DNA from: Candidatus Margulisiibacteriota bacterium
GTDB lineage: Bacteria; Margulisbacteria; Riflemargulisbacteria; GWF2-35-9
Length of the DNA stretch: 42,869 nt
Direction: 5' to 3'
NCBI GenBank assembly: GCA_028715625.1
Contig: JAQURL010000014.1
Location: 1-42,869, forward strand
The position numbers were made by a program, and so were the translations under genes. A model generated the notes under the pieces. It was not told the origin of the DNA. It saw only the letters and a list, made by a program, of their open reading frames with translations, and did no database searches. This document shows, piece by piece, positions 1 to 42,869 of the stretch. The stretch's first letter is position 1, and every line of letters starts with the position of its first letter.

Positions 1-131
1 AAATTTTTTTGTTGCCAAAAGACATGTTCTACAACAGTACGAAAAAATTCAGCAGGATGTCCCTGTAAGAGACCTTTATAATGCGCAATAAGTTCTTTGT
101 TATCCTTAACCGCTATTATTTTATTTAACAT
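1..131 (-). CDS. N-terminal part of an unidentified protein, cut by the window edge
   Basis: An open frame on the minus strand starts at the ATG complementary to 129-131 and runs off the window after 43 codons. The visible peptide begins MLNKIIAVKDNKELIAHYKG and continues with a segment containing FFRTVVEHVFWQQ. An AAGGAAA ribosome-binding-like sequence lies just upstream on the minus strand, which supports this start. No family is recognised from so short a piece, and no signal peptide or membrane segment is seen. The function is unknown. Confidence 0.5.
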   Translation of the reverse strand, partial: MLNKIIAVKDNKELIAHYKGLLQGHPAEFFRTVVEHVFWQQKN

Positions 132-158
132 GTCATTTCCTTTCCTTAATTATTGGAT

Positions 159-227
159 TCAATAGTTGTATTCAAATTCATTAATATCTCGAAATAAAAC
201 TGGAAGGGATTCAATTATTTTTTGCAT
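159..227 (-). pseudogene. 22-codon minus-strand reading frame, possible C-terminal remnant
   Basis: On the minus strand an open frame reads MQKIIESLPVLFRDINEF and four more residues before a TGA at 159-161. Without its ATG, the frame stays open only about ten codons further upstream, to a TAG near position 257. The amino acid composition looks protein-like, but no strong ribosome-binding site precedes the ATG. It ends 27 bases before the start of the partial gene at 1-131. It may be the 3' end of a truncated gene or a genuine small protein; the first reading is inferred from its position beside another truncated frame. Confidence 0.25.
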
Positions 228-262
228 AGCAACAAAACCCTGAGAATTGTAAGGCTAGCTAA

Positions 263-562
263 CGGGTTAATAACAGTTTTGACCTGACAGCTTCCTGGGA
301 TGGGAGTCAGGCTTTAGAAGATTTGTATCCGGGTATAGCCCCGAACAAGGTTTTGATTTCAATGCTTCCGGATTTTGTAATTATCTATGATGTAGATAAA
401 GGTATTGCAAACAGAAAGACAATGTTTTCTTATGAAAGAAACATACCAAAAGATGAACTTATCGGTATACTGGAAAGATCCGCGGCATATTATGGTGAAA
501 ATGGATTTAAAGCTGAAGAAAGTCAATTGCAAAAATTAATTTCAAAAATCGGCAAATATTAG
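263..562 (+). pseudogene. probable C-terminal fragment of an unidentified gene
   Basis: The frame is open from just after a TAA at 260-262 to the TAG at 560-562, giving about 99 codons. The only ordinary start codon near the front is a TTG at 323, with no clear Shine-Dalgarno sequence, and the codons upstream of it (VNNSFDLTASWDGSQALEDL) read like normal protein. That suggests the fragment has lost its 5' end. The C-terminal half is charged and helical in character (…YERNIPKDELIGILERS…). I do not recognise a family. It ends about 50 bases before dnaX, whose promoter lies in between. Confidence 0.4.
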
Positions 563-595
563 CACCGTTTCATCTTCTCCCATACTCTTAAACTA

Positions 596-604
596 TGATA
601 TAAT
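596..604 (+). promoter_or_regulatory. extended -10 promoter of dnaX, likely leaderless
   Basis: TGATATAAT is a perfect match to the extended -10 consensus TGnTATAAT. It ends seven bases before the dnaX ATG at 612, so transcription should begin at or within a base or two of the start codon. No good -35 is present, as is usual for extended -10 promoters. No Shine-Dalgarno sequence lies between it and the ATG. Confidence 0.6.
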
Positions 605-611
605 TTCCCCC

Positions 612-2315
612 ATGTCCTACCTGTCTCTTTACCGTAAATACCGTTCACAGACATTTTCAGAAATTATTGAACAGCAGGCTGTAGTGCAGGTTTTACAAAA
701 CGCTATTAAATTCAACCGTATTGCCCATGCTTATATTTTTTCCGGGCCCAGAGGTACAGGGAAGACTTCGCTAGCCCGTATTTACGCCAAGACCATCAAT
801 TGTAAAAATTTAAAACCGGAGATGCCCGAGCCTTGTAATACCTGTGAAAATTGTCTGGCTATAACCCGGGGGGAGCATATGGACGTCATAGAGATTGACG
901 CTGCCAGCAATACCGGCGTAGAAAATGTGCGTGAGCTTATAGAAAAAGTCAATTTTTTGCCGGCACTGGCACCTTTCAAAATATATATTATCGATGAAAC
1001 TCACATGCTCAGTAATGCGGCTTTTAACGCTCTTTTAAAAACTCTGGAAGAGCCGCCGGCACATGTTATTTTCATTCTGGCTACTACCGACCCTCAAAAA
1101 ATTCCGGTAACCATTCAGTCACGTTGCCAGAGACTTGATTTTTTAAAAATATCACAAAAATCTGTAGAAGAACATCTGCGAACTATTTTAAAAAAAGAAA
1201 AGATCAACATTTCCGAAGACGCAATTCGCACAATAGCCAAATACAGCGGCGGACATTTACGCGATGCGCTTTCCATCAGTGACCAGGTTATTGCTTTTAA
1301 TACCGGAAATGTGGAAATGCAAAATGTCCTGGATGTTCTGGGCGCACCAAATAGTGAAGAATATTTGCAATTAATACAGCTTATTATCAATAAGAACCTG
1401 GCTGAGTTTTTTCAAAATCTGGAAAATTTGTTTTATCGAGGACTGGATTCTGTAAGGTTTGTGCAGGATATTATAGAAATTTTTCGTATGCTTTTACTGT
1501 TGAAACTGAATTTGAAAGACCTGATTATTGCAAACGAAGAATTTGTCAAAAAATTAAAGGATATGGATAAATATTATAACCAGCAGAATATCATTGAGAT
1601 TATAAAACGGCTGTCACAGGCCGTACAGGAAATTCGCTATATGGAAGACAGCAGGGTGTATATAGAGGCATTACTCTATGAGGTTCTTGAACCGCAAGTT
1701 ATCGGCTCAACTTCTCAAACTGAAAAAACAGCAAAAAGCGAGGAACCGAAGTCAGAAAAATTTCACAGACCTTTATCTCCGGCAAGAGAGACAGCAAAGG
1801 TCGAGGCGAATGCTGAGCCTGATCTTCCCAAGAAAACACTGCAAATAAAAGTAGAAGAAAAAATAAACGAAACCGAAGAAACAAGTGCTGCCCCTGAGGA
1901 AAAAAGTTTGGAAAATATCGATATTATTTCTATCAAGCATAATTGGCCGGATATTATCGCCTTGCTCAAGAAAAACAAAATGATCCGTCTGGCAGCTTAT
2001 TTGATGGAAGCAATTCCTTTGCGTTTGGAAGACAATGTGATTGTTGTCGGTTTCAAAGCAGAACATAAATTCCATTTTGAGAATATTCGGGAAGAAAAAA
2101 ATCTCAGAAATATCTGTGAGTTTGCCTCTAAAGTAATAAAAAAACCCGTAACCATGAAATGTATTGTTATGGATAATGAAGAATTACCGATTAATATGCA
2201 AACCGATGTAATGGTGGCCAGCAAATTGTTCGCGGACGAGAGTATTCCTGGTCATATTAAAAGTATCGCCCAGTCTTTTGAAGGAGAAATAATCAAACCC
2301 GGAGGTGGTGCATGA
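612..2315 (+). CDS. dnaX: DNA polymerase III subunit gamma/tau
   Basis: This is the clamp-loader ATPase that loads the sliding clamp and links the replisome. The 567-residue product has Walker A GPRGTGKT at 45-52, the zinc module cysteines C64, C75, C78 and C81, a Walker B IYIIDE at 124-129 and the SRC sensor at 170-172. Domains I-III occupy roughly 1-365. A charged Glu/Lys-rich linker follows (about 370-450), then a C-terminal tau-like domain to 567. The usual DEVH of this family reads DETH here. The ATG at 612 is used because the conserved YLSLYRKYRSQTF begins right after it. No Shine-Dalgarno precedes it; an extended -10 lies seven bases upstream, pointing to a leaderless message. The stop overlaps the next start as ATGA. 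The common partners ybaB and recR do not follow. Confidence 0.95.
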   Translation: MSYLSLYRKYRSQTFSEIIEQQAVVQVLQNAIKFNRIAHAYIFSGPRGTGKTSLARIYAKTINCKNLKPEMPEPCNTCENCLAITRGEHMDVIEIDAASNTGVENVRELIEKVNFLPALAPFKIYIIDETHMLSNAAFNALLKTLEEPPAHVIFILATTDPQKIPVTIQSRCQRLDFLKISQKSVEEHLRTILKKEKINISEDAIRTIAKYSGGHLRDALSISDQVIAFNTGNVEMQNVLDVLGAPNSEEYLQLIQLIINKNLAEFFQNLENLFYRGLDSVRFVQDIIEIFRMLLLLKLNLKDLIIANEEFVKKLKDMDKYYNQQNIIEIIKRLSQAVQEIRYMEDSRVYIEALLYEVLEPQVIGSTSQTEKTAKSEEPKSEKFHRPLSPARETAKVEANAEPDLPKKTLQIKVEEKINETEETSAAPEEKSLENIDIISIKHNWPDIIALLKKNKMIRLAAYLMEAIPLRLEDNVIVVGFKAEHKFHFENIREEKNLRNICEFASKVIKKPVTMKCIVMDNEELPINMQTDVMVASKLFADESIPGHIKSIAQSFEGEIIKPGGGA

Positions 2316-2779
2316 AAGCTTTTTTATTACGTCACGGTATTGCGGAGGATGGAGCTGATGATTTTAACCGGAATTTAAGTCTGGAAGGCAGACAGGAAAT
2401 AAAAAAATTAGCCAGATTTGTAAATCATCATTTTAAACTGACTGTAGTGGAAATAATACACAGCGGGCTGATCAGGGCCAAACAGACCGCTGATATTTTT
2501 GCGGAAGAAATAAAGCCTGTTAAAGGGGTATATGAAGGCAGAGCTCTGGACCCTATGGCCGACCCGAATGTCTGGGCAAAGAAATTATCCGGCAGCGGCC
2601 ATGATATTATGCTCGTGGGACATAATCCCCATCTCACCAGGCTGGCAGCAATTTTGACAAGTAAAAACGACGAGCAGGAAATAATCAAAATAAAAAAAGG
2701 TTCATTAATCTGTCTGCAGCCGAATAATGATGACGGTTGGTCAATATTATGGACATTATATCCCGGATTGATAAAGTAA
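2312..2779 (+). CDS. sixA: phosphohistidine phosphatase, SixA type
   Basis: The 155-residue product is a short histidine phosphatase of the branch-2 SixA kind, which removes phosphate from phosphohistidine on proteins. The catalytic RHG is at 7-9 (H8 is the nucleophile), the conserved Arg lies in SGLIRAKQTA (R55), and the second catalytic His is H104 in VGHNPH. Length and motif spacing fit SixA, although its protein target here cannot be read from the sequence. Its ATG overlaps the dnaX stop (ATGA), and a strong GGAGGTGG lies just upstream within dnaX, so it is translationally coupled to dnaX. The next gene starts one base after its stop. Confidence 0.85.
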   Translation: MKAFLLRHGIAEDGADDFNRNLSLEGRQEIKKLARFVNHHFKLTVVEIIHSGLIRAKQTADIFAEEIKPVKGVYEGRALDPMADPNVWAKKLSGSGHDIMLVGHNPHLTRLAAILTSKNDEQEIIKIKKGSLICLQPNNDDGWSILWTLYPGLIK

Positions 2780-2780
2780 G

Positions 2781-3668
2781 ATGCGACGTATACTCATAAT
2801 TTTTTTAATTTTAGTTCTATTGGGCGTTATTTGTGCTGTATTGATTCAATCCTTCAATCATAATTTTATTTACAGGACACAACCAAAAGTTCGAGAGGGT
2901 CGCGGTAAGCTGCAAATAATGGCCACGATTTATCCCTATTATCTGATGGCGAAAGAAATTACCGCAGGCCATGCCCAGGTTGACTTGCTATATCCTTCTC
3001 AGGTTTCCCCGCATTTTTACAAGCTAAAACCGGCGGATATTTCTCGTCTGGACAAGGGGCAGCTGATAATTGCCAACGGGCTTGGTCTTGATAACAAGGT
3101 GCTGAAAAATTTACATTACAACTCATCCAGGTTAATTATAGCTGCGGATTTTGTTGACATAAAAAGTGGTAATCCTCATATCTGGCTGGATCCAGTATTT
3201 TTGAAGGATATTGTCAAAGGTCTGGCTGAAAAACTCGGCAGTCTTGATACCGAGAATGAAAAGATTTACTTTGATAATGCCCAAAAAATAATTACGGAAT
3301 TAGTTGAGCTTGATAAACAAATAACCAAGGAAAGAGCACAATATAACTACGTTACTGCCATTACTTTGCATGACGCTTTTTATTATTTTGCCAGACGTTA
3401 TAACTTGCATATTATTCCTATGGAAGCTTTCCCGGGTAAGAATTTATCACCAGGAGAACTGGCTAATTTATTAAATATAATCAAAGAACAACACATCAAA
3501 GCCTTATATATAGAACCACAAATTAATCCGGCGCAGGCAGTGGTATTGGCAAACGAAAATCATTTGGATCTATTTATTTTGAATTCCCTGGACACGTTTA
3601 CGGATAATGCGCATATCAGCGATTTATTGCGTGATAACTGGATAACCCTAAAAAAAGGTTTTAAATAA
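2781..3668 (+). CDS. membrane-anchored metal-binding protein, ZnuA/TroA family
   Basis: The 295-residue product belongs to cluster A-I solute-binding proteins, which deliver Zn or Mn to an ABC importer. Four candidate metal ligands are in the expected places: H78 (SPHFYKLKP), H133 (NPHIWLDP), H197 (LHDAFYYFARRY) and D271 (LDTFTD). The His-rich loop common in ZnuA between the first two ligands is short or absent. Residues 5-23 form a hydrophobic segment with no cysteine lipobox, so the protein is probably exported and held by an uncleaved signal anchor or cleaved at an unclear site. It starts one base after sixA and closes this dnaX-led operon. No cognate permease or ATPase gene is nearby, so it either works with a distant transporter or has another role. 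Confidence 0.8.
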   Translation: MRRILIIFLILVLLGVICAVLIQSFNHNFIYRTQPKVREGRGKLQIMATIYPYYLMAKEITAGHAQVDLLYPSQVSPHFYKLKPADISRLDKGQLIIANGLGLDNKVLKNLHYNSSRLIIAADFVDIKSGNPHIWLDPVFLKDIVKGLAEKLGSLDTENEKIYFDNAQKIITELVELDKQITKERAQYNYVTAITLHDAFYYFARRYNLHIIPMEAFPGKNLSPGELANLLNIIKEQHIKALYIEPQINPAQAVVLANENHLDLFILNSLDTFTDNAHISDLLRDNWITLKKGFK

Positions 3669-3689
3669 TCAGGTTAATAGAATTATATT

Positions 3690-3762
3690 TATTCACAACA
3701 AATCTCATTGATATTAACTTAAAAAATAACAAATTTTCTGTTTATAATTTTGATTGTGAATA
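3690..3762. repeat. imperfect inverted repeat between convergent genes
   Basis: TATTCACAA-CAAA at 3690-3702 pairs with TTTGATTGTGAATA at 3749-3762, with one bulged base and a long AT-rich middle. It fills the 98-base gap between the ends of the metal-binding protein gene and the DUF89 gene. It could act as a weak two-way terminator or mRNA-end hairpin. There is no GC-rich stem with a U-tract, so this is only a structural observation. Confidence 0.35.
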
Positions 3763-3766
3763 CGAT

Positions 3767-4657
3767 TTAGCAATTAGTTTTTAAATATTTTTCATAATTC
3801 CAGTTGGCCATCAGTATCAGATCGAATTTTTTTATACCCAGGTTTTTAGAAATATGCGGACATTTGGATAATAGCAGATAAAAGAGAGGTTTAGCGGTTT
3901 TCTCTTCGCTTAGGGTTTCAAAATTTCCCTGACCTTTGGAGATAATCATGTCGGCCCAGTCCAAAGCTTCCCGCAGCTCAGGTGTCGCTTCACTGAAAAC
4001 AGTACCTGCTGTAGTGGAACCGCTGGGGATAACCTTAACCAGTTTGGTCATGGATACTTCCAGTGCATCATCCAGCAGAGCGTCGTTAAGTATAGGTTGG
4101 CTTTTTACTGTAGCGATTACTTCTTTATCCAAGTTTAACAGCTCAGTTACAAGAATTTTATCAAAGACAATTTCTCCTGCGTTATCCAGCACATAGAGGA
4201 TTTTATTTGATTTTTCCAGGATCGCGGCAAAATCAGGATAATCATTTATAGAGAAATCACGATGGGTATAGTCATCAACCACATGCTGTATGTCAAATTC
4301 GCTTAAAGCTCCGTAATCTATCAGATTGCCCGCAATAGCTATTTTTATAGCGGTTTCCAACCGGTTTGCTGATTTTTCGTAAATATTTAAAGCATCTTTG
4401 AACAGCAATAAAGCTTTTTCATTGCATTCTTTTTTTTCTTTAACATAAAGGTCTTGTCTGCCAATTTCTTTTTTCATAATTTCATGAGCTTCCCTGGTTA
4501 GAGAAGGAGGAGTGTGTTTGGAAAAATCCTGTTTGGAGAAATCCGCCAGGATCGATCTGAAAATTTTTTCTCGTTTTTTGATATCCGGCTCAAAATTACA
4601 TAATATTCTGGCAATCTGGCTGAATATGCAGGGTACACATTGAAGAAAAGCTTTCAT
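3767..4657 (-). CDS. DUF89/ARMT1-like damage-control phosphatase
   Basis: The 296-residue product matches the DUF89 family of metal-dependent phosphatases, which clean up damaged or over-accumulated phosphometabolites. Visible hallmarks are the N-terminal CVPC pair (C7, C10), GNLIDYGAL near 110-118, the metal-site motif LDNAGEIVFD (D158, N159), the NDALLDDA stretch near 191-198, and KGQGNFE at 241-247. The N-terminal cysteines and the length of about 290 fit the microbial stand-alone subfamily. The physiological substrate cannot be told from sequence. It lies alone on the minus strand, convergent with the dnaX operon and divergent from the first fibre gene, with about 93 bases between the two starts for both promoters. 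Confidence 0.85.
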   Translation of the reverse strand: MKAFLQCVPCIFSQIARILCNFEPDIKKREKIFRSILADFSKQDFSKHTPPSLTREAHEIMKKEIGRQDLYVKEKKECNEKALLLFKDALNIYEKSANRLETAIKIAIAGNLIDYGALSEFDIQHVVDDYTHRDFSINDYPDFAAILEKSNKILYVLDNAGEIVFDKILVTELLNLDKEVIATVKSQPILNDALLDDALEVSMTKLVKVIPSGSTTAGTVFSEATPELREALDWADMIISKGQGNFETLSEEKTAKPLFYLLLSKCPHISKNLGIKKFDLILMANWNYEKYLKTNC

Positions 4658-4723
4658 AAGTAAGAAATTGTATCAGGATCAGATGAGATTGTCACCAAAT
4701 CCCAAATTTAAAGGCGTTTCAGC

Positions 4724-4785
4724 AAAAAAAATGTTTATTTTAGGTTAAAAATGGGCATAAGCAGTTTGATACGAAAGAAGATGGT
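4724..4785 (+). repeat. conserved start-region block of fibre gene 1 (matches 8254-8315)
   Basis: The stretch AAAATGTTTATTT, a seven- or eight-base gap, AAAATGGGCATAAGCA, then TTGATACG and a TGGGGGAA run recurs at the start of fibre gene 3. Within it, ATG at 4731 opens a five-codon frame (MFILG, stop TAA at 4746-4748) that ends two bases before the ATG at 4751. Gene 3 has the same geometry. The block may be a leader-peptide/coupling element or the relic of a duplicated upstream region. Confidence 0.6.
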
Positions 4786-6640
4786 GGGGGAAATTCTGAA
4801 CGTGAATTTAAAAGCTCTAATAAGAATAATAGTTGTCGGGCTTCTGATGTCAACTATTTTTGCCCAGTCTTTGGTCGAAACCGGATATTTGCGTAACAAA
4901 TACGGAAGGCCGATCACGGCAGTTGTCCCCATGCAATACAAGATTTATACAACAGGTAACGGTGGAACACCGGTTTGGGATTCCGGAGTTATGACTGTAA
5001 CAGTGAATGAGGGTTTGTATACTGCAATTTTGGGAAATACCAACAACCCAATTAATGAAACTGTGTTAACTTCTTCGGGTAACTACTACATGGAACACTG
5101 GGTAAACGGTGGAGCATTAAATAAAAGAGAAATGCTGGCTGACAATGTAAGAGCTATTTTGGCAAACAAAGCTATGCTGGCTGATAAAGCTGTGACAGCT
5201 GATGAAGCACTTGCAATTGATTGGAAAAATATTCGGAACAAACCTATTGATTTTGGAGAAGGAGGATTGGTTATTAATACCACAAATTACGCGGCCAGTT
5301 CCAGTACATCAAATACATCACTCACATCCGATTATTCCATAACCGCAAGTTATGCATTTTTTGCAGGCACAGCGAATGTGGCGCTTTGGGCTCAAGGCTC
5401 GGGGCTAAGCGCTTTGGCGAATACGGCAAATTATGCCATTACAACGAATTTTTCATTTAGCACTTATCATTCCGTCACTGCGGATATTTCTTTAACTGCA
5501 AACTACATAGAATGGGATAAAATCGGCAACAAACCGCAATTTACTACAGCCGGCACATTGATGGATTTTTCCAGACAAGCACAAACAGCTAACATTGCAG
5601 TATGGGCTCAAAGTTCTGGGCTAAGCGTTTTGGCCAGTACGGCAAATATTGCTTTGACAGCGAATTATATCGACTGGAACAGGATCGGTAATAAACCTCA
5701 GGTTGCAACACAGGGTACGACTATAGATTATGCCAAATTATCCCAGACAGCGAATGTGGCGCTATGGGCACAGAGCTCGGGACTGAGCGCTTTGGCAAGT
5801 ACGGCGAGTTTTGCTTATAAAGCAACCACATCAGATGTGCTGAGCAATATGAATATCAGTCAGTTCGTGAATAACACGGGCTATCTGACAACATACAACG
5901 AAACAGATCCGCTGGTAAAGGGCTATGCCAAGAATAAAGATGAAAACCAACTGATTGTCGGAACATCTAACTATGCAGCCCTGGCAAATACGGCTTTAAC
6001 AGCAAATTACACAATAACAGCAAGTTTAGCATTTAACACTTATCATGCAAGTACAGCTGATATTTCTTTGACAACAAATTACATAGAATGGGATAAAATC
6101 GGCAATAAACCGCAACTGGTTACACAAGGCACTAATATGGATTATGTAAAAATGGCAGATACTGCGAATTCTGCTCAGGCTTTATCCAGTTCTTCAGACG
6201 CAATCATAATAGGTGATTCCGACTCAAATGGTAGCGGGGATATTGTAATTAAAACAGGCAATAATGAAAGAATAAAAATTCTTAATAGCGGGAACGTAGG
6301 TGTGGGGGTTGCGAATCCGAGTAGTAAATTGCAGGTTAATGGCGCTATTGCCACACCTGTTTCCAATATTAATAATGATTATCCTTTAACCGCTCAAGAC
6401 AGTGTTGTGCTGATCGATTCCAGCGTAATTCAAAGGACAGTTACTCTTCCGGTACCAACGGGAATAACAGGACGTTCTTATACCATTAAAAAAATTGATC
6501 CATCTCTCAATGCTGTGGAAATAAAGAGCCAGAGCAATGAGCTTATTGACGGCAATAACAGATATTATCTTACCGCGCAATATGAATACGTTATTTTAGT
6601 GAGCAACGGAGCTAATTGGACCATAGCGGGGAACAATTAA
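4751..6640 (+). CDS. exported tail-fibre-like protein 1 with conserved head domain
   Basis: The 629-residue product has a basic n-region and hydrophobic segment (about 20-38, ending IFAQS), consistent with a signal peptide. Residues about 42-150 match the N-terminal beta domain common in bacterial fibre-like proteins (GYLRNKYGRPI, KIYTTGNGGTPVWDSG, NEGLYTAILG). The middle is built from NYIEWDKIGNKPQ-type units, which are the 'W..I..KP' motif of phage tail fibres, plus one ISQFVNNTGYLTTYNETDP motif. One GNVGVGVANPSSKLQVNG unit follows, then a ~95-residue cap domain shared with the next three genes (TLPVPTGITGRSYTIKK, YVILVSNGANW). It probably forms a trimeric surface fibre. It is the only one of the five with the head domain, and it opens the cluster. 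Confidence 0.75.
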   Translation: MGISSLIRKKMVGEILNVNLKALIRIIVVGLLMSTIFAQSLVETGYLRNKYGRPITAVVPMQYKIYTTGNGGTPVWDSGVMTVTVNEGLYTAILGNTNNPINETVLTSSGNYYMEHWVNGGALNKREMLADNVRAILANKAMLADKAVTADEALAIDWKNIRNKPIDFGEGGLVINTTNYAASSSTSNTSLTSDYSITASYAFFAGTANVALWAQGSGLSALANTANYAITTNFSFSTYHSVTADISLTANYIEWDKIGNKPQFTTAGTLMDFSRQAQTANIAVWAQSSGLSVLASTANIALTANYIDWNRIGNKPQVATQGTTIDYAKLSQTANVALWAQSSGLSALASTASFAYKATTSDVLSNMNISQFVNNTGYLTTYNETDPLVKGYAKNKDENQLIVGTSNYAALANTALTANYTITASLAFNTYHASTADISLTTNYIEWDKIGNKPQLVTQGTNMDYVKMADTANSAQALSSSSDAIIIGDSDSNGSGDIVIKTGNNERIKILNSGNVGVGVANPSSKLQVNGAIATPVSNINNDYPLTAQDSVVLIDSSVIQRTVTLPVPTGITGRSYTIKKIDPSLNAVEIKSQSNELIDGNNRYYLTAQYEYVILVSNGANWTIAGNN

Positions 6641-6661
6641 AATGAAATTCATAAATAAAAG

Positions 6662-6668
6662 GGAGGTG
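6662..6668 (+). promoter_or_regulatory. strong Shine-Dalgarno that fixes the start of fibre gene 2
   Basis: GGAGGTG lies seven bases before the ATG at 6676. A second in-frame ATG at 6736 begins a textbook signal peptide (MKKSIYLVFIF), but its purine run GGGGAG sits only a few bases away. The spacing favours 6676. Confidence 0.6.
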
Positions 6669-6675
6669 TAAGTAA

Positions 6676-8142
6676 ATGTTCGTTTTTGAAAATAAAAAAA
6701 TGGGGATGAATAATACAAGGGAAGCGAGGGGAGTCATGAAAAAATCAATATATCTGGTTTTTATATTTATAGTAGTTGCAATACCAGTGAACTTTGCTAT
6801 AACCAAGAAAAATCCTGACGCGTCTATTCAAATATATTCCAGAGTTGTAACAGATGGTATTACAATATCATCAAACGGCTCAATAGGTGTCGGCACTGCC
6901 GCACCGGTGTATAAACTGGATGTTGCCGGTACTGTGAACGCTACAGGTTTTATCGGTAACGGTTCACAATTAACACAAATTCAATGGAGCAGTATCACGG
7001 GGGCGCCGCTGGTGGTTTCATCGGGACAAACTATCAGTGAATCAGCCCATACTTTAACTGCTAACTATGCAGTTACGGCCGGAATAGCTCTGGATGTGGT
7101 ATCCATATCCGGCGCCAGGATTAACAATGGTTCCATAACCAATGAAAAGATTGTAACAATTGACGGTTCCAAAATAATTGGTACTACATCTCCTGGTAAT
7201 CACGCCATTACTCACCAAAAGGGTGGTGCCGATGAAATTACTATTTCAATGAGTCAGGTACAAAACCTTACTATATCAATTGATTCCAAATCAGATTTGG
7301 GACATACACACGGCGCCTCAACAATTACTGCTGTTAGCGGCTCCGTTGTTATTGGGGCTGTAAATACCGCCAGCGTAGCCCTAACTGCTAATTACATAGA
7401 TTGGGCCAATATAGGCAACAAGAGTAGTGTAGTGACCAGTGGGATGACAGTAAATACGGCGAATTATGCTTCTAACACAGGATTATTGGGGGGCCAAACA
7501 GCAGCGCAATTAACAGTTGGTACGGCTAATATTGCTATTACCGCCAATTACATCGATTGGGCTAATATAGGTAATAAAAGCAGCGTAGTAACAAGCGGTA
7601 CAACGGTGAGTACAGCGAACTATGCAACGACAGCGAATTACGCTGTTACAGCCGGAGTTGCTCTTGGTGTTATTAACGGGTCCATATCTGATGCCAAAGT
7701 ATCTGATGTAAGCGCCACCAAACTTACAGGAGCAGTATCTGTGAACTCAGCGGTAATTAATAATTCTCTGGTTATGACTGTGGTGAATTCTTCCAGCAAC
7801 ATAGGGGTAGGAACCACGGCCCCAAACAGCAAATTTACTGTAAACGGTTCATTCGCCACCGCTTTAAATACATATTCAGCGGCAGCAACATTAGGTAATC
7901 TTGATAGTGTAGCGGTAGTTAATGCTTCAGCAGGCAGTGTCACTATTACACTCCCTTCACCGGCATCAATAAACGGCAGACAATATACAGTAAAGAAAAC
8001 CGATAATACACTTAATACCGTAACCATTGGTACACTTGCCGGTAATATTGAAGGTAATTCAACCTATGTGCTCACAGCTCCGTCAGAATTTGTAAATCTG
8101 GCCAGCGACGGTACAAATTGGGTAGTTGTCGGTTGTAACTAA
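6676..8142 (+). CDS. exported tail-fibre-like protein 2
   Basis: The 488-residue product has a signal peptide-like segment at about 21-41 (MKKSIYLVFIF…NFA) preceded by a 20-residue charged n-region when started at 6676. Two 'IGVGTxAP' units are present, one after the signal (SIGVGTAAPVYKLDVAG) and one near the end. Between them are two nearly identical NYIDWANIGNKSSVVTSG units (DNA near 7387-7440 and 7549-7602), an ITGAPLVVSSG motif and a GASTITAVSG stretch. The C-terminal ~95 residues are the cap domain shared with fibres 1, 3 and 4 (TLPSPASINGRQYTVKK, NLASDGTNW). A strong intrinsic terminator follows, so genes 1 and 2 look like one transcription unit. A start at 6736 would give 468 residues. 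Confidence 0.7.
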   Translation: MFVFENKKMGMNNTREARGVMKKSIYLVFIFIVVAIPVNFAITKKNPDASIQIYSRVVTDGITISSNGSIGVGTAAPVYKLDVAGTVNATGFIGNGSQLTQIQWSSITGAPLVVSSGQTISESAHTLTANYAVTAGIALDVVSISGARINNGSITNEKIVTIDGSKIIGTTSPGNHAITHQKGGADEITISMSQVQNLTISIDSKSDLGHTHGASTITAVSGSVVIGAVNTASVALTANYIDWANIGNKSSVVTSGMTVNTANYASNTGLLGGQTAAQLTVGTANIAITANYIDWANIGNKSSVVTSGTTVSTANYATTANYAVTAGVALGVINGSISDAKVSDVSATKLTGAVSVNSAVINNSLVMTVVNSSSNIGVGTTAPNSKFTVNGSFATALNTYSAAATLGNLDSVAVVNASAGSVTITLPSPASINGRQYTVKKTDNTLNTVTIGTLAGNIEGNSTYVLTAPSEFVNLASDGTNWVVVGCN

Positions 8143-8175
8143 AACAACAAAGCGACAATTAAAGTTTTTTAGTCT

Positions 8176-8205
8176 AAAGGGGTGATTTTTTCACCCCTTT
8201 TTTTT
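8176..8205 (+). terminator. intrinsic terminator after fibre gene 2
   Basis: AAAGGGGTGA at 8176-8185 pairs perfectly with TCACCCCTTT at 8191-8200 around a five-T loop, and a run of T follows to 8205. It separates fibre genes 1-2 from 3-5 and shows that the open frame beginning at 8182 is not coding before 8281. Confidence 0.9.
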
Positions 8206-8253
8206 GTCAAAAATTTTACACGGTTCCACACCCCAGAAACCCCGGTAATATCT

Positions 8254-8315
8254 AAGAAAAATGTTTATTTGCTCTTGAAAATGGGCATAAGCATATTGAT
8301 ACGCGAACAGATATG
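8254..8315 (+). repeat. conserved start-region block of fibre gene 3 (matches 4724-4785)
   Basis: This is the second copy of the start-region block of fibre gene 1. ATG at 8261 opens a five-codon frame (MFICS, stop TGA at 8276-8278) that ends two bases before the ATG at 8281, exactly the spacing seen in gene 1. The two mini-ORFs differ in sequence after the third codon, yet both stop at the same place. Confidence 0.6.
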
Positions 8316-10971
8316 GGGGAAGAGTTTGTTTAAAGTGTGTAAATTTAGGATAATTATCTATATATTATTGCTTTCAGTTGTGTTTGCCGTGACGGTAAAG
8401 AAACCTGACGGCTCCATTCAGATATTTCCGGATGTACCTACAGAAGGAATAATTATTTCTTCCAACGGCAATATTGGTATTGGTATTCTTAATCCCAAAG
8501 ATAGGCTGGAAGTTGCAGGCGGGGTAAGTGCCAGTGGGACAGTAACTGCCGCAGCATTTGTAGGTGACGGATCACGGCTCGGTGGCCTGGTCACAGCCGG
8601 ACAAGTTGTATCCACAGCCAATTATGCCGGTACATCAAACATAGCACTTAACACATATCACTCTAACACTGCCGATATAACAGTGAGCATGAACGCACAA
8701 GGCCTTTTTGGGGCAATCAGTGTAGCAACTAATAACAATATCATGAGCATAACACCAGCCGGGAATGTTGGAATCGGTACAAATAACCCCGGAAGTCAAT
8801 TAAATCTTCAAAGAAATCAATATTCAGCCAACCCTCAATTGATATTAAATAATCAGGATATGACCAATGATGTCGGTTATGAACCGGAGTTTCAAATTCA
8901 GAGAGGCGGGAATCCGGCCTTTACATTTTCAACATACTATCATAATGATTCCATCTATTATTCGGATATTACAATAAGCACAGGGAATTGGTTAAGACTA
9001 TATGGTAACAGCAACAGAGGAACCACCGGCAGAATAGATCTTACGGCGTCCGGGATATACCTGAATGGGAGTGTTTATCCGCAAGGAGCACTGATGTTGT
9101 CTAGAACCGGGGATGCTGCTTCCATAGCTACACAAAAAAAATCAAATGCCCAGGTTTTTCAGAGTTCATTATGGAATGGAAGTTCTGCTGTTGGCGTTTA
9201 TAGTGCAATTGTCAATCTAGCGTCCACGACTATCGGGGGTTCTTCAAGATTAGCACTTATTGCCGGCACCAGCAGTACAGGTGTTGGTGGTATAGAGGCA
9301 ATATCAATAGACAATATTTCTGGTAACGTAGGGATAGGCATCAGCGCGCCCAGTGCTATGCTGCATGTTAGTGGTAATATTACAGGACAACCGATTTTTA
9401 TAGCCGAGAATAGCAGCGCGCCTAACTCATTATTTGTCAGCAGTAATGGATATGTCGGTGTTGGCACATCAAACCCCAGAGAATTATTTGATGTCTGGGG
9501 GCATGCCAGAATCAGACAAAATCTATATTTGGGAGATGCCGAATCCATGTTGTTACTTGGTTCTAATTATGATATCCAGGTTAAGGGTTGGAATGCAGGG
9601 GATGCTACTTATGTCCCGATAGCAACTTTTTTAAAAACATCTGTTGCCGGCAACACCGGTAAACTTGGTGTAGGTACAACTATGCCGAACGCAACATTGC
9701 ACGTAAGCGGTAATATTGCAGGACAACCAATCTTTGTAGCCGAGAATAGCAGCGCGCCTAATGCATTCGTAGTAACGGGAAGCGGCAATGTGGGCATTGG
9801 CACAACTAATCCGCAAAACGGTACTTTAGAAATTTCCGGTACCGCAAATGTCATTCCTCTTTATGTTTTCGGTTCAGGACCATTGACCCAGGGAGTAAGA
9901 AATACTGTATTTTTTACCGGTGCCAATTCTACAGGCGGGACGGGTCTGGCAATTGAAAATTCAGGTGTCGCTGCTATCGGGACAAAAACCAATATAAACA
10001 GTTATATGAAAAGGACAACCGGTGGCCAAACATTGGTGGGACAGCTTGAGTTTATGATGCAGGATGTAGGTAATACTTCTTATTCTTCTGCTTTTTCTAT
10101 CAGAACAGCGGCAAACGGAAGCTACGCTACAAGATTATATATAAGTCCTTCCGGTAATATAGGTATTTCAGTTGTTACACCTTCAGCTACACTTGATATA
10201 GGTGGTACAGTAAGTGCTGCATCTTTAGTTGTGAATGGGACATTAACAGCTAACAATTTTGTAGGTAGCGGCGCGGGATTAACTGATGTGCAGTCGAATA
10301 CCGCAACAACATCCAATATGGCAGTAAGTATGAACGCGCAGGGACTTTTGGGGGCTATAAATGTAGCAACTGATAATAATGTATTTAACATAACTTCCGC
10401 GGGTAATGTGGGCATTGGGACAACCACCCCGGCATACTCACTTGATACTGTCGGGATTATTCGCGCAAAAGGTGGAGCCATATATTCAACACAGGCAAGT
10501 CCGACAAATACACTTGTGATTAACGGAACATCTTCAACTTTACATAAAATATATTCAAATAGTACTGTTGATTTATCTTTAGGGACTAATAATTCTACTA
10601 ATCAATTATATTTACAAAATGGAGGGAATGTCGGCATCGGTAACATAACTCCGGACAGCAAATTAAAAGTCGAAGGCGCCATTGCCACAACCATTAATAT
10701 AAAATCTTCAGATTATACGTTGAGCGCTTCCGATAGTGTAATTCTGGTAAGTGCCAATGCGGATGTAACCCTTACTTTGCCATTAGCTTCAGGTTGTTCA
10801 GGAAGAAAATATAATATGAAAAAAGTTGATAATTCTCTGGCCAAAGTCTACATATCCGGAAGCGGCTCTGATACAATTGATAGTAATAGCAATTATACTC
10901 TTTTTGCTCGCTGGCAGTTCGCTTCTGTGGTGAGCGACGGCAACAACTGGTACGTTATTGAGGGAAATTAG
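8281..10971 (+). CDS. exported tail-fibre-like protein 3
   Basis: The start at 8281 is chosen because MGISILIRE matches MGISSLIRK of fibre gene 1 and because a terminator lies upstream. The product is 896 residues. A long n-region leads to a hydrophobic segment (IIIYILLLSVVFA), then KKPDGSIQIFPD, a mature N-terminus also seen in genes 2 and 4. Nine 'NVGIGTxxP' units are spread through the protein, with HVSGNITGQPIFIAENSSAP modules at about 9361-9430 and 9697-9765 and two VSMNAQGLxGAIxVAT modules. The C-terminal cap domain (TLPLASGCSGRKYNMKK, SVVSDGNNWYVIEGN) matches fibres 1, 2 and 4. It is likely a trimeric beta-structured surface fibre. Fibre gene 4 follows after 38 bases. Confidence 0.75.
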   Translation: MGISILIREQIWGKSLFKVCKFRIIIYILLLSVVFAVTVKKPDGSIQIFPDVPTEGIIISSNGNIGIGILNPKDRLEVAGGVSASGTVTAAAFVGDGSRLGGLVTAGQVVSTANYAGTSNIALNTYHSNTADITVSMNAQGLFGAISVATNNNIMSITPAGNVGIGTNNPGSQLNLQRNQYSANPQLILNNQDMTNDVGYEPEFQIQRGGNPAFTFSTYYHNDSIYYSDITISTGNWLRLYGNSNRGTTGRIDLTASGIYLNGSVYPQGALMLSRTGDAASIATQKKSNAQVFQSSLWNGSSAVGVYSAIVNLASTTIGGSSRLALIAGTSSTGVGGIEAISIDNISGNVGIGISAPSAMLHVSGNITGQPIFIAENSSAPNSLFVSSNGYVGVGTSNPRELFDVWGHARIRQNLYLGDAESMLLLGSNYDIQVKGWNAGDATYVPIATFLKTSVAGNTGKLGVGTTMPNATLHVSGNIAGQPIFVAENSSAPNAFVVTGSGNVGIGTTNPQNGTLEISGTANVIPLYVFGSGPLTQGVRNTVFFTGANSTGGTGLAIENSGVAAIGTKTNINSYMKRTTGGQTLVGQLEFMMQDVGNTSYSSAFSIRTAANGSYATRLYISPSGNIGISVVTPSATLDIGGTVSAASLVVNGTLTANNFVGSGAGLTDVQSNTATTSNMAVSMNAQGLLGAINVATDNNVFNITSAGNVGIGTTTPAYSLDTVGIIRAKGGAIYSTQASPTNTLVINGTSSTLHKIYSNSTVDLSLGTNNSTNQLYLQNGGNVGIGNITPDSKLKVEGAIATTINIKSSDYTLSASDSVILVSANADVTLTLPLASGCSGRKYNMKKVDNSLAKVYISGSGSDTIDSNSNYTLFARWQFASVVSDGNNWYVIEGN
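9361..9765 (+). repeat. duplicated 'ENSSAP' fibre module in gene 3
   Basis: The DNA at 9361-9430 and 9697-9765 is nearly identical, including an unbroken match GCCGAGAATAGCAGCGCGCC. Related copies lie in gene 4 near 11443-11515, 11848-11920, 13980-14050 and 15940-16010. Each encodes a LHVSGN-x-xGQPIFxAE segment followed by a 'VGIGT' unit. The high DNA identity points to recent duplication or gene conversion between fibre genes. Confidence 0.7.
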
Positions 10972-11009
10972 CACAACAGGTTTTATAGCTGAATATAACG
11001 GAGGAGTTT

Positions 11010-14000
11010 TTGAAATCAATTAGCAAAATTTCTCTTTATATGCTGCTGATTTTTATGGCAGTATTATTCCCAATTATGCGTCAACAGACTGATGGGTCGA
11101 TATATATATATACTTCTTCTCCCAACCAAAGCCTGGTTGTTTCCCCAAACGGAAATGTGGGCATAGGTTCATTGAATCCGCTCAAACTTCTTCATCTGAA
11201 AAATGATAATGCCGCAATCAGATTTGAAAACGACAACGCTTTTTGGGATTATTATATGTTAGCCGGAGGGCAGGGGCTTTATTGGTCATATAATGGTTCA
11301 GCGGCTGAAACCATGGCACTGTCTACCTCTGCACTTTATTTAAAAAACAGCGGTATTATTTATTCAAAAATAACAGCGACAAACGGTTATACCTATTTTA
11401 ATGGAGGGAATGTTGGTATCGGAACGGCTGTTCCCAACGCTACCTTGCATGTCAGTGGTAATGTCAGCGGACAACCTGTTTTTATTGCCGAGAACAGTAG
11501 CGCGCCCAGTGCTATTTTTGTAAGCAGTAATGGCTGGATCGGCATTGGTACACCGACCCCATCCAGACCGATTGATTTTATAAATAATAATGCTGCGTTG
11601 AGGATTTATAATACAGGAACCGGCACAGGTTATCATGCGATGGTTATGTTGGACGCAGCCGGCGCAGCTGCCAATTTTTCTCAAATACGTTATTCCAATC
11701 AAGGTACAGCATACTGGGCAAACGGCCTGGACCCGTCAGATTTTTATAAATATAAAATAGGTAACGGAATTAATGTAAATATAAATACCAGGTTTACATT
11801 GGATACTACTGGTAATGTTGGGATAGGGATCACAACTCCGTCAGCTTTATTGCATGTCAGCGGCAATACTTATGGACAACCCATTTTGATTGCTGAAAGC
11901 GGTGCTGCACGTAACGCATTATATGTAAGTAGTAACGGCCAGGTCGGAATCGGTACAGCTTCCCCGCGTCCCGGATACTCACTGACAACAGCGCAGGGTA
12001 TATCGATTATCTCTCCGGGCGCTTTGGACTGGTCAGGCGGGAACATGCGCATTCAGGAAAGCGCGAACTATAATATGTCATTTCTTACCTGGACAGGTTC
12101 AGCTCTTACCGAAAAGATGCGTATACAGGGTGACGGAAATGTGGGTATAGGAACTTCAAATCCTACAGCAAAATTGCATATAAATGCCGGTGCCAACGAT
12201 GGCCTCAGACTGGAAACCAATGACCAGAATTCCTGGGGCTTAAGGATTCAAAACAGGACTGTTTCTTCAGATTTCAGTAAATCATTTTCAATAATTCAGG
12301 ACAATAACGGTCTGACCAAATTTTACAACGGTCTAACCAACATTATGAATATGGACCAGAATGGGAATATCGGTATTGGTACTACAGCTCCTGATTGGAA
12401 ACTGCATATTTATGACAGTGTTAATCATGCTTATATAAAGATTATGGGTCTGGACACTCTGGATAAGGGTTTACAGATAGGCTCCGCAACTCACGGATCT
12501 ATATGGTATTTTACTTATAGAAATACTACTAACAATCCGGGTAGAAATCTTGGCCTTTGGTGGTATGACCCCAATACTTCGGAAAATGCTGAGAAATTTA
12601 CCTTCACACCGTCCGGGAATTTTTATGCTGCGGGTTTAGTCGGTATTGGAACTACTGCACAAAATAAAAAACTGGAAATTAGTCCTGCGGCTCGAACAAC
12701 TGCTTATTCTGCTGATAATTCCACATCATGGAGCGACCTGCAGATTATAAATCCTACTAACACTCAATATGCTGCGACAGGCATATCTTTCATTATTAAT
12801 ACTGCGCAACATATTAATGCCGGAACAGGGATTGCGGCGGTTAAAGCGGTCAATAATACCGACTTTGCAGCAGATATGGTGTTTATTACCAGACCGAATG
12901 CAGTTGTAGCTACGGAAAGGATGCGAATAACTTCCTCAGGTAATGTGGGTATCGGCACTACAGCACCTTTAAATAAATTGCATGTGGAAGGTACAAATGG
13001 TGGAAATGCTGGAATATATCTGAATAATGCCACTCCGAATAATACGTCTTATACCTTATATAATGATTCCGGAACTTTGAAATGGAATGGTACTGCTCTG
13101 GCGACGGGAGCCAGCGTGAGTGGTACGACTGGTAAAATACCGAAGTTTACAGGCCCCAGTTCACTGGGTGATTCGATAGTGGCTGAAAGCGGTGGGAATA
13201 TAGGAATTGCCACTTCAAATCCTTTGTATAAATTGGATGTAAATGCCAATTCCATGCATTTAGGCGCCGGAGATAACGGTTTATTTCTTGTATCAACTAC
13301 AGGCCAGGATGCTGAGATAGCGCAGAGCAGTGTATGGAATGGGGGCTGGTATGCGAAGGCTAACAATGCAGCAGGTATCGGTCTTTATAACGGAGATATC
13401 TGGTTCAAGACCGATAGTGGATTGACCACTGGAAATGTTTATACACCTTCAACCAGAATGTTTATATCAAAAGCAGGGAATGTAGGCATCGGTACTACAA
13501 ACCCTCAGGAAAAACTGCATGTCAGCCAGGGCGCAATCAGATGGGATAATGCTTTTTCAGGTCAGGTAGGCCTTCTTAGTTATAGCGGTGGCCATGGGGC
13601 AGCTTTGTTATATGATATAAATGGGACAGCCGGTATTGACCTTCGAGCTTCCGGGAATACATATTTTAATGGAGGCAATGTTGGTATAGGGACCACAAAC
13701 CCTCAGGCAATATTGCATATCGTACAACCGGTAAATACAAATTGGGTTTATCCGTTTACACCGGCAATGATCATTGACTCCGCGGCCGGCAGCAGCCAAA
13801 TACCTTTAATTTTCAGATCAAATAATACCAGTTATGGGATATTAAAAAGTGACACAGGCGGTAATTTTGTCATTGGTTCCATGTACAACGGTTTTATTTC
13901 GTTTTATAACCAGAATAATGAACTGGTAAGGATTACCGCGACCGGTAATTTTGGTATCGGTACTACATCGCCGGCCGCCAATCTGCATGTGAGCGGCAAC

Positions 14001-17000
14001 TCAGCCGGCCTACCTATTTTGCAGGTTGGTAATGCCGGAGCCCCTAACTCCTTGGTAGTGAGTAATAACGGATATGTAGGTATAGGAACAGCCAATGCCC
14101 AGTTAAAATTACACGTTTATAATACACCCTATACCGCACTGTTTGCCAATTCCTATAATGGAACTTCTTATCCTGACGGAGGAGTGATAATAGCAAACAA
14201 CAATAATACCATTAATAATTTCGGATCATTGATTTTTGCTGATTCGGACATCTATGGTACACCCGGTTCGGTTGCTATCGGAGCTCAGTTTACAGACAGG
14301 ACCAATCATTATGGGGATTTTGTGATCGCCCTTAGAAATTCTTCCGGTTATGGAGAGAAGTTCAGGTTAACTTCTTCGGGGAATGTGGGAATTGGTACCG
14401 CAAGCCCAACGGATAAATTAACTGTTATTGGCACTGTTAATGCCACGACGTTTGTGGGGAATGGTTCTCAACTAACCAATATAACCGTGCAAACAGCTTC
14501 TACCGCGAACAAGGCTGTGTCCATGGATGCGAAGGGCTTGCTCGGAGCAATAACAGTAGCGACTGGAAATAGTGTTATGAGCATTTCAAGTGTAGGCAAC
14601 GTAGGCATCGGAATTACCAATCCGGTTGTCAAATTGCATGTTTTGGGAAGTCAGATGTTTTTTCAGGGCCCGGATGCTTCCTATCCGGATTTCGGTCTGA
14701 CGTCATACAGTGATACCTATTGGATGGGTGGAAGCTTGAAATTTATCAGAAGCCGCGGAACTTATGCCAGCCCAACAGCTCTGGTCAATGATGACTTTCT
14801 TGGAGGCATATCTACTTGGGGATATGATGGCGCTACAAGCCAGCGCGGAGCTGATGTTTACTTCAGGGTAGACGGCACTGTTTCTTCCGGGAAGTTGCCA
14901 AGCAGGATTGAGTTTATTACGTCCGACACAAACGGGCAGGCAACCAGAATGGTGATTAGAAGCAGCGGCAATGTGGGAATAGGTACCACTAATCCGATTG
15001 CGGCCTTGGACGTAAATGGTAATATACATGTCCCTTATAATGCTTATATTTCCAATGAAACTACATTCGGTGACAGCACTATAACCGGATTCAAACTTGC
15101 GGCCGGCAATGTTCAGATCAGAGCATCCGGTGTAGAAAATATAGATGCCAATTACCAGCATCTTAAATTGGGAGCGTCCGGATATGGAAGCGGTACAGGT
15201 TATGGAGATATTCGTTTTTATACAACAAATGCATCGGGCCAGGCGATTGATGATAACTATGAGCGGATGCGTATAGATAATGCCGGGAACGTTGGGATCG
15301 GTACAAAGAACCCGACAAGCATTTTGCATATCAATGGAACAGTCGGATCAATAGCCGGAGGTATTACTTTTGGTGATGGAGACAGCGGGATATATGAATA
15401 TGCAGATGATACCATAGGATTTTGGAACCTGGGGGCTGCAAGGTGGGTGGAGGATTCCGGGAAAATCGGTTCGGCTGCGGGTGGGTCCAGATGGCTTAAT
15501 GAAGCAGCATCTTCAACCAACCCGGTTTTTTCCCCCGGGAATAATGATGAAACTACAGGTATAGGTGCGGCCGGCGCGGGTGTCATTTCATTTATAGCAA
15601 ATGGTACAAATGTGATGAATGTGAATTCAAATAGTGTTGGTATAGGGACTACTAACCCGAGCGCAGAATTAGAAATTGTATATAATGGTTCGACTGACCT
15701 TTTTAAAATAACTAATAGTTTGGGTAATTCTACTTTTCAAATGCCCAATTCCACCTTACAAGCTCTTTATAATAACGGATATAACGTAACAGCTCCCCGG
15801 ATCAGTTTTATCGGGGACACTGATACCGGATTCACCAGGGCCGCTGCTGATCAACTGGAACTTATTACTAATGGAACTTCCAGAATGCATATTGATGATG
15901 TCGGCAGGGTTGGCATCGGTATTATTGTTCCAAATGCTACTCTGCACGTGAGCGGCAATTTATCCGGTACACCTATTTTTAGAGCAGAAAACGCCTCAGC
16001 CCAGAATGCTTTTATGGTGAGCAATAACGGATATATCGGCATCGGTACAGCAAGCCCGGAAAGTAAACTTGAGATATCCAACGGGGGGATAAGATTTTCA
16101 GGCACGGGTGGTTTTGGCACTGGAACTGACTCAGGTCTCTATGGAGATGGCGGGACAACAGGGAAATTAACATTGATCACTGCAGGCAGCCCCAGAGTAA
16201 CAATTTCCGGTAATGGATTTGTCGGGATAGGAACTTCAACACCAAGTGTGAAACTGCATGTTATAGGTGGAGCAGGGTACGCGACGATACTGGAAGGTGG
16301 TACAGGCGGTAGTTTGAGGTTCGGTAACGGTGCGCAGGGTGCGTTGACCTATGATACAAACAAGGCCATTCTTTATGCGCTTGCCGGAAATGATTTATCC
16401 CTGGGCGCGAATAATTCTTTTGATCAGTTCTATATAAAAACTGGAGGCAATATTGGTATCGGAACCACTGCTCCTTCTACGAAACTGGAAGTGGCAGGTA
16501 TAATCAGCGCATCAGCTGCAATAGTAAATGGAACTATTACCGCAAACTATTTTGCGGGAAATGGTTCATTCTTGACTAATATAGCCGCGCAAACAGCCTC
16601 AACTGCCAACAAAGCAGTGTCCATGGATGCGCAGGGCTTGCTTGGGGCAATATCAGTGACCACGGGAAATAATATCCTGAATATAACCATAACAGGTAAT
16701 GTGGGGATTGGGACAACCAATCCGAACCTGGGAGGTTATTCCGGAACAATCACTACTATATACAATGGAAACGCGGGAAGTCAGGGTGTTCTGGAATTAG
16801 TCGGCAATAGAAACGCGATCAATGCGCTGACTGGCGCCATATCTTTCCATAATACTCAGGCATCACAGACCGATAAAAGGATTGCTTTAATCAGCGGAGT
16901 TGTGGGCAGTTCCGGAGATTTGGATTCCGGCGCATTGCTTTTTAAGACTGCTGATACCAACGGCAGTATGCAAACCAGAGCATTAATTGATGAGAGTGGC

Positions 17001-17345
17001 AATGTCGGTATTGGGACAACAGTTCCCAGTAGTACATTAGCCATAAGCGGGTCAATCGCTGTCAAAGTCACGACCCCCAATGCTGATTTAACCCTGGATG
17101 CCGGCCATTATCTGGTGGCCATGGATGCTTCCGGTGCTGCAAAAACAGTCACCTTACCTTCAGCTTCCGGGTGCGTCGGACGAATCTATATCATAGCTAA
17201 GATAGATAGCAGTGTGAATACTGTCACTGTTACCAGAGCAGGCAGCGACACAGTTAATGGCGAGACTTCTTATGTTTTGCGTAATATTTATGAAACTGTG
17301 CAGATTGTAAGTCTGGGGAATCAATGGTTGGTGATAAGTAAGTGA
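11010..17345 (+). CDS. exported tail-fibre-like protein 4, giant
   Basis: The start is a TTG with GGAGGAG at 11000-11006. The 2111-residue product has a short signal segment (MKSISKISLYMLLIFMAVLF), then the QTDGSIYIYTS beginning related to fibres 2 and 3. I count 25 'VGIGTxxP' units, each followed by an L-H-V or L-E-I strand and a variable insert, giving a long beta-rich shaft. Two VSMDAxGLLGAIxVxTGN modules (DNA near 14508-14590 and 16608-16690) and several ENSSAP modules recur with high DNA similarity. The C-terminus is the shared cap domain (TLPSASGCVGRIYIIAK, SLGNQWLVISK). Adhesion or surface display is the likely role; the ligand is unknown. Long antisense frames inside it are artefacts of the repeat composition. 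Confidence 0.75.
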   Translation: MKSISKISLYMLLIFMAVLFPIMRQQTDGSIYIYTSSPNQSLVVSPNGNVGIGSLNPLKLLHLKNDNAAIRFENDNAFWDYYMLAGGQGLYWSYNGSAAETMALSTSALYLKNSGIIYSKITATNGYTYFNGGNVGIGTAVPNATLHVSGNVSGQPVFIAENSSAPSAIFVSSNGWIGIGTPTPSRPIDFINNNAALRIYNTGTGTGYHAMVMLDAAGAAANFSQIRYSNQGTAYWANGLDPSDFYKYKIGNGINVNINTRFTLDTTGNVGIGITTPSALLHVSGNTYGQPILIAESGAARNALYVSSNGQVGIGTASPRPGYSLTTAQGISIISPGALDWSGGNMRIQESANYNMSFLTWTGSALTEKMRIQGDGNVGIGTSNPTAKLHINAGANDGLRLETNDQNSWGLRIQNRTVSSDFSKSFSIIQDNNGLTKFYNGLTNIMNMDQNGNIGIGTTAPDWKLHIYDSVNHAYIKIMGLDTLDKGLQIGSATHGSIWYFTYRNTTNNPGRNLGLWWYDPNTSENAEKFTFTPSGNFYAAGLVGIGTTAQNKKLEISPAARTTAYSADNSTSWSDLQIINPTNTQYAATGISFIINTAQHINAGTGIAAVKAVNNTDFAADMVFITRPNAVVATERMRITSSGNVGIGTTAPLNKLHVEGTNGGNAGIYLNNATPNNTSYTLYNDSGTLKWNGTALATGASVSGTTGKIPKFTGPSSLGDSIVAESGGNIGIATSNPLYKLDVNANSMHLGAGDNGLFLVSTTGQDAEIAQSSVWNGGWYAKANNAAGIGLYNGDIWFKTDSGLTTGNVYTPSTRMFISKAGNVGIGTTNPQEKLHVSQGAIRWDNAFSGQVGLLSYSGGHGAALLYDINGTAGIDLRASGNTYFNGGNVGIGTTNPQAILHIVQPVNTNWVYPFTPAMIIDSAAGSSQIPLIFRSNNTSYGILKSDTGGNFVIGSMYNGFISFYNQNNELVRITATGNFGIGTTSPAANLHVSGNSAGLPILQVGNAGAPNSLVVSNNGYVGIGTANAQLKLHVYNTPYTALFANSYNGTSYPDGGVIIANNNNTINNFGSLIFADSDIYGTPGSVAIGAQFTDRTNHYGDFVIALRNSSGYGEKFRLTSSGNVGIGTASPTDKLTVIGTVNATTFVGNGSQLTNITVQTASTANKAVSMDAKGLLGAITVATGNSVMSISSVGNVGIGITNPVVKLHVLGSQMFFQGPDASYPDFGLTSYSDTYWMGGSLKFIRSRGTYASPTALVNDDFLGGISTWGYDGATSQRGADVYFRVDGTVSSGKLPSRIEFITSDTNGQATRMVIRSSGNVGIGTTNPIAALDVNGNIHVPYNAYISNETTFGDSTITGFKLAAGNVQIRASGVENIDANYQHLKLGASGYGSGTGYGDIRFYTTNASGQAIDDNYERMRIDNAGNVGIGTKNPTSILHINGTVGSIAGGITFGDGDSGIYEYADDTIGFWNLGAARWVEDSGKIGSAAGGSRWLNEAASSTNPVFSPGNNDETTGIGAAGAGVISFIANGTNVMNVNSNSVGIGTTNPSAELEIVYNGSTDLFKITNSLGNSTFQMPNSTLQALYNNGYNVTAPRISFIGDTDTGFTRAAADQLELITNGTSRMHIDDVGRVGIGIIVPNATLHVSGNLSGTPIFRAENASAQNAFMVSNNGYIGIGTASPESKLEISNGGIRFSGTGGFGTGTDSGLYGDGGTTGKLTLITAGSPRVTISGNGFVGIGTSTPSVKLHVIGGAGYATILEGGTGGSLRFGNGAQGALTYDTNKAILYALAGNDLSLGANNSFDQFYIKTGGNIGIGTTAPSTKLEVAGIISASAAIVNGTITANYFAGNGSFLTNIAAQTASTANKAVSMDAQGLLGAISVTTGNNILNITITGNVGIGTTNPNLGGYSGTITTIYNGNAGSQGVLELVGNRNAINALTGAISFHNTQASQTDKRIALISGVVGSSGDLDSGALLFKTADTNGSMQTRALIDESGNVGIGTTVPSSTLAISGSIAVKVTTPNADLTLDAGHYLVAMDASGAAKTVTLPSASGCVGRIYIIAKIDSSVNTVTVTRAGSDTVNGETSYVLRNIYETVQIVSLGNQWLVISK
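14508..16690 (+). repeat. duplicated 'SMDAxGLLGAI' module in fibre gene 4
   Basis: The DNA at 14508-14590 and 16608-16690 shares long blocks (for example GTCCATGGATGCG and GGGCTTGCT) and encodes the same VSMDAxGLLGAIxV segment. Diverged copies of the module occur in fibre gene 3 near 8671-8750 and 10310-10390. Each copy is followed by a 'NVGIG' unit. The module is therefore shuffled both within and between the fibre genes. Confidence 0.65.
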
Positions 17346-17375
17346 TGATATGAGAGGATCGAGGGAGAGGTCAAA

Positions 17376-17435
17376 TTGAAAATATCATTGAAAATCTTAC
17401 GAAAATTGAAGGTTCAGGTTATCATAAAAATATGA
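17376..17435 (+). other. possible leader reading frame overlapping fibre gene 5
   Basis: A TTG at 17376 behind GGGAGAGG (17363-17370) opens a 19-residue basic frame, KISLKILRKLKVQVIIKI after the start. Its TGA overlaps the ATG of fibre gene 5 as ATGA at 17432-17435. The main ATG has no good ribosome-binding site of its own, so translation may be coupled through this frame. The basic peptide also resembles the long n-regions of fibres 1 and 3, so it could instead be a frameshifted former N-terminus. Confidence 0.4.
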
Positions 17436-20400
17436 AAAAAATATTATATCTTCTTTTAATTATAGTTTGTATACCGGTTATGGCCATGATAGAAAACAAA
17501 CCGTCCGGCTTGATGCTTCTCTATGTGGCAACTCCGAATGTCGGTGTAGTTATTTCCTTAAACGGTAACGTCGGTATCGGGACAACAAATCCTCTTACAA
17601 AATTGCACTTGAAATATGACGGGTCGGTTATAGACGGATTGATGTTTGATGATACCAATATAGCAAACCCCCGAATATGGAAAATTGGCGCAGGTGTGGG
17701 ATTGGCCGGGGGATTTGGCCTTTATGACGCAACAGCTGCTTCTATTAGAGTGATGGTGAGCAGCAATGGCAATGTGGGAATAGGGACAACGAGTCCGGCT
17801 TATAAATTAGATATTAACGGCTCTGTACGTTATGGTTCCAGTCAAACAAATCCTGCGAACTATGATCAGCTTTATTCAAGTGCCGGCGTTTATTATAATG
17901 CTGATGGCACTTATTATCATGATCTTGTTCAAACAACAGCTCGCCCATATGTATCAACGGGGGTAACAGCGGGCGGTTATCATCGCGGAATGATGACTGA
18001 TCTGACATATTATGATTCCGGCGGAACATATACAGGAACTCTGGGTACAATGACCGGTTATCAAACCAATGTGGGTATAGAAAATGCCGGTAGCGGAACA
18101 GCAATCACCAGTGTGACAGGGTTTCAATCAAATGTTTTTAGCTACACCGGAACAACAATAGCCAATGCTTATGGTCTTTATCTTGCTTTTGCCGGCGCTG
18201 GTACGGTTAACAATAATTATGGTATTTATCAGGCTTCAGCTTCGCAGAAGAATTATTTCGGTGGTGCTGTCGGTATCGGAACAGTCAGTCCTGATTATAA
18301 TTTGCAAGTAAATAGCGATACGTATGCTGCTAACATAGCTATCAGTACTAAGGCTAATTATAACTCGACGTTGCTTTTCGGTTCGGATATTGATGGCGGG
18401 ACCAATACGCGCTGGGGTATTCTGGGCATGGACTATCCGAATAATGTTTTCAAGATAGTTAATGGCGGCTCAAATGGCGCATTCGCCAGCAACACTAAAG
18501 GCTTAATGATAAATCCTTCAGGTAACATCGGTATAGGTAATATCAATCCGGATGCGAAATTGGATATAATCAGCACAACCGATAATAATCCCGGTAGCAA
18601 TCAGGCGATACAATTTAACGGTCTCTTTGGTTTCAGAATGGATGCAGGTACTTATACAAATTTGAATCTGGACAGATACAGTGGAGGTTGGGCTTCCACA
18701 CCAATAATGACTTGGGACAGAAATGCCGGGTACGTGGGGATAAGTGCTGCAACCCCTAATTATTATCTTACAATTGGAGAAAATACAGCTGGTAATAATA
18801 CTAATTATTCTCTGGCTGTATTGCGTCACGGATCAATGGCTAATCCAGGCACATATAGCAGTGCAGCTCCTGCGCTCTATATAGGTGATATTTCAGGAGA
18901 TGGCCCTTCTGCTGGAATAGATACGACAGGAGTGGTGAATTTTTCATTAGCCAGAGTTGGTGACAGCGATACATATGCGGATAATGCTACACTTTTAATG
19001 CTGCGTAATGATACTGGCGAAGGTATTAGGGTTTCTGGCAAGCGTAATGTTTTTATCGGTTATGGAACAGCCAGCGCAACATCCAATCAAACAGGAGGAT
19101 TATTAGTTAATGGCAATGTAGGTATAGGGACTACTAGCCCGAATGAAAAATTGTCGATAGCTAATGGAAACCTGGATATTTTGAATACAAGCCCATATAT
19201 TAATTTTTTAAGAGCCGGGACTAATACTGATTATCAGGTGATAAATGATGCAGGTTATTTTAGAATTAAAAAAGCAATTGATGGAGCCACTTGGTCTGAT
19301 CTGATAACAGTAAAAAATGATGGCAACGTTGGAATCGGGACCGCAAGTCCGGGAGGATTTATAAATACAGGAGAGTATTTTAAACCAGATTCTTCCGGTA
19401 CAAATACTGATATTTATTCCGCTAATAATGAAGCGGTTTTGAACTTGGTTTCAAACCAAAACGCGGTTGGCGCGCACATCGGCGGGCTATATTTTACCAG
19501 AGCCGCTGGCAATACTGATGCTCACAGGCAAATTGCCGCTATTCAAGCCAGGCAGACACAAGCCAGCGGTATTTCGGGTGGAGATTTGTATTTTTTTACC
19601 AAAATAAATGGCAGTGGTAACGGAATAGACAGTCCTAATATGGCCATAACAAATCAAGGTAACGTTGGTATAGGGACAAACAGTCCTGCGGGGAGACTGC
19701 ATGTTGTCGGGGGTGGCCTATATGTTGACGCAGATGGTAGTGGCCAATTAAATCTTCGTGGCAGCAGTAATACCGCAAATCGATTATATATGGGATACAA
19801 TACAGGCAGTGATTATACATATATTCAGGGTGTAACTGATTTTATTTCCTATAGAACATTGGCTTTAAATCCAAGCGGTGGCAACGTTGGTATCGGAACC
19901 ACAGCACCTAATTATAAATTACATGTTAATGGAGAAGCTCAAATTAATAACACGGGAAACTCTACTTTTTTATATATAGGCAATGTTGATGGTACACGTA
20001 CCTTTGGTGCGTTGGGCACCTCGGCTGATAATAATGGCTATTTCAGAATTCAAGCAATTAAAACATCCAGTACTTACGGTGACATTGTCATGAATAACTC
20101 CGGTGGCAACGTTGGTATCGGAACAACGAGTCCTGGTGCAAAATTAGAGGTATCGGGAGACTTTAAATTAAACTATAGTTACCGCCATTTGAAATTGTTC
20201 GATATCAGGGGTGTTTCCACAGCCGGAGATTATTTTACAGTTGAGCATTATAGTGACGGTAGTGGTGAAAATGCCACATATGCAACAAGGTACTATGATT
20301 CTTCAACAGCTACAATAAGCGGTCCTTTATTTAGTTTGAGCAGTACTGGTTCGGCATATTTAGTTAAAGCCGGAATAGGTTATTCAGACTCTGGTACAGC

Positions 20401-21607
20401 TACCTTGGCGGTAAATGGTAATGTAGGTATAGGGACTACTTCTCCGGCAGTGAAACTGCATGTTTCCGGTGGATCCGGTATGATTGAGAATACATCACCT
20501 TATCTGATTCTAAAAGACAGCAATAATACGGATCCTGCCGGTTTAGTCGGTTATATTAGCATTCAAGGCTCAGACAGTTTGGAAAAAGCCTGGATTGGTG
20601 ATGGTGGGTTAAACGCACTACTTAGTTTTTATGGTGGGACCGGCTATAGTTCAAATTTTTATACAAATGGTGCAGAGCGCGTGAGAATTGATATATCTGG
20701 CAATGTAGGTATTATGACTACAACGCCGGGAGCACCTTTGGAAATCTATGCATTTGATGGAAAGCATATACGATTGAGTGAGGGTGTTACCAATTACGGA
20801 GAAATCGGTTATGGTTATGCAGGCGCGGGCGGGGCCATGACCTGGATAGGGACAAACTTAAACTCTACCAGCTTAGCAAGAACACAATCCAATGTATCCT
20901 GGCCGAGCTGGTTTTCACTTTATGATACATATAATGATTATTACTATGTAGGGAGAATAGCAGCAGGTGGTGGGTCCACGGTAACAGTTCCTTTTTTTAT
21001 TAAAAATGATGGCAACGTCGGTATCGGAACTACAAATCCGCAAAGGATATTACATGTTCATGCCACGACAGACGGCAACTTATGGGTCAGAGCGGGTTCC
21101 GAGTTTGGTGCTGGTTACAGCGGAACAGCCATTCAGTCTGTTAATGATGCTAATAATACTACTACAACGTTGAACCTTGCCGGGGCACCTATCGTCATGT
21201 TGGGTAACGTTGGTATGGGTATAGCTAACCCAGCCTATAAACTGGATGTGGCTTCCGGCTGGGTAAACTCGGTCAGCGGCTACAAGACCAACGGCGCGGA
21301 CTATGCTGAGTACTTTGAAAATGAAGAACAAATCTCTACAGGTTCGGTGGTCGGAATAAATACAGCAACCGGTAAAGTAAGAAAATATCAGCCGAGTGAT
21401 GAACTTCTGGGGATTTGCACCGAAGGTCACGGTTTTATTGGGAACAATATGGATGAATCAAATGTTAATTATTCTCTGATAGGACTGCTTGGCCAGCTGG
21501 AATTTAATAAAAATGAAACGATTATTGTCGGCCGTCTGGTGAAAACAACCGATGGTAAAAAGATCGGGATACTTCTCAGCAATGGGAAAGTGTTTATTGG
21601 AAAGTGA
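17432..21607 (+). CDS. exported tail-fibre-like protein 5 with C-terminal Peptidase_G2-like domain
   Basis: The 1391-residue product has a signal peptide (MKKILYLLLIIVCIPVMA) and 14 'NVGIGTxxP' or close variant units forming the shaft. It ends differently from fibres 1-4. Residues about 1275-1391 contain GADYAEYFE followed by GSVVGINTATGKVR and LLGICTEGHGFIGNN. This pattern is that of the Peptidase_G2 intramolecular chaperone domain, known from phage neck appendage proteins, which helps the trimer fold and is then cut off by itself. I infer the same role here. Translation may be coupled to the short frame ending in ATGA at its start. It closes the fibre cluster; a palindromic repeat follows. 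Confidence 0.75.
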   Translation: MKKILYLLLIIVCIPVMAMIENKPSGLMLLYVATPNVGVVISLNGNVGIGTTNPLTKLHLKYDGSVIDGLMFDDTNIANPRIWKIGAGVGLAGGFGLYDATAASIRVMVSSNGNVGIGTTSPAYKLDINGSVRYGSSQTNPANYDQLYSSAGVYYNADGTYYHDLVQTTARPYVSTGVTAGGYHRGMMTDLTYYDSGGTYTGTLGTMTGYQTNVGIENAGSGTAITSVTGFQSNVFSYTGTTIANAYGLYLAFAGAGTVNNNYGIYQASASQKNYFGGAVGIGTVSPDYNLQVNSDTYAANIAISTKANYNSTLLFGSDIDGGTNTRWGILGMDYPNNVFKIVNGGSNGAFASNTKGLMINPSGNIGIGNINPDAKLDIISTTDNNPGSNQAIQFNGLFGFRMDAGTYTNLNLDRYSGGWASTPIMTWDRNAGYVGISAATPNYYLTIGENTAGNNTNYSLAVLRHGSMANPGTYSSAAPALYIGDISGDGPSAGIDTTGVVNFSLARVGDSDTYADNATLLMLRNDTGEGIRVSGKRNVFIGYGTASATSNQTGGLLVNGNVGIGTTSPNEKLSIANGNLDILNTSPYINFLRAGTNTDYQVINDAGYFRIKKAIDGATWSDLITVKNDGNVGIGTASPGGFINTGEYFKPDSSGTNTDIYSANNEAVLNLVSNQNAVGAHIGGLYFTRAAGNTDAHRQIAAIQARQTQASGISGGDLYFFTKINGSGNGIDSPNMAITNQGNVGIGTNSPAGRLHVVGGGLYVDADGSGQLNLRGSSNTANRLYMGYNTGSDYTYIQGVTDFISYRTLALNPSGGNVGIGTTAPNYKLHVNGEAQINNTGNSTFLYIGNVDGTRTFGALGTSADNNGYFRIQAIKTSSTYGDIVMNNSGGNVGIGTTSPGAKLEVSGDFKLNYSYRHLKLFDIRGVSTAGDYFTVEHYSDGSGENATYATRYYDSSTATISGPLFSLSSTGSAYLVKAGIGYSDSGTATLAVNGNVGIGTTSPAVKLHVSGGSGMIENTSPYLILKDSNNTDPAGLVGYISIQGSDSLEKAWIGDGGLNALLSFYGGTGYSSNFYTNGAERVRIDISGNVGIMTTTPGAPLEIYAFDGKHIRLSEGVTNYGEIGYGYAGAGGAMTWIGTNLNSTSLARTQSNVSWPSWFSLYDTYNDYYYVGRIAAGGGSTVTVPFFIKNDGNVGIGTTNPQRILHVHATTDGNLWVRAGSEFGAGYSGTAIQSVNDANNTTTTLNLAGAPIVMLGNVGMGIANPAYKLDVASGWVNSVSGYKTNGADYAEYFENEEQISTGSVVGINTATGKVRKYQPSDELLGICTEGHGFIGNNMDESNVNYSLIGLLGQLEFNKNETIIVGRLVKTTDGKKIGILLSNGKVFIGK

Positions 21608-21624
21608 AAAGTTAAACCGCACAA

Positions 21625-21698
21625 GTCATTACGAGGAGTGAAACGACGAGGCCAGCCGTCGCTTTACCGCTATAGCTGGCAGGCAAGTCCGGAATGAC
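21625..21698. repeat. dispersed palindromic repeat, copy 1
   Basis: The element begins GTCATTACGAGGAGTG and ends CCGGAATGAC. Inside, GCCAGC (21651-21656) pairs with GCTGGC (21675-21680). It belongs to the widespread 'GTCATTGCGAGGAG' type of intergenic palindromes. A second copy lies at 27539-27674 with matching architecture. No transposase is present; it is likely a non-autonomous or REP-like element sitting between the fibre cluster and ppdK. Confidence 0.7.
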
Positions 21699-21787
21699 AA
21701 CGCAAACAAACATTGTAAAGTTTTTTCAATATTCAATTGCCCTCGAAATTCACTTAAAACCATAGTGCATATTTAAAATCGTCGTAG

Positions 21788-21793
21788 TATAAT
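21788..21793 (+). promoter_or_regulatory. possible -10 of the ppdK promoter
   Basis: A perfect TATAAT lies about 90 bases before the ppdK ATG, in a gap that otherwise holds only the palindromic repeat. No convincing -35 stands 17 bases upstream. The implied untranslated leader of about 85 bases ends in a consensus AAAGGAGG. Confidence 0.35.
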
Positions 21794-21884
21794 ACTCTCC
21801 GGTTTTTTGTTTTTTTCGTGGTAATTGCCCGACACATAACACTTACCACCTAACACATATCACTTTTTAAAGGAGGCATAATAG

Positions 21885-24671
21885 ATGGGGACAAAGAATG
21901 TGTATTTTTTTGGAAAAGGAAAGGCCGACGGTAACGGCAAAATGAAAGATCTGCTTGGCGGCAAAGGTGCCGGCCTGGCTGAAATGACAAATTCCGGTGT
22001 AGCCGTGCCTGCCGGTTTTACAATCACTACTGAGGTTTGTGATCACTATTATAAAAATGGTAAAAATCTTCCTGCCGGACTGGAAGAAGAAGTTGAAGAG
22101 AATATAACAAAACTGGAAGCAACCATGGGTATGAAACTGGGTGAGGAATTAAATCCTCTTTTGGTTTCTGTCAGATCAGGTGCCAAGGAATCCATGCCCG
22201 GTATGATGGATACCATTTTAAACCTTGGTATTAATGATAAGGTTGTGGAAAGTCTGATTAAGAAAACAAATAATCCGCGTTTCGCCTGGGATTCCTACAG
22301 ACGTTTCATTCAGATGTTTTCCGACGTGGCCATGGATGTGCCCAAACACAATTTTGAAGAAGCGCTTACTGAGGCCAAACATAAGAAAGCCAAAGATACA
22401 GGCCGTGATCCTAAAGAAGTAAAGGATACGGACTTGTCTGCTGATGATTTGAAACAACTGGTTGTAGTTTTTAAAGGAATTTATAAAAAAGAAAAGGGCG
22501 AAGATTTTCCTCAGGAACCCCGCAAACAAATGTGGGCTGCTATAAAAGCTGTTTTCAATTCCTGGAACAATGAACGCGCGATCGTCTATCGTCAGAAATA
22601 TAATATTAAAGGTCTGCTCGGTACTGCCGTAAACGTACAGTCCATGGTTTTCGGTAATATGGGCGATACCTCAGCAACCGGAGTATGTTTCTCCAGAAAC
22701 CCGGCCAACGGTGAGAACAAGTTTTACGGAGAATTTCTGATCAACGCCCAGGGTGAAGACGTAGTAGCAGGTATTCGTACGCCGCAGAAAATTTCTGTGG
22801 AATCTTCCAAAGAATGGTCCCAGGTACATGGTATTTCCGAAGAGGACAGAAAAAACAAATATCCTTCTCTGGAAGAACTGATGCCGGTCGCCTACAAGCA
22901 GCTTATAGAATATAAAAATAAACTGGAAAAGCATTACCGTGATATGCAAGATATGGAATTTACCATTCAGGAAGGCAATCTCTACATGTTGCAGACCAGG
23001 AACGGTAAAAGGACCGGGTTCGCCGCAATAAAATGCGCTGTGGACATGGTAAAAGAGGGTCTTATCGATGAAAAAGAAGCAGTACTCAGGGTTAATGCCG
23101 ACCAGCTGAACGAGGTTCTTAGACCGGTTTTTAATAAATCGGACAAAGAAAAGGCAAGAGGTGAAGGCCGGATCGTGGCCAGAGGCCTTAATGCCGGTCC
23201 GGGAGCAGCATGCGGCCAGGTTTATTACACAGCGCCAGAAGCAGTAGAAGCTGCTGAAAAACGTGGTGAAAAAGTAATTCTGGTTCGTTATGAAACAACT
23301 CCTGAAGATATTAAAGGTATGATTGTGGCCCAAGGTATTCTGACAGCAATGGGCGGAGCCACTTCACACGCTGCCGTTGTGGCCAGGCAGCTCGGTACGG
23401 TCTGCGTAGCCGGCTGTAACAAACTGCATATTGATTATGTGAAGAAGCAGATGACTGTAGATAATCAGGTTGTAAAACAGGGTGATTTTTTATCAATAGA
23501 CGGTTTTACAGGAGAAGTTATCCTGGGTAAGATTACAACTATTCCTTCAGAAATTTTACAAGTTTTAATTGAAGGAACTTTGCCGGTTGGCGAGTCGGAA
23601 CTTTTTCAGGAATATCAACTGCTAATGAGCTGGGCAGACAAGTATAGAACCCTCGGTATCAGGACTAATGCCGATCAACCTGATCAGAGTATAGTTGCCA
23701 GAAAATTCGGAGCAGAGGGTATAGGGCTTTGTCGTACAGAGCATATGTTTTTCGGCGGAGACCGTATCAAAGCCGTGCGTGAAATGATTTTAGCCAGCGA
23801 CACAGCAGGACGTGAAAAAGCTCTGGATAAATTACTGCCCATGCAGGTAGACGATTTTGTAGGTATTTTTGAAGCTATGTCAGGTTTGCCGGTAACTATT
23901 CGTTTACTTGATCCTCCTCTACATGAATTTCTACCTAACAAAGATGAAGAAATCAAAGAACTCGCAGCAGAAATGAAAGTAAGTTTTGACGTATTGAAAA
24001 ACAAAGTCAAATCTCTGCATGAATTTAATCCTATGCTTGGACATCGCGGTTGTCGTTTGGGTATTACCTATCCTGAAATTTATGACATGCAGTTCAGAGC
24101 TATAATTCTCGCGGCCATAACCATCAAACAAAAAGGTGAAGATATTGTTCCGGAAATTATGATTCCTCTTGTGGGTGATGTAATGGAGTTCACGATACTA
24201 AGAGATAATTGCGTGAAGATCATTGAAGATGAAACCAAAAAAGCCGGTATCAATCTGGATTACAAGATCGGAACGATGATCGAAGTTCCCAGAGCGGCTA
24301 TTACAGCAGACACTATTGGTAAGGAAGCGGAATTTTTCTCCTTCGGTACCAATGATCTTACTCAAATGACTTGCGGATTCAGTCGTGACGATTCCGGATC
24401 ATTTTTAGGTGAGTACGTAGAAAAGGGTATTTATGAATTTGAGCCTTTTCAGGTATTGGACCAGGAAGGTGTCGGCGAACTCATGAAGATCGCCGTACAA
24501 AAAGGCAGAAGCGTTAAGTCCGATCTGAAAATGGGGATTTGCGGTGAACATGGCGGCGAGCCAATGACTATCGCTTTTTGCCATAAAATCGGTTTAAATT
24601 ACGTAAGTTGTTCACCGTATCGTATACCTATTGCGCGTCTGGCTGCGGCACATGCTGCGTTAAAAGCGTAA
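21885..24671 (+). CDS. ppdK: pyruvate, phosphate dikinase
   Basis: The 928-residue enzyme interconverts pyruvate, ATP and phosphate with PEP, AMP and pyrophosphate, working in glycolysis or gluconeogenesis in the cytoplasm. The N-terminal ATP-grasp domain has GGKGAGLAEM near 27-36 and the SVRSGAKESMPGMMDT signature. The central swivelling domain carries the phosphorylated histidine H495 in GGATSHAAVVAR. The C-terminal PEP/pyruvate barrel has GLCRTEHMFF, GTNDLTQMTCGFSRDD and the catalytic cysteine C886 in GICGEHGG. Its length is a little above the usual ~875-900. The start has AAAGGAGG at good spacing. It stands upstream of dnaG-rpoD, separated by a hairpin. Confidence 0.97.
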   Translation: MGTKNVYFFGKGKADGNGKMKDLLGGKGAGLAEMTNSGVAVPAGFTITTEVCDHYYKNGKNLPAGLEEEVEENITKLEATMGMKLGEELNPLLVSVRSGAKESMPGMMDTILNLGINDKVVESLIKKTNNPRFAWDSYRRFIQMFSDVAMDVPKHNFEEALTEAKHKKAKDTGRDPKEVKDTDLSADDLKQLVVVFKGIYKKEKGEDFPQEPRKQMWAAIKAVFNSWNNERAIVYRQKYNIKGLLGTAVNVQSMVFGNMGDTSATGVCFSRNPANGENKFYGEFLINAQGEDVVAGIRTPQKISVESSKEWSQVHGISEEDRKNKYPSLEELMPVAYKQLIEYKNKLEKHYRDMQDMEFTIQEGNLYMLQTRNGKRTGFAAIKCAVDMVKEGLIDEKEAVLRVNADQLNEVLRPVFNKSDKEKARGEGRIVARGLNAGPGAACGQVYYTAPEAVEAAEKRGEKVILVRYETTPEDIKGMIVAQGILTAMGGATSHAAVVARQLGTVCVAGCNKLHIDYVKKQMTVDNQVVKQGDFLSIDGFTGEVILGKITTIPSEILQVLIEGTLPVGESELFQEYQLLMSWADKYRTLGIRTNADQPDQSIVARKFGAEGIGLCRTEHMFFGGDRIKAVREMILASDTAGREKALDKLLPMQVDDFVGIFEAMSGLPVTIRLLDPPLHEFLPNKDEEIKELAAEMKVSFDVLKNKVKSLHEFNPMLGHRGCRLGITYPEIYDMQFRAIILAAITIKQKGEDIVPEIMIPLVGDVMEFTILRDNCVKIIEDETKKAGINLDYKIGTMIEVPRAAITADTIGKEAEFFSFGTNDLTQMTCGFSRDDSGSFLGEYVEKGIYEFEPFQVLDQEGVGELMKIAVQKGRSVKSDLKMGICGEHGGEPMTIAFCHKIGLNYVSCSPYRIPIARLAAAHAALKA

Positions 24672-24697
24672 TAGTTTATAGTTAAGTTTTTTTTACA

Positions 24698-24731
24698 GAA
24701 GGGTTGAGGGGATATTTTCTTCAACCCTTCT
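24698..24731 (+). terminator. hairpin between ppdK and dnaG, weak terminator
   Basis: AGAAGGGTTGA at 24698-24708 pairs with TCAACCCTTCT at 24721-24731 across a 12-base loop. The run of T lies before rather than after the stem on the + strand, so it is not a classical intrinsic terminator. It may attenuate transcription into dnaG or protect the ppdK mRNA end. Confidence 0.5.
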
Positions 24732-24772
24732 GGTTTATGGAATGATAAAGATAAATGAAATATGAATAATCA

Positions 24773-26506
24773 ATGACTTTATCTAACAATACTATCGATT
24801 CCATCCGTGACAAGACTGACATTGTAGAACTGATAGGTCAGTATGTAAGGCTCAAGAAAAAGGGCCAGAATTTTCTCGGTCTCTGCCCATTCCATCAAGA
24901 AAAAACCCCCTCATTTACCGTAAATCCGGTTAAAAATATCTGGCATTGTTTCGGGTGCGGTTCTGGTGGAAATGTTTTTGGTTTTCTTACCCGCATAGAA
25001 AATATCAATTTCATCGAAGCAGCCAGAATGTTGGCAGAAAAAGCCGGAATTACTCTGGAAGAGGATAAGAATTATTCTCCGGCCATAAATGATAAAAAAA
25101 ATATTAACTATGAAATAATGAAGCAGGCGCTTGTTTATTTTGAAGCAAACCTTTCGGAAGAAAGAGTCTCAAAATACTTAGCTCAGCGCAAGATCAACAC
25201 AGGGATTTCTGCTGATATGCATTTGGGTTATGCTAAGGCCCAACCTAACTCCTTATATTTATCCTTAAAGAAACATTACAGCGACAACGATTTGCTGGAT
25301 ACCGGTCTTTTTGTGGACTCGCATTCCGGCATACTGGACCGTTTTATTGACCGGCTTATATTCCCAATTTTTGATCTGCAGAACAGGGTAGTTGCTTTTG
25401 GTGGTCGCACTCTGGGTAATGATACTGCCAAATATATAAACTCTCCGGAAACCATGATTTATCACAAAAGCGATCATTTGTTTGCTTTAAATACAGCCCG
25501 TCCCTTTATAAAAGAAAACGACAATAGTCTGATACTGGTGGAAGGATATATGGATGCATTGGCCCTGTACCAGAGCGGTGTGCGAAATGTTTCGGCTGTT
25601 CTGGGTACATCGCTTACCCCACAACAGGTTAAACTCGCGGAAAGATACGCTGAAAATATTTATTTGTGTTTTGACGCAGATGATGCCGGACAAAAAGCTG
25701 TTATCAGGGCGGTAGAACTATTGCGTAATACTCAGTCCAAGGTTAAGGTTATTAATTTACTGGACTGTAAAGACCCGGATGATTTTGTTAAAAAATACGG
25801 TGGAGAAAAATTCGCAGAACAGATAAATACTGCCTTGCCTTTATTAAAATTTGCTCTTTATCACATAATAAATCAGTATTCACCTTTAGGTAAAGCTGCA
25901 CAACTGGGCATTGAAGATAAATCCCGTATCATCAAGGATGTTAAAGAAGTTTATGCTGAACAGGATGAAATGATAAAAAATGAATATATCGGAGAACTGG
26001 CCCAAATTTTGAAACTTGATAACGAATTTATTAAAGCGAAGTTTTATTCATACAAAATTTTTAATATGCGCAATAAAGCTGTTTATTATAATACCAAGCA
26101 AATCGGCAAACAGGAAAAACAGGAAAAAGAAATTTTATCAGTACTTATCAATGATACCGATCTTCGCAAGGAATTTGTACAGAAATTTTCTGAGTACGAT
26201 TTCGAGGACAAGGATCATCAGGAGATCTTCAAGTTGCTCAGAGAAAACATTGATAAGAAAGTAGATGAATTGCTCAGCGATTTGCCAGCTGAAATTTCCA
26301 AGCGCATAACTGAGTTTTCTATGCTAGAATCTATCATTAACAAACGTTTGCATATCGAGGACCATTTTAAGTCATTGCAGCAGCGAAACAAAAATAAAAG
26401 GATAGCATTTTTAAAATCAGAAATAAATAGACTTGAAAAACTGGCTGATTTTGATAAACTAACATTGCATCAAAAAGAGTTATCAGATTTAATAAAGCAA
26501 TCATGA
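24773..26506 (+). CDS. dnaG: DNA primase
   Basis: The enzyme makes RNA primers for replication and binds DnaB. The 577-residue product has the N-terminal zinc-binding domain with C38, H41, C59 and C62 (CPFH…CFGC), the RNA polymerase core, and a TOPRIM fold with EGYMD at 257-261 and DADDAG at 301-306. A C-terminal helical helicase-interaction region follows. The start is fixed by the conserved [18 protein letters not shown]. No Shine-Dalgarno is evident before the ATG at 24773; TATGAATAAT stands just ahead of it. Its stop overlaps the rpoD start (TCATGA), the classic dnaG-rpoD arrangement of the macromolecular synthesis operon, without rpsU. Confidence 0.96.
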
Positions 26507-27528
26507 AAAAAGAAGCAACCTTCAAAGAAGAAACTTTCGAAAAAGATGGTCATATCCTGGATATCCTTGATAAGAACGAAGTAGAGCTGGAAGAAATAGA
26601 CATTATTGTCGACGAAGCAGTCGAAGAAGTGGCCGAAGAAATAGAAGAAGAACTGGAAGAGCTGGAGATTGAGGAACTGGCCGCTGACAGGGCAGACCGT
26701 TTTGATTCCATCAAAGCTTACCTCAAAGAAATAGGTCGTATCAAATTATTAAAACCTGATGAAGAACTGGAAATAGCCAGAAAAATTCAGGATGAGCATG
26801 ATGAGGAAGCACGCAAGGTTCTGATCCGGACTAACTTGCGCCTGGTAGTAAGCATTGCCAAGCGTTACAACGGCAGAGGGTTGTCTTTTCTGGACCTGAT
26901 TCAGGAAGGCAATATCGGGTTGATGAAAGCTGTAGAAAAATATGACTACAAAAAGGGTTATAAGTTTTCTACCTATGCTACCTGGTGGATACGTCAAGCT
27001 ATCACCCGTGCGATAGCGGACCAGTCGCGGTCTATTCGACTGCCGGTGCATGTGGTGGAAACAATAAACAAACTGAAAAAAATATCCAAAATGTTCATGC
27101 AGGAAAATAAGCGTAAGCCCAGCGAAGAAGAGCTGGCTACTTTAAGCGAATTTCCCATTAACAAAATTCGTGAGCTGGTAAAAATTTCTCAGCTTCCTAT
27201 ATCACTGGAAACTCCAATAGGAGATGACGACAGTAACAATTTATCCGATATAGTGGAAGGAGATTCCGCTAAAAACCCCGAAGAAAAAGTGCTCGCCGAC
27301 CTGCTGCGTGAAGATTTGGAAAGAGTGCTTTCCAGTTTTCTTACCGAACGTGAACAGATGGTACTGCGTCTGCGTTTTGGTTTGCATGACGGCATGCCCA
27401 GGACTTTGGAAGAAGTAGGTCATGTGTATAATGTAACTCGGGAACGTATTCGTCAGATAGAGTCAAAAGCTCTGGAAAAACTTCGTCAGCAGACTAAAAA
27501 TAGTCATATCGCCTCATATTTAGCGTAA
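26503..27528 (+). CDS. rpoD: primary sigma factor, sigma-70 family
   Basis: The 341-residue housekeeping sigma factor directs RNA polymerase to -35/-10 promoters. Region 1.2 starts near 67 ([16 protein letters not shown]), region 2 spans about 105-175 with [20 protein letters not shown] and [17 protein letters not shown], region 3 follows, and region 4 ends with [20 protein letters not shown]. There is no full-length region 1.1. Instead residues about 28-60 are very acidic (runs of E separated by I/L/V), which may fill the same autoinhibitory role; that is inference. It is translationally coupled to dnaG through ATGA. The TATAAT elements at dnaX, dnaB and ppdK fit recognition by this factor. 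Confidence 0.95.
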
Positions 27529-27538
27529 TTTTTTGAGT

Positions 27539-27674
27539 GTCATCGCGAGGAGCATTTACGACGTGACCAGCTGTCCCAGTACTATGGCTGGTAAACAATC
27601 CTCTAAAGTAATAGTGGATTGCTTACCTGCCGAAGCCCTTGGGCGAAGGAGGGCCGCGCTTCGCTCGCAATGTC
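27539..27674. repeat. dispersed palindromic repeat, copy 2
   Basis: The element begins GTCATCGCGAGGAGC and ends GCTTCGCTCGCAATGTC, outer arms that largely pair. An inner stem ACCAGC (27566-27571) / GCTGGT (27587-27592) corresponds to GCCAGC/GCTGGC of copy 1, so one base pair has changed on both sides. It lies just after rpoD and is longer than copy 1 because of extra sequence in the 3' half. A 77-codon frame across it is not a gene. Confidence 0.7.
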
Positions 27675-27758
27675 TCCGTCGCCATGCGAAAAGTCCTATA
27701 GAATGGTTGTTGAACAGATATAGTTTTTTGTTTTTTTTCAAAAGGAACTACTCATGTT

Positions 27759-27787
27759 TTGCTTAAAAGCGCTTAATATATTAAAAT
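27759..27787 (+). promoter_or_regulatory. possible promoter of the UDP-sugar pyrophosphorylase-like gene
   Basis: TTGCTT at 27759-27764 and TAAAAT at 27782-27787 are separated by exactly 17 bases. Transcription would begin near 27794, which places the frame that starts at 27790 largely in an untranslated leader and supports the start at 27901. Confidence 0.45.
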
Positions 27788-27793
27788 AATTGA

Positions 27794-27900
27794 ATAAATC
27801 AACTATGAAAAAAATGAAATTTATTCATTCAGCTTACGAAATAATTTATAGGCGATGCCAAAAATTGGCACCGCAAAGTAATGCTGGAGGTATGGAAGAT
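27794..27900 (+). promoter_or_regulatory. possible structured leader before the pyrophosphorylase-like gene
   Basis: The leader holds a small hairpin GCCAA-AAA-TTGGC (about 27856-27868) followed at once by ACCGCAAAG and then a GGAGG at 27886-27890 ten bases before the ATG at 27901. A hairpin followed by a CGCAAAG joiner is reminiscent of the core of c-di-GMP-I (GEMM) riboswitches, but the second helix cannot be drawn convincingly. It may only be an ordinary leader. Confidence 0.25.
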
Positions 27901-29682
27901 ATGAATAATAAAGTAGTAAATGTAAAAGAAAAAGTAAGAGAATTCAGTGCCGATAAAATAAAATTGAATATCAATGGTTCATTATTATCAGTAGCCGATA
28001 TCATGAAGATGGCAAATGGTAAAACAATATTGATAGACGCGATCGATAATGTAATAACAGAGCTAAACGGAGGGTATCAGTTTTCTAAAGAAATAGCTGA
28101 GGATTGGGTAAACAGATTACTTCTTTTAACCAAAGTAGGTCAAGAAGTTATGGCTGATCCTTATGCTATGTTAAAAGATACCGCCAGATATGCCCCTCCT
28201 CAATTTTTTACTCAAGATAAATTAGAAGAATACAAAAATAATTCTGATGTAATAGTTCTGGATACTATGCCTAATGTCGCATTAAAAGATCCGTCTCCTG
28301 CTGAAAATAAAATTATGAAACATACACTCAGAATAATACCTGCCGGTGGTGTGGACTCTACCTTTTATAAAGGATTAAATAAAGAAGAAAAAGCACAATT
28401 GATGGAAATGTTATACGATAAAGAACTTGTGGATGTTTTTGGTAAGTATGATGCCAAAGATTATATTATAAGATCTTTTGCTTCAATTAATGACAAAACT
28501 GAGAAAAAAAATGTATCAATAATTGAATCATTAATTGTTAATTCATATAAAAACGGCATTCGCAATATTGCTTTATATGGTAATGGCATGAGCTATCAAC
28601 CTATTAAAGAATATTTAGATAAAAAATTCGGTCATATTAAAGATTTAAATATTGTTGTAATACCGCAACCGTTATTACCGAAAATGAAAAAAGTTGATAA
28701 TGAAGTTATCATCTCCGCTGCAAATGGTGGTTATCCCGGTGGCCATGGTCATGGTTTGAAATCATGTCTGGCACACGAGGAGATTCAGAGCCTTATTAAA
28801 GAAAATGATTTAACAAATTTTTATTTTAGTAATGCCGATAATATACCGGCTGACAGTTGGGGTGCAGGGCATATAGCAAAGGTTATCAACAATTTGGATG
28901 ATAAGGATATGGCATTTTTCTTTGTATGGGAACTATTGCGTAAAGGTGGTTTCGGAGGCGAAATTCAGGATAAACTTTTAAATGTTTTATACAACCAGGT
29001 TATAGAAGTAGAGCTTGCCGGTAAATGCGGAGTAGATTTAAGCAAATTTGCCGATTCCAAAGGTGGATATAATACAAACGTCGCTGCTGGAAATTTAGAA
29101 AAAACCGGTGAAACTTTTAAAGATATGCCCATGGCTTTGAAACAAAAAGGAAATGAATATATGTTCGAGGCGTCGCTCGGAACAGCAGCTACAACTAAAC
29201 AGGATCATAAAACCGGAGAACCCAGTTTGCAAAAAAATACAAAATCTGTGTTAGGCCCTAAAGAAGCGGCCTTTCAACATTGGATGCATATTGCTATCAG
29301 AGCTAGAGGTGACCTGTTGTTCGCTCTTATGTCCAACCTGGTTAAAGTAGTAAAAATCGATACAGAATATGGGCCATTATATACCTTAACAATGAATAGA
29401 AAAGGTGATATGCCATTCCCTATTCTTAAAGGAGAAATTGCTGATAAAGCAAATACTTTTGAATTTGTCAGAGCATTTATTAATGCTCATGTTGATGTTT
29501 CTGAATTTACTGGGACAATTGAAATTAATGGTAATCCTAAAGATGTTACATTTACAGGGAACATTAAATTTATAGGTGGAATTGACTCAAAAATAACTTT
29601 TAATTTTAACAGAACTGGTGGTGTCAACGGTGGTATTTTTGACATGACTGAAAAGAAGAATGCGGAATATACATTTAATTAG
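27901..29682 (+). CDS. UDP-sugar pyrophosphorylase-like nucleotidyltransferase, divergent
   Basis: The 593-residue product appears related to the UDPGP family, which makes UDP-sugars from UTP and sugar-1-phosphate. Matches to that fold are GGYPGGHGHGLKSCL near 276-290 (family pattern PPGHGD), YFSNADNIPADSWG near 308-321 (family NxDN), and a repetitive C-terminal stretch NGNPKDVTFTGNIKF typical of the family's beta-helix end. The nucleotide-binding glycine loop is degenerate: RIIPAGGVDSTFYKG at 144-158 instead of a clear GGxGTRxG. The start at 27901 is chosen for GGAGG at ten-base spacing; the frame is open upstream to 27790, but that part reads poorly. It has its own terminator. It may supply sugar nucleotides for a storage or surface polymer; the substrate is uncertain. 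Confidence 0.6.
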   Translation: MNNKVVNVKEKVREFSADKIKLNINGSLLSVADIMKMANGKTILIDAIDNVITELNGGYQFSKEIAEDWVNRLLLLTKVGQEVMADPYAMLKDTARYAPPQFFTQDKLEEYKNNSDVIVLDTMPNVALKDPSPAENKIMKHTLRIIPAGGVDSTFYKGLNKEEKAQLMEMLYDKELVDVFGKYDAKDYIIRSFASINDKTEKKNVSIIESLIVNSYKNGIRNIALYGNGMSYQPIKEYLDKKFGHIKDLNIVVIPQPLLPKMKKVDNEVIISAANGGYPGGHGHGLKSCLAHEEIQSLIKENDLTNFYFSNADNIPADSWGAGHIAKVINNLDDKDMAFFFVWELLRKGGFGGEIQDKLLNVLYNQVIEVELAGKCGVDLSKFADSKGGYNTNVAAGNLEKTGETFKDMPMALKQKGNEYMFEASLGTAATTKQDHKTGEPSLQKNTKSVLGPKEAAFQHWMHIAIRARGDLLFALMSNLVKVVKIDTEYGPLYTLTMNRKGDMPFPILKGEIADKANTFEFVRAFINAHVDVSEFTGTIEINGNPKDVTFTGNIKFIGGIDSKITFNFNRTGGVNGGIFDMTEKKNAEYTFN

Positions 29683-29704
29683 AAAAATATATAGTTCATT
29701 TTAG

Positions 29705-29740
29705 TAACAAAAGCAGGGTTAAATCCCTGCTTTTTTGTTA
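29705..29740 (+). terminator. intrinsic terminator after the pyrophosphorylase-like gene
   Basis: AAGCAGGG at 29711-29718 pairs with CCCTGCTT around a short TTAAAT loop, followed by TTTTTT. The pairing extends outward to TAACAAA/TTTGTTA, so the hairpin may also serve transcripts from the other side. Confidence 0.88.
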
Positions 29741-29844
29741 TCTTTTTCGTTAACGGATTGCACGCAAAAAATCCATGTATACTCAAATTGACAGGAGCAT
29801 TTCGCAATGCTATGATGACGAAAATTTCAAGCAGAGGTGGTCAA

Positions 29845-31200
29845 ATGAAAACAAGTTCCAAAAAATGGCTGGCAGTATCAATAATTTTATCCTTATTTTT
29901 AATAGCAGGTTGCGGTACCGCAAAAAAAGTTGCGGACGGAAATAAACCTGTTGAAGTTACAATCTGGATCATGCCGAATTCCTTAGAACCAGCCAATGAT
30001 TTGGAAAAAGTTTTGGAAGGTTTCAACAAAAGAAACAAAAATATCAAAGTAAAAATTACTTCACTGGACTGGGGAGCTGCCTGGGTTCGTATCACCACAG
30101 CAGCTGTTTCCGGCGATGCTCCGGATATCGTCCAGCTTGGGACAACCTGGGTTGCGGCCATCAGCAGCATGGGTGCTTTGTATGATCTGAGCAACTGGAT
30201 CGGCGAGATCGGCGGACCAAACAAATTCCTGGCTTCTTCCTGGAAAACTTCAGGTATTGAAGGTTCCAATCAGGTTACAGCTATTCCCTGGTTTGTGGAT
30301 GCCAGAGCAATGTATTACAGAACTGATGTTTTCAATAAACTTGGTCTAACAAAAAAAGATGTCGAGACCTGGGACAGTTTTGACAAAACTTTACAAAAAA
30401 TTCAAAAAGCAAATTTGATGATCGACGGTAAAAAAATAGCACCTCTCGGAATACCGGGTAAAAATGACTGGAACGTAGTACATAATTTATCTCCATGGAT
30501 CTGGAATGCCGGCGGTTCTTTTTTAACTGATGATTACAAAAAGAGTAATCTCGCTTCCAAAGAAGCAGTACAGGGAGTGGGTTTTTATATCAGTCTGGTT
30601 ACCAAGGGTTATGTAAGCAGAGCCTGCCTGGAAAAGAATACTTCACAAGTTGAAAATGATTTTAACAATGGTAATTTTGCTATTATTTTTGACGGCTCTA
30701 ACGAACTGCGCGGATTAACAACATCTCCGGAACAGGGTGGCGCATCAGATACATATGTGGCTAAACGTTTTGATATTGCTCCGTACCCGGAAGGCCCAAA
30801 AGGCAAATTTACATTTGTAGGCGGTAGCAATCTGGCAATTTTTAAAGGTTCCAAACATAAAAAAGAAGCTTGGGAAGTTATTAAGTATCTGGTTTCCAAA
30901 GAAGCTCAGGTTGAATACGCAAAACGCAGCGGTTTTATGCCTGCTAACATCGAAGCGTTTGATGACCCTTATTTTACTGAAGACAGTCGCAGAGCAGTTT
31001 ATAAAGAAGCAGTAAAATTCGGTCGTGCTTATCCCAGTGTTCCTTCCTGGGGCTTGATAGAACCTATCTTGGCACGCAGGTTTGGCATCATGTGGGATTA
31101 TGTGCTAGAATCTAAAACAGCATTAAAATTCGATGATTTCGAGAAAATTCTTAAATTGGCTGATAAAGAAGTAGCTTCAATCCTCGAAAGAAACGAATAA
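29845..31200 (+). CDS. sugar ABC transporter substrate-binding lipoprotein, family 1
   Basis: The 451-residue product has a lipoprotein signal ending LIAGC, with C23 as the lipidated residue, then a family-1 extracellular solute-binding fold (VTIWIMPNSLEPANDLEKVL, GDAPDIVQLGTTW, FVDARAMYYRTDVF). This family binds oligosaccharides and feeds MalF/MalG-type permeases. The start at 29845 is chosen because MKTSSKKWLAVS begins a proper signal and AGAGGTGG lies just upstream; the frame is open to 29758, but that extension would spoil the signal peptide. It heads an operon with two permeases, a giant glycoside hydrolase and a mutarotase-like gene, so its ligand is probably a product of the hydrolase. 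Confidence 0.9.
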   Translation: MKTSSKKWLAVSIILSLFLIAGCGTAKKVADGNKPVEVTIWIMPNSLEPANDLEKVLEGFNKRNKNIKVKITSLDWGAAWVRITTAAVSGDAPDIVQLGTTWVAAISSMGALYDLSNWIGEIGGPNKFLASSWKTSGIEGSNQVTAIPWFVDARAMYYRTDVFNKLGLTKKDVETWDSFDKTLQKIQKANLMIDGKKIAPLGIPGKNDWNVVHNLSPWIWNAGGSFLTDDYKKSNLASKEAVQGVGFYISLVTKGYVSRACLEKNTSQVENDFNNGNFAIIFDGSNELRGLTTSPEQGGASDTYVAKRFDIAPYPEGPKGKFTFVGGSNLAIFKGSKHKKEAWEVIKYLVSKEAQVEYAKRSGFMPANIEAFDDPYFTEDSRRAVYKEAVKFGRAYPSVPSWGLIEPILARRFGIMWDYVLESKTALKFDDFEKILKLADKEVASILERNE

Positions 31201-31222
31201 TACGATTGAATTAAATTTTTAA

Positions 31223-32464
31223 ATGAAAAAACAATCGGACAAGACGTTTAAATATTATTTTAGAAAATATAGAATAGCATATTTATTTATTGCTCCTACT
31301 CTGCTGGGAATGATACTTATGCACCTGGTGCCTATTGTCCAGGGTATTTATATGTCTTTCCTGAAACTGGACAACTTTACTTTAAGCCAGTACCTTGGTG
31401 CTCCATTTGTCATGTTCAAAAATTATTACGAAGTAATTCTGAATGCGGACAGTCCAATGCGTATAGGTATCATTGAATCGATACGCAACACCATAATTTA
31501 TACCGTCTTTGTAACAGTGGGCCAAATCGGTTTGGGTATGATTGTGGCATTAATGCTGCATCAGGATTTTAAGGGAAGATCTTTCGCCAGAACATTATTC
31601 ATGTTTTCGTGGATTGTTCCAACGTATGTTACCGGTATTCTCTGGGGATTTATGTGGCAGCAAAGTATCGGCATCATTAATATTATTTTTTATGATTTTT
31701 TTAAAATACACATTATCTGTCAAAAAATAAATATAATCATACACCTGCTCAAGTTTGACGCGATTATAGGACTTTTTAATGATTTTGTTGTTTGGGATAA
31801 TCAGATAATGTTTACGATAATAAATAGTAAGAGCATGATTTTAAAATTAATTTCTCTTCTGATTGTTTCTTTTATTGTTGTAAAACTTTTTGAATATCTC
31901 AATAAAAGAATATCCAAACGTTTATCCTATTTATTCTTGGTTGTATTTTTGTTCGTGGAATTCATGGCTCTGATCAACGTGCAGATACCTACGTTAATAC
32001 CAACAACCTATAAGCCATTCTGGTTGGTGGGCCCCAATACAATCTGGGCAATTATCATACCCACCATCTGGCGTTTTTGGCCTTTATCCATGCTTATGCT
32101 TCTGGCAGGTTTACAAAGTATTTCCACTGAGCTTTACGATGCGGTAAAAATTGACGGGGCTAATCGCTGGCAGGCTTTTTGGAGTGTTACCTGGCCTATG
32201 CTTAGACCGGTGTGGATGATCCTGATATTATTCGGACTTATTTATAATGTTTATTCTTTCAATATAGTTATCATGATGTTCGGTAACGGAGCAGGGTTCC
32301 CTGGAGAATGGGGAGACCTGATGATGACCAACATTTTTAGAAATTCTTTTATGCGCTGGGACTTCGGTACAGGCGCGGCAACCTCCGTATTATTGCTTAT
32401 GGTTATGATTGTCGCGGTTAATATCTGGTTCCGTTTCTATAAAAAATCAGAGGAAGTTTTCTAA
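31223..32464 (+). CDS. sugar ABC transporter permease, MalF/UgpA type, with two extra helices
   Basis: The 413-residue product is a binding-protein-dependent transport permease. Core features are the first helix after YRIAYLFIAPTLLGM, the conserved LVPIVQGIYMSFLKLD and the cytoplasmic EAA loop ELYDAVKIDGANRWQAF near 303-319, which docks the ATPase. Typical members have about 300 residues. Here about 105 extra residues (roughly 158-262, DNA 31694-32008) lie between the QSIGIIN segment and WLVGPNTIWAI. The insert contains two predicted membrane helices (SMILKLISLLIVSFIVVKLF and YLFLVVFLFVEFMALI) joined by a basic NKRISKR turn, a layout that keeps the core topology intact. Its stop overlaps the next start by one base. 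Confidence 0.85.
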   Translation: MKKQSDKTFKYYFRKYRIAYLFIAPTLLGMILMHLVPIVQGIYMSFLKLDNFTLSQYLGAPFVMFKNYYEVILNADSPMRIGIIESIRNTIIYTVFVTVGQIGLGMIVALMLHQDFKGRSFARTLFMFSWIVPTYVTGILWGFMWQQSIGIINIIFYDFFKIHIICQKINIIIHLLKFDAIIGLFNDFVVWDNQIMFTIINSKSMILKLISLLIVSFIVVKLFEYLNKRISKRLSYLFLVVFLFVEFMALINVQIPTLIPTTYKPFWLVGPNTIWAIIIPTIWRFWPLSMLMLLAGLQSISTELYDAVKIDGANRWQAFWSVTWPMLRPVWMILILFGLIYNVYSFNIVIMMFGNGAGFPGEWGDLMMTNIFRNSFMRWDFGTGAATSVLLLMVMIVAVNIWFRFYKKSEEVF

Positions 32465-34275
32465 TGGCCAGGCTTATAACTTATTATCAGCGTGAAAGAA
32501 TAATCAGATTTTTCAGTATAACCCTGATGATAATTTTTTTAATTGTGAACCTGTTTCCCATCATCTGGATGGTATTTTGTTCATTTAAAAACAATAATGA
32601 CATATTAAGCGGAAATGTAGGTTTCAGCAGGGTGAACACAAGTGTTTATTCATTTTTGAAAAAAAATAATAATCTCTATATATTTTCCGTAGACGGCTCT
32701 GTGGCCAATTACAACATGCAGACTCATAAAATTGTTAAACAGCTGACAATCAAAGGCCAAAGTGTTAATTATTCCGCAGATGACAAATTTTTTTATCTGA
32801 CCAATGTAAACAATGGTATCTTTAAAGTAACTCAAGATTTGCATAAAATTGTTAAAAAAGCAGGTATGCCGATAAAAGGTGTCGATACAAATAAGTTTGG
32901 TAATACATCTATTATTAATGATGACAAATATCTTTATTTTACAGCTGAACTCAAAGGAATAAAAAAAATATTTGTATACGACAAAAAGAACCTTAAATTA
33001 CAAAAAACAATTCAACTTGATTTGGCTGATTCCGATTTTATTCGTTCTTTAAATTTAATAGACGGTTACATCTACATCGGGACCAATCTGGGTTTGCTTA
33101 AGATGGATAAAAATACACAAAAGGTTGTAGCAAATGTTTCTTTCGGTGAAGATTATTATCCATCCGGTGTACAGAAAATACTTGCTATAAAAGGTAATAA
33201 TCTGATTATTCTTTTACAAAACAATGTTCTATTTCTGGATATGCAAAAACAGGAAATTATCAAAAAAAGAAATTATACTTTGATGCGTTTTGAAGACGGT
33301 TTGATCCTGGATAACAAGCTATATCTTGCAAGCGCAGCTGGTTTGGCAGTAGTTAATTTGGACAATGACGCTATTGTCAAGCAATACAAAGGACTTTTTA
33401 AAGAGCTTAAAGATGGTGTTTTGATAGATCCAAAAAGTAATTATACAGCTAATGAATTGAATACTATTTATAAAAATAATGACGAATTTGTTTTGGGGTC
33501 TTCTTACGGAAGACTTTCCTTTATGAAAGAAAACGCTGACGATCCTTATCTGGATTTACAATTACCTCCCGGCTATCGACTTGTTAAATGGCAGAATTAT
33601 TCCGACCTCTGGAAAAATATAGATTTCGGATTATATTTGAAAAACAGTGTCATAATTTCCGGATTTACCATGTTTTTTGCTATGATCCTGGCCACTTTGG
33701 CATCATATGCTCTGGTAAGATATAATTTTAAAGGTAATAATGAATTTGGCATAGCCATTCTTTCCACGCAAATGATCCCGCAAATTATGTATTTGATCCC
33801 CCTGTTTATTATGTTTAAATGGGTTACAGATGTAACCGGTATCCCGATTAAAGGAACTTACGCCGGTTTAATTTTTATTTATACAGCTTTTTTTGTGCCT
33901 TTTTCAATATGGATACTACGAAGTTTTTTTGCTTCCATTCCGGTTGAATTGGAAGAAGCCGCGCGTATAGATGGTTGTAACGGTTTCCAGGTTTTTTATA
34001 AAATAGCGTTACCCTTAGCAATTCCCGGTATTATTGCCACAGGGATTTACGTATTTCTTACCGCGTGGGATGAGTTGATGTTCGCCTGGGTGCTTACCAA
34101 CGCGGATACGTTAACCATTCCTATAGGCATTCGTTTATTTGTAGGAAATTTTCAGAATCGTTACGACTTGATGATGGCTGCAGCTACCGTTGCCACGCTA
34201 CCCGTACTCTTTCTTTTCTTCATGCTCCAAAAACACATCGTCAAAGGTCTCACCGCAGGAGCTGTTAAAGGTTAA
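32464..34275 (+). CDS. sugar ABC transporter permease, MalG type, with an inserted beta-propeller
   Basis: The 603-residue product is the second permease half. Helix 1 (about 13-39) leads to the normal FCSFKNNNDIL, then about 305 residues (54-358, DNA 32623-33538) interrupt the first extracytoplasmic loop. The MalG-like core resumes at NIDFGLYLKNSVIISG and includes the EAA loop ELEEAARIDGCNGFQVF at 495-511. The insert shows about seven similar blades, each with a strand like NNLYIFS, KFFYLTN, KYLYFTA, GYIYIGT, NLIILLQ, KLYLASA or EFVLGSS, followed by a D/K-rich turn. This looks like a seven-bladed beta-propeller facing outside. It may touch the binding protein, the substrate or the adjacent hydrolase. 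The usual length is ~275-300, so this is a clear fusion. It reads in one frame with no sign of error. Confidence 0.85.
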   Translation: MARLITYYQRERIIRFFSITLMIIFLIVNLFPIIWMVFCSFKNNNDILSGNVGFSRVNTSVYSFLKKNNNLYIFSVDGSVANYNMQTHKIVKQLTIKGQSVNYSADDKFFYLTNVNNGIFKVTQDLHKIVKKAGMPIKGVDTNKFGNTSIINDDKYLYFTAELKGIKKIFVYDKKNLKLQKTIQLDLADSDFIRSLNLIDGYIYIGTNLGLLKMDKNTQKVVANVSFGEDYYPSGVQKILAIKGNNLIILLQNNVLFLDMQKQEIIKKRNYTLMRFEDGLILDNKLYLASAAGLAVVNLDNDAIVKQYKGLFKELKDGVLIDPKSNYTANELNTIYKNNDEFVLGSSYGRLSFMKENADDPYLDLQLPPGYRLVKWQNYSDLWKNIDFGLYLKNSVIISGFTMFFAMILATLASYALVRYNFKGNNEFGIAILSTQMIPQIMYLIPLFIMFKWVTDVTGIPIKGTYAGLIFIYTAFFVPFSIWILRSFFASIPVELEEAARIDGCNGFQVFYKIALPLAIPGIIATGIYVFLTAWDELMFAWVLTNADTLTIPIGIRLFVGNFQNRYDLMMAAATVATLPVLFLFFMLQKHIVKGLTAGAVKG

Positions 34276-34298
34276 ATTTTTGTTTTAAGGAATGAATT

Positions 34299-37200
34299 TT
34301 GGAAAAGAAAAAAAATAAAAATCTCAAACAAAAGATAGCAATAGCTATTGCGGTTGTCGTTATAATTATCATTTTGCTTTTACTTCACTCTTGTCAGACT
34401 GACAAAAATGACAGGGACAAACTGGCCAAATACAGAAAAGATGCCTATAACCTATTATATATTACCTGGAAACATTACATTACTCATGAGAACTTTGAGG
34501 GCGACTGGTGGTCGGAAAAATTCAAACATCCGAAAATGATAATGGATGACGGCAGGCCAAATGCTTTTATGGACGGAGTAGACCAGGATGCTGACGGGCT
34601 AAAAGATATTGACTGGTCAAATCCCAAAAAACCTTTTGAACTGGTAGCAGTCAGCGAATCTTCTTCTTATGCGTTGCTTCGTGCTGTAATAATTAAAGAT
34701 AAAAAAACATTCGACAAGGTTTGGAACTGGACAAAAAATAACCTTCAACACAGCCAGATTAACTGGGTCTATTACTGGAAGGACCTGAATAGCCCCAAGA
34801 ACGGCTGGAAAACACCAGATGAACTGGGTATTGAGCGTGATAATCTTTTCGCCTGGAGATGGACTCCCACTATCAGCCCCCGTAATAATAAAAATAAAAG
34901 CGAAGACGGGATAGTTTATTATCGCTGGCAGCAGCCCACTGAAGAACATAACCCGAATGACCCGTGGCGTGATGGTTGGGATGCTGCTTCTGATGCTGAT
35001 CAGGACATCGCACTGGCCCTTATTTTTGCGGATGCTTTATGGGGTAGTAAAAAGGGTGACAGGGTTTATGATTACGCTGAAAACGCCAGGCTTGTTTTAA
35101 AAGATATCTGGAATAAAGAAACTTATATTAATAAAGAGCATCGTTATATGGCCGGTGGAAACAATATAAAATCAGTAGAACCCGGATATTTATCACCGTT
35201 CAGTTATCGTATATTTGATGATTTTGATCCTGAACATAACTGGATGGACCTGGTTGATTCTTCTTACAGGATATTCGATAAATCTTCTACCGCTGTGCTT
35301 TCAGACTGGATAGACAAAACCGGTGAGGTGCATAATCAGAACCCTTATAAAAAGAAAACTCCTTACAGAGCTAATCTTTTACCTGACTGGGTTAGCCTCA
35401 GCAAGACCGGTGATGTAACAAACGGAGTGGAAAGAGAAGAACCGGAATTCGGGACCGACGCTTTTCGTGGTTTGTGGCGCGCGGCTGTAGATTATGACTG
35501 GAATAAAGACAGAAGGGCTGCAGAATACCTGAGACAGCATAGTCCTAATGGCCCTTATGATTTTTTGAATTTCAGAATGCACGATAAACATGGTGACTGG
35601 GCGAAAACAAAAAATTACGATGAAAGCCGTCACCTGGCTTCGGTTTACTGGCATGATGGCGACTATTGTTTATATGAATCTAATTATGAACCACCAGCCA
35701 ATGCTCTCAACAGATTGGAAGATGCAAATGATTACAGGGCTAATTGTGCGCAGTATGCCGTATATTTATCTTATTTCTGGGCTTCTTATGAACATAAACC
35801 TGGTCATAAAACCTTTGATATGATAGAAAAACTGGTTACTCCCATAATTATCCCGGATCAGGACGGTTTCAGTCACCGGGCTTATGTAATCCCAGATGAC
35901 CAGTTGGCCAGAGAAACAGCTGCTAATATAGCCAAGCAAACACCGGTTGAAAAACGTAATCCTAAAGCCGAAATAGGAATTCCTTACCATGATGGTGACG
36001 GTTGGCTTTGTACTGATTCTGACGGCAAATACTGGACTATTTTTGACCATTCCGAGTGGAATTGCCAGATGGATTATTTCAGTAATACCTGGACCTGGTT
36101 GGGGTTGGCTTTCTTTGCCGGGGCTTTCAAGAACCAGTACAAATATCAGAATGTTGTACCGGATATTAAGAATTTTTATGTGTATCTGGACAAGGATTAT
36201 CAGTTCAGAGCTACCGATTATATTAATACCGAGGCTTTTTATATAAGGGCCACAGGTAAGGATAAAAATCCCTTTCACCGGGATTATTTTTATATGAAAG
36301 TCCAGACAACTCAAAAGGATGCTAAACCCATTACCATAAAAATGGTTGAAACAGGAAAGCATACTGGAGTTTATCAGGGTATGGGCTATATCGGGCTTGA
36401 TAGCAGTGATGCCGCGGACAGGGTTGCGGGAAGTGTTGGAAAATATGTTGATTTTATAGTAATGCCCAAGCCGAACCTGAAAAAACGCTATAGAATAGGC
36501 GCCATAATTTTGACCAATATTATCGAAGATTTTGAAGACGGTAATCCGTTTGATGCAAATCCTATGGCCTGGTGGACAGATTCTCTTAAACCTGAGTCGG
36601 GCAAACCCAAATTTACAATAGGAAAAGATAAAGGTATATATATCTGGAAAGATACCGAATGGCATATCCGGTTCCTGGGTAACGGGGATAATGAGGTTTT
36701 TTCCGGCATGATACTTACTGATGGTCTGATGAATGCCGCTAAAACCTCAGATTTAAAAAATAATTCTACAATACAGCAATTAAGAAAATCTTTGAATTTT
36801 ACAATTATTGAGAAAAACGGAGCTACAGGAATTGATTTTACCGCATCCGGCCGCTTTATAATTTTTGATATCAAGTATAACGGTTATTATCAATCCGGCG
36901 CTTTTGCTATAGGAGTTAACGGAGACACCGCTTTTGGTGCGCCTTTAATACTACGTAACGAAGGTGAAACAGGTACTTATAAACTAAAAATAAATAAGGA
37001 AATGGCTGTAAATTCCAAATATTCATTACAGATAGACAAAAAATATATAGGCAAACCATATCCTTATCTGGGCGGAGTGTTATTTAACCCAGAACATATG
37101 GATTGGACCCGTTATGATGAATTTACTTTTGATGTTTACTTGCCTTATGACGTAGGTACTATCAGATGTGATATCCAGGATATAGACGGAACAGTTGTCA

Positions 37201-40200
37201 TTCTTAACGAATATAATCCCTGGAACGAGAAAAAAGGTCCTGGCTGGTATAAATGGCGTTCCAATACATCGCAAGGACTTGCAGTAAACGCAGATTTGGC
37301 ACAGCCTTTTTCCATTCGTTACCGTGACTGGTGGAAAGGCTGGTCATTTGACGATAATAGAAATGTGGATCGCACCAAAGAAATAGATCTGACCAAGATC
37401 AGAAATGTCATGTTCTGTATAAATGGCGGGAACGAAGATATGTCGCAGATACTTATTGATAATCTTTCACTGGAAAGGATTAATTATAATTACGGTTATC
37501 ATCCTCCCAGATATATAAGAAAAATTAATCTTTTCTCCGACCCGGGATATAAAAAACCTATAAATCTGGCGCAGGCATTAATGCAGGAAGATGTTTATGT
37601 AGAAGTTACCGGCAAGGACTCATCACCTGATACTTTTGATAAATTTTCTCTGAGAGCTGAAACCTCAGATAAATATCCCGGTTGTCATGATATTGATGTA
37701 GAACTTCTGGAAACCGCAGAAAATTCCGGCATCTACAGAGGTAGTTTCAAAATAGGAGTTCAGAGCGATCCGTCACACGGGATAATTGGAGCAGCAGAAG
37801 GACACCAGGTTAAATTATATTCAGATGTCAACAAGGGATTGATCAAGAGACTTCAGGTAGGCAGGTTTAAAATAACTACTGTCGTTGATGATTTTGACGA
37901 TCTGGCCGCAGGTCAGAAACCGGATTCCTGGTGGATAGATACAATTGACCCGGCTTCCGGAAGACCGATTTATCCGGCAGGTCAGAAGCTCGGTTATTTT
38001 GTCTGGAAAGAAGGTAATATCTGGAGAATGCGCTGGTCTGCAGATCAGAAACTGCATCACTTTACCGGAGACCTTTTTACCGACAAAACATTGAAGATTA
38101 TTCAAAAATATTATTTGCAGGGTAATGACCGGATAGACCAGATTACTCCCAAGCATATTCATTTTGATACAAATGAACAATATGCCGAAGACGGTTTTGA
38201 TTTTATTACTGATGGCAAGTTCGTAGAATTTCATCCGTTTATCGATAATGAAAAATTTCCTGACAGGACCTGGGTAGGCCCCTATGATTGGAACAAGGCT
38301 TATACTATACCTTTTACTGTAAACAACGTTGGTAAAACAAGGTCTTATGATTTGCTTATTTCCAATAAACTGGCAGTAAGCAAGCCTAACTCCATGCAGG
38401 TACATAAAACATATTTCAGCAAGGATTATCCTTATATAGGTAAATGGGGTTTAAGCGCTGATTTATCCAAGTGGAATGATAAAGATGAATTTTCCATGTG
38501 GATATATTTAAGGGATGACATCGGTAATATCCGAGTTGATTTGGAAGACAATAATCGTCAGACAGCTTGTCTGCACGAATATGACCCATATGATGCGCGA
38601 AAGGGACCGGGATGGTATAAATGGACATCAAGTTATCAGTCTGGTGTAGCACTGGCTGAAAGAAAAATTGACGGACGTCCGATAAAGGACAGACAATTCT
38701 GGACATCATACGATACACATTTGGAGAAGAATATAGATGTTACCAAAAAATTTAATCTGGGTAATATTTTAAATATAGAATTGTGTTTCGGCGGTGGTGA
38801 AAAACGGGACGCTCTGGTTAATATCGACAATCTCCATGTTACTCATTTTAACAGGCATATCGGATATACAAATCCTTTACGTATAAAAGAAATAAAATTA
38901 TACAGCGATCCTCAATATAAAAATGAGATAAAAAAGCTGATTAAAAATCAAACGGTATACCTTGAACTAATTGGTGAAGACGGTGACAAAAATACACAAG
39001 ACAAGACTTTCGCTGAAATCATGACCAATGATAAATTCCCGATTAACAAAAAGATTTCAGTCGCTGTTGATGAGACCGGTAGCCATACGGGTATATACAG
39101 AGGTAAGTTTAAAATCGGACTGGAAACCGATGATAAAGAAGATATAATCGGCGCTTCCTGGCATAGTGTACTTTCGATCTGGTCTGTGGTTAATCTTAAA
39201 TATATCAAGAAATATCCGGTCGGGTTGATAGAGCTTGTTTATGTTATCGACGATTTTGATGACAGCAGTATAGATGACAAATATCCTGTAACCTGGTGGA
39301 TAGGCGGAGCCAAGCCGGAGAACAGGTCTTATCTTTTGCAGGCGACAAATTTTGAAAATCACAAGGTTATGTACGTAAAGAAAAAATATGCCGGAGATGA
39401 TTACCCATATTTCGGTGCTTGGGGTCTTAAATCAGATGTGGAAAAATGGTCGGACAAAGAAGACTTTGTAATGGAACTTTACTTAAAGAAAGACCCAGGA
39501 GAAATCCGGGTAGATATTCAGGACAGAAGCGGGAATCTTGCAGTACTTAACGGTTATAATCCCTGGGACGATAAAAAAGGCCCGGGCTGGTATGAATGGA
39601 GAGCAAGCACCGGAATAGGCCGGGATGCGAAAAATGAACTTGTCGATGTGAACAAACTTAATGTACGCAAGTTCTGGAAAGGTTGGGATCCCAATCAGCA
39701 GCAATATGTCGATATGACCCAGACCATTGACCTCGATCATATTCAAAATGTGCAGTTTTTGATTGATAGCGAGGGGCAGGAGGGTAAAGAAATATGGATC
39801 GACAAAATTTATTTAGTAAATCACAATTACTACCTTGGTTTTACAGCACCCAAGATTATCAGTCGTTATAATTTTTATTATGACCCCGGTTATATGGTGG
39901 AAATTTCCAAAAAAGGTGAAATAATATTCAGAGACAATCATGCTGAAATCGTCGGTATTGATGAAGATCCCAATAGACTGGATGTGTTTAACGCTAACGT
40001 TCTGATATGGGACAAAAAAGAATCTTATCCTGCACCCGTAATGTTCAGAGAAACAGATGTACATAGCGGTGTATATCATGCCGATTTTGATTTGTTGAAA
40101 TTTAAACATCCGACCAGCGACAGAGTCCCTACAATAGATAACTATGTATCAATATATTTGAGTTCAAAAGACAAGTCTCAGAAATTAAGAATAAAATCTT

Positions 40201-40406
40201 TACTTGCTTTTGACTGGTCTTTATTGGAAAAATATCTCAAATCAATAGGAGGCAAGGGCAAAGGCTTTGGCTGGCCATGGTGGTGGTTATTATTAATAAT
40301 AGTGATTATCATTCTTACTGTTGTTTATTATTATTACCAAAAAACCAAAAAACAAAAAATAATACATCCTGATAAAGTAAGAAAATCCAAGTTGCGCTTT
40401 AAGTAA
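34299..40406 (+). CDS. giant membrane-tethered GH8-like glycoside hydrolase with repeated carbohydrate-binding-like units
   Basis: The start is a TTG after TAAGGA. The 2035-residue product has a hydrophobic N-terminal segment (about 13-29) followed by LHSC, an imperfect lipobox with C32, and a C-terminal membrane helix (about 1991-2015, WPWWWLLLIIVIIILTVV) with a basic tail. Residues about 42-620 resemble an (alpha/alpha)6 GH8 enzyme: SESSSYALLRAV (candidate acid E120), FAWRW at 184-188 and SDADQDIALALIFA (D232, D234). Then come Ig-like beta domains near 622, 1074, 1529 and 1852 alternating with three units starting DFEDG or DDFDD near 744, 1194 and 1649 and containing PYPYLGG/DYPYIGKWG and GPGWYKWR. 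These resemble CBM11/CIA30-type jelly rolls. The substrate is unknown; GH8 members cut beta-1,4 glucans, xylans or chitosan. Confidence 0.75.
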   Translation: MEKKKNKNLKQKIAIAIAVVVIIIILLLLHSCQTDKNDRDKLAKYRKDAYNLLYITWKHYITHENFEGDWWSEKFKHPKMIMDDGRPNAFMDGVDQDADGLKDIDWSNPKKPFELVAVSESSSYALLRAVIIKDKKTFDKVWNWTKNNLQHSQINWVYYWKDLNSPKNGWKTPDELGIERDNLFAWRWTPTISPRNNKNKSEDGIVYYRWQQPTEEHNPNDPWRDGWDAASDADQDIALALIFADALWGSKKGDRVYDYAENARLVLKDIWNKETYINKEHRYMAGGNNIKSVEPGYLSPFSYRIFDDFDPEHNWMDLVDSSYRIFDKSSTAVLSDWIDKTGEVHNQNPYKKKTPYRANLLPDWVSLSKTGDVTNGVEREEPEFGTDAFRGLWRAAVDYDWNKDRRAAEYLRQHSPNGPYDFLNFRMHDKHGDWAKTKNYDESRHLASVYWHDGDYCLYESNYEPPANALNRLEDANDYRANCAQYAVYLSYFWASYEHKPGHKTFDMIEKLVTPIIIPDQDGFSHRAYVIPDDQLARETAANIAKQTPVEKRNPKAEIGIPYHDGDGWLCTDSDGKYWTIFDHSEWNCQMDYFSNTWTWLGLAFFAGAFKNQYKYQNVVPDIKNFYVYLDKDYQFRATDYINTEAFYIRATGKDKNPFHRDYFYMKVQTTQKDAKPITIKMVETGKHTGVYQGMGYIGLDSSDAADRVAGSVGKYVDFIVMPKPNLKKRYRIGAIILTNIIEDFEDGNPFDANPMAWWTDSLKPESGKPKFTIGKDKGIYIWKDTEWHIRFLGNGDNEVFSGMILTDGLMNAAKTSDLKNNSTIQQLRKSLNFTIIEKNGATGIDFTASGRFIIFDIKYNGYYQSGAFAIGVNGDTAFGAPLILRNEGETGTYKLKINKEMAVNSKYSLQIDKKYIGKPYPYLGGVLFNPEHMDWTRYDEFTFDVYLPYDVGTIRCDIQDIDGTVVILNEYNPWNEKKGPGWYKWRSNTSQGLAVNADLAQPFSIRYRDWWKGWSFDDNRNVDRTKEIDLTKIRNVMFCINGGNEDMSQILIDNLSLERINYNYGYHPPRYIRKINLFSDPGYKKPINLAQALMQEDVYVEVTGKDSSPDTFDKFSLRAETSDKYPGCHDIDVELLETAENSGIYRGSFKIGVQSDPSHGIIGAAEGHQVKLYSDVNKGLIKRLQVGRFKITTVVDDFDDLAAGQKPDSWWIDTIDPASGRPIYPAGQKLGYFVWKEGNIWRMRWSADQKLHHFTGDLFTDKTLKIIQKYYLQGNDRIDQITPKHIHFDTNEQYAEDGFDFITDGKFVEFHPFIDNEKFPDRTWVGPYDWNKAYTIPFTVNNVGKTRSYDLLISNKLAVSKPNSMQVHKTYFSKDYPYIGKWGLSADLSKWNDKDEFSMWIYLRDDIGNIRVDLEDNNRQTACLHEYDPYDARKGPGWYKWTSSYQSGVALAERKIDGRPIKDRQFWTSYDTHLEKNIDVTKKFNLGNILNIELCFGGGEKRDALVNIDNLHVTHFNRHIGYTNPLRIKEIKLYSDPQYKNEIKKLIKNQTVYLELIGEDGDKNTQDKTFAEIMTNDKFPINKKISVAVDETGSHTGIYRGKFKIGLETDDKEDIIGASWHSVLSIWSVVNLKYIKKYPVGLIELVYVIDDFDDSSIDDKYPVTWWIGGAKPENRSYLLQATNFENHKVMYVKKKYAGDDYPYFGAWGLKSDVEKWSDKEDFVMELYLKKDPGEIRVDIQDRSGNLAVLNGYNPWDDKKGPGWYEWRASTGIGRDAKNELVDVNKLNVRKFWKGWDPNQQQYVDMTQTIDLDHIQNVQFLIDSEGQEGKEIWIDKIYLVNHNYYLGFTAPKIISRYNFYYDPGYMVEISKKGEIIFRDNHAEIVGIDEDPNRLDVFNANVLIWDKKESYPAPVMFRETDVHSGVYHADFDLLKFKHPTSDRVPTIDNYVSIYLSSKDKSQKLRIKSLLAFDWSLLEKYLKSIGGKGKGFGWPWWWLLLIIVIIILTVVYYYYQKTKKQKIIHPDKVRKSKLRFK

Positions 40407-40421
40407 CCGAGCATAACTATT

Positions 40422-41204
40422 TTGCTCAAACTCAGCAATGGTTTCCTGGAAGTAAAAGTAGATCCTGAACATGGAGGAAGAATATCAACCTTAAACCTCG
40501 CGGGTATGAGGAATGTTTTTTATACTCCGGCAATTCCTCAAAAAGACGGATGGATAAATAATGGCGGAGACTTTCTCTGGATTGCCCCGCAGGAGCGTTG
40601 GGGTTGGCCTCCTATAGCCGAGTTCGATAAGTGCAGGTGGGATATTTATAATGACGAGAAAATTTGTCTTATCTCGCCTGTTTGGCAGGGGATACAATTG
40701 CAACGGGAGTTGGATTTCGCAGATACGGATACTCTGCAAGTTACTAACACCTTAATCAATCAGGAAAATTCTCAGTCCTGGGGTTTGTGGAATATATCTC
40801 AGATACCTTTAACCGGTCTTGAAATAACCGCAGATTACAGGCATGATATAAAAGTATTTTCTTTTCCGAAGAACGTAGATATGGATGAGTTGATTAAAGA
40901 GAATTACCTTAAACTGTACAGACAAAAAAAGAAAATGGAGCTTTTCGGTAAAAAAGGAAAGGACTATAAGCTGGGATGTGTTTCCACAATCCCCAAAATG
41001 ACTATTTTGACCGAAGAGTATATATTGGAAAAACGTTTTGAGCTGGATACTTCTTCTGATATCAGATATCCGCATGACTGTAATCTGGAATTTTATAAAA
41101 ATGACGATTACATGGAAGCAGAAGTGCTCTGGCCAATGGTGAGCCTGGAACCAGGTCAGCAATACAGGGCAGTACAATATTTTTCGTTGCAGAGGAGACA
41201 GTAA
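40422..41204 (+). CDS. DUF4380-like protein, mutarotase-type beta-sandwich
   Basis: The 260-residue product begins at a TTG 15 bases after the giant hydrolase. The sequence LKLSNGFLEVKVDPEHGGRI, then GGDFLWIAPQERWGWPP and SWGLWNISQI, is typical of the DUF4380 family, whose fold resembles galactose mutarotase and the sugar-binding domains of some glycosidases. It has no signal peptide, so it probably acts in the cytoplasm on imported sugars, perhaps as an epimerase or accessory factor. The start lacks a strong ribosome-binding site. Its end carries AGGAG, which likely serves the next gene. Confidence 0.7.
   Translation: MLKLSNGFLEVKVDPEHGGRISTLNLAGMRNVFYTPAIPQKDGWINNGGDFLWIAPQERWGWPPIAEFDKCRWDIYNDEKICLISPVWQGIQLQRELDFADTDTLQVTNTLINQENSQSWGLWNISQIPLTGLEITADYRHDIKVFSFPKNVDMDELIKENYLKLYRQKKKMELFGKKGKDYKLGCVSTIPKMTILTEEYILEKRFELDTSSDIRYPHDCNLEFYKNDDYMEAEVLWPMVSLEPGQQYRAVQYFSLQRRQ
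41193..41197 (+). promoter_or_regulatory. Shine-Dalgarno supporting an AUU start for the walJ-like gene
   Basis: AGGAG sits seven bases before ATT at 41205, which directly follows the upstream stop TAA at 41202-41204. No ATG, GTG or TTG exists in frame until the GTG at 41256, which would remove the conserved SSGNC segment. Confidence 0.55.
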
Positions 41205-42014
41205 ATTTTTTCTTACATACCTTTAGCCAGCAGTAGTTCAGGAAACTGTACGATTGTGGAGACCAGGGAAACCAGGATAATAATCGATATCGGGATATCT
41301 TTTAAACAATTCCTCGCTCACCTGCAAAATTTTGAACTTCAGCTTGAACAATTTTCCAGACTATACATCACTCATGCGCATTCTGATCATGTTTCCGGAT
41401 TAGCTACTTTTTTAAAACGCTCACACATTCCTGTCTATACCAGAGCAAAAACACAACAGGTTTTATTCAGGAAATATCCTGAGTTGCGAGCATTAAACGA
41501 AAGATTCAAGTTAATCGATAAACCGGTTTGCCAGGAAAAGGACTTAAAAATTCGTTACTTCAGACTGCCGCATATAGGATGGGTCAACAAGCCGGAAGAA
41601 GATACAGGTGAGCATATAGGGTTCCTTTTTGAGTGTCAGGACCAGCGGTTTTCTTTTATGACCGATTGCGGACATCTGAGCGATGGTGTGAAGGAAATTA
41701 TCAAAGACAGTCAGGTGTTTTTCATCGAATCTAATTATGATCCTGATATGCAGATCAAATCCAGCCGGCCCTGGCCCTTAAAAAAAAGGATAATGGGAGA
41801 CGAAGGCCATTTATCCAATTTTCAGACAGCCGATTATTTACTGGAATTGACAGACGAACATAAAACCAAACATGTTTTTCTGGCACATATGAGCAAACAA
41901 TGTAATACCAAGGATTTGGCTGTAAGTACCATTCTGAATAAATTTAGGGAACATAACCGGCAGCCGGCCCTAAAGATACATACAGAACTACCGAAGCGTT
42001 ATTTTATTAGTTAA
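41205..42014 (+). CDS. walJ: WalJ/YycJ-type metallo-beta-lactamase-fold hydrolase
   Basis: The 269-residue product (AUU start) belongs to the YycJ/WalJ group of MBL-fold proteins, thought to be nucleases linked to replication, repair and cell division. The N-terminal IPLASSSSGNC (5-15) is the family's conserved opening; ETRIIIDIG follows; the metal site is HAHSDH at 57-62, with further conserved stretches SFMTDCGHLSD, GDEGHLSN and FLAHMSKQCN. A start at the GTG 41256 would give 252 residues but cut off the SSGNC strand, so I prefer 41205. The frame is the same as that of the upstream gene, separated only by one TAA, so a mutated start codon or sequencing slip in the T-run at 41206-41211 is an alternative. 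A dnaB gene follows, which fits a replication context. Confidence 0.8.
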   Translation: MFSYIPLASSSSGNCTIVETRETRIIIDIGISFKQFLAHLQNFELQLEQFSRLYITHAHSDHVSGLATFLKRSHIPVYTRAKTQQVLFRKYPELRALNERFKLIDKPVCQEKDLKIRYFRLPHIGWVNKPEEDTGEHIGFLFECQDQRFSFMTDCGHLSDGVKEIIKDSQVFFIESNYDPDMQIKSSRPWPLKKRIMGDEGHLSNFQTADYLLELTDEHKTKHVFLAHMSKQCNTKDLAVSTILNKFREHNRQPALKIHTELPKRYFIS

Positions 42015-42046
42015 AGGGTTAAAAGTGTAAGGTTAAAACAAATACA

Positions 42047-42076
42047 CTGACAACTGCCTGCTACTGTTGGTATAAT
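42047..42076 (+). promoter_or_regulatory. dnaB promoter, likely leaderless
   Basis: CTGACA at 42047-42052 and TATAAT at 42071-42076 are 18 bases apart, and TGG before the hexamer makes a perfect extended -10 (TGGTATAAT). The dnaB ATG is at 42083, six bases after the hexamer, so the transcript should start at or next to the start codon. No Shine-Dalgarno is present. Confidence 0.7.
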
Positions 42077-42082
42077 TAAGCT

Positions 42083-42869
42083 ATGTCTGAACTGGATAAA
42101 AAAATACCCCCGCAAAATATAGATGCTGAACAATCGGTACTGGGCGCTGTACTGATTGACGCTGAAGCTATGCAAAGAATAGCCGATGTTGTTAAGCCGG
42201 ATTCATTTTATAAGGATTCTCATAAATTAATTTTCATAGCTATGCTGGATCTTATGAATAAAAGTGAACCGATAGATTTGGTCACTCTCACGGAAAAGTT
42301 ACGCAATAAAGGACAGCTGGAAAATGTTGGTGGGGCCAGTTATCTGGCCGAACTGGCAGATACTGTTTCGACATCAGCTAATGTTGAATACTATGCCAGG
42401 ATTGTTGATGAAAAATCTATGCTGCGCAAGCTTATTACTACCGGTTCCGATATAGTGGAAAGTGCTTTTTCAGAGACATCGGAAACCACAGCTATTCTTG
42501 ATCACGCCGAGCAGAAAATTTTTGAAATAGCTAATGATCGCCATAAAAAGGGATTTATTCATATAAAAGACATTTTACATCCGGTAATGGATGAAATAGA
42601 AAATATGTACAACACCGACACTTCATTATTAGGATTAACATCCGGTTATGTGGATCTGGACAGAATTACTTCAGGTTTCCAGAATTCTGACCTGATAATA
42701 ATCGCGGCCAGACCCAGTATGGGAAAAACTGCTTTTTGTCTAAACATTGCTACCAATGTTGCAATCAGAGAAAAGAAAACAGTAGGCCTATTCAGCCTGG
42801 AAATGTCTAAAGAGTCTCTGGTGCAGCGTGTTATCTGTTCTGAAGCTGAAATAGATGCGAACAAGCTTA
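42083..42869 (+). CDS. dnaB: replicative DNA helicase, 3' end beyond the window
   Basis: The first 262 residues are visible and the frame stays open to the window edge. The N-terminal helical domain has PPQNIDAEQSVLGAVLID at 9-26 and the family VGGASYLAELADTV stretch near 82-95. The RecA-like motor domain begins near 185 (LTSGYVDLDRITSGF) and has Walker A ARPSMGKT at 209-216 and SLEMSKESLVQR near 238-249. No intein interrupts the visible part. DnaB unwinds DNA at the fork and works with the DnaG and DnaX encoded in the same window. It lacks a ribosome-binding site and is probably translated from a leaderless message. Confidence 0.95.
   Translation, partial: MSELDKKIPPQNIDAEQSVLGAVLIDAEAMQRIADVVKPDSFYKDSHKLIFIAMLDLMNKSEPIDLVTLTEKLRNKGQLENVGGASYLAELADTVSTSANVEYYARIVDEKSMLRKLITTGSDIVESAFSETSETTAILDHAEQKIFEIANDRHKKGFIHIKDILHPVMDEIENMYNTDTSLLGLTSGYVDLDRITSGFQNSDLIIIAARPSMGKTAFCLNIATNVAIREKKTVGLFSLEMSKESLVQRVICSEAEIDANKL

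Follow-up and report, generated by a model that had tools for sequence, protein, structure and literature searches.

A MalG-type sugar permease with a sensor-like beta-propeller in its first periplasmic loop in Margulisbacteria and Fibrobacterota

The window (the whole stretch of 42,869 nucleotides analysed here, from a Margulisbacteria genome) contains the genes of a sugar importer followed by that of a very large GH8-containing protein with a hydrophobic segment near either end (Table 1). The MalG-type gene is an uninterrupted frame of 603 codons with neither a stop nor a frame break. The Pfam domain BPD_transp_1 covers residues 410-596 of its product (E 6e-17), the top NCBIfam matches were the glucose permease GlcU and MalG (both under the cut-off), and the EAA loop EEAARIDGC with the downstream PG is kept across the alignment of full-length relatives (A1). 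These features, and the presence of the MalF and binding-protein genes upstream, agree with the sequence-only reading of this DNA, that had described an otherwise normal importer subunit. However, the permease core starts at residue 375, versus residues ~61-70 in close relatives without the domain, due to an insert of ~305-320 residues between helix 1 and the core. The protein has a basic N-terminus, located inside, ahead of helix 1, and therefore the insert lies outside the membrane. Both this topology and the relatives without insert support its placement in the first extracytoplasmic loop. Regarding the limits proposed initially (32623-33538), the site was right and the 3' end fell 8-15 residues short of the end of the modelled domain. 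A large domain in this loop is untypical of MalG-type CUT1 permeases, so the window protein is a variant rather than a typical member; the permeases that we fetched for comparison from Bacillota, Chloroflexota and one Endomicrobia had no insert, supporting the view that the domain is absent from the standard MalG subfamilies.

Table 1 Features of the importer locus, in positions of the window.
Feature	Position	Strand	Evidence or remark
Solute-binding protein, CbpB / beta-GlyBP kind	29758..31200	+	Pfam, PDB comparison
MalF-type partner permease, 413 aa	31223..32464	+	BPD_transp_1
MalG-type permease with inserted propeller (predicted), 603 aa	32464..34275	+	Pfam, full-length relatives in alignment A1
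Transmembrane helix 1, residues ~10-43	32491..32592	+	Hydropathy; AlphaFold2 helix 7-40
Insert including its short flanks, residues 53-374	32620..33585	+	Comparison with insert-free relatives; profile A4
Blade 1, residues 61-95	32644..32748	+	DSSP of AlphaFold2 model
Blade 2, residues 102-133	32767..32862	+	DSSP of AlphaFold2 model
Blade 3, residues 148-184	32905..33015	+	DSSP of AlphaFold2 model
Blade 4, residues 193-226	33040..33141	+	DSSP of model; not in short class
Blade 5, residues 236-269	33169..33270	+	DSSP of model; not in short class
Blade 6, residues 276-308	33289..33387	+	DSSP of model; not in short class
Blade 7, residues 327-355	33442..33528	+	DSSP of model; followed by short strand 363-366
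Permease core with EAA loop (EEAARIDGC...ALPLAIPG)	33586..34272	+	BPD_transp_1; 89-90% identity to L002-L004
Very large GH8-containing protein	34299..40406	+	Downstream gene also in L002-L005 and L009

Some other features of the window deserve mention. Between the motifs 'GIINII..D' and 'KPFWL' of the MalF protein lie ~91 additional residues that include two hydrophobic stretches (31700-31996, residues ~160-258). Apart from the window's genome, only one other has this segment (G002, locus L102, 32% identity in it), and it is absent from the other relatives compared. The GH8 protein (2035 residues) has a BcsZ-like GH8 domain and repeated modules further on; it is possibly a beta-glucanase anchored in the membrane. 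A 630-residue protein encoded upstream of the importer (27790-29682) gave no Pfam or NCBIfam match. Farther upstream, five consecutive large ORFs (4751-21607) are mostly rich in 'GNVGIGTT-P' repeats, the last one with a C-terminal Peptidase_G2 (IMC autoproteolytic) domain; their products resemble secreted fibres or proteins of a tail-spike-like type.

The structure of the permease was predicted with AlphaFold2 from an alignment of 25 full-length relatives. The model has 28 strands in residues 61-355, i.e. seven four-stranded blades, plus an extra short strand after the last one, with pLDDT values mostly of 83-93 per ten-residue block in the modelled propeller and lower ones in the membrane part. 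All the Foldseek matches in PDB among those listed were propeller proteins (best E 1.4e-13, TM 0.65 on the target), including the designed Tako8, Fbw7, BamB and BtuG, and the alignments to whole propellers extended over 320-340 columns. Furthermore, Pfam propeller families were detected in the 25 family members: PorZ_N_b_propeller in 17, PQQ_2 in 11 and Reg_prop in six (best Reg_prop E 9e-6). Both prediction and matches bear out the seven-bladed beta-propeller first recognized from the letters, and a seven-bladed propeller is what the insert is predicted to be.

A full-size insert was found at the same site in ~26 of the 55 Margulisbacteria genomes sampled, which are independent assemblies, while several of the others have a short insert and others none. 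Among 151 Fibrobacterota genomes sampled, 26 contained the permease, nearly always as an open frame of at least 603 aa. One of the named matches is an isolate, the cultured Fibrobacter intestinalis ATCC 43854 (L044), and it carries the propeller permease. Profiles of the Margulisbacteria and Fibrobacterota inserts aligned end to end (E 1e-14 and 3e-20), the Fibrobacter insert having ~130 additional residues between blades 2 and 3. Thus, permeases with a domain between helix 1 and the core, for which a search had been proposed, exist in two phyla. The identical insertion site in so many independent assemblies of two phyla, one of them of an isolate, and the intact frame inside the insert rule out an assembly fusion of two genes; the probability that the insert is an assembly or annotation artefact is negligible, and our analysis provided no observation in favor of it. 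In one genome (L082, G032:C101) an insert-bearing permease seems to be split over different frames, as by a frameshift or a sequencing error. No stand-alone homologue of the insert with E <1e-4 was detected in the genomes of the phylum, and no paper on a propeller domain in MalG, a permease or an ABC importer was found in the open-access literature. The combination of a CUT1 importer and a sensor-type propeller is apparently undescribed, and it is common to two bacterial phyla.

The closest solved relatives of the insert are glycan sensors. A profile of 16 Margulisbacteria inserts (A4) was searched against PDB and retrieved the periplasmic sensor propellers of the hybrid two-component systems (HTCS) of gut Bacteroides (3ott/3va6 1.5e-31, 4a2l 1e-23, 3v9f 2e-18), then PorZ (3e-4) and nothing further below 1e-3. 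Profiles made only with Fibrobacterota inserts gave no significant match to HTCS; these inserts are too diverged on their own, and their link to HTCS rests on the collinearity with those of Margulisbacteria. In the periplasmic part of HTCS a YYY domain accompanies two Reg_prop propellers of seven blades each, and four such periplasmic domains bind oligosaccharides as measured by ITC (PMC3243724). Taking together the architecture and the homology to glycan-sensor propellers, we consider this assignment almost certain. The idea of a built-in sensor gains real support from these relatives, whose periplasmic domains bind oligosaccharides; sensor ancestry alone does not show glycan binding, because propellers serve many roles. 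If the homology extended to function, the propeller could report bound glycan or transport activity to some partner, much as the propellers of HTCS signal to a kinase. C. thermocellum no longer induces its cellulosome once the cellodextrin importer is lost (PMC9601137), and therefore importers of this kind can be connected with regulation. However, neither a kinase, a YYY domain nor a regulator is fused to the window permease or adjoins it, and we consider a signalling input very unlikely. Actually, the Pfam scan of the permease gave no second propeller, YYY domain or histidine kinase, i.e. it is not an HTCS sensor protein.

The distribution of the domain within Margulisbacteria was analyzed with a tree built on helix 1 and the core, with which a separate core-only tree was concordant. 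The proteins with no insert and those with a short one form a cluster (100/99) nested within the insert-bearing ones, and a single group of all the no-insert permeases, those of the outgroups included, was rejected by the AU test (p-AU 0.007). Besides, the motif GRVGLSR, which is the left flank of the insert, is retained in the no-insert Margulisbacteria proteins. Tree and remnant rule out that these represent the ancestral state. Blades 4-6, and no others, are missing from the short class. Hence, within Margulisbacteria the domain was first reduced to four blades and later lost, and the placement of one no-insert protein (L023) among the short-insert sequences suggests a second, separate loss. 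A model of the short-class insert has 16 strands in four blades, but Foldseek gave a TM of ~0.3 with an rmsd of ~13, which does not support a closed four-bladed ring. The lineages with a reduced or lost domain still have the permease and the binding protein, indicating that the propeller is accessory and not essential for transport. The family thus provides a testable series of seven, four and zero blades on a near-identical permease core.

As to the substrate, the best solved relatives of the binding protein (29758-31200) were the 7c63 group (E 1e-106), which we take to be beta-GlyBP of Thermus thermophilus, and CbpB 7x0i (E 1e-100), and the Fibrobacter binding protein gave the same list. Genes for GH8, GH94 phosphorylase, GH9, GH26, GH16, GH5 and carbohydrate-binding proteins were found near family members. 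According to PMC9601137, beta-GlyBP is a laminaribiose binder and CbpB serves the only importer that C. thermocellum has for cellodextrins, the ATPase of which is also encoded elsewhere; F. succinogenes contains more of FSU_1047, a binding protein similar to CbpB, on cellulose (PMC6851124). The homology of the binding protein and the beta-glucan enzyme neighbours make beta-gluco-oligosaccharides the probable substrate class of the importer. The ATPase was searched for in 18 relatives, and most had a 45-49% match to MalK, unlinked to the locus. In the window's own assembly (G000) the best match was only PotA-like (40%), beside Pot-type permeases, and no dedicated MalK-type ATPase was found, what may reflect an assembly gap, a loss, or the sharing of the Pot ATPase. 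In two loci (L008 and L029) a gene for a family-2 glycosyltransferase adjoins or splits the importer genes, with GH8 or GH94 genes next to it, which might tie polysaccharide synthesis to import.

The same neighbourhood raises the question of an outside enzyme, to which the transport had been supposed to be linked. The propeller might act as a scaffold holding the importer to glycan hydrolases or envelope polymers, so that uptake takes place beside hydrolysis, as could be expected from the GH8 gene that comes directly after the permease, both in the window and in its nearest relatives, and from the beta-glucan enzymes and carbohydrate-binding proteins adjoining many other members. Nevertheless, the enzyme family varies by lineage (GH8, GH26, GH94, with no such enzyme seen in Fibrobacter), whereas the domain is maintained, which makes this role distinctly unlikely; the supposed link to a hydrolase is one of genomic proximity.

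The sequence-only reading had also suggested a docking platform, and the binding protein is a candidate to dock there. In type I importers the binding-protein dock lies next to the first periplasmic loop of MalG, where the insert sits, and the propeller could touch the loaded binding protein as the P2 loop of MalF does in E. coli, raising its local concentration or selecting the loaded form. The permease and the binding protein are found together throughout the phylum, and the propeller AztD passes zinc to the binding protein AztC (PMC6689063). On the other hand, the identity between the window and its relative L002 was 44% in the insert, versus 89% in the core, 77% in the binding protein and 79% in MalF; i.e. 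the insert evolves much faster than these three. Such a difference in rate would not be expected between a dock and its partner, which weakens docking to a conserved binding protein, as does the maintenance of permease and binding protein after the loss of the domain, and we consider such a docking or allosteric platform unlikely. Many Margulisbacteria loci have no binding-protein gene adjoining the permease, but in those genomes it is encoded elsewhere, ruling out that the propeller substitutes for a missing binding protein.

The rapid divergence of the insert may fit the recognition of a changing glycan as well as a weakly constrained module or spacer. The most conserved residues in the insert are mainly the structural Gly/Asp of the blade turns, and none was identified as a candidate for ligand binding. 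By loop type, the BC loops were more conserved (0.62) than the others (0.49-0.52); a conserved binding face was considered and dropped, since these high values come from the same Gly/Asp turns. Accordingly, a conserved surface patch, which had been proposed as support for the role of the propeller, could not be demonstrated from the loop-type conservation of the inserts.

With these data, an accessory glycan-recognition module is the reading that we favor, because of the fast divergence, the sensor ancestry and the repeated loss. In type I sugar importers, recognition is credited to the binding protein. The cluster 29758-34275 encodes an ABC importer of type I (CUT1), probably for beta-gluco-oligosaccharides, in which a Reg_prop/HTCS-type propeller is grafted into the first periplasmic loop of the MalG subunit. 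In our proposal the propeller would project into the periplasm alongside the binding-protein dock. There, this accessory, membrane-tethered module would bind glycan chains or oligosaccharides, and either keep them near the binding protein or tune the transport cycle, the basic transport mechanism being independent of it. The mechanism as a whole, with the propeller as an accessory module in the periplasm that recognizes glycans or regulates the importer to which it is fused, is plausible rather than probable, and glycan binding as the function of the propeller is a tentative assignment, possible from its sequence relatives. A stronger version, in which the propeller is a second glycan receptor recruited from two-component receptors that senses periplasmic beta-glucan oligosaccharides and gates transport or signals, is unlikely. 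If it were true, the passage from seven to four to zero blades would be a natural record of the dismantling of such a module.

Compared with known systems, the window protein shares with the MalG/CUT1 permeases the BPD_transp_1 core, the EAA loop and the gene order binding protein - MalF - MalG, and the permeases of Paenibacillus and Tumebacillus, with 57-60% core identity to it, have no propeller. Extra extracytoplasmic domains on importer membrane subunits are found as the P2 loop of MalF and as the fused binding domains of OpuA and GlnPQ, but their folds are unrelated to the propeller, and P2 belongs to the other subunit. The HTCS sensor propellers of Bacteroides (Reg_prop; 3ott, 4a2l) are likewise seven-bladed, homologous, extracytoplasmic and found in a glycan-using context; however, HTCS have two propellers, YYY and kinase, while the window protein has one propeller, none of the others, and sits in a transporter. 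AztD (PMC6689063) and BtuG, the latter among our Foldseek matches, are propellers that capture or pass on substrate for an importer, but they are separate proteins with other substrates, and BtuG serves an outer-membrane transporter, in contrast with a propeller fused to the permease. Transporter B of C. thermocellum, with CbpB, and beta-GlyBP of T. thermophilus have the closest solved binding proteins, and the ATPase of transporter B is also unlinked; no propeller is reported for it in the excerpts available of PMC9601137. If a sensor-type propeller on the permease recognises or controls, cellodextrin-type uptake would have a second point of recognition or control, in a domain that has been retained in two phyla, of bacteria that use fibre or are uncultured.
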